Shown piece after piece: positions 1 through 64,000 of a stretch of DNA of 64,000 nt. Made by a program: the position numbers and the translations under genes. The stretch comes from Henricia sp. BOLD:AAB3569 (taxonomy: Eukaryota > Echinodermata > Asteroidea > Spinulosida > Echinasteridae): positions 62,001-126,000 of the forward strand of contig JBBELK010000620.1 in assembly GCA_037783545.1 (NCBI GenBank), given 5' to 3'. The notes beneath the pieces are model-generated. The model made no database searches and was not told the origin of the DNA. It saw only the letters and a list, made by a program, of their open reading frames with translations. The number at the start of each line of letters is the position of its first letter. Position 1 is the stretch's first letter.

Positions 1-310
1 GTCACGCATTCCTCGTGGGCCAGAATGTAGTTGTTTTTAGGCGATTCTTCGTGAAGCAGAGCCCACTCGTGATTTTGTCGTCGTGGTAACGGGAGATCGC
101 GTGGCTTAAAGTCTGTTCCATAAAACAAGAACACTTGCGTCTTTGGGTGGTTGCGAAAGTGTCTGTCTACCGTGAAGAAACACTTGTCCTCACCACATGT
201 CTTGACTTTTCCACGCTCTCCCGTGAAAGGAGTCCACCATAACATAATTGGTACTTTTATATCCATATTACTAACATTCACGTGATCGCGGTCGTGCCAG
301 TCAGTACCAT
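1..310 (-). CDS. FUT10-like: Alpha-1,3-fucosyltransferase 10/11-like, internal exon (partial, runs off left edge)
   Basis: The minus strand from 310 down to 1 is open for 102 codons plus split codons. It follows an acceptor (ACAG at 311-314) and has no internal start codon. The translation contains LWWTPFTGE, a CGEDKCFFTVDR segment, FLFYGTDF, DLPLPR and HEWALLHEESPKNNY. These are the signature blocks of the amino-terminal half of GT10-family FUT10/FUT11 enzymes. The family consists of Golgi/ER type II membrane fucosyltransferases that use GDP-fucose, and FUT10/FUT11 have been described as protein O-fucosyltransferases acting on EMI domains. The exon starts with the last two bases of an Asp codon, which matches the phase of the exon at 1200-1317. 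The GDP-fucose-binding C-terminal half lies outside the window. FUT10 and FUT11 cannot be separated on this stretch. Confidence 0.85.
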
Positions 311-530
311 CTGTATTGAATATGAAAACAGAAGAAAAAAATCTACTCCCAGCCACAACTCAGACAATTTTTTTTCTTAAGTAAAAGATCAACTTGTCTC
401 ACCTCCATTTTAAAAATTCATTCTATTTTGGGAAAAATTCCATACATGTAAGTGTAAATTTGGTACATAAAAATTTAAAGTTTGAAAACCCCCAGACTGG
501 AGTTTAAACTGTTGACAGTGTACGTAATAT

Positions 531-934
531 CGGTATTTTTTTTGTTTAGGTTGAACAAAGATTTTAACGAAATTACCTCCTGGAATCAATAGATAATCCA
601 ATTCTAAGATATACTTCCCACTTGCACTTCTGTTGGAAATGTTGCATTTCTGAGATAAATAAATGAAATTAATGCAGAGAGTAATGGACAAAATCACGGC
701 GCGAGTGCTCTGTGCATAAATGCGACAATAGAGGGCGCTGCATGCTGCATACATGGTTCATTTTGTGCACTAACTGAATGCAATTTTTGAAGGAGAAAAT
801 GTAATTTTTCTTTAGAAAAGCAACATTTGCGACAAAAGTGCATGTGGAAAGTATATCTCAGAACTGGATTATCTGTTGATTCCAAGAGGTAATTTCCTGA
901 AAATCGTTGTTCAACCTAAATGAAAAAAATACCG
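531..934. mobile_element. Palindromic MITE in the FUT10-like intron, 6-bp target duplication
   Basis: The left end, CGGTATTTTTTTTGTTTAGG, is mirrored by CCTAAATGAAAAAAATACCG at the right end. The inner arms (GAAATTACCTCCTGGAATCA against TTGATTCCAAGAGGTAATTT) continue the palindrome. TAATAT flanks both sides (525-530 and 935-940), so this looks like an intact insertion with a 6-bp target-site duplication. No transposase is encoded, so it is non-autonomous. Related sequence lies at 1381-2517. Confidence 0.75.
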
Positions 935-1199
935 TAATATCCTCAATTTTGCACTAAGAAAGATTTGTAAAGGCAGATGTGGAATTATACCCGGAGTGGC
1001 AAAAAATACTTTATTTCTTTAGGCCAAGAAATAAAAACAGGCGATGTATACAAAAATTAGGTTTGAGGTGAGCACAAGTTTTATTTTTGACGGATTTTTT
1101 TCTAATAAAAAGATACATGTAATAGGTTTTACATTATTTTTTTATGCTGGGCGAGCTAACAGGAAACAACTATTTTTTATTTTTTTGACTCATTTGTAC

Positions 1200-1317
1200 C
1201 TTTGGAGAGAAGATTACCACCATAATCTACGTCATTAGAAAATGGAAAATCCTGCTGGATCACGACTCCATCATCAACCACCGAGTAGAAATCGTCTTCA
1301 TCAATCGACTGTAATAA
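1200..1317 (-). CDS. FUT10-like: Alpha-1,3-fucosyltransferase 10/11-like, upstream exon
   Basis: This exon lies on the minus strand between an acceptor (TTCTTACAG, ending at 1318) and a donor (AAAG then GTACAA, at 1199). It has 39 codons plus one base and reads LLQSIDEDDFYSVV followed by an acidic stretch ending NLLSK. It ends in phase 1 (G), which joins the AT at the start of the 1-310 exon to make GAT (Asp) and gives a continuous DGTDWHD junction. It would be the poorly conserved stem region between the membrane anchor and the catalytic domain. No exon with a start codon and membrane anchor was recognised upstream, and the region to the right is filled with repeats. The U1/transposon cluster may therefore lie inside this gene's first intron, or the promoter may be displaced. 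Confidence 0.6.
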
Positions 1318-1380
1318 CTGTAAGAACCGTGGGAATTGGACAAACAGTAAGAATATAAACATTGATCATTTCTGAATTTA

Positions 1381-2517
1381 TGGTATTTTTTCCTTATACA
1401 TTGAACAAATTTAAGATTTGAATGAAATTACCTCCTGGAATCAACAGATCATCCAATTTTAAGATATACTTCCCACTTGCACTTTTGTCGCAAATGTTGC
1501 ATTTCTGAGATAAATAAATAATAAAATTACTGCATAAAGTAATGCACAAAACTATGGCGCGAGCGGTCAATGCGGAAATGGTTATCTTGTGCACTAACTG
1601 AATGCAATTTTTGAAGGAGAAAATGTGATTTTTCTACAGAAAAGCAACATTTCCGACAAAAGTGCAAGTGGGAAGTAGGCTAGCTAAGATAATCTCAGCT
1701 CTTTTTTTATCATTTTTCATTGGGATGTGGTCTTTTAGCAGTAGAGCTGAGAGAAGTTATGAACATGAACCCGCCATCGCAAAACAAAACAAAAGTCAAA
1801 TGTGTCATTTTCTCACCGTGACACACTAATTCCCCCTAAAACTCACCCAAACCTTGCCAGGCATAACCACTACGCAGGTCCTTGAGGGAAATAACCAGCC
1901 ACGATGATTATTTTGCCAACAATTCCAGCAAAACAAACCGGTATGCTCACAGCCTAACCGTTTTTGTCTTGTTCAAAAACAACCAAGTGTCTAGTCTGTG
2001 TACAAAGGAATACCAATGCGCATTGGGTACCAGACTTGACCTTCACGTCCAGACGTGAAGGTCAAGTCTGGTACCCAATGCGCATTGGTATTCCTTTGTA
2101 CACAGACTAGGCAGATAGACTTTTTAAACACAACATGACAACGGCTAGGCTGTGAGCATACCGGTTTGTTTCGCTAGAATTGTTTGCAAAATAATCATCG
2201 TGGCTGGTTATTTCCCTCAAGGACCTGCGTAGTGGTTATGACTGGCAAGGTTTGGGTGAGTTTTAGGGGGAATTAGTGTGTCACGGTGAGAAAATGACAC
2301 ATTTGACTTTTTTTGTTTGTTTGCGATGGCGGGTTCATGTTCATAACTTCTCTCAGCTCTACTGCTAAAAGACCACATCCCAATGAAAAATGATAAAAAA
2401 AGAGCTGAGATTATCTTAGCTAGAAGTAGGCCTATATCTTAAAATTAGATTATCTGTTGATTCCAGGAGGTAATTTCCTTCACATCTTTGTTCAATGTAT
2501 ACGGAAAAAAATACCGA
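1381..2517. mobile_element. Second copy of the CGGTATTTTT MITE, split by a nested palindrome
   Basis: The ends GGTATTTTTTCC and GGAAAAAAATACC and the arm sequences match the MITE at 531-934. AATTTA flanks it at 1375-1380 and 2518-2523, again 6 bp. A different foldback element (1681-2422) was later inserted into its right half, so the two pieces are 1381-1680 and 2423-2517. Confidence 0.7.
1681..2422. mobile_element. 742-bp foldback element with 9-bp target duplication
   Basis: This is a nearly complete palindrome centred near 2052, with arms of about 370 bp that begin TAGCTAAGATAATCTCAGCT and end with the exact reverse complement. It is bracketed by GAAGTAGGC at 1672-1680 and 2423-2431. Long terminal inverted repeats with a 9-bp duplication are typical of Mutator-like elements, so a non-autonomous MULE is the most likely class. 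A diverged relative with its own ends lies at 22258-22562. Confidence 0.8.
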
Positions 2518-2897
2518 AATTTAGGTCAGCCAGTAAGTAAGGTCACTGAGGCACTACCCCCTCCTTTTCCCCAACTTCGCCCCGCCCCCATATCCGGACT
2601 GAGATCAATCAAAAGATTAAAATTTAGCAGTGGAAAAACGTTCTGTACATCCCAGATTTAGCAATGAAAAGTATCCTCCCAATTCTGAAATATGAAAAAG
2701 GTTGAAGTACCAAAAATAGAAGAAAAATCGAAATAAAGAAAATCGCGCAAATAGACGCCAGACACTTCCGCAAAGTACACGTTTTCCGTCGGGCCATTTT
2801 GCCATTAGTCAGAGACCATCATATTTACTTCGGATGTGGGTTATGAAATGTATTGTGTAGGTCAGGATACTGCTCAACTCCTTCCGTGAAATGTTCA

Positions 2898-2911
2898 CCA
2901 CTAGAGGGCGG
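2898..2911 (+). promoter_or_regulatory. CTCF-like core motif
   Basis: CCACTAGAGGGCGG fits the vertebrate CTCF core consensus CCASYAGRKGGCRS at every position. The same 14 bases occur at the equivalent point of the second spacer copy (20413-20426). Binding in this organism is inferred only. Confidence 0.4.
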
Positions 2912-2934
2912 TAGATCATTTTCACGGTGCAGTT

Positions 2935-3060
2935 CTACAGTCTACAGTCCACAGTCTACAATTCTGGGGATATCATTGGTCGAGAGTCTACAGTCTACAG
3001 TCTACAGTCTACAATTCTGGGGATATCATTGGTCGAGAGTCTACAGTCTACAGTCTATCA
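2935..3060 (+). repeat. TCTACAG heptamer tract with 63-bp duplication and inverted CCAAT boxes
   Basis: This is a run of TCTACAG/TCCACAG heptamers interrupted twice by a unit containing ATTCTGGGGATATCATTGGTC. It is followed by TTTGATTGGCTGAGCG and an ATATGGCGGC word that resembles a YY1 site. Equivalent tracts lie at about 20449-20545 and, in a related form next to transposon 5' ends, at 4936-5011, 6311-6384 and 21948-22012. Confidence 0.65.
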
Positions 3061-4249
3061 CTAACACGCTCGCCTTTGATTGGCTGAGCGTCTACAATAT
3101 GGCGGCAATGAATGTCACGAAGGGTGCACACAAAATCAGGCCCCCATAGGAACCAATGCTAAATGCCCCATTTTCAGAAATCATTTAAAAACACTCACAA
3201 CTCTCTCAGCTTCTCAGGACAACAACCAAAATACCCATTAAAGTCTCATCTTTTTAATTCTGCTCAATTTTATCGGGGTTATCCTCACTTTTATTCCCTA
3301 ATTTCCACTAAATAAAACTACCCATGCAAGAGTGAAAATTGCCAAACAAACCAGCGTCCATTTTGAAACAAAGGCACATACGCTACTGGGCAAAACAATT
3401 GCCACTTTTAGGAGCTACATTGTCCAAAGTGTTTATAGTACCACACATCACGGCAACGGCTATATTCTACCCTAGACCACAATCCTTCAGCTCGCAACTC
3501 TCTCTAAAGAAGAATTAGAGGGCATACAAAATATTAATGAGCTCGGCGCACGGATCTCTGCCTATACTATAGTGGTGTGACCAACATATGCACAGACATT
3601 GTCATTGTATTGCATGCAAGTTTATTCTGTCCAAAATCGGTTGATTGATTTTTGGCGATAAAATGTGATTTAATATATGACAAAACGTGGCCCAAAGCGT
3701 ACATATGGTACATGTAATTCTCAGAATAGCCTGTCTTTGAATGTCGGGGACGTTTTCTTTATCCGAAAATGTTTTCCTCGTCTCACTTCTCTTGCAAAAT
3801 TCACGTCCCTATTGATATCTTGTAGGCTGCGGCAACCTTTGTGCCAACAAGACCTTTTTGGGAATTTATGTACATCTAGCTCGAAATGTACCGTTGCCAA
3901 TTGTTTCTATGATGGCATACGTACCTGTACCTGTACCTGTATGTGTCTAACGTCGTAATACAGAAATCCTACTTGCAACTACAGCCTAGCCCGCAGGCCC
4001 AACTTATTGTTCTATGACTTTTTCCAATTAAGAGCCTGTCCGAATCCATTATGCGGTCTGAAGCAGCCAACGATTTGGGACACATTTGAAGCCGAGCCAG
4101 AGAATTTAGGATCACATCTTTTTGCGTGTCGACAAGTACACGTAGATCAAACATTCTTCAGCGGATCAAACGAGTTACTTAGCACACGTTCGTGAACTAC
4201 TCCTTTTCAGAGTATTCAGTATGGCACGCTTTTTCGCGATGGTCTAATC

Positions 4250-4267
4250 GATTCTACTTTTTGATTT
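4250..4267 (-). promoter_or_regulatory. U1 3' box (snRNA 3'-end signal)
   Basis: Just downstream of the U1 3' end, the minus strand reads AAATCAAAAAGTAGAATC. This resembles the metazoan snRNA 3' box (GTTTN0-3AAARNNAGA) that directs Integrator-dependent 3'-end formation. The U1 copy at 23618 has TTTAAAAGTAGAATC in the same place. Confidence 0.6.
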
Positions 4268-4273
4268 ATTATA

Positions 4274-4436
4274 CGGGGAGAGCGCGAACGCAGTCCCCAC
4301 TATCAGAAATTGTACTCCCGAGTTCCCCACATTTGGGGGAATCGCAAGGGTCAATCCAGTCGAGTGTGCAATGACCGGACCTCACCTTGGGGGAACTGCC
4401 TACTTGATCGAAGTGTCCCCTGAGCCAGGTAAGTAT
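4274..4436 (-). ncRNA. U1: U1 spliceosomal snRNA, full length
   Basis: The minus strand starts ATACTTACCTGGC, the U1 5' end that pairs with 5' splice sites. It continues with a GATCA-containing stem-loop I, an ATTGCAC loop (the U1A site in stem-loop II), a CCCAAATGTGGGGAA stem-loop III, an Sm-like site AATTTCTGA and a terminal GACTGCGTTCGCGC stem-loop. Its length is 163 nt against about 164 nt for human U1. Upstream lies an octamer ATTTGCAT at about -123 to -130, and a 3' box lies downstream. It is identical over all 163 nt to the copy at 23618-23780, although the flanking DNA has diverged. This supports a functional, homogenised gene. Stem-loop I differs from the vertebrate loop. Confidence 0.95.
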
Positions 4437-4558
4437 GCTTCAATAAACGTGCAAACCCTAGGTAGTATGGAATTGTATACGTTGCACATATGGTTTCTGC
4501 GCCCAAGCTTTAGTGGACTTTTGCCCGTATATACTGCGCATGTGTAGTTCACTTTAAT

Positions 4559-4566
4559 ATGCAAAT
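4559..4566 (-). promoter_or_regulatory. Octamer (distal element) of U1 gene
   Basis: ATTTGCAT on the minus strand lies about 123-130 nt upstream of the U1 start. The same octamer sits at the same distance in the other U1 copies with 5' ends (18185-18192 and 23903-23910). Octamers are Oct-1-type elements of vertebrate snRNA promoters; use here is inferred. Confidence 0.5.
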
Positions 4567-4888
4567 TTAATAGACTTGAGTAAGTCCACTGATACAGAGC
4601 TGGACATTGCATTGGCGGAGGGTTCGATCCCGAGCTCGGGATCAGTTTGCGGTTAGATAAGCAATTAATCTTTACCGCAACCTGCCACATCCGCTCCACG
4701 GCCGTAGCGGGGGAAAAGCCCGCAAAATTCAAGTGGCCTTGTACATACACTGTACATGCACACCATGCACACATTGATCAGTACATGCACACACAGAGCA
4801 TGACCTTTGACCGCAACATCTGGCACCGCGCTCGAGATCAACTACAGAATGTAAACGATCCCGAGCTCGGGACCAGTGTAAACACGGG

Positions 4889-4910
4889 CGAGTTCCCCAC
4901 ATTTGGGCGA
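4889..4910 (-). pseudogene. U1 fragment next to transposon 5' end
   Basis: Twenty-two bases from U1 stem-loop III (around GAGTTCCCCACATTTGG, one mismatch) end exactly where the transposon 5' sequence GAAGTGGTGTCTACGG begins. This is the same junction as at 6286/6287 and 21917/21918. Confidence 0.7.
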
Positions 4911-6006
4911 GAAGTGGTGTCTACGGTAGTGCAATTCCACAGTCTACAGTCTACGATATCTGTTCTCTCATTGGACGACTGTCTACAGTCTACAGTCTAC
5001 AGTCTACAGTTTCCGTGTTCTGATTGGCGGAGAATCCTCGCTTGTAGCGTGTGGGTCAGGGGTCACCCATACTCGTGCAGTGAAAGTGTATGGGATTCGG
5101 ATTACGCTATGCAGCTACTGTTTGTACACGTGCGTGTGCTCGGTATGCACAAAATGATGTGACGGACGAGTCTCAAAGTCATTCTTTTCGGCTATTTCCT
5201 TGGGATTGCAAAAGAAAATAAGTCGCCAAAAGGTAAATAGTAGTGTATAGATTGTTTTAATTTACTTTCAGGAGTTTTACTGTTACTTTGATCATGTTTT
5301 TTAATGCAAAATTGAGACCGCGTGTTAGGCTATCTGTAACAAGTTTTCTTCCGGTGTATGCCCAGCCGCGTGCCATTAAGTTCACCCAAATTAGAGTGAG
5401 ATGTAATTTATTTGTTCAATTGTTGATGAATACAAGACGCAAGGGCAATTTTATAAAGAATATGACACAACAGAAAATTCACTGTCATGACTGTGGAGTA
5501 TTTTTCACCTGAACAATGCAGACTGTAGTTTTTAAAAGTTTTTTTTTTGGACGGCGGATGATTGGGTTGAAAAAAAGCTTAGGCCTACCTTTTTGTTTAG
5601 GTGTAGCATGGGGACTATACCGTGAACATTATGGAAGCGAAATGAAATTTATGAAAGAAAAAATAATCTCGACAAACAGAGCAATCGTGTATTAACCGTT
5701 GTGCTATTTTGCAACACCCCAAACTGAACATATTCAGTGTACAGTTAAAGTCCTTGGAACTTTGGGGATTAGCTTGCTATAACACTACAGGAATATTGTA
5801 TTATTATGAATGAAAACAATAAGGTATAACTATAAGACCTACATTTTTATTGATGTAAGCAAAATGTTGTATTGACGGTGCTCTTATTATCGAGGTTTGA
5901 CTACTACTACTACTACCAGGCTACCCTGGTTAAATAAAACAGATAATAATATGGGGCTAAAATTATAAAATGTTTGTTTTCAGGAAACATGGCCTCGAGT
6001 AAGCTT
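4911..6006 (+). mobile_element. Truncated 5' copy of the U1-inserted transposon (copy P1)
   Basis: This copy is collinear with 6287-7726 of the full element but lacks the SINE found there. It contains the GTGTCTACGGTAGTGCA end, the heptamer tract, inverted CCAAT boxes, the presumed non-coding exon and donor, the intron, the TTTGTTTTCAG acceptor and ATGGCCTCGAGTAAGCTT (the first six codons). It then breaks off into U1 downstream spacer sequence. It is a dead fragment. Confidence 0.75.
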
Positions 6007-6219
6007 ATGCAGAATTATTTATTAAGACCCTGCCCATATTTTATGCGGTCTTGAAGCAGCCAACGTTTTGGGACACATTCTGCGTTGTTCAATCCGAGAC
6101 CAGGATTTGGGATCAATAGTTTCACGTCTTTTTAGCGTGTTCACAAGCGCAAGAACGACTACTCCTTCTAAGAACGTTTTTAGCTATTTCCATTTGATTC
6201 TGCTTTTTTATTTATTATA
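6007..6219. repeat. Short U1 downstream spacer
   Basis: Resembles 4020-4273 and 21580-21850 (for example GAAGCAGCCAACGTTTTGGGA and the run into TTTATTATACGGGG). It is the 3' flank of the disrupted U1 copy. Confidence 0.6.
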
Positions 6220-6286
6220 CGGGGAGAGCGCGAACGCAGTCCCCACTATCAGAAATTGTACTCCCGAGTTCCCCACATTTGGGGGA
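6220..6286 (-). pseudogene. U1 (disrupted): 3' half of U1 snRNA gene, interrupted by the transposon
   Basis: This piece covers U1 nucleotides from about 97 to the 3' end, including the Sm site and terminal stem-loop. It matches the intact copies except at the junction, where GGGGGA runs into foreign sequence CGTGGGGTCTACGG. Its 3' box region is still present, so it arose by DNA-level disruption rather than retroposition. The likely missing 5' half is at 17967-18062. Confidence 0.8.
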
Positions 6287-6314
6287 CGTGGGGTCTACGG
6301 TAGTGCAATTCCAC

Positions 6315-6410
6315 AGTCTACAGTCTACGGTTTCCGTTCTCTCATTGGACGACTGTCTACAGTCTACAGTCTACAGTCTACAGTTTCCGTGTTCTGATTG
6401 GCGGAGAATC
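6315..6410 (+). promoter_or_regulatory. Presumed transposase promoter: heptamers plus inverted CCAAT boxes
   Basis: A (CTACAGT)n tract lies between CTCATTGGACG (6341-6351) and TGATTGGCGG (about 6395-6404), both inverted CCAAT boxes. A plausible non-coding first exon follows and ends AAAAG at about 6643, before GTAAATAG. The first coding exon has a TTTGTTTTCAG acceptor five bases before its start codon, consistent with a 5' UTR intron. The same arrangement is kept in copies at 4.9 kb and 21.9 kb. Confidence 0.4.
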
Positions 6411-7140
6411 CTCGCTATTAGCATGTGGGTCAGGGGTCACCCATACTCGTGCAGTGAAAGTGTATGGGATTCGGATTACGCTATGCAACTACTGTATGCT
6501 AATGAGCTGTCAAGTTTGCCATTGATCGCTGTTTGTACATGTGCGTGCGCTCGGTATGCACAAAATGATGTGACGGACGGGTCTCAAAGTCATTCTTTTC
6601 GGCTATTTCCTTGGGGCTGCAGATGAAAATAAGTCGCCAAAAGGTAAATAGTAGTGTATAGATTGTTTTAGTTTACTTTCAGGAGTTTTACTGTTACTTT
6701 GATCATGTTTTTGTTAATGCAAAGTTGAGACCGCGTTACTGCTAGTGTTATGCTATCTGTAAAAAAAAAATTCTTCCAGTGTGTGCCCATTGGGGTAACC
6801 CAAATTAGAGTGAAATGTAATGTATTTGTTCAATTGTTAATGAATACAAGACGCAAGGGCAATTTTACAAAGAATATCACACAACTGAAAGTTCACTATC
6901 ATGACTGTAGAGTATTTTTCACCGGAACAATACAGACTAGTTTTTAAAAAAAAAAATTTGGATGGCAGAAAACTTGTTAACAATTTTTTTATTCGCCAGG
7001 GTTTTTTAGTTTTTAGGTGTAGGGCCTATACTGTGAACATTATGGAAGCAAAATTAAATTTATGAAAGAAAAAATAATCTTGAGAAACCGTGTTTTAACC
7101 GTTGTGCAACACCCCAAACTCAACATATTCAGTGTACATG

Positions 7141-7426
7141 GGGCGGTCGGGTTGGCGTACGGGTTCTTTCCTCGCCTTTCACCTCTGGCGTCCCGGGTTC
7201 GAATCCGGGGCGTGTATGTGGATTGGGTTTGCAGTCCCTACTTGACCGCGTGGGTTTTCCCCTGGGGCATTTCTCTGGGGGTTTTCCTCCCACTTCTAAA
7301 ACTGCAACTCCTTCTTCGTCATCTCAAGTTGATAATATAGTATAGTTAAAGCTAAAACCGTATAGTTGATGGCATAAAGGGCCTTAGTTGCCGAAAATGC
7401 CATAAAATATACAACAACAACAACAA
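7141..7426 (+). mobile_element. tRNA-derived SINE inserted in transposon 5' intron
   Basis: It has an A-box-like TGGCGTACGGG, a perfect B box GGTTCGAATCC, a tRNA-unrelated body beginning GTGTATGTGGATTGGGTTT and a (CAA)n tail. CAGTGTACATG occurs at 7130-7140 and 7427-7437 as an 11-bp target duplication. The equivalent intron in copies P1 and P3 lacks it. Relatives lie at about 46985-47110 (minus) and 61720-62110. Confidence 0.85.
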
Positions 7427-7708
7427 CAGTGTACATGCAGTCAAAGTCCTTGAAACTTTGGAGATTAGCTTGCTATATAAACTGGAATCTTGTATTATTA
7501 GGAATGAAAACAATGAAGCACAAGGAAATAAGACCTACATTTTTCTTGTTGTGAGCAAAATGTTGTACATGTAGGTATTGACAGTGCTCTTATTATCGAG
7601 GTTTGACTACTACTACTACTACTACTAGCTACTATGTTCACTAAAATTATGTTCACTAACATTTCAGTGAATGGGGCTAAAATTATTAAATGTTTGTTTT
7701 CAGGAAAC

Positions 7709-10700
7709 ATGGCCTCGAGTAAGCTTTTGCCGAAGCTCAGAATTAATGATGAGACAGTTCCACTAGAGCGGCGGCAGTGTGTACTGAGGTGTACTCGGGA
7801 CGCCGTTGAAATACAGAGAAGGAAGAAGGATAGGAACCCTAATCCTGCAGACAAAAACCTGTGGAATGAAAAAACAGCACTAGCCGAAGCAAGACGCAGA
7901 GCAATTGCACAGGAAGTCCCAGACCCAAGTGAACAGCAATGCATTGGCCAGTTGGTGTTAACATTTGGCAAATACACCCACTGCTCATTTGTCTGGCTGA
8001 TGGAAAATGATGTAGGCTATGTCAAATAGTAAGTATAAAATAATATATAAACGTCTATTTTGTAAAAATAAAAAAAGGTTTAAACCATAACTTTTAGAAC
8101 ATTATAATGCTATTGAATTGATGATTTTAAATTTCAATACGAAAAAGTAAATAGAAAAGTGCAAAAAATTGTTTTTCTAAAAATGGAACACTTGCAAAAA
8201 TGTAAATGTTGCAGGGAATTTTTGAATTATGACCAACTCAAACAATATTACTGAATTTTGGTTGATAGGCCGGGACAACTTTTATCTCCTTCATTCAAAA
8301 AGCATGAGCAACAAACTTTACTTTAATTTCTCACTGGCAATGTGGAGTGCATAATGACAAGTACATTTGCATAATGACAAGTACATTTGAATACTTACAA
8401 ATTAAATCATCCTTTTTTTGCAGTTTGGTTGACAAACACTGGAAAGAAACGCGGTACCTGCATCGAGAACAGAAAGCTGCCGTTCGTGATGGTTGGTTGA
8501 AAGACCATCTTCTGAGATACGCCTGCTCCTTCCACCAAGTGGCTTCACATCTCGAAAAGAATGTGGATGAGTGTCTATATCCCGTTGAAGAATTTCGAAG
8601 CAGAACCTTTTCTGAGATGTGGAGCCTATACAATAGGTACAAATCAACTTACAAGAGTAATCCCCAGTCTGCCTCTCCAGACATTGTTGACTTGTGTAAG
8701 AAGGCATATGGGTCAGTGAGACGCTGGCTTATGTTAAGTCCAAACGCCATCGCAAGTCAGCAGCTGAAGCGCTTTAGGCAGTACGTACTGGAGAAGGATG
8801 CCAAGGTGAGCAATTATCACCATATATTATTGCAAGTTTCAGAATTTGTTATATAATTTAAGTATATTCTTTTGTAATGGGGCTCCACTTTTTTTGTTAT
8901 TATATCACAGCATTACTTGAAATTAGTGTCAGTGTCATTTCCACTGGAGATAGAATTTCAAAATGTGAACCATTAATATTAACCATAACAAAATGTGGCT
9001 GCTAAATACAAACATACTGTAATACAGTTGTTTCCATTATTCAACTGAAAATCCATGTTTTAACAAAAAAACTGCAATATGGGACACTTGGAGTTTGAGC
9101 ACTTATTTTCCAAATACATGTAGTCACTTTGGTAAAAAGTAAGTAAGGAGTTTGACCATTCACCTTTTTAGGAATACATCACTTCCATTGAGTGATGTAT
9201 TGATAATCTTGGAAATTTAGGAGTGACTGTATGTACCAAAGTAAACCCTAAATTATTTCTTTCTATTTTTTTACAGTCCACTCCTGGCAGTGCAGAGGAA
9301 AGAACATCTACCATAGCCCAGGATGAGCGTAGCTTCTCAGACATCCCCGCCAAGAAGCGCAAGCTGGAGGCAGACTCTGTCGAGGGACCTGGTATGTGTT
9401 TGTTCTCCTAAAATATTTCAATATTTCATGGCCATGGCTACATACAAGAGAGAAATTAACTCCGTGAACCGTCTTTGGTTTCTTAAGATTTTAAAACAGT
9501 CCAACATTGTATATGATTTTATTTTAGAAAGGGGGAGGGTCGTGACATTATAAATACATGAGATGCCTGCAAAAAAACGATTTATATTTGACAATTTACA
9601 ATTTTCAGATTCACACCCATCAGCTTCAGCCTCTGTGTCACGCCCACCCCTATCAACCACTGCGTCTCCATCAGCCAGTGCATCACGCCCACCCCAGGCA
9701 GCCAGTGCATCACGCCCACCCCCATCAGCTACTGCGTCACACCCACTTCTGTCAGCCAGTGCGTCACGACCACCACCGTCAGCTAGTGTGTCACGACCAC
9801 CACCGTCAGCTAGTGTGTCACGCCCATCCCCGTCAGCTAGGGTGTCACGCCCGCCTGTAGCAGCCAGTGTGTCACGCCCACCACTGGCCCTGTCGTCCAG
9901 TACGTCACGCCCGCCCCCATCAGCTAGTGTGTCACGCCCTCCTGTGCCAGCTAGTGTGTCACGCCCTCCCCGGTTGTCCACTGCGTCACGCCCTCCCCTA
10001 TCAGCCAGTGCATCACGACCATCAGCATCAGCTAGTGTTTCACATCCACCCCCATCGTTCAGTGAGTCACGCCCACCCCCATCGGCCAGTGAGCCACACC
10101 CATCCCCGTCAGCCAGTGAGCCGCAACTAATCAAGTCAGACGATTCACAGTTGTGTCACTTGATGGGACCAGATGATGCGCATACAGAAATCTCTTTTGA
10201 AGGATGGTGTAAACCATGGGAGAATGATAGTGGCAATTTAGGGATCCCAGCAGCAGACCGTAAATGGCTGAGGAATGATACAGAGAGGGGTATGTTTAGT
10301 CCCATCCAGGTTTACAAGGATGTGAAAGGGGATTATCGCCGACGACATGTCCTGAAAACAGATCGGATGTGGTTCTACCCTCCAGAGTGCCCTGGAGTTG
10401 TACATGGTACCCTGCCCGTGCCGGAGCATTTTTTTAGGTCAAGATTATTTTTCTGGCGACCAGTCGGTGTTTGGAATTACAGCATTCGATGTCCTCGCCC
10501 TGATTGTCCTGGTCGTGATCGAGACAAAGTTTTCTTGTATCGCTGTGGGTACCATGCCACGGTCCGACAGATCTGCGATGTTTCTGGTTGGTACACCATG
10601 CTCACCGAAGTCCTCAGCTGTGGTCCGTGTAACAAGGCAGCGAAAAAAGGTGTTGAGAAGACAGCAAAGTGGGGGAGGTTTTTGGCCTGGGACATGGAGA

Positions 10701-13700
10701 TAATATCACAGCTGAGTGAGGCCCATCAGGCAATATTTCCAGCTGTTCTGACAACACGGTAAGTGGTTTCAGTGCAACTGTTATTTGTTCTTGCTGGAAA
10801 TAACACAAACCCAATCAAAGGTAGGACCAGGGTGGTGAATTGGATTAAAGGAAAGTCTATACAAATAATATACTCATTTAAAAAAAAGTTTGGATAAGTT
10901 TGGAATATTAAAATTTTGCCCTCAAATGTTTCATTGGGAGACAAATGCTAGTGTAATATTCCTGCACATGAATTTGCATGTGCACTACTGAAAACTGAAG
11001 AAAAAAAATAATGTTTACATTTTTGCAAATGTCCTGCTGCTCAGTGTCATTCAAAAAAAGGGGAAACAAACATAATAATACTATTGTAGTATCACCAGCT
11101 TTTCAATCCCCTATATCAGGGTTCCTTGTGATTACTAAAAAATTGTTTGTTATATTTAATGTCTAATTTCGTTTTAACAGGCGGGGTGTAGATAAGAAGG
11201 TTGTGCAGCTGTTGAGGGACAGAACGCAGGGAAACACCATGGCCAAAGTCTGGCGTCAAATCCAGGAGAACCATTGCCAGGAATTCCTAAACGGGAAGGA
11301 CATGTACACCACACTTCTGTACACACTCACACAACCAGGAGGGATAGTTGCTGCCTTTGGCCACAACTTTCGACCACCACCAAAGAGGCGTGAGCTCCCC
11401 TCACCACGACTACTCCGGCACGCCTTCCTGCTAGAAGAGGCGGACCACGTGCTTGACTATCGCACGCAGATTCTGTCAACATTTGGCAGTGTTCTCAAAT
11501 TCGACTCCACAAAAAAGGTATACCTCAACATTTTCAGTAGGGGACCTGCACTTCACAAAGCGTTCCTTTGCAAAGAGTGATAATAAGTGTTGATGTCTCA
11601 ATCTTGGGACAATTCCACAGAAAGTAAGTTGTTCAAGTAAATTAATTAATGTGATGAAAATGTTTATCTTTGCAATCAGATCTGTAAAAAGTTGTCTGGT
11701 TCATGTCGAGGCACAGCGGAGTGGTTTACCAGCGTTGCCAACGAAAAAAGTCAGATTTCGACCTTCGTGATGACATGCGAGGAATCGACCGAGAAGCTTT
11801 CCCTCATGGCGGAAGGTCTCATGACTAGGTATGAGAAGGCTGGCCAGTTGCCTCCGGAGGTCATGTACGTGGATCGTGGATGCTGTAGAGGTCATGGTCC
11901 CACAGCTGTTGAGACGCTGTTCCACAATTGGGTCTCTTCAGGGATGGTCGTCAGACTTGATATATGGCATTGGATGCACCGGTTTGATGGTGCCGTCCGC
12001 ACCGACAGTCATCCCAAGTTTGCTATGTTCAAGTCTGGCCTCTCAGGAGCTGTATTTGCTTACAACAAGGGAGACCTTGACCACCTCATCGAGGCAGTTC
12101 GGGCTGGCAAACCTGACAAGTTGACCTCCCTGTCAGATGAGGAAGTGTTCCAGTACCACATTTCCAAGGAGGTCCTCAAGCACCATGTACGGCGGGTTAC
12201 TCTTGGTGCCCAGGAAACGTCCACCCGGGTGAGCAACATGATCGATGTGCTGAAAGGGGAAGCGGGTCTTGATGAGAACGGCACTCCGCTGTTCAAAACC
12301 CCTGATGCCATTGATGATGTGTGGGCCATGCAACAGAAACACCTGGAGTGCATACAAGACCCACCCGGGATGGACATGTACCGTATCGCCAAGCTGACCA
12401 CCAAGAATGATGTTCAGGTGCCTTACTATGTGTGCCTGCGTGGGAACAACAGCCTTGAAGGGTTTCATTCCCACCTTCCCAGTATGATACCAGGTATGCT
12501 TACATTGAATCAGAAGCATTTAAAAACAAATATTATAAATCATATTCTGTTAAAAGTTACATTTTATTTCAGAACTTTCAGCACATATACTTTGAACTTA
12601 TGTAAGTATCTGCCACATGATTCAGGAGGTGACCTTTTGACCTTTAATGACAAACACCTCTGTTTAGCACGTATTTAGGAGCCATGTTCAATATTTTTCA
12701 GGTCCACACTGTGATGCCCGCCCATTTCAGGTCTACCTCTTGAGTGGGATTGCCCGGTGGAACGCTGACCGTGAGGCCAATGCGGTGTTTGGCAGGCAGG
12801 GTCGGCACAACAGGATCTACTCTGGACCTCTGATCCATCGTCTCAACACGAGATGCCAGGCGCTTTTTGGAAGTGAAGAGGTCGAAGAGGAGAACTTCCG
12901 ACTGCCTGCCAAACCCAGCGATGAGCTGCTTGGCCTAGAGTACCTCTTCATGCAGAGCACGGGCAGTTCATCAGAGGTCAAGATCGCCTCTTCAGCATCT
13001 CTGCTTGCCGAAGGCCCTGCTGAGGAGGATGAGGTGGTGACAGCCGAGGCTGCAGCAGAGGTTCTTGATGATGGTTACAACAGTGACGGTGCAGACGGGC
13101 CCACTGATGTCAAGCCTGCTCACATTGTTTTGACAACAAGTGAAACGACTGAGGCTCTTGACCCTGCCTGCGTAAGTATTCATGTTAGAGGAGCACTTTG
13201 TCAGAGGTATATGGTTTGAATCCAGATGAAGACCATATGATATGTCTTGCACTGTGTTTATGTAGATATGCGAGTACTACAAATTGCAGTGCATTTAAAC
13301 AATGCATAGTTCCGACCTGTCAATCAAGCCGAACCCGCGACCAATCACAACAGAGGTAGCAGATGGCGCCCACAAAGGTCAAAGTGATGCAAACAATCCG
13401 CGATGTTCTGCCCATACAGTTTGTATGTTGTATGCGCCAGTGACCGGGTGAATTTTGGTTTCAATGTTGGGCGATTCGCTGTTCAAAGGTAGGAAAGCGC
13501 ATTTTTATGAAATATATGTCATCCCTGCATTACTAGCCCTTCGCTCAGTGTGTGCTACGGTAACTGTCGACCTCAAAACATAATTACCTTTGAGTTTTCT
13601 CCAATGAATCTGTGCTTTCCATGCCGAGTCCCGTTGCTTTGTACGTAGTCTCGCCATTTTTTTGCGATGGCTTGTGAGCACATAGCAACAATATCCAAGG

Positions 13701-15391
13701 GGGCGGGGTTAACTGGGCAATCTCGGAACTATGCATTGGAAAGAAGTTAATTCTTTGGCATGCATTATTGTTTTTGGCAAGATTGTTTGACCAAAATGCA
13801 AAAGAATTTATCCACATTAAAATTGACCAATTGATTGGCTGTGAGACAGTCCAAAACCGTGATCTTACAAATGGAAAATTATTTTTATTAACAGGAAGAC
13901 GTCTGTGGCCAAAACCCACTGCCTGGCTACGGAAAGGTAGAGAAGCTGAGTGAGATTTTTGCAGGCATCGCTTCAGATGAGGGGAAACTTGCCTTGTCTG
14001 CTCAGACACGCAGTGCGGTGGTAGAGGCATGGGGACAACTACACGACCATGACAAAAGTCCAACAAAATTCCACTCCCGATACAAGTCATACTGGGGCAA
14101 CACACTATACGGAAGGACCAAAGGTGACCCAGAAGAGGCAGGTATCACCCAAAGAGTAAAATTTCGAAACCGGTATGCCCCAGCACAGTTTATAGATATT
14201 AATAAAAACAGGTTAATGTACTGTGTTGTCAAACACATTTGGCTGCGGTGTGATGACACCATTGCATCCCCAGAAAAAACGAAAATCACAAAAATGTACG
14301 AGCGACTCCAGCAGAGAGTGATGGTCGAAGACCCAGTCCTCAGTAAGCTAGGTATTCCCCTTCCCAAAATAAATACTAAATGTGTACGGGAATTTATTAG
14401 GAGGCAGGAGGCACTTGCCAACATCAGTTCAACAAGCCAAGGAACCACCAGCATTATTCGGCGATGCCAAAGTGTATCTGCCCAACAACTTCCTGAGGCT
14501 CCAGAACTCCCATCACAAAGAGAACCTACAAGCTGGCCGGAAACATCCTATGCAGACATACCTTGCATGGCTGGGCAGAAAGTGACAAAATCTCGTCAAA
14601 ACATCGTGCAGCCTCTGCCTGGTCTCAAATCGTCGGGTTCCGTCCCAGTTCCAGTGGTTTGTACTCGTGGTCCTGCGCTGTCGGACCTTACTCTCCCTGT
14701 GAGTCTTTCAGCTGGCCCCTCATCAGCAGTTTCATCTGCTTCACTTGGTCCTGCTGCTACCTCCTTGGCCTCTTCTCTCTCTGCAGTCTCTTCATCTGGT
14801 CCCTCATCAATTTCGTTGGTTTCCACTCGTTTAGCAGGCCATTCCCCTGGCCCCTCGTCAGTTGCGGTGGTCTCTCATGGTCGTGTAGGCCCTTCCCCTG
14901 GCCCCTCATCAGTGCCGATGGGCCCTTCCCCTGGCCCCTCATCAGTTGAAATGGGCCCTCCCCCTGGCCCCTCATCAGTGCTGATGGGCCCTTCCCCTGG
15001 CCCCTCATCAGTGCCAATGGGCCCTTCCCCTGGCCCCTCGTCTTTGCCGATGGGCCCTTCTCCTGGTCCCTCATCAGTACCTATGGTTTCGCCTGGTTTT
15101 GCCTCATCAGTTTCAGGTCCTTTACCAGTCACCACACCTAGTTGGGCAAGATCTACAGAGTATTCACGACTGCAAAAGGCAAGGAAACATGCAACATTCT
15201 TGGTTCAAAAACCAAAAGAAACAAAGATTCCGTTGTGTGTACTCTGTGGAAAAGCCATGCATGGACATCAAAAATACCGAAAAAAGACATGGTGTGAAGA
15301 TACAAAGCAGTCTACATCAAAAGGACTTCAAAACAGAGTATTCGTGAACTTTGACCAATTTACGGCTGTGGTTGATGAACTCTTGAAGTAA
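7709..15391 (+). CDS. Dada-like DDE transposase, eight exons, about 1,694 aa, apparently intact
   Basis: Coding exons are 7709-8028, 8424-8805, 9277-9391, 9609-10758, 11181-11517, 11680-12493, 12702-13171 and 13895-15391. All introns are GT-AG and every phase matches, with no stop or frameshift. In order, the protein has an FGKY...WLMENDVGYVKY motif (about 95-107), a Ser/Pro-rich repeat, a cysteine cluster (CPRPDC, YRCGYH, SCGPC), then FPAVLTT and a core with FDSTKK (D764), YVDRGCC (D833), LDIWHWM (D862xxH865) and NNSLEGFH (E1028). A second proline/serine repeat follows, then a terminal zinc-finger-like CVLCGK...WCED. A D-D-E set with DxxH between is typical of the MuDR/hAT/P/Kolobok/Dada group. 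The domain order recalls animal proteins with the region called DUF6729; that is memory, not a search. The start is the first ATG after the acceptor and recurs in P1 and P3. Cutting of U1 DNA is inferred from the insertion context. Confidence 0.8.
9609..10130 (+). repeat. In-frame minisatellite coding Ser/Pro/Arg-rich repeats
   Basis: Imperfect 27-30-bp units of the form CCATCAGCTAGTGTGTCACG encode SASVSRPPP-type repeats inside exon 4 of the transposase. Reading frame is kept throughout, so length variation is tolerated. It is probably a disordered linker. Confidence 0.8.
14700..15110 (+). repeat. In-frame minisatellite coding GPSPGPSSVPM repeats
   Basis: 33-bp units (GGCCCTTCCCCTGGCCCCTC core) are repeated with few changes in the last transposase exon. 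They encode GPSPGPSSVPM-like units before the C-terminal zinc-finger-like segment. This is probably a flexible linker. Confidence 0.8.
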
Positions 15392-16829
15392 GTATTAGCA
15401 GTGTTGTGGTCGCGTACTTTTCGAGTACTCAAAGGAAATGTCCAATATAAGTTATGATTACACAGACATTGTCAAACTCGCTGTACATTAAGAACTGGAC
15501 TTCAGTTATACTTGGTTTGAAGGTAATCACCCCAGTTTGACTTTAACAAATACTTTGAGTCTGTCAAATGCTGAAATACTCGGTAACGGAGCCTTAATGT
15601 GGTTGTCAGGTGCCTAGCTTCTTTCATTAGAGCACCCTTGTAAAATGTGTGCCCACAAACATTTATATAAATTTATCTTCAATTGTCACGGAATCATTGC
15701 ATTGGGAAGTTTAAACTAATTCCGTCTTTCATTTGAGTGAGGTATTCTGGTATATGGGACATTGGAAATCCTGTAGGCCTATGAGCTTACTCGACCAGAC
15801 AAAAGAAAGACTTTCACACTTTGTTTTTATATTTGTGCAATCAGTAAGGAGTTAAAGACAAGGAGCAGTGTTACTCTTGCCTGAATCATGAACATGCACT
15901 TTAAAGTGTTGATGTTTAAAATGAGTCAAAAATAACGGCGATGTTTAAATAAACAGAAAACTTTACATCACGTTTTGAAATTGGATAACAAATGGTTTAT
16001 AGATTGTGTGGATTGCTACACTGTGTGCTATTAGCTAACTTTGGTGTATCGTTTCACAAAAGTGCAACTTATTAACATTGTTTGGGCCAATGAAAGCCAA
16101 GAAATATTTTGTGACTAAATTTACATGAACACAATTAGAAATACGTAGGTTGGTAGTCAGCATTTTCTCAATCATCATAATTACGTACAAATGTACATGT
16201 GTGCAACAGGAGTTTTCACACTCACATGTACTGACTTTGAGAGTTTCCTGTCTTATTGACGGACATTAATTAAACTATTCTGCTGGTCTTTCAGGATATG
16301 AGATACTGTAAGGTTTTTATTCGTACAAATCCGACTAATAGGAAATTACATTTACAGTGCCAAAGTATCAAAGTATTAGGTTGTTTTCTGTATGGTACAT
16401 GTTTTTTTAAACAACGGACATGCAGATGACTCTGAAATTATATTTATGTTGGAAGTTGAAGTTCATCTTAGACTTGTGTTTTAGCAAAGAAATTAGCTTT
16501 TTCATTTACAAGGTAATGATGGTGTGGACTTAAAAAAGGTTGTTTGGAGTAACTTTATGTACTTTTTTACTTGACTGCACTAAATCTCAGGTTTTGTTTT
16601 TTAAATTGTATTTTAAACACTCGTGTCATAGATTGTTGCCAGAACATTGCCTTATTGGGTCCACTTGTATTGTTTGCAATAATTGTTTTGTTTTTTTACA
16701 TAAATTACAATGCAGACATTTTATGCTGTATGAAACATGAGTACTGTAGTTACAACATTGTGTGCACTAAACTATTTTTTTTTCAATAATCTGTCGCACA
16801 AAATGTCTTATTTACTTGTTTTTTATTAA
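15392..16829. other. Transposon 3' non-coding region
   Basis: This is AT-rich sequence without a convincing exon. AATAAA at 15948-15953 could serve as the polyadenylation signal of the transposase transcript. The short ORFs around 16540-16790 look random. Confidence 0.45.
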
Positions 16830-16965
16830 GGACTCGTCGGTCACCGCAGTGACCGACTAGTCCAAGGCAGGCCGACTACCAGTTGTCGGACGCAAGTACC
16901 GTGGGGGTTCGAGCCCCCCTGCCCGTACATGAAACACAAGACAACACGAACAAACAAACAAACAT
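16830..16965 (+). repeat. Hairpin followed by tRNA-like sequence (possible SINE)
   Basis: A 15-bp imperfect hairpin (GGACTCGTCGGTCAC, loop CGCA, then its complement) precedes GGCAGG...CCTGCC pairing ends, a CCGAC/GTCGG arm and a T-arm-like GGGGGTTCGAGCCCCC. An (AACA)n tail follows. There is no canonical anticodon arm, so this is not a normal tRNA gene. Confidence 0.4.
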
Positions 16966-17094
16966 AATGGTGTCAGGGCCATTCCAGGTCGTCAATTTTT
17001 CCAAAAATCATGGTCAATGCTGGTCCAGGTCAATTAATCAGGTGGGTGGTGGATTTTTGAAATGTATTGTACATTGTAGCAACAAACACTGACA

Positions 17095-17345
17095 AGTCTT
17101 TCTTAAAACCCAGTGTACAAATTTCCAATATACGCTTGTAACTGGGACGGCCTAAAATGTTACTCAAGAGTCCGTCCCGGTTACAAGCGTATTTTGGAAA
17201 TTTGTAAACAGGGTTTTTAGAAAGGCATGTTTTTGGGCCAAAGTTATCTCTTCAGAACAACTAAAACTTTTGAGACCAGACAAAGGTATTTTCTGGAAAT
17301 ATGGTCTGTGTTGCTAAAATGCCCCCTTTACTGTGGAAAGACCCT
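17095..17345. repeat. Partial foldback element related to 48113-48600
   Basis: The arms CCAATATACGCTTGTAACTG and CAGTTACAAGCG-type sequence mirror each other around about 17157. The right part (GTTATCTCTTCAGAACAACT, then GGTCTGTGTTGC and ending TTTACTGTGGAAAGACCC) matches the right arm of the complete copy at 48113-48600. Confidence 0.6.
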
Positions 17346-17966
17346 GATCCTTTTCCATTGTTTTTGGTCATGTTTTTATGATGTCAAATATTAAGAAAGG
17401 TCTGGTGTGTTTGCTGTCTCCCAACATAAGTTTTTATGACATTCCTTGGAAAATTTTGTTTGTTTTGAAAATGTACACAGGTTTCAGGAACAGTAATACT
17501 ATGCCAAAGTCTATGGCGATTTGATCTCAGGAATTCACATCGATTCATGTGTGTTTCATTTCTGTCCCGAGTCTCTTTCTTTGCCAGTTGAAGTTTTTCC
17601 TCTTAGTTTAGTTTTCTACTTCTTTTGTTTTATTCAAACTGCACAAACCACAAGCTTGTGCAGTTTAAATAAAACGAAAGATTTCGAAAACTAAAATTAA
17701 TACTAAAGTGATTCGAAAAAGCCAATTTGCTAAGGTTTTCTAATGCAAATAAGTCGATATAGCAATATTCAATGCTCCAGATACCCCGTTTGTTGAGAAA
17801 ACAACACTTTACTACATGCAAATCATTGGAAAACTTTTAATCCCTCCTCTTTTGCATAATTCATGATATTGGATTTACCTCATAAATAATTAACAACTAC
17901 TCCGACGTCAGATGATTGTCCACCAATCAGCTTCCAGGAAAATGCACTAACATGTGGTCGACGCCC

Positions 17967-18062
17967 AATCGCAAGGGTCAATCCAGTCGAGTGTGCAATG
18001 ACCGGACCTCACCTTGGGGAACTGCCTACTTGATCGAAGTGTCCCCTGAGCCAGGTAAGTAT
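17967..18062 (-). pseudogene. U1 (disrupted): 5' half of U1 snRNA gene, interrupted by the transposon
   Basis: This piece covers U1 nucleotides 1 to about 97: ATACTTACCTGGC, stem-loop I, the ATTGCAC loop and into stem-loop III. It then breaks into transposon sequence (GACGCCC). One G is missing compared with the intact copies. The octamer at 18185-18192 and other promoter sequence remain, so a truncated transcript reading into the transposon is possible. Confidence 0.8.
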
Positions 18063-19030
18063 GCTTCAATCAACGTGCAAACCCTAGGTAGTATGGAATA
18101 GTATACGTTGCAGATATGGTTTCTGCGCCCAAGATTTAGTGGACTTTTGCCCGTATATACTGCGCATGTGTAGTTCACTCTAATATGCAAATTTAATAGA
18201 CTTGAGTAAGTCCACTGATCCAGAGCGGGACATTTCGTTGATTGAGGGCGCTCTAACACTTCACCGGTGACCGCTAGAAGTTTTACTTGGGGTGGCGCTA
18301 TTTGTCATCACCGTTCGCCACCATTATTTTGAAGGGACCTTCCAAAGATCGGTCAACCAGCAAATAACACAAATTTATCAGACAGAATTTAATATTTTTG
18401 ATCAAGTAACTTGAAATAACTGGCCCTTATTTGCTCATAACTGAATAAGTTATTGGCACAAACTCAGCGTTAAAGGCACAGGCTCGTCAGCAATGCGCGC
18501 CCGCCAAATTCGTGCTCGAAACACGCAGCTCCATGCCTTTGCTATGGAGCTGCGTATTGCGTGGCACACATTTGGCGGGCGCGCACTGCTGACGAGCCGA
18601 TTTCGTGAAGACTTACAAAAAAACCATCTGATAAATGGCATACACTGTACTGTTTATCTGTTTCTCTTTTCTCAAAATACAATTTGCTAGCATGATTCCA
18701 GTGTGGTTTTCTTGTTCCTGATTTGTCAATAATACAAACAAAATCTTTTTATGGATTTAAAAGCTCCACCCCTGTGTCATGCATATGCATACAATTTGCA
18801 TGATACACTATGACAAATTGTGATTGGTCAACCGTACACAAATTACCCCAGTTTAGCTGATTCGCATAATCACCTGAAGAATGATGTAATTTGTAAGTGA
18901 CACTAAACGTAACTTATAACTAAAAATGTACTGGACTAATAACACTGCATGTAAACAAATTTTAAAAATTAGTCAAAAAGGGCTGAAAATGACAATTTAC
19001 TTTGCTTCATTTTATATAAGTATAACAATA
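18063..19030. repeat. U1 upstream spacer, copy in disrupted locus
   Basis: Collinear with about 23781-25610, including TAGTGGACTTTTG, the octamer, GTGACCGCTAGAA and TTTGATCAAGTAACTTGAAA. The differences are mostly insertions: a palindromic MITE here at about 18474, and an 889-bp element in the other copy at 24070. Confidence 0.7.
18471..18600. mobile_element. TTAA-type palindromic MITE
   Basis: A hairpin beginning TTAAAGGCACAGGCTCGTCA, with arms meeting near 18540 at CCATGCCTTTGC. The right end stops at GACGAGCC, so the copy is slightly truncated. The same family is at 25756-25888 and 37957-38089. Confidence 0.75.
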
Positions 19031-19145
19031 AAAATATTGGATGTCTTTTCGGGTGATATGAGAATATACCGCACTTGTCATAATAATACCGAACTCGCCT
19101 TCGGCTCGTTCAGTATTTTCATGACTCGTGCGGTATACCGTGTGT
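19028..19145. mobile_element. Small palindromic repeat, copy 1
   Basis: GAGAATATACCGCACTTGTC is mirrored by GACTCGTGCGGTATAC, with a GAACTCGCC...GGCTCGTTC core. It matches 19399-19505, but its right arm is cut short. Confidence 0.55.
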
Positions 19146-19398
19146 TTCTAATACTGTGCGCGCAGCACAGAGCCCCAATCTGATGCGCTTGCACGCTGGG
19201 CGCACCCAAGCACACGCGTACGTCGTGCATCGAGTGAATGGATTGCGCCTGTGTGCTCAGTGCGCAAGAGTACAGTAACAAAAAATATTGTACAACAATA
19301 AGAAAAACACATGCACTTGTAAACTGAAGTTTTCAACACCAAACAGACAAACATCTCGCGGAAATTTTCAAAACAAAGCTTCATTTTATATAACAATA

Positions 19399-19505
19399 AT
19401 AATATTGGATGTCTTTTCGGGTGATATGAGAATATACCGCACTCGCCTTCAGCTCGTTCAGTATTTTCATGACTCGTGCGGTATATTCTCATCCAATATT
19501 ATATA
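19399..19505. mobile_element. Small palindromic MITE, copy 2
   Basis: AATATTGGATG...GAGAATATACCGCACTCG is mirrored by CGTGCGGTATATTCTCATCCAATATT. It is about 105 bp and forms a hairpin over most of its length. Confidence 0.65.
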
Positions 19506-19821
19506 ATTACCAATGCTCGTATTATCAGTGTTACGCTGTACTTAGGACTTTATTTTGTTACAACAAAAACCTTGTACTTTCAGGAATACAAGACCTTGCG
19601 CCTAAAATGTTCCTCGTCATAAGCAGAATATTTCACAAAGCGCTGTTTAATTAAGCGCTGTTTTACCGTATCAGTTACAGTGACAGTTATTCCAAGTTTC
19701 CAACATCTGGAATATCTGAAGTTAAGAAAAATATAATTTCTAAAAAGAAGACAAGCAAAAATAGGAGCTTTCCAAAGTTGTCAACATTTTCACAGTTCTA
19801 CAGAACGTATTTTTCAAGACC

Positions 19822-20030
19822 CCCTCCCCCAAATCCCCTTGCTCTTTACGAAAGAATGCTCTGGGATATTTAAAATGCGTTACTGTTACCTAACACACTG
19901 GACCAACGGCTTTACATCCCTTCCGAAGGATAGCGCAAGTGTGGTTGCTGGCGGAAGGTTCGAACCCGCAACCCCAGGTTTTCACCTATGATTGCGAGTC
20001 AATGACCCAAACCACTCGGCTACGGTACCC
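19822..20030 (-). mobile_element. tRNA-Ser/Leu-type SINE, partial
   Basis: The minus strand reads GGTACCGTAGCCGAGTGGTT (A-box region like tRNA-Ser/Leu), CATTGACTCGCAATCATAGG and GCGGGTTCGAACC (B box). Copies lie at about 26863-26950 and 40158-40510. Confidence 0.7.
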
Positions 20031-20040
20031 GTGAACATTT

Positions 20041-21850
20041 TAGGTCAGCCAGTAAGTAAGTGCACTGAGACACAACCCCCTCCTCTTCCCCCACTTCGCC
20101 CCGCCCCCATAATATCCCGGGCTGAGATCAATGAAAAAATTAAAATTTAGGAGTGGAAAAACGTTCTGTACATCCCAAATTTAGCAATGAAAAGTATCCT
20201 CTCAATTCTGAAATATGAAAAAAGGTACCAAAAATAGAAGAAAAATCGAAATAAAAAAAATCGCGCAAATAGACGCCAGAGCAGACACTTCCGCAAAGTA
20301 CACGTTTTCCGTCGGGCCATTAGTCAGAGACCATCGTATTTACTTCTGATGTGGGTTATGAAATGTATTGTGTAGGTCAGGGTACTGCTCAACTTCTTCC
20401 GTGAAATGTTCACCACTAGAGGGCGGTAGATCATTTTCACGGTGCAGTGCTACAGTCTACAGTCTACAGTCCACAGTGTACAGTCCACAGTCTACAATTC
20501 TGGGGATATCATTGGTCGAGAGTCTACAGTCTACAGTCTACACTATTGCACGCTCGCCTTTGATTGGCTGAGCGTCTACAATATGGCAACAATGAATGTC
20601 ACGAAGGGTGCACACAAAATCGGGCCCCCATAGAAACCAATGCTAAATGCCCCATTTTCAAAAATCATTTAAAAATATTCACAACTCTCTCAGCATCTCA
20701 GGACGACAACCAAAATACTCATTGAAGTCTCGTCTTTTCAATTCTGTTCAATTTTATTTGGGTTATCCTTCGCTTTTATTCTCTGAATTCCACTTAAAAC
20801 AAAACTACCCATGCAAGAGTGAAAATTGCCAAACAAACCAGCGTCCATTTTGGAACAAAGGCACATACACAACTGGGAAAAATACATGGCCACATTCTAT
20901 AGGAGCTACATTGTCCAAAATTATTATAGTTGGAAGAAAAAAATACCACACATCACGGCGATGGCTATATTCTACACTAGACCACAATCGTTCAGCTCGC
21001 AACTCCTTCCAAAGAAGAATTTGAGGGCATACAAAATATTCATGAGCTCGGCGCACGGATCTCTCATATGCCTATACTATAGTGGAGGAAGGAAACAACT
21101 TCCTCCATGGACCAACACAAACATTGTCATTGTATTGCATGCAAGTTTATTCTGTCCAAATTTAATATATGACAAAACGTGGCCCAAAGAGTACCTGTAA
21201 TTCTCAGAATAGCCTGCCTTCTTGGAATGCAGACGTTTTCTTCATCCCAAAACCTTTTCATCGTCTCACTTTTCTGGCGAATTTCACGTCCCTATGTATA
21301 TCTTGTAGGCTGCGGCAACCGTTGTGCCAACATGACCTTTTTCTGAATGTTTGTAGGCATATATCTAGCTCGAAATGTACCAAACAAACAAACTTAACAT
21401 TTTATTCTAGTTACTTTTTTATACCGTTGCCAATTGTTTTTAGACGATTCTGACAAATTTAGAAATGGTTACAATTAAGTTTTCCAAAGAAGAGAAGTCT
21501 TCAGCGGTATAACGGCATACGTACCTTTATGTATACAGTCGTTATACAGTAATTCTAGTTCCAACTACAGCCCTGTCCGGCCGAATCCATTGGTTATGTG
21601 GTCTGAAGCAGCCAACGTTTTGGGACATTCTGCGTTGTTGAAGCCGATATGTTTGGATGACTACTTTTTCACGTCTTCTTAGCGTGTAGTGTTCACAAGC
21701 ATGGCTGCCTTATAGGTCACACATTCCTCAGCAACTACATGTATGTAACGAGCGACTGACCACACGTTCGTGGACTACTCTTTATTAGAGCATTCAGTAT
21801 GAGACGATTTTTGCGATTGTTTATTTGATTCTACTTTTTGATTTATTATA
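20041..21850. repeat. U1 downstream spacer, copy 2
   Basis: Collinear with 2524-4273. It includes the CTCF-like motif (20413-20426), the heptamer tract (20449-20545) and the block of about 450 bp at 20605-21070. It leads directly into a U1 3' half at 21851. Confidence 0.75.
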
Positions 21851-21917
21851 CGGCGAGAGCGCGAACGCAGTCCCCACTATCATAAATTGTACTGCCGAGA
21901 TCCCCACATTTGGCGGA
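21851..21917 (-). pseudogene. U1 3' half, mutated
   Basis: Matches U1 from about nucleotide 97 to the 3' end, with several substitutions (CGGCGAG, CATAAATT, ACTGCCGAGA) that disturb the terminal stem and the Sm region. It abuts transposon 5' sequence at the same U1 position as the other copies. Confidence 0.75.
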
Positions 21918-22257
21918 GAAGTGGTGTCTAGTACGGTAGTGCAATTCCACAGTCTACGATATCCGTTCTCTCATTGGACGACTGTCTACAGTCTACAGTC
22001 TACAGTCTACAGTTTCCGTGTTCTGATTGGCGGAGAATCCTCGCTTGTAGCATGTGGGTCAGGGGTCACCCATACTCGTGCAGTGAAAGTGTATGGGATT
22101 CGGATTACGCTATGCAGCTAGTACTGTATGCTGTTTGTACACGTTGGTGCGCTCGGTTGCACAAAATAATGTGACTGACGAGTCTCAAAGTCATTTTTTT
22201 CGGCTATTTCTTTTGGGCTGCAGATAAAAATAAGTCGCCAAAAGGTAAATAGTAGTG

Positions 22258-22562
22258 AGAACAGTCAACATGAACACGATATCTCAAATTCAGTCTGTGC
22301 ACTGGTAGTCTGGTAATCGACCGCGCATTGCCATTCCTTTGTACACAAGACTTGAATTTGTACACATCGGCTGTCATTCCAGACCTTCTTTTTTACTGCA
22401 ATTGTAGGCTGAATCTTCATCGTGGCTTGTTATTTCCCTGAAGGACCTGCGTAGTGGTTATAATGCCTGACAAGGTTTGGGTAAGTCCCAGGGGGAATTA
22501 GTGTGTCACGGGGAGAAAAATTACACATTTGTTTTGTGATATCGTGTTCATGTTTACTGTTC
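22258..22562. mobile_element. TIR element related to the 1681-2422 foldback
   Basis: The ends GAACAGTCAACATGAACACG and CGTGTTCATGTTTACTGTTC form inverted repeats of about 25 bp. The interior shares TTATTTCCCTGAAGGACCTG and GGGGGAATTAGTGTGTCACG with the larger foldback. Confidence 0.7.
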
Positions 22563-22869
22563 TAGCCCTACATGAAATAACCACACGATAAAGGGCTAAG
22601 GTAACATTTAATAGCTAGCTTAGGCCTAACTTCAAAACTTGTTAAACAAAATTTTATTCGCCAGGGTTTATAGTTTTAAGGTGTAGGGCCTATACTGTGA
22701 ACATTATGGAAACAAAATGAAATTTATGAAAGACAAAATAATCTCGAGAAACAGAGCAATCGTGTTTTAACCGTTGTGCTATTTTGCAACACCCAAAACT
22801 CAACATATTCAGTGTACAGTCAAAGTCCTTGGAACTTTGGATATTAGCTTGCTATAATTACAGGAATCT

Positions 22870-23035
22870 TTTATTTATTTATTAACCAAATCCAACAGCG
22901 ATCAAGTCGCCAATTACAGGTTGGTATTTAAATAAATGACATGTACATAAATATATTAAATAAACCATGTTACAATATATAACAAATAAATACATTACAG
23001 GAAAAAGCAAATTGAATAATTTGGTATTATTAGGA
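22870..23035 (-). mobile_element. LINE 3'-end fragment
   Basis: The minus strand ends GGCGACTTGATCGCTGTTGG...GGTTAATAAATAAATAAAAG, a 3' terminus with an (AATA)n-like tail. TATTATTAGGAATG is repeated at its right edge. No reverse transcriptase sequence is present. The class is uncertain. Confidence 0.45.
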
Positions 23036-23130
23036 ATGTATTATTAGGAATGAAAACAATGAAGCACAAGGAAGTAAGACCTACATTTTTCTTGTAGTGC
23101 TCTTATTATCGAGGTTTGACTACTACTATA

Positions 23131-23381
23131 TGGGTCTTTCTATAAATTAGGGGTCCAAAAGTGTGACATTTGGTGTCCCCCGTTACACCTAATATGTGTT
23201 ATTTTTCGTACAAAAATCATTAAAATGGCTTTTAAACCATTTTGTATGAATTGTACTTTATGTACTCACTCTTTCAGATGAAAATTTTTTTTTAAATGTG
23301 TCCTGAATTTGCAAAAACAAGATGTAAAATGTAACGGGGGACACCAAAGCTGGACCCCCTTATTTATAGAAAGACCCATAT
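23131..23381. mobile_element. TIR MITE with GGGTCTTTC ends
   Basis: TATGGGTCTTTCTATAAATT at the left is mirrored by AATTTATAGAAAGACCCATA-like sequence at the right (one gap). Inner arms GGTGTCCCCCGTTACA and TAACGGGGGACACC also pair. The matching site in the full transposon (about 7630) is empty. Confidence 0.75.
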
Positions 23382-23593
23382 GTTCACTAAAATTATGTTC
23401 ACTAACATTTCAGTGAATGGGCTAAAATTATTAAATGTTTGTTTTCAGGAAACATGGCCTCGAGTAAACTTTTGCCGAAGCTCAGAATTAAAGATGAGAC
23501 AGTACATGGACTACTCTCTATTAGAGCATTCAGTACATGGACTACTCTCTATTAGAGCATTCAGTACGGCACGTTTTTGGCGATTGATTATTC

Positions 23594-23610
23594 GATTCTA
23601 CTTTTAAATT
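23594..23610 (-). promoter_or_regulatory. U1 3' box, second intact copy
   Basis: TTTAAAAGTAGAATCG on the minus strand just past the U1 3' end fits the snRNA 3' box. It differs slightly from the copy beside 4274, as expected for diverging flanks. Confidence 0.6.
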
Positions 23611-23617
23611 TATTATA

Positions 23618-23780
23618 CGGGGAGAGCGCGAACGCAGTCCCCACTATCAGAAATTGTACTCCCGAGTTCCCCACATTTGGGGGAATCGCAAGGGTCAATC
23701 CAGTCGAGTGTGCAATGACCGGACCTCACCTTGGGGGAACTGCCTACTTGATCGAAGTGTCCCCTGAGCCAGGTAAGTAT
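23618..23780 (-). ncRNA. U1: U1 spliceosomal snRNA, full length, second intact copy
   Basis: Identical over all 163 nt to 4274-4436, with the 5' splice-site-pairing end ATACTTACCTG, the ATTGCAC loop, the Sm-like site and the terminal stem-loop. The octamer ATTTGCAT at 23903-23910 and the 3' box at 23594-23610 are in place. U1 snRNP defines 5' splice sites by base pairing. Perfect identity despite spacer divergence suggests selection or gene conversion among the tandem copies. Confidence 0.95.
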
Positions 23781-23902
23781 GCTTCAATCAACGTGCAAAC
23801 CCTAGGTAGTATGGAATAGTATACGTTGCAGATATGGTTTCTGCGCCCAAGATTTAGTGGACTTTTGTCCGTATATACTGCGCATGTGTAGTTCACTCTA
23901 AT

Positions 23903-23910
23903 ATGCAAAT
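23903..23910 (-). promoter_or_regulatory. Octamer of second intact U1 gene
   Basis: ATTTGCAT on the minus strand at -123 to -130, the same distance as in the other U1 copies. Confidence 0.5.
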
Positions 23911-24069
23911 TTAATAGACTTGAGTAAGTCCACCGACCCAGAGCGGGACATTTCGTTGATTGAGGGCGCCCTAACACTTCACCGGTGACCGCTAGAAATG
24001 TTTTACTTGGGGTGGCGCTATTTGTCATCACCGTTCGCCACCATTATTTTGAATTCAGACAGAATTTAA

Positions 24070-24958
24070 AGAGGAAGAATCCCCCTTGACGAAAATCCAG
24101 CATTTAGGCTTTTTTCGATAGTCCAAACATCCCTCTTGCTGGCGTGGATTTTTATTATTTTTTAATTGTCGGTTTTAAAGTGGATAAATTGCAAGCAAAA
24201 GTGCGCTTTTCGAAAATGAGATTTTCGCGATTTCTGAAACGCTCATTAGGTATTCATGATATGCGCGTGACCCCGTGACGCAATCCTGAGAAAGAGAAGT
24301 CAACACGATTGTTAGCTCCATACGTTTACACGCAAAAAACTTGGAAAACCGTCTCTGTTAAATGGTGTTTTTTTAAGAATTTTGTTGGTCCAAAAAGCCA
24401 GAGATATGCCATGTAGCTGCGTAGTTGTATGTTTTACCAGACACGTCGAAGCTTCCCCCGCAGTGAACCGTCCAATGCTGTAGACAGACCGCTGTGAATG
24501 CCGTTCGTTCCGTGACAAAACCACCCGTCATGCCCGTCGCAATGCACCAGTATTTACTTCAAAAGAGCTTCATTGTGAGCGACAATTTCACTGTTTTTTC
24601 ACAAAACAGGTAATAGTAGAGTGTTGTCATATTACATGAAGTGTTTTTCACGTTTGTATTTTGAATTACAAGGACAAAACAGGCATGATAAACATTAACT
24701 TCGTGTATTTTCCATTCAATACTGCACACACAGGCCGTTTTGTATGTTTCTCAGGATGACGCCAAAACCCTGTTGATAAACAATCCAAGTGACCTCGAGC
24801 GTTTCAGAATTCGGGTGAAGAGGGTCGGAACTGCTTTACGTTTTAAGCAAAAGCCTGTCGATTTTTTGTGAAAAACAAGTTGTCATGGTGTTGTAGACTC
24901 ATACACCTCCATGATAAACAGAAAAACTAAAACAATGTGGACGGGGGGATTCTAGCTG
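24070..24958. mobile_element. 889-bp DNA element with TTTAA target duplication
   Basis: The related U1 upstream spacer at 18.38 kb reads CAGAATTTAATATTTTTGAT without interruption. Here TTTAA is duplicated (24065-24069 and 24959-24963) around a sequence with short inverted ends GAAGAATCCCCC and GGGGGGATTCTAG. The TTAA-type target suggests a piggyBac-related, non-autonomous element. No transposase ORF was seen. Confidence 0.8.
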
Positions 24959-25755
24959 TTTAATATTTTTGATCAAGTAACTTGAAATAACTGGCCCCAT
25001 TTGCTCATAACTGAATAAGTTATTGGCACAAACTCGGCGTTGAAATGACAAGCTTAAAATTAGCACAGTCAGCCTCGTTTCAGATGCTTGTATTAAGTCA
25101 CTTTTTATTGCAAATTTTATCACAAAAGAAGGCAGACACAATTTTTGAAAATTTGAAATTCCTCTCTTTAATTCGCTGTACTTTTATTTCGTGAAGACTT
25201 ACACAAAAAATCTGATAAATGGCATATACTGTACTGTTTATCTTTCTCTTTTTTTCAAAATAAAAATTTGCTGGACATGGTTCTAGTGTGGTTTTCTTGT
25301 TACATTTTTGTCAATAATACAAACCACAAAATCCTCACCCCATTTGTGGATTTAAAAGCTCCACCCCCTGTCTCATGCACATGCATAAAATTTGCAAAAT
25401 ACAGACTACGACAAATTGTAATTGGTCAACTGCAGTACACACAATGCCCTTGTTTAAGCTGATTCCCATAATCACCTGAAGAATTATGTAATACAATTCT
25501 AAATGACACTAAAAGTAACTTTGAACTAAAAATATACTAGACTAACACATGTATGTAAAAAAATATTTTAAATTAGTCAAAAAGGGCTGAAAATTACAAT
25601 TTACTTTGAATGAAATGACCCTCATTGAACACTTTTATAACAGAGCCATGAGGACTTTAGAAATTCCCTCGTTATTAAAGAAGTTGTTGTACATGTATTA
25701 TCAAAATGCAAAATTAAAAACAAATTGTTCAAAAGCAGTGTTCTGCTGTACTTAA

Positions 25756-25888
25756 AGGCACAGACTCGTCAGCAATGCGCGTGCACCAAATTCGTGCCAC
25801 GAAATACGCAGCTCCATAGCAAAGGCACAGAGTTGCGTATTTCGTGGCAAGACTTTGGCTTGGGCGCATTGCTGATGAGCCTGTGCCT
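25756..25888. mobile_element. TTAA-type palindromic MITE
   Basis: AGGCACAGACTCGTCAGCAA is mirrored by TTGCTGATGAGCCTGTGCCT, flanked by TTAA on both sides (25752-25755 and 25889-25892). The paralogous spacer at about 19540 (CTGTACTTAGGACTTT) is the empty site. Confidence 0.8.
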
Positions 25889-26139
25889 TTAAGACTTTGC
25901 AAATTTTTTTGTTACAACAAAAACCTTGTATTTTCAGGAATACAAAACATAAGTGCCTAAAATGTTCCTTGTTATAAGCAGAATACTTTACAAAAAGCTC
26001 TCTTATTAAAGGTGTTTTACCGTATCAGTTTAATACAGTGACAGTTATTCCCAGTTTCTAACAACTGGAATGTCCAATTTAAGATATCTGAAGTTAAGAT
26101 TAATCAAATTAAAAAAAGACAAGCAAAAAGAGCTCTTAA

Positions 26140-26695
26140 AAACGGAGGCTCGACAATGCGCGACAAACAAATTCGTGCCACGAATTTCACCGCGCTCCAT
26201 ACCTTGCCCTGGCAGCCACTCTTACGGTCCAAGAGGGTGTAGGGCCTTGGTGCAGGCTAATAGCCTCGTCCATTCTGCAAATAGGGTATGTATCTTTTCG
26301 AAATCAAATATTTATCACAGAAAACACACCCTTTGTATATTCATATTTAGTTTCAGCCATATTCACATTATAATTATTACAGATATGGTCACATTTGCTT
26401 CAAGAAGGTGTCATATAGATGGTTGAATTGACCGTATGGGAACTCTTTGGTACAAACAGCATACAACAATATGGAACAGTCATTCTTATTCTAATATTTA
26501 TGACAACAACACACACAACTAAGCGCACGCGTGATTCGATTAGCCTAGCAACGCATAAACACACTGTGGCGAGCTCGCATAATGAGCCTCCACCCTCTGG
26601 GATTGTAAGAGCAGCTGCCCTACTCGGGCAAGGTATGGAGCGCGGTGAAATTCGGGGCACAAATTTGTTCAGGGTGTATTGACGAGCCTGCCTCT
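26140..26695. mobile_element. TTAA-type element with CGTGCCACGAATTTCAC ends
   Basis: The left part (GAGGCTCGACAATGCGCGAC, CGTGCCACGAATTTCACCGC) is mirrored by the right part, which ends GACGAGCCTGCCTC before TTAA. The right half matches about 60171-60450 in reverse. It may be two related elements or one long foldback. Confidence 0.55.
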
Positions 26696-26862
26696 TTAAG
26701 GGGCCGTCCAAAGTTGTCAACATTTTCAGTTCTACAGAGTGTAGTATTTTTCAAGACGCCCCTCCCTCCCCTTGAAATACTACAGTGAAATGTCAACATT
26801 TTACAGTGCATGTGTAGTCATACACGGCCCTCGACCCCTTTCCCGCTTCCTACGCTTTGTAG

Positions 26863-26950
26863 AACCGTGAACCTTCGAACCCGCAACCCCAAGTTTTCAC
26901 CTATGATTGCGAGTCAATGACCCAAACCATTCGGCCACGGTACCCATGAC
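26863..26950 (-). mobile_element. tRNA-Ser/Leu-type SINE fragment
   Basis: The minus strand carries GGTACCGTGGCCGAATGGTT and GCGGGTTCGAAGG-type A and B box regions, as at 19822-20030. Confidence 0.6.
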
Positions 26951-27076
26951 AATTTTGACAACTTTTGTAGAATTGTGACAATGTTGACAACTTTAGACGG
27001 CTCCTAAGCACCCAAAATCACGTTACGTTGACATTATCTGAGCATATAATGGTAAATGAATTAACAGAATACTAGT

Positions 27077-30000
27077 TCAAAATGGCGACTCTTCCCACAC
27101 ATCCTCTTGTTGCGTCTTAGCATTTTTGTCAATTTGTCTCCTCTGTGGTTTTCTGACAACCGACATTTTGCCCGATTCGACCATTTTGGCTTCCCATATT
27201 TCCATTGCAGCTTCGTATTCCTGCTTTAACTTGGCGGCTGACTCAACAAAAACCTGAGAAAAGGGGGGAAAAAGAGCGATATACATCATGTAATAAAAGT
27301 ATCATAGGCCCAAATTTATATTACTGGACCTGTGACGGGATTGTGCGGGACTTGTAATTTTATCGGCTCTGGACTTGTGATAGACTGGACTCGACTACAA
27401 CCCTGGTACCAACGAAGCTAGAAACATCAGCAAGATAAAGCTAGAGTTCCAATTTCTTTTTGTACCGTTAGGTGAGAGGCAGACGTAATAAAGTACGAAA
27501 GTAAAACGTCACCCTTTGCGTGTTGCTGAGATTACCGGGTCTACACTAAAACCAGTGAACTGTTTCCCCACACTTTAGCAATGGACATTTCAGATTACCA
27601 GTAAATATTCAGACCCAGTTACAAGGGCGTAGGGTGCGGAGGGTTTGGTTTTTTTTGTTGGTCATGATACCTGCAGGTCTGTGCTATTGTCAAACACGAT
27701 TGCCCAAAACATAAGCCAAATTGAAGAAAAAGTTTGAGCGGTGGTAGGAAAGGGCACCCACATCCCCTCCCCCACGCTGAGCGACTCCGGACCGATCACC
27801 CAACTGGACGACTTCGGCTTGCCAGAAACAGGAGTTCCGCTTCAATGAAAATAGCTCAACCCCCCACCCCCAGGACCCCTGGTTACTTTGGATAACGACG
27901 TCACACTTTGGTACAATGTTACCTCTCTGTCTTCGTCCGACATCTGTTTCCATTGTGCTGCATTATCAGCCATCTTATTCTGGAAAAAAGAGACAGATTA
28001 TTATCATTACATGCAGTCAAACAAGTATATAAAGACCACTCAAGGGACGTGGAGTGGTCTCTCAACTGATGAACTTAAGGCTGCTGGACACCAAAGAATC
28101 CAAATTCAAAAGTGTTCACCATTGTTAATTCGTAGAAGCAAGCGCCTACGGGCCAAGTAATGGCTCAAGACGATTATTATTATTATTAAGGGACTTGGGA
28201 AAGTTGTCTTTTTTAGACAAACAAGATGCTCAAGGCACTCATATCATTAACCCTAATCACTAAGCTCTGAGATTAATTCCACGGGCAGTATTTGGTCAAA
28301 GTTAATTTGTGAAGCCTTTTTCGAGCCTTCAGTGCAGCGCTCTAAACATGTGTTTGAAAATCAGGTCCTATAATGTGTTTATAGCACAACTTTGGTCGTT
28401 TTATTTATTTGATATTTACTGATATTTACGAGGCTATGTGTTCATAATAGCATTGAACTTGTAAGAACTCTGGATGCCGCAATAGGGCGACATTTCGGGA
28501 TGCCCCTCTCCGGGGACCACCAAAATTTCGGCAAGAATCACTCAAAATGACACCTTATTTTTTTACCCGAAGCTTCCAAAAATGGTTCCAGACCAAAGAG
28601 AAACAGTTCTAGTCCTAATAAAAATGTTTTTTGACCTAACAAAAAATTTTTTGGACCTAAAAATATTAGGGCGACACCAAAATGTCGCCCTAATAGAGCA
28701 TGTCGCCCTAATATAGCTTTTTTACACACAAATTGTCGCCCTATCCTAGCATCCAGAGTTTTTGGAATACGTACTGATAGGCTTCCAGAAGCATTTTTCA
28801 GTCTGGACTGCATAAAAATACAGTAAGCTGACAACGATCGTTTGGGTTTCTCGAGTTTTCTCAGCTCCTAAAAAATCAAACGGTTAAATACAGTAAACAG
28901 TCATTATAACGCCCCCTGATAAACAGCTCTTCCTTATAACTAACTAAAGTCAATACCATTTGAAACAATGGCAAATGACTGGTCGGCAAAATTTGCTAAT
29001 TAACAGTGCTGAATTGTGCAAAGCAAACGTAACTGTTCACCAGTATTAAGCTGTGTCTGCATTAGACTTGTTTTTTGGGAGGTTTTACCGAGACGATGGT
29101 AAAATTAAAAATTGCCGTTTTACTGCTGTCCGCATTTAGACTTTTTGACACGAGAAAATATTACCGAGACCGTGGGAGAGCATGCGCAGTGTCCCTTCAT
29201 GACAGTATGACCTTCACGGCCCGGACATACGCTTCCAGAGCACTATTACCGACTCACCGTGTCCGCACTGGACTCATCCTCTCGGGAAAAGTTCCCTGGT
29301 CAATTTTCCGGGGTAGCAGATGGCCAGGAAAAGTAACCACTGGACTCAGGAAAAGTTACTGAGAGAAGAACGTCCTAAGCTGTACGCATTGGACTTAAAA
29401 TGGGAAAGTACCCATTGTCGCTGTTAGTTTTCCCCAAAAAAGTCCAATGCGGACAGGCCTTTAAACAACAGACCTGTTTCGAAATAAGGTCATTATTGCA
29501 ATCTATGCGATATTTAAATGAAACAAACCTTTCTGTTTTTCCTTTTAGCTCTAGTGGTTCTCGATTGTGACTTTTCTTCTTGTATCCTCTCCAGCTCTTC
29601 TGGCGATAAACTGGCTTTAAACTCTGACATTTCATCTATGTATTTCTCCATACTTTCTCTAGCTGTAAATCTGTAAGACTGCATGACAGAAGAAAAAGGT
29701 AAAATGCTGGGTTAAGGCTACAAACGGGGTTGGGTTGGGTGTTGATGGGTTGGGTTGGGTGTTGATGGGTTGGGGTGGGTGAACAAGTGCAGCTGAGCTG
29801 GGATATGTTGGGTTCAGATGGGTTATATTTATGCTTACCTCCTTTTCTTCTTCAGAGAGCTCTCTCCACATTTCCCCAACTCTTTTGGCTATTTCAGGAA
29901 CTGTAATATCTGGAAACGATTAAAGATAGTATACATGATTGGTAAATTGTTACAAATAGTTTTATCCCCCTATGTGATTGAAGATATGCATGATTTAAAC

Positions 30001-31705
30001 CAACCCGAGCAAAAACCAGCTCCGTACTTTGTCTAACTTTTGAGAAAACAGTCAAAAAAGGGTTTGCAGTCATTTCTCCTCAAAACCACTTCGCCCTGAA
30101 CCATTTTGCCCTGAACCACGGCCTGTGCACGAAGTGGTTTTGGAGCGAAGTGTTTTAAGGCGAATTGAATTTTCGTCTCATAAAACGAAAACTAATTGTT
30201 TTACTCATTTCTCAAAGACTATAGCACTTCAGACAAAACCATTTCAGGGGAAATTTTCTACGGTCATCGTGTTTATATTGTGTAAGTTAGGGGTAAATCT
30301 GTGAACATTTATAATTTTCGAGATTACCAATGATGTATACTGCCTTTAAGCAATATAAAATAAAATATTGTAAAAATTAATTTACCAGACTGGTTCCTAA
30401 ATAGATGTTTTTTTAAAATTAATTTCTATTGATTGAATGTAATAAGACTGGAAACAAATTTATTTGAAAGTTTTCTCAGTTAATTTACAATTTAATTAAG
30501 CAATTTAAATTAACCAATTTAAATTAAGCAATTTAAATTAAGCAATTTTTATATTACAACTTTGGCTTACTTGGGTTGTTTGCAATAACATCATCGCGTT
30601 TCTGATGAGTAAATAACATGAATGAACCCGCTGGTCGCTTGGGCTTCTGTGCTAAGTCTTGTCCAAATGCCAAATATCTCACACCAAATCTGCAAATTGC
30701 AATATTCAAGAAATGCTTAATTCACCGGAAAGATTACCATGCATGGGGAAAGATTACCATGCACGGACACCCACTGCGACCCCATACACTCAACATATGG
30801 CACAACTCTCAAAAATTCCAAGTTTTTCCTAAGTAAATTCATGACACCTTTCCCTCTAGACCCGTGAACAGGGCGTCGTATCCTCCGCCCTAGTGCCGTT
30901 TTCAACCCCAAATCTGTGGCAAACTCACGCAAATGAAATTTGTCCCGTGGTATACACAAGCTGCCTGTCCTCATCGTCGTATACGACAAAGGGAAGTAAA
31001 TACCAGTCTAGTGTTGACCTCTCAGCTCTCGCACATGCGCATATTTGATTTTGAGGCAAACAGCCTGTATTTTATCTCACGGAGGGTCTAAATTTTGCCC
31101 CACGATTTCACCGAAACTAGACATCGGATCGATGCGTACTCTTCGGAATATTTGAACGTTGGGGCGAGTGCACCTATTGAGCAAATATCAGAGCCACGGG
31201 ACAAATTTCATTTGCGTGAGTTCGCCGCAGATTTGGGGTTGGAGACGGCGCCAGGGCAGAGGATACGACGCCCTGTTCACGGGTCTACTTTCCCCTCCTA
31301 TTTTTGTGTTTTTATCATCAAACTAACATTTCTAGTTCTACATAGTTTATATGTCATAACGAGGAAAACCCTGGGTGTCCGTGCATGGTAATGAACTCTC
31401 ATTGAGCTTATTTTTACTGAAGTGGAGAAAGTGTGGCAAAAATTTGCTTAAGCCCCGCCCATTTCTAGGCTAGCACGCATGGATGGAACTTTGCAACAAG
31501 TGTACAAAATCAAAACAAATTTCCAACTTTTAGTGAACTTCTAATCCAATGATTGATCGAGGTTTTCGGAATTTCGAGATACTCTAGCTGCACCGACAAC
31601 CACTTACCCCGCACTGGGCTCGATCACCGCTCCAAAAGGCCGGCATATTCTGCTACTTTTCAACAGAACGCATGCGAGGCGACTGATATGACTGGAGGCT
31701 GCCAT
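27077..31705 (-). CDS. TFAM: Mitochondrial transcription factor A (TFAM), complete, seven exons, 254 aa
   Basis: Minus-strand exons are 31608-31705, 30571-30689, 29839-29909, 29529-29678, 28775-28867, 27923-27979 and 27077-27253 (ends TGA). All junctions are GT-AG and in phase, and 765 nt give 254 residues (human is 246). The first 32 residues (MAASSHISRLACVLLKSSRI...) are basic and nearly free of acid residues, as for a mitochondrial presequence. HMG box A spans about 48-118 (KPKRPAGSFMLF, then AKRVGEMWRELSEEEKE). The linker carries KASLSPEELERIQEE and a basic TTRAKRKNRK. HMG box B spans about 153-219 (KPKRSLSAYCIF, QWKQMSDEDRE) and a basic tail follows. TFAM packages and bends mtDNA and starts its transcription. 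A simple nuclear HMGB is unlikely because of the presequence and TFAM-type linker. Confidence 0.92.
27310..27410. repeat. Fragment of GACTTGTGA-rich inverted repeat
   Basis: GGACTTGTGATAGACTGGAC...CGACTACAACCCTGG matches the right arm of the element at about 62693-62915. It lies downstream of TFAM exon 7 in transcription-opposite order, within the last intron. Confidence 0.5.
28010..28190 (+). mobile_element. Possible retroelement 3' tail with (ATT)n
   Basis: Sequence ending GCCAAGTAATGGCTCAAGAC followed by (ATT)n resembles a retroelement 3' end. It lies in the TFAM intron upstream of exon 6. Family unknown. Confidence 0.3.
28462..28760. mobile_element. MITE with GGGCGACA ends in TFAM intron
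   Basis: CTCTGGATGCCGCAATAGGG at the left is mirrored by CCCTATCCTAGCATCCAGAG at the right. The interior repeats GGGCGACA and TGTCGCCC words. It lies 15 bp from the TFAM exon 5 donor. A second copy in opposite orientation is at 39836-40150. Confidence 0.75.
29050..29462. mobile_element. MITE with GTCCGCATTGGACTT ends, copy 1
   Basis: The TGTCCGCATTAGACTTGTTT end is mirrored by AAAAAGTCCAATGCGGACAG. The interior has ACCGAGACGATGGTAAAATT and GGAAAAGTTCCCTGG blocks. Full-length relatives lie at 36202-36596 and 60702-61120. This copy is in a TFAM intron. Confidence 0.75.
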
Positions 31706-32225
31706 TTTGAATGCCAACATTAAACTTGCATGAGTCCTTCGCATCTTTGGCGCGCGCGTACACGAAAACAAGATTAGACCGTGCATTTGGCAGTGCGCCC
31801 TCATGTGACTCTCTCCTGCACATTGCTTTTCTTTTCTGAGCATGCGGTAAGATATAAAGGCTTAAAACGCTTCGAGTCTCAAGATCCGACTGCTCTGTGC
31901 CTCGCATATTGTCACTGTCATCCCAAGATATCATCATCTGCATTTTTTCATCAACACAGAGAGAGGACTCCACCATGCATCGTCTTCTTTAAGGTCACAT
32001 GACGGCAATGGCATGCGTCCCACATCCTATGGATGTACACTGCACAAATACAAACAGTGCGCCGTGTGTGTGAGCTTGCAACACGGGCGGGGACGAAAAG
32101 AGAGATGTATGCATGATTTGTGTGGGAAATCCTCGCCTAAAGCGGGAGAAACCAGGATAAATTTAGACAGGGGAGGCATCCGATGAGCTGGCAGTCCCTC
32201 CCCAAGCTGGCATTTTCGGGGACGA
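31706..32225. promoter_or_regulatory. Head-to-head promoter interval between TFAM and PDE5
   Basis: Only 520 bp separate the two start codons, which point away from each other, so both promoters must lie here or in short 5' UTRs. No TATA box stands out. The TFAM start sits in AAAATGGCAGCC, a YY1-like word common at housekeeping gene starts. GGCGCGCGCG at about 31749 and GAGCATGCGG at about 31838 (half an NRF-1-like site) are the other GC-rich words. Shared regulation is inferred from the geometry. Confidence 0.55.
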
Positions 32226-33050
32226 ATGGCCTTTTCGCCCGGCTTTGACCGGGACGAACGGGCCTCTAATCTGCAGCAGACGGCGCGACCAGCAGCGCAC
32301 CCGGCCACCACGATCATGGGGCCGCTACCGGTACCGGGGAACGGCGACCCGGTGCCCGATAACAACGGCGATCGGAGCAACGAGTACGATCGCATGGAGA
32401 AATGGCTGGATTCTCACCCGGAGTTCTCTCACGAATACTTCGCTCGTAAGGCCACCCGAAGCATGATCGATGGATGGTACATAGCTAGGGCTGTCTCCCA
32501 GTCTGCTATACCTCCTGTTGCCGAGTCCCCACACTCGCCAAGTAGCTCCTCAGGCAGTAATACCCCCGTTAGGAAGGTTTCCGCCTCGGAATTTGAGGTG
32601 CAGGGCAGTGGTGGTTCACTTGGTCGAATGGTCTCAACGGTCGACGGAGCTCCGTGTTTCCTTGGAACGAGCCATCTCCACCTCCAGGGAAATTCAAGGT
32701 CGTCTCCGACTCGATCACGAAAGTCAATCAGTGAGCTGAAACAGCTCGATGACCGAGCGGTTCTGATGGAATTAGTCAAAGATATTGCAAACGATCTCGG
32801 TCTAAACTCACTCTGCCACAAAATCCTCCAGAACGTCTTAATTTTGACCAAGGCGGACCGTGGCTCATTGTTTTTGGTTTACGGCAAAGGAACAGAGACG
32901 TGCTATCTAGGTTCCAAGCTCTTTGATGTAACGAGTGAATCTACGGTAGAACTAGCGGGAAAAGAGGAAGTGCGTGTGAGTTGGGGCAAAGGAATCATAG
33001 GCTATGTCGCCAAGACGGGAGAGCCAGTTAATATTGCCAATGCATACGAG
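32226..33050 (+). CDS. PDE5: PDE5 coding exon 1 (275 codons)
   Basis: It runs from the ATG to ANAYE before GTAGGT and contains the disordered N-terminus, the phosphosite RKVS(119)A and the first half of GAF-A. It ends in phase 0. Confidence 0.9.
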
Positions 33051-36000
33051 GTAGGTACATGTATACAGCAAAATAAAAATTGCAGAATACCCCGCAACTC
33101 AAAGTCCGAGTAGCATTGGGCAGACTGTGTGGCTTCAGAAAGATTGCTTTATAAAAGAAAGTACCGGTACGGTCCGAGAGCTAGTTGATGGATAATAAAG
33201 CATGTGCAATAAGGTCATTTTTGACTTGTGGGGTATTCTGCAATTCCTCTGCCAAAATTTACAATGATATGTACAAAAACAAATTACACACATGAATTAT
33301 ATTTGGGGAATATTATATATCAAACATTGCATGTAAAAAAAAACGGTAGCAAAACATTTGCATATGGATACGTGCAATTTGTAAATTTTGCTAAAATTAC
33401 ATGCAACTAACACTGTAGTGTGATCATGGAGGAAGAACCTTTCTTCCTCCATGGTGTGATAGAGTACCAAAGTGCAAATGTCACCTTTTATCAGTTGCCA
33501 TGGCAATGGTTCAAAACAAATGTCAGTCAACCACCTTCTTAATGTGCATTTGCAGCGAACGTTTTAGCAAATTGCAGTATTAACGGCGTATCAACCATCA
33601 TCACACTTTTATTTTTCACATGTGATACCTGGATACAGTCCTCTGGGAAATTAAGTACACTGTAATTTGGGAAAAAAAACACAAAAGAACAACTTCAAAA
33701 ATAGATGCAAGATTTGAAAAGATGACCCAAACGAAGAATATATTGTGTATTTTCTGCCTCTGAGAAAAAAACTACAGCCTAGTACAGAGGCGCATTCAAT
33801 AGCGCAATACCTATGCATACCGACAATACCTTCAATGGTGAAGGTATAGGAAAATACCCAATACCGGCGTACGTATTGTGCTATTGAACTCGCCCCCGGA
33901 GTGTGCAAATTCCCAATGTGTCAGTTCTTGGTTTCAAATAAATGTTGTCATCCCATGTTAGGTTGTTTCATTTTTGTGGCATCATACCAAATACTGTGTT
34001 CATACTTTGCTCAGTTTCTTATCCATGAAACAAAAATGAAAAGTTGGGTTCTTGGTGGAAAACCTGAGGGAGTATACCACTGTGCCTCATAGCTCAGCTG
34101 GTAGAGCATCTGCCCGGTGTGTCAGAGGTCTCAGGGAAAACCTGAGGGAGTATACCACTGTGCCTCATAGCTCAGCTGGTAAAGCATCTGCCCAGTGTGT
34201 CGGAGGTCTCAGGGAAAACCTGAGGGAGTATACCACTGTGCCTCATAGCTCAGCTGGTAGAGCATCTGCCCGGTGTGTCAGAGTTCTCAGAAAAACCTGA
34301 GGGAGTATACCACTGTGCCTCATGTACATGTAGCTCAGCTGGTAGAGCATCTGCTCGGTGTGTCAGAGGTCTTGAGGGAAAACCTGAGGAGGTATACCAC
34401 TGTGCCTCATAGCTCAGCTGGTAGAGCATCTGCCCAGTGTGTCAGAGGTCTTGGGGAAAACCTGAGGGAGTATACCACTGTGCCTCATAGCTCAGCTGGT
34501 AGAGCATCTGCCCAGTGTGTCAGAGGTCTCGGGGTAAACCTGAGGGAGTATACCACTGTGCCGTATAGCTCAGCTGGTGCAGCATCTACCCATCTGTCAG
34601 AGGTCTCGGGTTAAGGTCCCGATGAGGATTGTATGATTTTTGTTTTATTTGTTTGAAAAGTTTTAATTTTAGATAGAATTTATTTTGGAGTCATTCAGAA
34701 ATGGATGGAATTCCCTACTCATGAAATAATTTTAACTTCTGTACTCATAAATATTCATTATTTGCATATTATTTAAATAAGATGCAAATGAGATGCAATT
34801 GAGATAATGAAGTAATGATGTAATGTAATTGAGACTTCTGTGAAGAAATTACACATGTTCAGTGGCGTTACAGTATTTTGAATTGAAGACGTCCAAGAAA
34901 TCCCACAAAAATATCCAGATGCAAATGAGATGCGCAGTGTTGAAGTTGACCTCACGAAATTGGTCATTATTTCTCGCTTCATAGAAGCCAAAACCCCTTG
35001 GGTATATGTAATTGCTTTCATCTGTTTTCAGAGATACTTTACTGAATAAGAATATCACAATAAGACAACTACGTTTAAGAAATCCCACGCATGTCTGCAA
35101 GATGTAATATGAAAGCAGCATCTCTGTACTTTCATCCTGATGCTAATTCAAGGACAAGGCAGACCTACAATAAAATCTGAGTAGATTTGCTGGGGATAAT
35201 CTTATTTCCTGAATAATCGCATTTCCAGCGTGTGTTAATTTGAAATTTCTTGTGGCCCAAATGCACTTAGCCGAAAGTACAAGTCTATAAATCTAGACAT
35301 CATCAAAACATTTATATGTAGATGACAAGGATGTCTTTCAGCGGTCGGATTGAAACGAAGGACAGGGAGCAGCCAGTAAATTGAAGAAATCTTCTCAAAG
35401 TTGGGTTAAATTTGCCCCGCATTCTTGCATCTCTAAATGACTCATCCGGGCTGCCGCAGGGAATTGTAAATACCGCCTGGTTGCTCAGGTTCAGAGTGTC
35501 GTCTCCAAAATGTTGGGTTATTAATGGCTGACATTTGACCTTAAGGCGTATTGGCAGTCTGCTTGTGAGAGGCACATCGAGTGTGTGCCACTCTATAATG
35601 ACACTGTAATTGCACACGTAGGAGTGTTAATGTAGTGCTGTGATTGCATTGCTGTAAATATTTAAATTGTGCCATTTTCCTAATTTTGACAGATTAAAAT
35701 GAAAGAGGAACAATAGGCATTTATTTTATGAGGAGAGCGGGATTTTGTGATTAAAATAATTCTTTGTATCATTATTAAAATTAATTACATGTACAGTTGA
35801 AGTCAGAATTATAAATGTATGCAACCAAGTGTTAAAACTGGTGTGCTTCACCATTTTTGTAACAGTCTTTACTAAAGTCTTGATTTTGTGGAATTCCTCA
35901 CATGCATGCAGTACTTAAAAACATAGCTTGTACACCTTGCAATGGTTCGGGTAATCCTGTATACCATTTTGGGTAATGATGGTAGTGGTGTACATGTATT

Positions 36001-39000
36001 TATACTTCTGACTCTTATACTTTTAACTGTTCTACATGTACGTAAGTTAGATAACAGGAAGGAAATGGTTTACAAGTCCCTTCAGGATTTCTTTCAATTT
36101 AAATTTGATTTTAGTAGTAGCAAATCTCTAAAGTCCCAAGAATCTCCTGAAGGAGCGTGTCCTGTGTCCGGATCTTGTTTTTGAGCCTCCATTTTCCCCT
36201 ATAGCCGTGTCCGCATTGGGAGGTTTTACCGAGACGATGGTAAAATGAAAAATGGCTAAATTTTACTGCTGTCCGCATATGGACACAGTAAAAATGTTAC
36301 CGAGGCCGTGGGAGAGCATGCGCAGTGTCCCTACGCAGTTTGATCTTCACGGCCCGGACGTACGCTTCCAGAGCGCTTTTACCGACTCGCTGTGTCCCAT
36401 TAGACTTTTCGTCTCGGGAAAAGTTCCCTGGTAAATTTTCCTGGGCAGAAGTTGGCCAGGAAAAGTAATCGCTGGACTCGGGGAAAAGTTACTCAGAGGA
36501 AAATGTCCTAGGCTGTCTGCATTGGACTTAAAATGGAAAAGTACCCATCGTCTCCGTAAGTTTTCCCCAAAAAGTCCAATGCGGACAGGCCTTATGGATG
36601 TTGAGATTTTGATACCATATCATGTGTCATATTTTTTCCATTACCATTCTGAAATTTCACGCTCTCAATCCATATATTTTCAAGGATATTGTCAGAAAAC
36701 TAATTTACCCAGTTACATACATGTAAAGCAGTGCAGTGATTACACCAATCTTTTTGCTTCCACATCCAAATTGGATATTGCAAATATCCTGTTTTCTTCC
36801 CTTGGATAGTATTTTGGGGAGGTATTTTATATGATTGTTGGGTTAAAACGAAATTCATTTCCAGGAAAAATCTGAACAAGCTCCTTTAAAGAGCGCTATA
36901 ATGTGAGTCTACTGTATGTGTTATAGGCCTATCATATATACACCTGCTGCACTTATATGTATCCATGGGCTATGTCATATCATATCAGAAATTAAATTTA
37001 ATTTGCGGTTGTGAGTTTGACCTTTAAAATGTGCAAACATTGTATTACATTTTTGAAAAGAATGTGACACACTTCTGTTACTACAGTGTTAGTTTGAACA
37101 AGTTCAGTGTTTGCTTTGGGTACCGTACATGTAGGATTGGAAATGTGGTAACAGTCCCTGATATCATGTGAAGGTAATATTAGGAAGTAATCGATAGTTT
37201 GGTGGAGTGTTTAATTATGTACATGCATGTAGGTGACATTTAGAAAAAAGCAGCTACAGTATGGGTATGTTCAGACGGAGGGCTACTTTTTCTAGCCTCA
37301 ATCTAATTAACGGACTCGGCGGGGGTTCGCTGGAGCTAAAGTGAGTTAGTCCAAAGCTACAGTTTCAGAGGAGCTAAAATGTGGTCAAATTTTATAGCAT
37401 ATTAACACAGGCCAGATGACACTGAGCGAGCTACCATAGGTCAGCTGCGTTCAGTCAGTAAATAACAGTGGAGCTAAGTCATAAAAGAAACCCTGCTGTG
37501 CTGAAAGTGGGGCTACCCCCAGAATCTTTTGGGGCTAAATTTGGGGAGGGCTAGCCCCGGAGCTAGCCCCAGAGGTGGAGCTAAATTGCGTTCTAATGAC
37601 GGGAGTTAGGGGTGGAGCTAGCTAGCTCCTAAGCTACCGGTAGTTCCAGAGATAGCCCCTCATCTGAACGACCTACGTATGTGTATATTCGGGACATTTA
37701 AAGGAGCGTGACCAAATTTTTTCCCCAGAAAACGGACTTTGTTCTAACCTAACAATCATATAAAATACCTCCCCAAAATACTATCCATGGAAAGAAAACA
37801 GGAAATTTGCAATCTCCAATTTGGATGTGGAAGCAAAAAGATGGGTGTAATAACTGTACTGCTTTATGTAACCGGATGAATTAGTTTACTAAACTTAGGT
37901 GGATTTTGGCCGATATCAAATTCTAAAATTTAGGCGTCCAGAAGTGTGACATTTAAAGGCACAGGCTTGTCAGCAATGCGCGCACGCAAAATTCGTGCCA
38001 CAAAGTACGCAGCTCCATGCCTTTGCTGTGGAGCTGCATATTTCGTGGCACGAATTTGGCGCTCGCGCATTGCTGACGAGCCTGTGCCTTTAAACATTTT
38101 TCTTACTGTTTTACTATAAATTTTGAGACACAAAATACGGTAGCTCTAGATGTACTAGTATACTATGTACACTGGGCACCAAAAACTGCCATGTACATTG
38201 TGTATTTATACTGCTGTTTTCGATAAAATAAAATAAAATGCAGTTAAAAAAACAAATGCACCTTGAAACAATCAAATTCCACTCATCGACTGATGTAAAA
38301 GATGTCAATGCAAAGTCTAATACATTACCGTGAGCGCATTTCCGTGTTCCAATTTCGTCTGCGGCTTTAAAAAAATTGCCATTAAGTAATTGAATTTTGA
38401 TGTAGTCTGGGAGATAGGGGTGATGACTCCCTCATAAAAATGTTAAGGGTGATTGCAGTTTAATCATGCGGAATGCCTTCTAAAGCCGGCACAAAATGGA
38501 CACATGAGTCCGTTACTTTGCGATTAATTTATTAAAGCTGTTTAAAGAAAGCTTACTGTTTAGGAATTTTATGAATTTAAATACAGGAGGCCATGTAAAA
38601 CAGGATTTCCTAATAGTACAACTGTGTTAATTTGACTAGTTTTACTAGTAATTGTAGAACAGCTAGGAAATGAATTTAAAAAAATGTTAATTGGCAAATA
38701 GGTCTTTCCACAGTAATGGGGTACATAATAAGTCAATAATTCCTTTTATGAGTTTATCTCAAAATTCAAGAAATTGTCTTGTACTGCTCTCAGGAGATAA
38801 CCTTTACTCAAAAAGGTAAGAAATTGCTGCCACAACTAACATACATTTTTGAAAAGCTTGTGTACAAATTTTCCTATTACGTATGTAACGTGGACAGACC
38901 ATTTTGTGACATTTATTTCTGTCTTTGTTATACGTAATAGGAAAATTTGTCCACGGGGTTTTCACAAATGTATGTTGTAGGACTATTTTTCTTACTCCTT

Positions 39001-42000
39001 GGTACAAAAGTTATTTCCTCAGTTTAGCTTGATAATTTAAAGATAATTTGAAGTGAACTGGGACCTAAGATCTTGAATGTCACAGAAATGTACCCCATTA
39101 CTGAGGAAAGACACATGTACCTGTAGTACACAGCAAGAACTTTAAAGTTAATTTTTTTCTTTCTTCATATTTTAACTGAGTTCTCTCTGTTAATAGTGCC
39201 TGGATTTTGCATAAAATATTTCAAGTGTCAAAAAGCCACAAGTTTCTAGCTCGAACACAACTCCGAGCGCAGCAAGTTGTTTTAGCGTGCAAATTGATAA
39301 ATGCACAAAATACCCAAAGTGGTAATCTTAATTTTAACCAACCTTTAAGCCTAATGTGTAGGGTAGACGTCGCGTTCTCCTAATAGCCGTACACTGCACT
39401 CTACACGTGTACCCTGTACAATACATGCCACCTCAAGTGCAATCCTTTCCATCTGAAGTGTAGGAATTTGTTCTGAACATTCACGGCGGAGAGTCGTTGT
39501 ATAATTAATTATCCTGCAAGCAGCCAGAGAATAACGTGTTATGTGTGCCTAAGTAGCAAGGCTTAACAAAAAAAATTGTCTGCATCACATATGGGATGCA
39601 GCTGTCACAAGTTTTTATTTTGGTCGTCTTCTCCTGGCATGTACAGAATAACAAATTAAATTTCAGGTAAACGCATTTTTGTCGAGCCGCAATGAAGGTC
39701 CATGTATAGAGCTTCTGAATGGGGATAAAAGGGTACTTTAAAGGCCTATTTTATCATTTGCAAGTAAAACCTTTTATGAAATTATATTATATTATATTCT
39801 CTTTTAATGAACCATAAAAAAATGTCCAGACAAAAACTATGGATGCTAGGATAGGGCGACAATTTGTGTGTAAAAAAGGTATATTAGGGCGACACGCTCA
39901 ATAGGGCGACATTTTGGTGTCGCCCTAATACCTTTTTTTTTTAATCATTTTTTTAAGGTCAAAAACCATTTTTTTTAAATCGAGAACCATTTTTATTAGG
40001 TCTAGAACCGTCTCTCTTAGGTCTGTAACCATCTTTGGAAGCTTTGGGTAGAAAAATAAGGTGTCATTTTGAGTGATTCTTGCCGAAATTTCGGTGGTCC
40101 CCGGGGAGAGTCTTTCTGAAATGTCGCCCTATTGCGGCATCCAGAGTTCTTACAATTATTATTATTATTATTTCTTTCTGGTATTCATACCAAGGATTCC
40201 TCAAAAGTGCCCATTGCACTGTCACTCGCAAGCGTGGGAGAACCCATGAAGAATTAGAAATGGCCAGAGACACCAGGGAATGCCCTTGCTCTTCACGAAA
40301 GAATGCTCTGGGATCTTTAAAGTGCATTACCGTTACCTAACACACTAAGCCAACGGCTTTACATCCCTTCCGAAGGATGGAGCAAGTGTGATTAAATGCC
40401 TTGCTCAAGGGCACAGGTACCGCAGCCCGGGGGGAGGTTCGAACCCGCAACCCCAAGTTTTCACCTATGATTGTGAGTCAATGACCCAAACCACTCGGCC
40501 ACGGTACCCCACAATGCAACCTTATTCTCATAAATGCAATATTTCTGAAGAAAATGTAAGTTCTACACTCATATCCAAAACGGAGTCATGTTGAAAAAAA
40601 CTTGATTTTAAGGGTCGTGTGACTCCTTCAAAGAGTCGAGGGAAAATGGAGTCGGAGCGACTCTTTAGGAAGAGTCCAGCAACTATGTCGAAAATGACCC
40701 CAGTTTAAGGGTCACCTGACTCTTTCAAAGAGTCGAGGGAATGATCCCTTGCAAGAGTCACGACGACTCCTTGAAGAGTCAAGATAGATATATTGCTGAT
40801 CTGTATTTTGGAAGAGCCATTATGTGGAAACATCTATTTATCGCCCTTAAGAGTCTCTTGACTCGTTCAGAGTCGTGGTGACTTATTTTTAAAGTCTTAC
40901 GATTTCAATAAATCGACGACATTTTACATGTACGGTACGTAACTTACATGTTGCATTTCTAATCCAAAAAACGCTATAATTGCAAGCGCAATGCTTTACC
41001 AGCCATGGTTACAGCCTTTTCGTTAGCCAAATTATGGCGATTTTGTGCAAAAAAAGCCCGAGGGGGTATACCAACTGTGCCTAATAGCTCAGCTGGTAGA
41101 GCATCTGCCCGGTGAGTCAGAGGTCTCGGGTTTAAATCCTGATAAGGCCCTTACGATTTTTCTCTCATCCCAAGTTTGGTTACTACATTGTACAGAAACA
41201 TTTTCTTCCGATCAGAGAGCTGCTGCCAGCCGCTCGCTGTAAACAAACAAATTTGAATTTCGCCTTCATTTAATTACATCATAGACCTTGAGAAACAAAT
41301 TGTAGGAAAAGAATTAAATTCTGGTTGTGACTAACTCGGACAAATTTTTAAATTTCACACCATTGCCATTGGTGTTTGTCATACATGTACCACAGTTTCC
41401 TTGCCATTCCATAACACATACATGTCTGGTCTGTGCAACATCCTATCTAGATACGCCTACAGTACACTGTAATAGGTGTGTTTGGTTGCATAGCGCTATC
41501 CCTTTTTATAGAGGCCTCGCATCCTGCCCGAATACCACATCTTCACGGGGGACCATATTATCTGGGACACAGATTTTTCCCTATAATATGCGGCTCACAC
41601 ACGGAACGTGTGCATGCAACATGGTGCACTTGTCAAGTCTATAGTCCAACTGTCACACAGCAGTATATGTATACATGGAGAAGGGATAGTGGAATTTTAT
41701 CGTAGGTTTTACATCGGATAAAACCACGCCACTTCATAATGTAAGGGCTAAAATATGCTTTCCGATAGTCCAGGTTTTGTCGTTTTTTTTTTTTACTTAA
41801 AGGGCCCCTTATTTAGGATTTTTATCAATGAAATCTATGCTTTAAAACCACTTTACTCAGTTAAAGTCATAAAAATCCTATTTGGAGCTTGCTTTGGGGG
41901 TTAAAACAAAGGTTTTTAGTTTTTATGCTAATGCGAATATGCATATTCATGACCAAGGTCACGACGTCACAAGAGGCAAACACGGGAAAATCACATTGAC

Positions 42001-45000
42001 CTGTGCACAAAAGATTCCACTTTTTTCTCAATTTTCCTGAAACTTTTGTAATCAATGGCTGTTTGAGTTTGTTTTACATGTTGCCTGCTGTAAGCCATGA
42101 CAAAACTGGGGGTAGAAACTGCAGCAATTTGCCACAAGTCCAACTTGAAGTCTTATGTTTTTTCTTAACTTTTCCCTTCTGTCTTCCTTATGTGATGCAC
42201 TCAAAACAGCGCCCTCTGTCTGTGATTTATTGCAATGAAATCTTCAAAGTTGAAAAATGCCACCTTTTATTGATTTTACATCCAAACGAACAATAGTATG
42301 TCTTGCAGAACAAGTAATCCGTCATTATGAAGCAAAGCTTAGGCATAAAGTTGTTTAGGACGTCACAGGCCCTTTAAACGGTGAATGTATATTTTTTTCT
42401 GGCTGTGGTTTAGTAAAAAAATTGTTTGTCTAGTAAATTGTCGGGGTAATAATCCAACTTTGAAAATGTCTTCTCTAATTAAGTTGACACTGAAACTAAT
42501 CGAAATAAAGATGAAATGTTTTTCAAACACTTATGACAAAATAAGCTTCGCCAGATGGTCAGCATGGTTTGTGAAGAAATTTTGTGCAATTCGTTTTTAA
42601 ACTCCCAATATCAATATTTTTCTAAAACAGATGGCAAAATCTTTTTTTTTTACTATTACGTTTATGTTAGGGACTTGGAAATCTGTGACATCATCGCCCG
42701 CGCATTAGGTACACTCGTAATAGTACTGTTTCACAATGCATTCTTGCCGTTTCTCAAGTTGCGCATCATGAAAAATGCGCTCTAAAACATCACAGCATTG
42801 TTCAATTAAAACTTTTTTAATAGATACATGTACTAAAAATAAAGCATACCTTCTGACGATATGCATTTTATACTGGGGCACAGCAAGACGTTTGTTTAAT
42901 ACATGTGAGATTTCTGGTCCAAAAAAGGCAGTTCATGTTGCGAGACAGACTTGTGAAACTGCTGACAGTTTTAGGAAATGTTTGTTTGTGTTTGTGCCAA
43001 ATTTCATTGAAGAAAACATTTAATTTGCTTGCTGCTTTAGCTCACAGACATGATTAACGGCTCCTTTTTGCAAACGTTGTCGCGTGCGTAGTCTTCATTC
43101 CAGGCGTAAATTTGTGCTGCATTTAAGCTTTCGTTACAAAATCGTTACAAAATCAAACTTTAATTTTTTGTTTTCCCCCTAAGTCCTTATTTATGTAATT
43201 ACATTATACACCCTTTCCTTTTTCGTGGAAGAAAAAGAAAACATAATTGATGGTACCAGCTTCTGACTAAATGCATACTGCAAATGTACGTGCCCACGAT
43301 CTCTTTTGCAGTTAAACTTTAATATCGTGTATGGGAATTATAAATTGCCAGCAGACTTTATACCGTGTATGTCATCTATCTTTAGGCCTCGAAATAATTG
43401 AATATCCTAAGAAATCAATACCAGTACTGGAATATCAAATTTGTAATTTCGTAGAAGGAGTTCACACTTTGCTATGTACGGTAGGCCCTACAGTACTGTG
43501 TACGTATGGTACATGTACTGTGCATTACGTTAATGCACAGCAGCGTACATGTACCATACATGTACATACATGTGTACAATACACTTTGCATATTACCGTA
43601 CGTAGACACTTGTACAGGTACATGTACAAGTGTACCCGCTCATATAATTTTACTATCTAAATTTAGAAAATTACGTATTCGTACTAAGAATATTTTTGAA
43701 GCAGAATTTTTTTCTAATGCATTGTGTGAAATTAAACTGCCCACGCAAAGGAAAATGTCAACATTATCTCAAGTACATTGGCAGTGTCGTTGTTTGTTTT
43801 TACTTTCGGTGTATGGCATTTCGTATTTTGTGAAAACTTAATAGTCTTTTACTGAAGGTGATTAACTGAAATGGTTTCGGCAGTAATTAACTCATTGAGT
43901 ATTGTAACCTTGCTGTGAAAATACTGAGGAGTATTAATTAGGGCCATCGTCTTTAAAGAGATAAAAAAACACTAACGTTGAATTTGACGCGGTGAAGCGC
44001 TATTTCACAGTGACACATGTACTGGTAGTTAATATGGGTCTGTCCACAGTAATGGGGTACATTTGAAAAATAAGTCAATAATTCCTTTTAGATGTCTTTA
44101 GTTTATCTCAGAATTAAAGAAATGTCCTTGTTTTGTTTTTAGGAGATAATTTTTGCCCAAAAAGGTACGAAATTACTGCCACAACATACATTTTTGAAAA
44201 GCTTGTGTACAAATTTTTCTATTATGTATGTAACGTGGACAGACCATTTTATGACATTTTTTTCCGTCCTTGATACATGCGTAATAGGAAAATTTGTGCA
44301 TGGAGTTTTCACAAATGTATGTTGTAGGACTATTTTTCGTACTCCTTGGTGAAAAAGTTATTTCCTCAGTTTAGCTTGATAATTTAAAGATAAAATTAAG
44401 ACATTTGAACTGAACTGGGACCTAAGATCTTGAATGTTACAGAAATGTACCCCATTACTGTGGAAAGACCATATATACAAATACAACATGGTTTGATGGG
44501 TAATAGTAAAAACTAATGATCCTGAGGTGTTGGATGATTGGGACTATCTCCCGAGGCACAAGCCGAGGGAGATAGTCCCAGTCATCCAACACCGAGGGAT
44601 CATTAGTTTTTACTATTTTCCCTCGAACCATGTTGTATTTGTCTTACTATACCTCATAAATATTCTGTCAGGCAGCCGTGGTATTTCATGGATCTGAACC
44701 TCCATTTCTGAGGTCGCAAAGCAAGCACCGCGCTGACGTCGGTTTGATTTCTACTGTAATAGACTGGTACAATGTGCTCACTACTGACTTCCACGGGCAT
44801 GCACGTAAAATGCATGCACGTAAAATGCATGCATAGTTGGTCCATTTAATTATAAAGATCACAACGCACTGGGACAAATCTAAGGCAGTGAGACAAATCT
44901 AAGGCAGATGCTCCACGTCATGCGCGCGTGCAAAGACGCGGGGAAATAGTATACAAATATTGACTGCAATGAGGGGCATGGTTAAGATTATAGGCCCTCT

Positions 45001-48000
45001 GTGATCTCAAAGCCATGACTTTGCCCCGAGGTGGAAGCCGAGGGGCATAGTCATGGCTTCGAGATCACCAAGGGTCTATAATCTTAACCATAACCTAAAT
45101 AAAAAGAAGTCAATATTTGTTTTATATACCGAACGTGTAGATTTTTGTCATCTGGTTGGTTAAAAACATGTAAAGTTAGACAGTCATAACAGTGGTCCTT
45201 CGAGTTTTGATTTCGGAAGCTGGTCATCGGCAGAAAAGTTGTATATTTACAGCAAAAATTGGTAGCATAATCCCATGACACTTTAGTAGTACATTTCACC
45301 TCACACTGTTTTCACTGAAGGCCTCTTATTTTCTAGATTTTTCCCTATAATATGCAGCTCACACAAGTCGCGCAGGCCAGGTCGAGTTTTCGCAACCATA
45401 AGTAGAAATCTGTAGCGGATCCACGCTCATTAAAATACCAGAACAGAATGGAAATTCCAAGCGGTGCACGCACATTCCAGGCGGTATCTGGGCACTGCCA
45501 GGAATTTCCATTGTGTTTTTTTTTTCTTTCATTTTAATAAGTGTGGATCTGCCGCAGATTTCTACCTTTTTTCATAATTGGTCACATATAAACCGTGTAA
45601 AAAATTTAGTTTGATGATTAAAATGCAAAATTAGGATGGAAAAAGTGTCATGAATTTTTAATTTACTTAAGAAAAACTTATAATTTTTGTCTCAGAGGGT
45701 GTCCGTGCATGGTAATCTTTCCATTAACTTCAACAACTGTAAGTTTTCCTAAAAAAGTATTTGCCGTATAGCCACGGAACCAGCCTAGAAGGACGGCAGC
45801 TTTGCACAATTTCATGAATGTAGATGAGGTACTGAGCTGACTTACACACATGTTGCTTTTTATCACACACATCCTCAATCACACATGGAGATAATTTCCA
45901 TTTTCAACAGTTTTCCCCATCATGTACATGTAATCAGTCTTTACAAAATGGACTTGATTATCAATAAATTAATATTTCTTTCTTTGTATTTTTTGCAGGA
46001 TCCTCGATTCAATTGTGAAATAGACCTGCAAACAGGGTACAAAACCCGAAGTATGTTGTCTATGCCCATCAAGGCCCCTTCAGGGGAGGTGATAGGTGTG
46101 GCGCAGGTTATTAATAAAATTGGCAGTAAAGACAGGCACGAAGCTTTTACCGATGGCGACGAAAAGGTAGGTCAATTTATTTATTCCTTCCTTCGTTTCC
46201 CTCAAACACTGGACTGCTCGGGGCTCGGTGTGTGTGAAATTTGATTTTTTCATAAACCTGTTATGGCCCTGAAAAAGCTGAAGAGCATTCGGTGGTATCA
46301 GGAATGTGCAGATCCGTGCTTAAAGATGTAGTGTCTAGACCGAGAGATGATTTCAACTTGAAAAATAAATTTGGATAAAATGTTGATAATTATGTTATTG
46401 ACTGAAATATTGGTGAAGAAATCCACTGGGAAAGGTTATGGAACAAAGAGGTGCAGTTTTGAAAAATTTTTGTGTGTGTTTAATTTATTTCATGTACCAA
46501 ATCAACGACATCATTAATGCCGGTTAGAGATTTAAAAGAAGATGAGGAAATAATTTTTGGTTTTAGAGGTGGAAGGAAAACCTTCAAACACAAGCACGTA
46601 GAACGTGATCCAAAACTGGTAAACACTGGATGAAGATTTCAAAATTTCTTAAATTAATCAAAATAATACCTCGATTTGTAAAGAAATGTCCATATTTTAC
46701 AATCATATTACAAAAATTAACAGAATAAATTTGACTGGGCACACTGTGCCATCACATTTTCAAGAAATAGTTGAAAATGCATGTAAAAAATTGCCTTTTT
46801 TGTCAAGATTATTGATTATCTGTCCCTCACGCATAAAAACAACCTCTGCATAAAACTGTAAAGTTAATTTCAACATGTGATAAACTGGGTGTGTGTATTA
46901 ACATAACAAACAGGTTCACTTTAGTTTTCATTTGTTTTTAACTAAGGAAAGGCATTTGTCTCTTGATTTCCGTCCCTCACGCATGAGGGAAGCAATTGGA
47001 TCACGCTCTGTAGGGAAAACCTACGTCATCAAACAGAATCTAAAAACCCCAATCCACATAATGACCTGGTCAGGATTCGAACCCGGGTCACAAAGGTGGG
47101 AGGTGATGAAGATAACACTACACTATTCTAAGCACCCCCTTAACTCCTATTGATCAAATTTTTCCTGAACTTTTTCAAAAGCTACACGTGTACCACTGAA
47201 TTCTGAGATAATTTTACGTTCAATTTGACAAATTTGCTTCTGTGAAAATATGAGAGAAAAAAATTTTAAATAGTGAAAATATTACAAATATTGAAAATTA
47301 TGGAAAATTGTGGCTACTAGAGTTTGTTCATAACCACTGTTTTGGGGTGTGTTTCAGCAGGCCAGTTAAATTAAACAAATTGGAATGACATAAAATAGGC
47401 CTAGTCTTTTGCTTGTTTTTCCCCCTACTTTTCCCTCTACTTTCCCCCTACAGGTATTCGCTCAGTACCTCCAGTTCTGCGGAATTGGCATCAACAATGC
47501 ACGAATCTACGAGCGAGCAACCATGGAAATCCGGCGCAACCAGGTGAGAGCCCTATAACTATTTTAATTTAAATCCTAGCTATTTATCGTGTGAAGTGTC
47601 GTCGGATTATTAAATTTCAACTGTCGTCCTGTTCATGCCCTGTTTCGTCTGTCAGAACTACGGGATTCTTGCCTAAGGCTCCACAGAAATCAATATCGGG
47701 TTTACTTCATTTTGAACAGATAAAAAAAAATGTAGGAAACTGTAGGAATCTGTCAATTTGATTTTGAGTACGGAGAAACCAAAGCTTGTTGCATTCAACT
47801 ATTGATAAATTTTCACTGGGATTTCACTGGGATTAAATTTAAAGACCTGTGTTATTGTTGTAAAAGCCAAAATGAATTCCATTGCCATGGATACACTACT
47901 CACAATAAGTTAGGGATATTGGTATGTTGTCAATTTTGGACATTTTTTGTTAATGACTGTTTTCATCTATTCCTGTGACAAGGTGTCTGTCATGCAGATA

Positions 48001-51000
48001 CAATTGTCTAATCATGTACAAAATCATTCAAGCGGAATGCATACCCCTCAATAAAATATCTGCGTACACCCCACAATATGCCTAACTTATTGTGAGTAGT
48101 GTATCAATAACTGGGTCTTTCCACAGTAAAGGGAGCATCTTGGCAACACAGACCATGGATATTTTTGAGGAAATACATTTGTCTGGGTCCTATTTCATAA
48201 AATCTAATTTTTCCTATCTTTAAAAACATGAGTTAAGAATGTTTATTTAGGAATGTTTCTAAATGGGCTTTATAAAATTGGACCCTGTTCTCAAAATAAA
48301 AGAAATAAGTTTAAGTTGTTCTGAAGAGATAACTTAGGCCCAAAAAGGGTTACCAATAGTGTGACCACATGCCTTTCTAAAAACTGGGACGGACACTTAA
48401 TTGTGTTACATTTTAGGCCGTCTCGGTTCCGAGCGTATATTGGAAATCTGTACACAGGGTTTTTAGAAAGGCATATTGTCACACTATTTGTAACCCTTTT
48501 TGGGCCTAAGTTATCTCTTCAGAACAACTGAAACTTTTTCTTTTATTTTGAGACCAGACAAAGGTGGTCTGTGTTGCCAAAATGCCCCCTTTACTCAACT
48601 ATAAAAACCACTATTCAGTATATCAGTGAACATTTTGTGTAGTGCACACTGTATTACCCTTTTATGGCGTGAACAGATTTAGCCTATCGGTAATTTATGC
48701 CCTCGCCTACTAGTACTAAGATACAGGTAGTTCTTGTGGAACCTTGCACTGGCTTCCCCCTTGCCCTCGGCTGTCCTTGCAATAAATTAGGCACTCCTCA
48801 GCAATCACACTTCCTATTGCCTCTTTTGAGAGCTAATAAAATGATGTTTAAAACATGGTGGAGTTTGCTTGATTCCCTGCAGAAAGAAGTGAACGTTTAC
48901 TCGTAAGTTTATAGGCCTGTGCATTTTCGAATAATTTACTATTCAAAAATTTTGTTTTATTTTCGATCGAATATTCGATATTCGATGCTCGAAATTATCT
49001 CGCCCATTCAGTTTTTTGCAAAAAATAATCTCGGTTCAAACTACAGACTATGTTGTAACTTGCATAATGGTCTCTCGCCCGAAGAGTTTTTGCGAAAATT
49101 ATCGTCGGCTCTAACCATAGACCTTGTGTTCAATGTGTTGTATCTTGTAATACTGGACTCGTAGTTGGACGCAAATGTCATCAAAGCGACCGTTTCGGCA
49201 ACGGAAAAGAGATTTTCACCTTTTTTTAACCGATTGACATGTTTGATTTGGAGTGGAAAAGCACATACCGAATATTCGATTTGGTAAAATGCTATTCGAA
49301 TATTCGATGGACGACCGAATATTCGATTCGTTAGGCACAGCCTTATGCATGTATGTGCAGTGTTTTTGATTGTGGAGATCTCTGATGTTTAGCTGAAGTC
49401 AAATCACGGTTATTAAAAAGGAAATTTGAAATAATTCAAAAACTTGACACATTTTTATCACTGTAGGCATCCTCTGTTTGTTGTCTGTTTTGTATAAACG
49501 CATAATTTTAAAGGCCCAGTGTATCTTTTGCAATGACCCCAAAAAGTAATCGATGAGTTTACAGGGGAAAAGTTCTGAAAGTAAAGATTAAATTAATAGC
49601 AACTATCAATGAAAGGTTTCCGCTCAAAATGATATAATTTTACCAGAAAATAATCCGTAAAGATGAAATTATTTAGATCGTTTGCAAACGATTTACTTAT
49701 TTTTGGTTCGCATCTACGCGGTCCAAAATGCATGGGCGCTGTGTACTCCGTGTGCGTGTTCCAATGCGATGCACTTTTATAGATCGCGCGCACACGCAGT
49801 ATATGATGTGCGCCAGAGAGTGCATGGCGCAAGCCACATAGTGCCCGATCAACTGAGAACGAATATTTGAAACACCCCGCCAAGACCAGGAAAACGCATA
49901 GTGATTTTCATGGTTTTTTTAAAGGTGGTACATTTGACAAAGCTGAAATTTCTTCGGATGAGTTTGTTGATGTCTTTCTTTTGATTTATAATGGTTTTAT
50001 TCGCAGAATCGCTCAAAAACAGATCATGTACAGGGCCTTTAAGCAATGCGCGAATGTGGTGGATTGAAAGGACGTACATGTACCATGTGTAAAGGGGGAG
50101 CTCTGCCAGGCTGTTTTACATTCATGTACACGCAATGATATGGTTTGTGCATTCAACCATGAAGGTGTCCCGCATGGTATAGCCATCGTAATAAAGTGTG
50201 GAATAAACAAACGATGATGTTTATCTTGCCCTGTCAAACAGCCTGCATATATTTCATATATTTATTATTAATGAACGTGTACTTCAGCCTGAAATGAAAA
50301 AGCATAACTCATTTGGGCAAACTTTGTCTGAACCTGATGTACTGCCAGCATGTATACCACAATGATTCAAAATCTTCTGGTTGTTTGTGAAATTTCGCTA
50401 CTATTTTTTTTTTAAGTACCGTATGTGAAGATATTTAACAATTTATGCAATATTGTGTGTAATTACCATTGAAATGAAATAACCAAACATTGGATAAGAA
50501 AATTCATATGGGCCTCATGAGGATTTGAACCTGAGACATCTGATGCTCCGGACAGATGCTCTACCAGCTGAGCTATGAGGTACAGTGGTATACTCCCTCA
50601 TGTTTTCCCCAAGGCCTCTGACACACCAGGCAGATGCTCTACCAGCTGAGCTACATGTATGAGGCACAGTCATATACTCCCTCAGGTTTTCCCCAATACC
50701 CCTGACACACCAGGCAGATGCTCTACCAGCTGAGCTATAAGGCACAGTGGTATTAATACTTCCTCAGGTTTTCCCCAAGGCCTCTGACACACCAGGCAGA
50801 TGCTCTACCAGCTGAGCTACATGTATGAGGCACAGTCGTATACTCCCTCAGGTTTTCCCCTAGACCTCTGACACACCAGGCAGATGCTCTACCAGCTGAG
50901 CTATAAGGCACAGTGGTATACTCCCTAAGGTTTTCCCCAAGGCCTCTGACACACCAGGTAGATGCTCTAGCAGCTGAGCTATAAGGCACAATGGTATACT

Positions 51001-54000
51001 CCTTCAGGTTTTCCCCTAGACCTCTGACACACCAGGCAGATGCTCTACCAGCTGAGCTATAAGGCACAGTGGTATACTCCCTCAGGTTTCCCCCCTAGAC
51101 CTCTGACACACTAGGCAGATGCTCTACCAGCTGAGCTATGAGGCACAGTGGTATACTCCCTTAAGTTTCCCCTAGACCTCTGACACACCAGGCAGATGCT
51201 CTACCAGCTGAGCTACATGTATGAGGCACAGTCGTATACTCCCTCAGGTTTTCCCCTAGACCTGTGACACACCAGGCAGATGCTCTACCAGCTGAGCTAT
51301 AAGGCACAGTGGTATACTCCCTCAGGTTTCCCCCAAGGCCTCTGACACACCAGGCAGATGCTCTACCAGCTGAGCTACATGTATGAGGCACAGTGGTATA
51401 CTCCCTCATGTTTTCCCCTAGGCCTCTGACACACCAGGCAGATGCTCTACCAGCTGAGCTACATGTATGAGGCACAGTCGTATACTCCCTCAGGTTTTCC
51501 CCAATACCCCTGACACACCAGGCAGATGCTCTACCAGCTGAGCTATAAGGCACAGTGGTATACTCCCTCAGGTTTTCCCCAAGGCCTCTGACACACCAGG
51601 CAGATGCTCTACCAGCTGAGCTACATGTATGAGGCACAGTCGTATACTCCCTCAGGTTTTCCCCTAGACCTCTGACACACCAGGCAGATGCTCTACCAGC
51701 TGAGCTATAAGGCACAGTGGTATACTCCCTAAGGTTTTCCCCAAGGCCTCTGACACACCAGGTAGATGCTCTAGCAGCTGAGCTATAAGGCACAATGGTA
51801 TACTCCTTCAGGTTTTCCCCTAGACGTCTGACACACCAGGCAGATGCTCTACCAGCTGAGCTATAAGGCACAGTGGTATACTCCCTCAGGTTCCCCCTAG
51901 ACCTCTGACACACTAGGCAGATGCTCTACCAGCTGAGCTATGAGGCACAGTGGTATACTCCCTTAAGTTTCCCCTAGACCTCTGACACACCAGGCAGATG
52001 CTCTACCAGCTGAGCTATGAAGCACAGTGGTATACTCTCTCAGGTTTTCCCAATGAACCCAATTTTTCTCTTGGTGTTGCATGGGAGCACAACTGAGCAA
52101 AGTAAAAAAAGGAACATATGGCATGGCGCCCAATCACCACTGAAATTAAACAACCAAACTTGGGATGAGAGACAAATCGTAAGGGCCCCATCGGGAATCG
52201 AACTGAGACCTCTTATCTCTTTACTCTCGGAACAGTTGCTCGACTAGTTTTGCTATCAGAAAAAAATATTTAGGAAGCCTATAGTTTTAAAACACGTTTT
52301 AAAGAGCGTTTGCGAAGATGTTGTAAATTGTATTTGATAGTTTAAATTTGTTTCTTTTGCTAAATTGTTTGTTTACTCAAGCATTTTTGAAAACACATGC
52401 TTGCATTTGAATCCCATAATCCTTTCTAAATGTCAAAAAGCTCCGTCTTTGTTAAACCCATGCAGGTGTTGTTGGAATTAGCTAAGGTTCTATTTGAGGA
52501 ACAGAGCACGCTATCCAACATCGTACGCAGGATCATGGAGTTAACGATTTCGCTGCTACGCTGCGAAAGGTGTTCAATCCTGCTCGTGGACGAAACGTCT
52601 AAGGTAGGTCAGCATGTTCTGTGGTTAGTCTGCTGTTACTTTTAAAAGAAATACATTTTTGTGTTAACAATTTTCAAAAATGTCCGAAAAAAGATTTCCG
52701 GAAATCAGTCATATATTCATAAATGGACAGAAACTAGTGGCATGTTTATGAAATTATTCCATGCACTTGCAAGATTATTTAATGCACATGTACAGGCCTG
52801 CATGGACTGGCATAGGATTGACGTCAGGCTGAATTAAATATGAAGTATGATTCAAAATAAATAAATAAATAAATAAATATGAAAAACAAATAAATACAAA
52901 TCTTATTATATATTGTTTTGTGACAAAAGGAATATCTGTTTTGGCTTTTTTTTTGTTGCATCTATTTGAACTATTTGACGGGATCAGTGAAATGCTGTTT
53001 GCTACATACATTTAGTTATTTGCCCATCTACATTGTTTTCCAAAATTTTAAAAAAAAAAACAATTTGGGGCCAGAAATTGACAGAAGATCTACTCAAATT
53101 TAGTGCATCTTGCCCAAAATTTTTCAAAAAGGAAAAATTCTTTTTTTGTCAATTGTATCCCTTTCTTGAAAACATGCTCGCAGCAGTTCAAAGGACCTTT
53201 GTTGGGGACGTAATACAATATTCCAAGGGAAAAACATCTTTTTGAGTTCGGGAAAACAAAATTACCATACGGGGAAGGAAATTACCGCACTGTCCTTGGA
53301 ACTGAAATAGCTGGCATGAAAGCTGCGCAATTTGATTTGGGGAATTTATTTTGACGTATCAGTCTTGATGACATTCTTTTGACATGTGGAAATAGAAAGC
53401 CATTGAAATAAAATTTACTCCTGGGGAGCTAATTCTGAATTATGCAAGATGTCTTGCAATAAAATAAAAACAAAGGGGTTCTAAAGGCTTTAGTATTTCG
53501 TCCAATCTTCCTTAGAGAAAATGGTTGTGTTTTTACATTTGATTGCAAGCAAAGTGAAAGTTATTGCCTCATTTTAACAGATATTCCATGCTGAAAAAAA
53601 GAGAACAAAAATTGCCACTTCAAGCATGCTATTACTACTTACACATGTACTATATTTAACTCGGATTTGTCAGTGAAGTTAATTTGATTTGAATAATTTA
53701 CTGGCTGATCTTTTCATTTCTCGCATTCATGAATGTTTCAACCGTGCTCTTTTATTATTGATACTCACAAGTCTATTTTATTTGCTCATGTTTCACAGCG
53801 ACGGAAAAATAAGCGTCCGCCAAGCAAAGACACGGTATACTAATTCCTCCTTTCAAACCTTAATCACCAAATCCATTCATGCATGTTTGCTCGCTTCCCC
53901 GCTAAAACCAACACATAATGCATGCCTTGTCCGTGTTTTCTCTGAACTCCAAAACGTGGATTAGGGTCCTTGCAAATTTTATCCCGAGCGCGGCGGAGTC

Positions 54001-57000
54001 GCGGGATGCGTTACGTTTGCACAAAAGGTTGATCTGCCTAGGATCCGCCATTCAAGCGTACGTAAAGAACGGAAGTGCCCGCGGTCACTCGCGTTATTCT
54101 CGCACACATACGGCACACGTACACTAGAGCTATAATCGCGCCACACAAGACAAACGTGTGCCATTTTTTACTGCCCTATGGGAGAGGGTTTGACCGAGTC
54201 TATCTGGGGGTCTATGGTGCATGACTGTGCATTACATCAGCCTTGCTTTGTACGTGTGTTTATGTGTGTGTGTTGCACGGCCCTTGTGTACATGTACAAA
54301 GACGTGCATTTGCTTCACCAATTTAGCTCCCCGCATATGCTAAATTATACCATCATATTAGAATTTCAGACGTAAATTTGTATTAAAGGCACATTGTATC
54401 ATTTTGTGATCCAAAAATTTAGAGTGGACAAAAAGTAAATTTTGCTCAGTGTTGAGCAAAATCATACCTCTTTTAGGAAATTATCAACATAAGTTTTAAA
54501 TGAGTGCGCACGCTCGTAATTCTTTAGCATTCACCTAAAACAAAAATATCCATGGATTTTAAAGGTTTACTGAAGCATCGCTGCAGCATCGCTGCAGCTG
54601 AAATATCTGCAGGCTATTTTGCCAACTTTCTCCATTTGTAATCTCATTGTTCCAGGAATATTTAATTTGCAAATTATACAATGTGCCTTTAATGACAATG
54701 AAACATGTGTATGTAACCACCTCGCTGTCCTCTCGCATATTCTGCCTATCTCTATTTTCATTGCTAATTATATCATTTTATCCTAAACCCTTTTTATTCT
54801 CCTTTCAAAATTTGTAATTATTCTTTCTTTAAACTAGTTCCTAAAAATTAACATTCACCTACCCTTATGTTTAGTTTATTTCGGGATAACTGCAGTGCTT
54901 ACAGCGGCTTACCTAATTTTTCTCATTAAATTTCACTAAGACCATCTCTGCCTGTTTGGATAAAGAGATTAGCCTTCAGAAGGTTAAGTAATATAAAAAA
55001 AATTACACTGATTTAATACAAAAAATTGATGAAAACTACATGTACATGTACTTTAAAACAGTTTTATCAACTCTAATCGAAAGTCATTATGAGCAGAATT
55101 GTAAAACATTACATTTCACTGAAAAATAGAGACAAACTAAACACAATCAACATATATCCTTGCATTGATTTGGCGGACATTCTTGTGATATACGGTGACA
55201 TTTGAAACGAGCTCCGCGCAACAGATGAGGTGGCGAACAAGACAGTCGATCAATACACAACATGCAGCCAAGCACATACATAGTAAGGTAGTCTGCTGTG
55301 CATGTTTGCAGGGGCCTTGTCACTCACAAAATGTTAATTATTACAGAAAAATATATCGTAGCCATTTTGGATATTTTTCTTTCTCATTCTAAAATTTTAT
55401 AATTTGACAGATGCAAAACTTTCATAATTTTACGAGTAAAATGTCTGCTTTGAAAGAAAGAAAATGAAAAGAAACAAAAATAATTATACGAATTTTTAAT
55501 TAAAAATAACAAACAAAAGCAAACAAAAAATTACAATGACGAAAAGCCATCTGTTTCATTTATTAAAAAGGTCACGTAAACATTTGTACAGGTACCAGTA
55601 CATGTAAGATTCCAAAAGGTCATGGTTGTTTACACTCAGATCCCTATGGTAATTTGCTGGTCACTTTGCTCTTAGGCGGAACCAGGCTTCAGGTCTAAAT
55701 ACACATGCTTTCAAGTGCATACATTCCAATAATGCACCTATCAATTGTTTTGCCCCACCCCTTCCCCGGCCCCCTGCACTGCCCCAACCCTTAGGTGAGA
55801 GTTTGGTCACATTTTTCATGCCCTAGGGTGGGGATTTTTACCCTTTGAAATAAAAATGTCATGTACATGTATCTGTTGGCAAGACGCGCATGCATGTTTT
55901 GCACCTGTGAGTGGGGATTTTTGTCGCCTGAATTTTGCCCCAGAGGTGGGGATTTTGTCACAGGAAAAGTGACAATCCCCATCTCTTAGGTGGGGTAGCC
56001 CGGGGGAGGGGTGGGGGAAACAATTGATAGGTGCATTATTTGTAAGCTATACTGCAGTCTAAGTATAGGGCTGTAAGTTAGGCACACAGGTCTTACAATA
56101 ATACGGGAGCCAAAATGTAAAAATGGTTTTTCCAAATTAACAAAAAAAATTAAAAGAAATTCCTGTGCAATTCACACATAGAATGTTACACGTACGTGTT
56201 ATGTAGACTACTGTACATGTAGCTGCATATATGTGGAACCATGGAGCCCCAGATCGATATGAGGACCTTGCGGCATGTCGCGGATTTCATTACGCAAACA
56301 CATTGTCCCCATGACATTGGATGCTACATACATTGAATGAATAACCTTAAGTAGCTTTCATAAACTACAATTACACAATGAGTGTGACCAAATACACACT
56401 CGTTATCAGCGTCCAATTAATTTAAGCTGTTCAGCAATATGATTGTTTTATTCAATTTTGTACACAGGCTGATCAAGAGGTTTTCCCACGGGGGATGAGA
56501 ATTTCAAGTTATAGGACTGTGCCAAATTTGAAGTATTTGAATATTTTATTGGTAATAAAAAATTATGATTCAAATCTGATAAAACAAATATTCTGTGCAA
56601 AATTTGAATATTGGCCATTTTTTTTTTTAGTTTGCGCTAATGATATTTTAATAAAATTATGCATATGTTTTTTTTACTTTTTTATTTATTTTCTCGGAAA
56701 CATCTTAAATTGTACTTCTTTCCCCCTATAGTTTCCCGTAAGCGAATACTTTCTCAATATCTTGTTCCTAAAAAAACTTCGGTAAACCTAGAAATTTATC
56801 AATTTCCATTCCAATTTTTGTTTGGAGGTGAAATTGCCACAGATGATATTCCTTTAATCTTCGTCCTTGTATAATATCTTGACTCTTACCCCTCTCTGAC
56901 GCAATTGTGATAGCTTATTACTTCGGTTGACACGTTGCGTTCAGCCAGCCTGCAAGACATCATGCCATAACCGATAATTAATGAGCACGTATTAAATAGA

Positions 57001-60000
57001 AGTGGGTGCCCTGCTTTGTATAGATATCCCTTAACGGTGATTGACGTGGCATGTACATAGGCAAATAAATATTAACCAAAGATGTTGGCCTCGAGCGACG
57101 AGTTTTGCCTCTAGTTGTCAGTGTTAAGATTTTTGAGGCAAATTTCATTTAGTTCTTGCAAGCTTGTTATTCATTGTAGAAGTGTAAATGTCAGTCATTA
57201 ACCAGTTAATTATTTCAAACATTGCTGTACGTAGGCGCGTGTTTATTTTAAGTTATAGCATGGAAGGAAAACAACTGAACTCATTAACCATGTGCGGTGA
57301 AATATTGTTATGTCGATGCGCCGTCATTGTACACCACAATGTCGCTTTTTTCCAAACTTTTCTTACCATTTCTCTGGGAAAGACGTCTAAAGCTGTAAAT
57401 CAGTAACAAACGAGTTTCTCCTAAACGTTTATTAGTCCTTCCTACACGATGGGAAAATCTTGGCGCGTTTACATGGCCTCTAGCATCAAGTGGTTAAACA
57501 TTGGGGCTTTTCATTTCATAAACACTAATTTGCTGACCCCAAATTTGATGAAACAAACATCTGCCATGTACATCAGTTTTATTATAAATGGAAGGACCAA
57601 TCCGGTACACGAACCTACCAAAACATCTGTAAACACAACATGATAGAATGAAACAGCTAAAATGTTTTACAGGTGTATGTGTGTTTTAGATGCTGTACTT
57701 TGTTTCAAAACATCATACAGAAAAGTCAGCATACAGAGAACAGATGTTTTCGAGAATTCATATTGAGAATTTAATCTAATGACATTTGGGAAAAAAGCTA
57801 AAGCCCGGCGCAAACGGGAGGCAAAAGACAAGAAACAGGAAACAAATTTGTTTACTCCCTGTTTCACGTTTCAGTGTATCCATCCCGCAAACGGAAAACA
57901 GAAATGCCACACAACAAAACAAAAATGCCACCGAAACGGATATAGCGCCGCCAGCGGCGACAATAAAGCAGTACAGTCACATGATATCTTGATACCATGT
58001 GATCCGGAATACGATCGATGATTGGTCATCGGTTTCTCCAGTATTGAAACAAGTACCGCAGACGGTAGACCGAAACGTTTGTTTCAAAGAAAACATGTTT
58101 CACGAAACAAACATGTTTGTTTCGCGAAACGGTGTTTTCTGTTTTTGGGTAACGCAGACGAATGTCAAAGTCACGAGAAAAACGTTTGCGTTGCGCGTTT
58201 CGTGTGTTTTGCCTCGCGTTTGCGCCGGGCTTAACATTACGCTAATGTATGTACCGGTATGACCCTTTACTGTCTACTGTTTCGTCATATACATGTATGC
58301 ACATTTTGATAAAGTTATTGATGACACGATACTTTCTCTCGTTTAGTTGAATCTGATCTTATTTTCTGGCTCATAAATTTATTTGAACACAGCTTTGCTA
58401 CTAACTGCATGCTCACTTATGCCATTTCATTTTTTTAATTTCTTGCACATATTTGTCTGTCACTATATTACCCTTATAACAATAAATTTATGTCTACAAT
58501 TTATGTAATATTTTAAATTTTGATATTCAGTTGTCGACGTCTGTCGGCAACCTAAAATTTAAGGTACTTTGATATCTTTAAATTTTTTTTAAACACAGAG
58601 CATTTTCTCGCAAGTCTTTGAGATGAGCGTTGAGGATCTAGAAAACAAAGGTCCTACGTGTAACAACGGAAGCAGGTATTTAAATTTTATTCTGTTTTTT
58701 CTCAAAATACACAGTGAAATCTTCAAAAGTTACACAGTGAAATCTTCAAAAGTTACACAGTGAAATCTTCAAAAATTACACAGTGAAATCTTCAAAAATT
58801 ACACATTGAAATCTTCAAAAATTACATAGTGAAATCTCCAAAAATTCCTGTTAAGCAAGAATCCGTTCTTTTCAATCTAAAGCAAAGCATGTACAGCTAC
58901 TCTTAACTAAGAAATCTGCTTTAAATCTGCTTTAAATTTGTTTGAATTTGTGTGAAATATTCTCAGCCTAACTTCATGGTGCTGTAGAAGAAAATATTGC
59001 TTATTACAGAAAAATACCGGTAGATTAGAACCAAAATATCATGAATATAAATTTTTGATCAGAACAGAAATTTGTTGAATACAGTTAAACAAGGCACTGA
59101 TCAACCAATCACTTTAGAATCGCTTTTAAGACTGTTCTGCTTCAGTGATTTCCTCCAGGTCCAAGAGGACCTGTTTGAACAAAGTGATTCCCTCAGTAAT
59201 GAAATGTGACATTTCCTGTTTATGGGAGAATCCTGCAAAACTAATTTGTGTTGGGTTATCAACTTGATTAAACCTGTGCAACATGAGCTGACCTCTGGAC
59301 CCATGCTTGTTCCAAGCAGCCCTAGGGTTGCACCCAAGTAAATAGGGCTCCCATAGGAACCAATGCTAAATGCCAAATTTTCAAAAATCATTTAAAAATA
59401 CTCACAACTCTCTCAGCTTCTCAGGACAACAACCAGAGTACTCACTGATGTCTCATCTTTTCAATTCTGTTCAATTTTATGGGGGTAATCCGTCACTTTT
59501 ATTTCCTAATTTCCACTTGAAACAAAACTACCCCTTACAACAGTGAAACTTGCTAATCAGACCTGCATCCATTTTAGAACAAAGGCACGTACGCTACTGG
59601 GCAAAATAGGGCCACTTTTAGGAGCTACAGTGTCTGAAATGTTTATAGTTGGAAGAAAAAATACCCCACATCGCGACGATAGTCATATTCTACACAAGAC
59701 CACACTCGTTCAGCTCGCAATTCTCCTTAATAAAGAAGAATTTGAGGGCATAAAAAATATTCATGAGCTCGGCGCACAGATCTCTGCCTATTTACTTGGG
59801 TGCACCCCTAGAAGGGCAGGAGCTCAGGGAGGCACTTCAGGCAGAGTGGCACACCCTGCCTTAGTGGCTCTTACAGAGGCTGGTGCAGTCGGCCTTGCCA
59901 CAAGAGGTGGTCATACACGATACTAACTAATAAACAAGTTGCATCTCTCATCATCCTTAATCTTTCGGTCAGAAGATAACTTTTTTAAGAGTATACTTTT

Positions 60001-63000
60001 GACTGGTAGTTTTTGCTAAAACATTGCCATGAAAACTGTCTCTGGACTTTTGAAATTAAATTTTGGTTTCTTATTTTCCAGTTCTGAGTGTCGTTTTCCA
60101 ATTCATATTGGAGTTACAGGGTACACGGCAACTACTGGTGAGGTAAGACTTTATTTTAATCGACCATTAAAGACGCAGGCTCGTCAATACACCACGAACA
60201 AATTCGTGCCACGAATTTCACTGCGCTCCATACCTTGCCCGAGTAGGGCAGCTGCGCTTACAATCCCAGAGGGTGGAGGCTCATTATTTATGCGAGCTCG
60301 CCACAGTGTGTTTATGCATTGCGCGCGCGCTTAGTTGTGTGTGTTGTTGTATGTCGTTTGTACCAAAGAGTTCCCATATACAGTAAATTAAACCATCTAT
60401 ATGACATCTTCTTGAAGCAAATGTGACCATATCTGTAATATTAGGTCATACCGCCGCCAAAGATTATATCGTTTTCTATGAAAATGATAATTGAAGATGA
60501 ATTTATATAAATGCATGTGCACGCAATTTAAAAAATAAAACAAATTAGTTTCATCTTATGTGAACGAAATTAAGGCCCTGGTTATATGGCTTTGTTCTCC
60601 ATGCAGTAGAGTCAGGGAACCAGCCTAAATAGGACAGTGTCTTTGCACAATTTCTGGAAAGCATGGACACAGGTTTATTATTGTATTCTCGGAACTTAAG
60701 CTGTGTCCGCATTGGACTTGTTTTTCAGGAGGTTTTACTGAGACAATGGTAAAATAAAAAAATGGCTAAATTTTACTGTTGTCCGCATTTGGACTTTTTC
60801 GACACGAGATAATTTTACTGAGACCGTGGGAAAGCATGCGCAATGTCCCTTCGCAGTATGACCTTCACGGCTCGGACATATGCTTCCAGAGCGCTTTTAC
60901 CGACTCGATGTGTTCGCATTGGACTTATTGTTCGGGGGAAAAGTTACCTGCCAGTCAATTTTCCTGGGCAGCAGTTGGCCAGGAAAAGTAACTGCTGGAC
61001 TCAGGAAAAAATACTGAGAGGAAAACCTCCTAGGCTGTCCGCACTGGATTAAAAATGGGACAAGTACCCATCATCTCGGTAAGTTTGACCAAAAAAAGTC
61101 CAATGCGGACAGGGCTATATATGAGCTGACTTATACACAGGTTGGTTTTTTATCGTACACATCCTCAATCAACACATAGAGATAACGCCGTTTGTACATG
61201 TAACAGTTTTCCAATCCTGTAATCTATTTTTAATGCTCTCTCTATCCAGTTGGTGAACGTTTCTGATTCCCCAAAGTATGCCAAAATCACATATCCATAA
61301 CAACAAGTAAATAAATTCTAGCAAAAAGCGTGCTGTGAATGTGTGATATTACACCCATGCATCAGTGATTTTCTGTACTTTTGGAGTTGATAAAGTTGCA
61401 TGGAGGGATCGCGAAGGAATTTTTCCCAAATAGAACTTTCTTTTGTACAGTTGACCCAGTTCAATGTTGTATGAATATTCTTTGTAGTAAAATTCCTGGG
61501 TGCCTTAAAATATGGAGTTAATGCAACCCAAATATACGGTACATGTACCGGGTACCACTGTCTGAATGAAAGAAAATTGACTTGAAAGTGTTACACATAC
61601 ATTGTACAGTGGGTTGCTTTCTATTTACAAAAGTTGGTCACAGGCTGCAAACAAGTGCATTCAATAATTTTATGGGACTCTTACAAAACAAATTTATTTT
61701 TGCTCTGTATATTCTGTGACCCTGGTTCGAATCCCATCCAGGGGCCAATTTTATACAGCTGTTTAACAGAAAATTTGCTTAATCAAAGATTTGTTTGCTT
61801 TATAAAAATGGGTTTCAGTCAAAATCTTATGAGATGTGTATTACAATTGACTGATGTTCTGCTAGTCTTGCTAAAAACACAAGGTGACATGCAATTTTGC
61901 CTATTAACCCATTTTTATAAAGCAAGCAAATTTTGGATTAAGCAATTTTTTTCTGCTAAACAGCTTTATGAAATTGGCCCCAGGTCAGTATGTGGATTGG
62001 GTTCTCAGTCTTGCTTGATTCCGTGGGTTTCCCCACACGTTTGTGTGTTGGGTTTTTATCCCACCTCTAAAACGGAACATTTCGTCCTGTTCTCTCGCAC
62101 TTTGTGGCCGTGCTGAAGAACCTCCTAGGTGGCTACAGGGCAACGACTTAAGTCGGCTAATCTCAGTAACCTGATTCCTTTAGGGGATCATACGAAAAAA
62201 GACCTCCTTCATTTGTGCTCATAGTGCATTGGCTACAACCAGTGTTACATACTTTGTAGACGGCCCCTAAATGTTCACAATAGGGCAATTCCGGAAATTC
62301 AAATTTAGACTTTAGAGACTTTGAGGGCTTGTAAGGCCTTACGTATTCAAGTTGATTTTAAACACATGTTTTTCAAGCATCATTGATGAAAGTGTAATTC
62401 CTGATAAAGTGATTGCAATGCCATTCTCAATATGCGTGGTACATCCAAAAATATCCCGGTTTCGGGCGTACTAAGAAAAAAACGAGGGTTTTGGAGACCC
62501 TACACACTTACTGAGAATGGCATTGCAATCACTTTTTCAGGAATTACCCTTCCATCAATGATGCTTGAAGAACATGTGTTTAAAATCAAACAACTTGAAT
62601 ACGTGAAGCATTACAAGCCCTCAAAGTGTAAATTTGAATTTCCGGAATTGCCCAATACTTGGTTCCTTATGTCTTCATGTGGAATATTTCAGGGTTATAG
62701 TCGAGTCCATCACAAGTCCTCACAAGCCTTCACAAGTCCGTGGGTCTTAATTCAAGTCACAAGCTATTCAAATGAACTCTAACAAAGGCATTCTTTTGTG
62801 CGTGTTCATCCTTTGCTTCTTGTTACTGGACTTGTGACGGACTTGTGCGGGACTTGTCACGGACTTGTGATTTTGTCGGCTCTGGACTTGTGATGGACTC
62901 GACTACAACCCTGAAACATATGTTTTGTTTAATTGAAACTTGCAAATCATTCCGCAGATCTACATATATGAATCATTGAATGTTCACATGTTTGTTCCTA

Positions 63001-63065
63001 ACTCTTTCAAATAACAGACTTTGAACATTGCTGACGTATACAAGGATTCAAAGTTTGACCCCAAG
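32226..63065 (+). CDS. PDE5: cGMP-specific phosphodiesterase, PDE5 type, first seven coding exons (3' partial)
   Basis: Exons are 32226-33050, 45999-46166, 47454-47543, 52466-52603, 58599-58675, 60082-60142 and 63018-63065, all GT-AG and in phase, giving 469 residues so far. The N-terminus has [20 protein letters not shown] and [11 protein letters not shown], the PDE5-type PKG/PKA site (Ser119). GAF-A spans about 180-361 with [13 protein letters not shown] and a complete NKFDE set (N314, K315, F325, D329, E330), the hallmark of cyclic-nucleotide-binding GAF domains. GAF-B starts at 362 ([24 protein letters not shown]) and runs to [12 protein letters not shown]. The HD-type catalytic domain lies beyond the window. 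PDE5 hydrolyses cGMP in the cytosol or flagella and is activated by cGMP at GAF-A and by PKG. PDE11 is the main alternative, but the RKVSASEF segment favours PDE5. An in-frame stop at 32184-32186 supports the start. Confidence 0.9.
33051..34059. other. PDE5 intron 1, 5' part: no recognised gene
   Basis: AT-rich intron. A short hairpin GGAGGAAGAACC/GGTTCTTCCTCC-like sequence at about 33429-33453 and an inverted pair around 33808-33870 (CAATAGCGCAATACC, GGTATTGTC-type) are the only structure seen. Confidence 0.5.
34060..34625 (+). repeat. Tandem array of seven tRNA-like SINE heads in PDE5 intron 1
   Basis: TAGCTCAGCTGGTAGAGCAT, a perfect tRNA D-arm/A-box segment, starts at 34090, 34168, 34246, 34331, 34410, 34488 and 34566. 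The period is 78-79 bp, with one unit of 85 bp. Each unit continues TCTGCCCGGTGTGTCAGAGG. In inner units this is followed by GGGAAAACCTGAGGGAGTAT instead of a B box; only the last unit keeps a degenerate B box and the SINE body. It is not a set of functional tRNA genes. Confidence 0.85.
36202..36596. mobile_element. MITE with GTCCGCATTGG ends, copy 2
   Basis: TGTCCGCATTGGGAGGTTTTAC is mirrored by AAAAAGTCCAATGCGGACAG. It is collinear with 29050-29462. Confidence 0.75.
36690..37890. repeat. Inverted repeat pair with 200-bp arms around a nested MITE
   Basis: 36690-36895 (GTGATTACACCAATC, TTGCTTCCACATCCAAATTG, ATTTTGGGGAGGTATTTTAT) recurs in reverse complement at about 37690-37890. The space between holds another TIR element at 37266-37672. 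The ends carry GGAGC and CTCCTTTAAA words. Confidence 0.65.
37266..37672. mobile_element. MITE rich in GGAGCTA words
   Basis: GTTCAGACGGAGGGCTACTT at the left is mirrored by GGGGCTATC...CATCTGAACG at the right. The interior has many GGAGCTA/TAGCTCC and GGGGCTA words. Confidence 0.55.
37957..38089. mobile_element. TTAA-type palindromic MITE, near-perfect hairpin
   Basis: AGGCACAGGCTTGTCAGCAA is mirrored by TTGCTGACGAGCCTGTGCCT, with TTAA on each side (37953-37956 and 38090-38093). A transcript of this region would fold into one long hairpin. Confidence 0.8.
38700..39113. mobile_element. Foldback MITE, GGTCTTTCCACAGTAATGGG ends
   Basis: The left end GGTCTTTCCACAGTAATGGG is mirrored by CCCATTACTGAGGAAAGAC. 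Central arms TTTTCCTATTACGTATGTAA and TTATACGTAATAGGAAAAT pair. Nearly the same element occurs at 44037-44472. Confidence 0.8.
39836..40150. mobile_element. MITE with GGGCGACA ends, copy 2 (reverse)
   Basis: The reverse complement of the family at 28462-28760: GGATGCTAGGATAGGGCGAC to GTCGCCCTATTGCGGCATCC. Confidence 0.75.
40158..40512 (-). mobile_element. tRNA-Ser/Leu-type SINE, near full length
   Basis: On the minus strand, the GGTACCGTGGCCGAGTGGTT head and GCGGGTTCGAACC B box are followed by a body of about 250 bp ending in an (ATA/AAT)n tail, seen at 40155-40170 as (TTA)n on the plus strand. Confidence 0.75.
40600..40920. repeat. GAGTC/GACTC word-rich block
   Basis: GACTC or GAGTC recurs many times, with two longer blocks built on CTTTCAAAGAGTCGAGGG. 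No ORF or known family was recognised. Confidence 0.45.
41057..41190 (+). mobile_element. Single tRNA-like SINE (parent of the arrays)
   Basis: GTATACCAACTGTGCCTAATAGCTCAG...GTCAGAGGTCTCGGGTTTAAATCC has both A and B box regions. It is followed by the SINE body TTACGATTTTTCTCTCATCC. This is one unit of the kind amplified at 34 kb and 51 kb. Confidence 0.75.
41801..42373. mobile_element. TTAA-flanked element, about 570 bp
   Basis: The ends AGGGCCCC and CAGGCCCT sit between TTAA at 41797-41800 and 42374-42377. The interior has no ORF of note. Class inferred from the TTAAAGG ends shared with other elements here. Confidence 0.5.
43440..43640. repeat. GTACATGTAC-rich palindromic tract
   Basis: Dense self-complementary words (TGGTACATGTACTGTGCATT mirrored by AATGCACAGCAGCGTACATG, GTACATACATGTGTAC, ACTTGTACAGGTACATGTAC). 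Likely hairpin-prone. Confidence 0.5.
44037..44472. mobile_element. Foldback MITE, second copy of 38700-39113
   Basis: It has the same ends and same central arms. The right end ATGTACCCCATTACTGTGGA is closer to a perfect inverted repeat than in the other copy. Confidence 0.8.
44486..44640. repeat. Perfect-type hairpin repeat, about 150 bp
   Basis: ACTAATGATCCTGAGGTGTT and GGACTATCTCCC are mirrored around ACAAGCCGAGG. Confidence 0.7.
44968..45096. repeat. Hairpin repeat, about 125 bp
   Basis: GGTTAAGATTATAGGCCCTC and CATGACTTTGCCCCGAGG are mirrored around GGAAGCCGAGG. It shares the GCCGAGG core with the hairpin at 44486. Confidence 0.7.
45404..45570. mobile_element. Palindromic MITE
   Basis: TAGAAATCTGTAGCGGATCC is mirrored by GGATCTGCCGCAGATTTCTA; the inner arms CATTAAAATA and TTTTAATAAG also pair. 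Confidence 0.65.
45999..46166 (+). CDS. PDE5: PDE5 coding exon 2 (GAF-A, NKFDE motif)
   Basis: 56 codons between TTTTTGCAG and GTAGGT, beginning [15 protein letters not shown] and ending FTDGDEK. It holds the NKFDE residues. Its upstream intron is 12.9 kb. Confidence 0.92.
46960..47115 (-). mobile_element. tRNA-derived SINE fragment
   Basis: The minus strand has GACCCGGGTTCGAATCCTGA (B box) followed by CATTATGTGGATTGGGG, the same body start as the SINE at 7141-7426. It lies in PDE5 intron 2. Confidence 0.65.
47454..47543 (+). CDS. PDE5: PDE5 coding exon 3 (end of GAF-A, linker helix)
   Basis: 30 codons, [19 protein letters not shown] to RRNQ, between CCCCCTACAG and GTGAGA. There is no start codon inside; it was found from its resemblance to the PDE5 segment FCGI..NAQLYE. 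Confidence 0.92.
48112..48602. mobile_element. Foldback MITE with GGGTCTTTCCACAGTAAAGG end
   Basis: GGAGCATCTTGGCAACACAG is mirrored by CTGTGTTGCCAAAATGCCCC. The central arms ATGCCTTTCTAAAAACTGGG and TTTTTAGAAAGGCATATT pair. A half copy lies at 17095-17345. Confidence 0.75.
48940..49335. repeat. ATTCGA-rich stretch
   Basis: Clusters of GAATATTCGA near 48965-48990 and 49265-49330 flank about 280 bp of unrecognised sequence. This could be a degraded inverted-repeat element. Confidence 0.35.
49512..50038. mobile_element. TTAA-flanked element, about 530 bp
   Basis: Begins AGGCCCAGTGTATC and ends GATCATGTACAGGGCCT between TTAA copies (49508-49511 and 50039-50042). Confidence 0.55.
50513..52050 (-). 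repeat. Tandem array of 19 tRNA-like SINE heads in PDE5 intron 3, minus strand
   Basis: Nineteen copies of TAGCTCAGCTGGTAGAGCAT-type sequence (minus strand) repeat every 77-86 bp. Two unit types (with and without an extra CATGTA before the D-arm) partly alternate. A block of about 400 bp (about 50755-51160) recurs at about 51540-51960, a higher-order repeat. Only the leftmost unit (50513-50580) keeps a canonical B box GGTTCAAATCC and pairing acceptor ends CCTCA/TGAGG, followed by the SINE body at 50470-50512. Confidence 0.88.
52145..52260 (-). mobile_element. Second SINE of the same family, degenerate
   Basis: The minus strand has CAGTTCGATTCCCGATGGGG (B box) and the body GATTTGTCTCTCATCCCAAG, next to the array. 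The D-arm part is decayed. Confidence 0.6.
52466..52603 (+). CDS. PDE5: PDE5 coding exon 4 (start of GAF-B)
   Basis: 46 codons, [16 protein letters not shown] to LLVDETSK, between CATGCAG and GTAGGT, phase 0 at both ends. Confidence 0.92.
54387..54688. mobile_element. TTAA-flanked MITE, about 300 bp
   Basis: AGGCACATTGTATCATTTTG is mirrored by CAAATTATACAATGTGCCT, with TTAA on each side. Confidence 0.7.
55727..56042. mobile_element. TIR MITE with GTGGGGATTTT repeats
   Basis: AATAATGCACCTATCAATTG...GCCCCACCCC is mirrored by GGGGTGGGGGAAACAATTGATAGGTGCATTATT. The interior repeats GTGGGGATTTT. Confidence 0.75.
57798..58235. mobile_element. TIR MITE with GCCCGGCGCAAACG ends
   Basis: TAAAGCCCGGCGCAAACGGG...GGCAAAA is mirrored by TTTTGCCTCGCGTTTGCGCCGGGCTTA. 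The interior is rich in GTTTC/GAAAC words. Confidence 0.7.
58599..58675 (+). CDS. PDE5: PDE5 coding exon 5
   Basis: 77 nt encoding [19 protein letters not shown] and a short Asn/Gly segment, phase 0 in and phase 2 out (AG before GTATTT). It aligns with the PDE5 segment FSSVFHMECEELEK. Confidence 0.85.
58706..58850 (+). repeat. 24-bp tandem repeat, about six units
   Basis: Units of the form ACACAGTGAAATCTTCAAAA sit directly after PDE5 exon 5, within 35 bp of its donor. Confidence 0.8.
59325..59812. mobile_element. TIR copy of the block of about 450 bp found in U1 spacers
   Basis: GCACCCAAGTAAATAGGG at the left is mirrored by CCTATTTACTTGGGTGCACC; CCTAG lies on both sides. The interior matches about 3140-3570 and 20605-21070, which lack these clean ends. 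It lies in PDE5 intron 5. Confidence 0.65.
60082..60142 (+). CDS. PDE5: PDE5 coding exon 6
   Basis: 61 nt between TTTTCCAG and GTAAGA. The first base completes AGT; it then encodes [20 protein letters not shown], a GAF strand-turn segment (G-V-T-G-Y). Confidence 0.88.
60171..60450. mobile_element. TTAA-type element, half copy
   Basis: Starts after TTAA with AGACGCAGGCTCGTCAATAC and matches the reverse of about 26385-26695. Confidence 0.6.
60702..61120. mobile_element. MITE with GTCCGCATTGG ends, copy 3
   Basis: TGTCCGCATTGGACTTGTTT is mirrored by AAAAAAGTCCAATGCGGACAG-like sequence. It belongs to the family at 29050 and 36202. Confidence 0.75.
61700..62115 (+). mobile_element. tRNA-derived SINE split by a palindromic MITE
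   Basis: The B-box part (GGTTCGAATCCCATCCAGG, ending 61742) and the body (GTCAGTATGTGGATTGGGTT onwards from 61985) belong to the SINE family at 7141. They are separated by the element at 61743-61979. Confidence 0.7.
61743..61979. mobile_element. Palindromic MITE nested in SINE, 5-bp duplication
   Basis: GGCCAATTTTATACAGCTGT is mirrored by CAGCTTTATGAAATTGGCC, with inner arms TTTATAAAAATGGGTTT and AACCCATTTTTATAAAG. CCAGG is duplicated at 61738-61742 and 61980-61984. Confidence 0.8.
62282..62665. mobile_element. Foldback element, 150-bp arms
   Basis: GGGCAATTCCGGAAATTCAA...GCAATGCCATTCTCA is mirrored by TGAGAATGGCATTGCAATCA...TTTCCGGAATTGCCC. Confidence 0.75.
62693..62915. repeat. Inverted repeat of GACTTGTGA words
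   Basis: AGGGTTATAGTCGAGTCCATCACAAG...GTCC is mirrored by GGACTTGTGATGGACTCGACTACAACCCT. A fragment is at 27310-27410. Confidence 0.6.
63018..63065 (+). CDS. PDE5: PDE5 coding exon 7
   Basis: 48 nt between ATAACAG and GTAAGG encoding [16 protein letters not shown], the conserved LNI.D.YKD.RF GAF motif. The next exon lies beyond the window. Confidence 0.9.
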
Positions 63066-63174
63066 GTAAGGTTTGAGCGATTCTGCAATCATGTTCATGT
63101 TTGTTGATGGATTTGTGTTTCTTCTAGAAAATTGTGGTTCTCAGAAAGATTTACAGTGTGCATTCTGGTTTGTG

Positions 63175-63210
63175 GGGGAGGGTGGGGGGAGGGGGGGGGG
63201 AGGGAGGTAA
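63175..63210 (+). other. G-rich tract, quadruplex-prone
   Basis: Several G runs of three to ten (GGGGGAGGGTGGGGGGAGGG) in the PDE5 intron after exon 7. Confidence 0.5.
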
Positions 63211-63454
63211 TCTGTAAACTCAGACAAATTCAATTGAATCAGAGAATTTGGGGGAAAATATCCCTATTCATGCAGAAGGTCTTGTCTCCTGAATCAGTTC
63301 TATAGAATTCAAACTGCCGAGTGAAAAAGTGCCAGACTACATAAGCATTCAAAATTTCATTGTTAAGATGAGAATTGGAACGCACAAATAGCCTGGCACC
63401 GTTCCAATTTTGCATTCTATAGAACTATTCAGGGAACACAATTGAACTATCCTG

Positions 63455-63545
63455 CGCGAACACTATGAGCAACTAACAATGGAAATTGGGCACACATCAT
63501 TGTTAATAACAACCCAATTTCCATTGTTAGTTGCTCATAGTGGAA
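63455..63545. repeat. Hairpin with 33-bp arms
   Basis: ACTATGAGCAACTAACAATG...GAAATTGGG is mirrored by CCCAATTTCCATTGTTAGTTGCTCATAGT. Confidence 0.7.
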
Positions 63546-64000
63546 TAGGGTATATGGTACTTGAAAGAGATATTATAAATACATGTATTTTATATTTCTA
63601 AATTTGATGAAGCTAGTAAGAATTCTACATGTTACTCATCTTTCTGTAATTACCCTTTAATTGTCATCATTCTTTGAAGAAAAAATATCAAATTTAACCT
63701 TTCTTAAACATTGCCCGAAATGTTTTTTTAATCTGAGAATTATTACTTTGATTATTTTTTTAAATAAAAAAAAAAATTAAAGCAAATTTGATTGGCCAAA
63801 AGTTAAGACCAGGTCAAGCAACACAAATACTGACTCTTGAGAGTCATTTCTACATTCATTGTATGAATCTTCTCACCAAAAGATCATACTTTGCAACACT
63901 CCGATTCAACTGCCCCACTCCGAGTCAACATTGCAAGAACGTGTTAACACGTCCTCCGGCAAGTGGTTAAGCCATTAGCCACAATGGATGCAGACTAATA

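Follow-up and report, generated by a model that had tools for sequence, protein, structure and literature searches.

A U1 snRNA gene split by a probable Dada-type DNA transposon with a predicted transposase gene

U1 snRNA genes and remnants

The DNA analysed here (the window) is a single stretch of 64,000 nucleotides. Using the window's own full U1 snRNA gene (164 nt) as a blastn query against the whole window, we identified 6 U1 matches, all on the minus strand (Table 1). Two of these are intact genes of the same sequence, each scoring 143.2 bits with the Rfam U1 model (RF00003, gathering score 69.5). Another two are the pieces of one U1 gene cut after nt 97, confirming the claim of an earlier note on this DNA that a U1 gene had been split in two near this nucleotide. 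The pieces complement each other, with nt 1–97 on one side (98.97% identity over 97 columns, one gap) and nt 97–164 on the other, where the match at nt 97 could be due by chance to the first base of the inserted element. The coordinates given earlier for the 5' piece stand, while the start of the 3' piece is corrected from 6220 to 6219. As half genes would be expected to do, the split pieces fall under the RF00003 gathering score, at 64.6 bits (E 9.6e-14) and 38.0 bits (E 4.6e-6) when scored over the whole model. The piece at 21850 is also under this score (28.6 bits, E 0.0024). Overall, with the split copy counted as one, the window contains 5 U1 units or remnants, 2 others of which hold remnants of the same element in the same place (copies A and C).

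Table 1. Coordinates of U1 genes, element copies and predicted transposase features in the window.
Feature	Positions	Strand	Basis
Intact U1 snRNA gene I1	4273-4436	-	blastn 164/164; Rfam U1
U1 nt 100-118 remnant beside copy A	4889-4907	-	blastn 19/19, E 3e-5
Truncated copy A, left part of element, adjoining U1 nt 100-118 remnant	4914-6014	+	sequence comparison
Split U1, 3' piece, U1 nt 97-164	6219-6286	-	blastn 68/68
Probable Dada-U1-type DNA transposon, copy B; left end 6286/6287, right end 17966	6287-17966	+	junctions compared with intact U1
Left sub-terminal repeat GTGCAAT, 17 nt from U1 nt 98	6303-6309	+	exact
SINE-like insertion within copy B, not in A or C, flanked by 11-bp repeat CAGTGTACATG	7139-7426	+	
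Predicted transposase gene, 8 exons, 1694 aa	7709-15391	+	borders chosen by eye
Exons 1-4 of transposase model	7709-8028, 8424-8805, 9277-9391, 9609-10758	+	
Exons 5-8 of transposase model	11181-11517, 11680-12493, 12702-13171, 13895-15391	+	
CCCC zinc-finger motif, C567, C572, C610, C613	10490-10630	+	
Catalytic motifs D764 (11503), D833 (11872), DxxH at 862 (11959), E1028 (12457)	11503-12459	+	
C-terminal CCHC zinc-finger motif, C1644, C1647, H1652 or H1654, C1663	15236-15295	+	
Right sub-terminal repeat AATGCAC, 19 nt from target word AATCGC	17941-17947	+	one mismatch to ATTGCAC
Split U1, 5' piece, U1 nt 1-97, one C absent, ending in target word GCGATT	17967-18062	-	blastn
U1 nt 101-164 remnant beside copy C	21850-21913	-	blastn 60/64
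Truncated copy C, left part of element, adjoining U1 nt 101-164 remnant	21932-23503	+	several matched pieces, unmatched stretches between
Intact U1 snRNA gene I2, same sequence as I1	23617-23780	-	blastn 164/164; Rfam U1

Structure and copies of the inserted element

Between the two halves of the split gene lies an insert of 11,680 bp (copy B; about 11.4 kb without the SINE-like insertion), oriented opposite to U1. This agrees with the previously proposed 11.7 kb containing an intact transposase-like gene, for which we obtained an 8-exon model without interruption, encoding 1694 aa. Farther in from the left end, parts of copies A, B and C are 76–86% identical to one another. A tblastn search of the window with the gene model detected no other coding copy of the transposase.

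The left sub-terminal repeat is exact in all three copies, at distances of 17 (B), 19 (A) and 22 nt (C), while the right repeat is known from the one right end, that of copy B. The mirror of the left repeat, ATTGCAC, occurs in U1 itself at a distance of 20. Across the window GTGCAAT is not more frequent than chance predicts (16 found, 13.2 expected); on the plus strand it occurs 12 times, with 3 of these sites at the left ends and 3 within U1 sequence. No terminal inverted repeats were recognised in the element. A short candidate, GGGCG, at the left of copy A and the right of copy B, was dropped; it is absent from the left ends of B and C, and its distances differ by 5.

Predicted transposase

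The transposase model has no internal stop, and all seven of its introns are GT-AG. Motifs were assigned by eye, at the motif level only, and in these terms the predicted protein follows the order of the published Dada plan, namely a CCCC finger, a putative D-D-E core with DxxH and a C-terminal CCHC finger, with roughly the published spacing. Two of the 7 exon ORFs scanned against Pfam matched DUF6729 (not named as Dada), the sole family to pass its cut-off; hits to zf-TFIIIC (E 0.015), RsgI_N and DUF2498 did not reach theirs and were discounted. NCBIfam returned no family at E 0.1 for any of the 5 exon ORFs searched, a PDB sequence search gave one match that is not meaningful (E 0.93), and viral_contigs yielded 3 pattern matches to the transposase core, none of which was confirmed as a relative. 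AlphaFold, run on the single sequence of exon 6 by itself (271 aa, which excludes the first D), gave a mean pLDDT of 38.5, too low for an RNase H-like catalytic fold to be read from the model.

Insertion site, junctions and target duplication

Copy B sits directly beside GCGATT (U1 nt 92–97), in the conserved stem-loop III region of U1, and the 5' piece of the split gene terminates in CTTGCGATT. The left ends of all three copies adjoin U1 at one and the same position, although placing the A and C junctions at nt 98 as well requires a single substitution in the C run of each, since their exact U1 matches stop at nt 100 and 101 respectively. Within the window, the fixed U1 junction that the earlier note had proposed as a check is thus seen in three copies. 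The 6–7 bp duplication that it had also predicted is absent: a 6-bp target duplication was not found, as GCGATT is missing from 3 of 3 left junctions and present at the right junction only. Where the target word would stand, the left junction reads ACTTCT in copies A and C but CCACGT in B. These six bases seem to be part of the element's end, going by the equal 19-nt spacing in copy A.

The one-sided GCGATT could be the result of insertion without duplication, of a replaced word as in Dada-tA, or of exchange within the U1 array that removed one of two duplicates. In Dada-tA a different word can stand in for the target on one side, and transposition may not always yield target site duplications (PMC8869645). 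A duplication need therefore not be expected at every copy, though its absence still lowers the claim to Dada membership.

The unduplicated target word would also fit a history in which no insertion had occurred, and half U1 units had come to surround unrelated DNA through a rearranged U1 array or an assembly join. The truncated copies A and C do attest deletions and joins in this array. However, the two halves sum to one U1 (one nucleotide shared, one C missing), the sub-terminal repeats are nearly equidistant from both junctions, and three copies reach U1 at the same position, making such a rearrangement extremely improbable.

A different reading accepts a transposon, but one outside Dada, from a DDE superfamily such as KDZ/Zisupton, MuDR, hAT or Kolobok, that landed in U1 once by chance, with its U1 flank later copied by array duplication. 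Both the lack of a Dada-size target duplication and the DUF6729 match would fit such an origin. Against these stand the published Dada-U1 site together with its sub-terminal repeat, the placement of both zinc-finger motifs, and a D1–D2 distance of 69 residues compared with 68 in Dada-U6_DR, so we regard another superfamily as very unlikely. The duplication part of this reading draws on the inward identity of the three copies, which is near the 75% of the U1 flanks of B and C, and on the six left-junction bases common to A and C; copies A and C may be an array duplication of one insertion. Copy B, on the other hand, lies between near-pristine U1 halves, whereas the U1 sequence beside copy C is decayed. 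A Fisher comparison that would make B and C independent insertions (identical positions 307/328 in the element ends, 142/189 in the U1 3' flanks; P 5e-9) was not relied upon, because the next part of the element is nearer the flank value in its identity. A bootstrap placed copy C nearer to I1 than to B in 986 of 2000 replicates, which is even.

Proposed mechanism and significance

We consider it very probable, from sequence features likened to published descriptions of Dada, that the insert is a cut-and-paste Dada-type transposon with U1 as its target, autonomous and probably still coding. This would be the U1-targeting element that the earlier note had envisaged, and the position of the target, the sub-terminal repeat, the order and spacing of the motifs, the open gene model and the U1 junction common to three copies all support it. 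A spliced transposase with CCCC and CCHC finger motifs and a D-D-E catalytic core would be produced from the element, and this protein, or its zinc fingers, would recognise the conserved stem-loop III region of U1 and integrate the element directly beside GCGATT in the orientation opposite to U1. Both catalysis and present-day activity of the transposase are presumed in this scheme. Loss of one U1 gene would be tolerated because U1 is multicopy, in keeping with the recognised rationale of Dada targeting, in which the choice of a multicopy gene lets such losses be borne.

Few DNA transposons are site-specific, and among those of animals Dada is the group described most fully. The Dada literature that we found describes no U1-targeting member outside ray-finned fish. 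A U1-specific Dada lineage in a non-vertebrate animal, integrating without target duplication and with GCGATT on one side only, is a tentative and on balance rather doubtful proposal; if true, the ability of Dada to target U1 would be old or would have spread horizontally, and the geometry of DDE strand transfer would be unlike that of other Dada. That a seemingly non-vertebrate host has a coding copy with an identical U1 nucleotide and 7-bp end signal points to long conservation of this choice of target. The absent target duplication is a testable oddity. As a distant comparison, the element could help in mapping the protein regions that recognise U1, a question relevant to the proposed use of Dada as a means of targeted DNA insertion (PMC3706591).

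Comparison with known Dada elements

The closest parallels are Dada-U1A_DR and Dada-U1B_DR of zebrafish, which insert in U1 after GCGAAT or GCGAAC preceded by CT, have the sub-terminal pair GTGCAAT/ATTGCAC mirrored in U1 at an equal distance, and are without terminal inverted repeats (Kojima and Jurka 2013, PMC3706591). Likewise, the element described here lies right after GCGA(A/T)(T/C), in this case GCGATT after CTT, its sub-terminal repeats are mirrored in U1, and no terminal inverted repeats were recognised in it. It differs from the zebrafish elements in its apparently non-vertebrate host, its one-sided target word and the single mismatch in its right repeat.

In Dada elements generally, the DDE transposase is spliced and bears CCCC and CCHC fingers; introns are present in all cases except those of Perkinsus, and lengths range from 4666 to 10979 bp (PMC3706591). 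The predicted transposase gene also has introns, and the insertion is also in a multicopy small RNA gene, with two intact U1 genes in the window, but the element is about 0.4–0.7 kb above the 2013 maximum size.

Dada-U6 elements, found in fish, Daphnia, Capitella and oyster, share the protein plan, similar motif spacing and a related target word, CCCCTGCGAA being common to the U6 and U1 targets; they differ in targeting U6, in their sub-terminal repeat CAGAGAAGA and in having a 6-bp target site duplication (PMC3706591). Relative to Dada-U6_DR, the spacing within the CCCC motif is 5/38/3 (5/35/3 in Dada-U6_DR), C4–D1 is 151 (135), D1–D2 is 69 (68) and D2–E is 195 (176), with DxxH after D2. In the C-terminal finger the last H and last C are 9 apart in both, while the H follows the second C at +5 or +7 here and at +10 in Dada-U6_DR, and 31 rather than 21 residues separate the finger from the end of the protein.

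Finally, Dada-tA and Dada-tY resemble the present element in that the expected target word can be replaced, sometimes on one side only (PMC8869645). Their targets are tRNA genes, and the replacement is another known word, whereas here ACTTCT or CCACGT takes its place.

U1 genes and a split copy

Two U1 pieces on either side of an 11.7-kb insert (copy B of the element; Table) are one U1 gene cut at nt 97/98: together, nt 1-97 and nt 97-164 add up to a single U1, with one C absent from a C run in the 5' piece. This agrees with the earlier note, which had placed the cut near nt 97. Because its 5' flank (18063-18248) is identical to that of intact gene I2 at 183 of 186 positions and to that of I1 at 174 of 186, the split gene is a proper U1 unit. 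The window contains five U1 units or remnants, two intact and three broken at the same place, and its U1 is identical to human U1 at 122 of 164 positions.

Table. Features of the U1 region, the element and the rest of the window.
Feature	Position	Strand	Details
Intact U1 gene I1	4273-4436	-	164 nt; Rfam 143.2 bits
Intact U1 gene I2	23617-23780	-	164 nt; Rfam 143.2 bits; identical to I1
Split U1, 5' piece (nt 1-97)	17967-18062	-	98.97% of 97 columns
Split U1, 3' piece (nt 97-164)	6219-6286	-	68/68
Copy B	6287-17966	+
Copy A	4914-6014	+
Copy C	21932-23503	+	several pieces
Gene model	7709-15391		8 exons; 1694 residues
CCCC motif	residues 567, 572, 610, 613		gene model
Catalytic-type motifs	D764, D833, DxxH at 862, E1028		gene model
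C-terminal CCHC motif	residues 1644-1663		gene model
SINE-like insertion	7139-7426		region 7130-7437
Palindromic repeat family	17092-17230, 38838-38968, 44183-44315, 48307-48470
TCTACAG-type repeats	2934-3057, 20445-20542, 4981-5010, 6355-6384, 21984-22013		7-bp tandem
78-bp-unit array	34057-34607	+	7 copies
78-bp-unit array	50553-52051	-	18.7 copies
tRNA model matches	41078-41150, 50513-50580		Rfam 33.9 and 33.7 bits (cut-off 29)
GAF-domain exons	32187-33113, 45828-46244
Long near-perfect palindrome	1990-2111

Truncated copies beside the same region of U1

A blastn comparison of the insert with the window returned two further copies of its left part, A and C, which adjoin U1 nt 100-118 (19/19) and nt 101-164 (60/64), respectively. 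By exact match these junctions lie at most 3 nt from that of copy B, and all three would be identical if the U1 CCCCC run had undergone one substitution each in A (CGCCC) and C (CCGCC). Neither a second right end (17700-17966) nor a second coding copy occurs within the window. The breakpoints of A and C fall near one another within the first coding exon, at 7734 and 7758 in the coordinates of B, and may reflect one ancestral event; the broken ends (6014 and 23503) join the 3' flank of a neighbouring U1 unit at different points.

Sequence identity does not establish A, B and C as independent insertions: it is 94-96% over the leftmost 330 bp, 76-86% in the adjoining part of the element, and 75% between the U1 3' flanks of B and C. 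The nearly pristine U1 halves of copy B, set against the decayed U1 piece of C, make B the likely youngest copy, although gene conversion from an intact U1 could also maintain halves in that state.

Target word and sub-terminal repeats

Read along the RNA strand, intact U1 has CTTGCGATT followed by CCCCCAAATG. The 5' piece of the split gene terminates in CTTGCGATT, directly followed by the element, and the 3' piece begins at CCCCC, without a second GCGATT; the position of that word is occupied by CCACGT in B and by ACTTCT in A and C. The 6-bp target site duplication expected for Dada is hence absent at all three left junctions, contrary to the 6-7 bp duplication predicted earlier. In zebrafish, PMC3706591 gives the Dada-U1 duplication as GCGAAT or GCGAAC, after CT, and the insertion point here is homologous to the zebrafish one.

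According to the same 2013 paper, both Dada-U1 families of zebrafish have GTGCAAT and ATTGCAC close to their ends, and U1 contains ATTGCAC at an equal distance. In the present element all three left ends carry GTGCAAT, at distances from U1 nt 98 of 17 nt in B, 19 nt in A and 22 nt in C (measured as 22, 24 and 27, minus five bases). In the single right end, that of copy B, the repeat reads AATGCAC, with one mismatch, and lies 19 nt from AATCGC; U1 itself carries ATTGCAC 20 nt from GCGATT. GTGCAAT is not enriched in general, since the two strands of the window together hold 16 occurrences, 13.2 being expected, and 24 of 100 shuffles give at least as many; it is its position, not its frequency, that carries the weight. 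Three of its 12 plus-strand sites are the left ends and three lie in U1 sequence; it starts at 0.00019 of plus-strand positions, and ATTGCAC with at most one mismatch at 0.0020.

Most likely, the predicted transposase would excise the element and rejoin it beside GCGATT in U1 stem-loop III, recognising a stretch of U1 built like the left end of the element, with about 20 nt preceding GTGCAAT; loss of one U1 gene would be tolerated, U1 being multicopy. The missing duplication could be a property of this family, could reflect a replaced target word, or could stem from an ancestral insertion that lost one of its two duplicates and then spread through the U1 array.

Predicted transposase

The gene model, with seven GT-AG introns, no internal stop and exon borders picked by eye, has motif spacings comparable to those of Dada-U6_DR, as calculated from published residue positions: 5/38/3 versus 5/35/3 within the CCCC motif, 151 versus 135 from its last cysteine to the first D, 69 versus 68 between the two D, 195 versus 176 from the second D to E, and 616 versus 548 from E to the C-terminal finger, where the H follows the second C at +5 or +7 versus +10. 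Only DUF6729, around the CCCC motif, exceeded the Pfam cut-off (E 9.9e-44, joined region), a name not found in the literature searched. Exons 4 and 8 contain proline/serine-rich tandem repeats. AlphaFold, given exon 6 alone, without an alignment or the first D, returned a poor model with a mean pLDDT of 38.5, and a viral_contigs search confirmed no relatives.

Other features of the window

The SINE-like insertion in copy B has a CAA-rich tail, is flanked by the 11-bp repeat CAGTGTACATG and is missing from A and C. One member of the palindromic family, at 17092-17230, lies in the 3' noncoding part of the transposon. TCTACAG-type repeats are found close to the transposon left ends and also at two further sites, where a related longer unit is present. 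The oppositely oriented 78-bp arrays include a tRNA 5'-half-like stretch, TAGCTCAGCTGGTAGAGC; ARAGORN called no tRNA in the window. Outside the element, the two GAF exons gave the only Pfam matches among 5 ORFs scanned of 10 listed, and the first, PDE5-like, is identical to PDE5 chain 9lss (PDB) at 47 of 96 positions, part of a GAF domain. This level of identity, like that of U1 to the human sequence, suggests that the host is a non-vertebrate animal. The long palindrome matched the mir-5014, mir-63 and MIR6438 precursor models, all below cut-offs, and is more likely a foldback repeat than a microRNA precursor.

Relation to known Dada elements

Anatomy, target and motifs point to a further Dada-U1-type element, which upholds the earlier reading of a U1-targeting Dada-type element, the duplication apart. 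In the literature searched, PMC3706591 and PMC8869645 describe Dada-U1 from ray-finned fish only, and a Repbase-only relative may exist; Dada-U1 is also named in PMC4640811 and in PMC6134093, a bacterial study. The novelty is modest, the main interest being the host and a target word on one side only. According to the 2022 survey (PMC8869645), replacement of the Dada-tA target word can be confined to one side, from which its authors conclude that duplications may not arise in every Dada insertion. The survey gives the Dada-U1 target, on the strand opposite to U1, as ATTCGCAGGGGTC, where the corresponding strand here reads AATCGCAAGGGTC.
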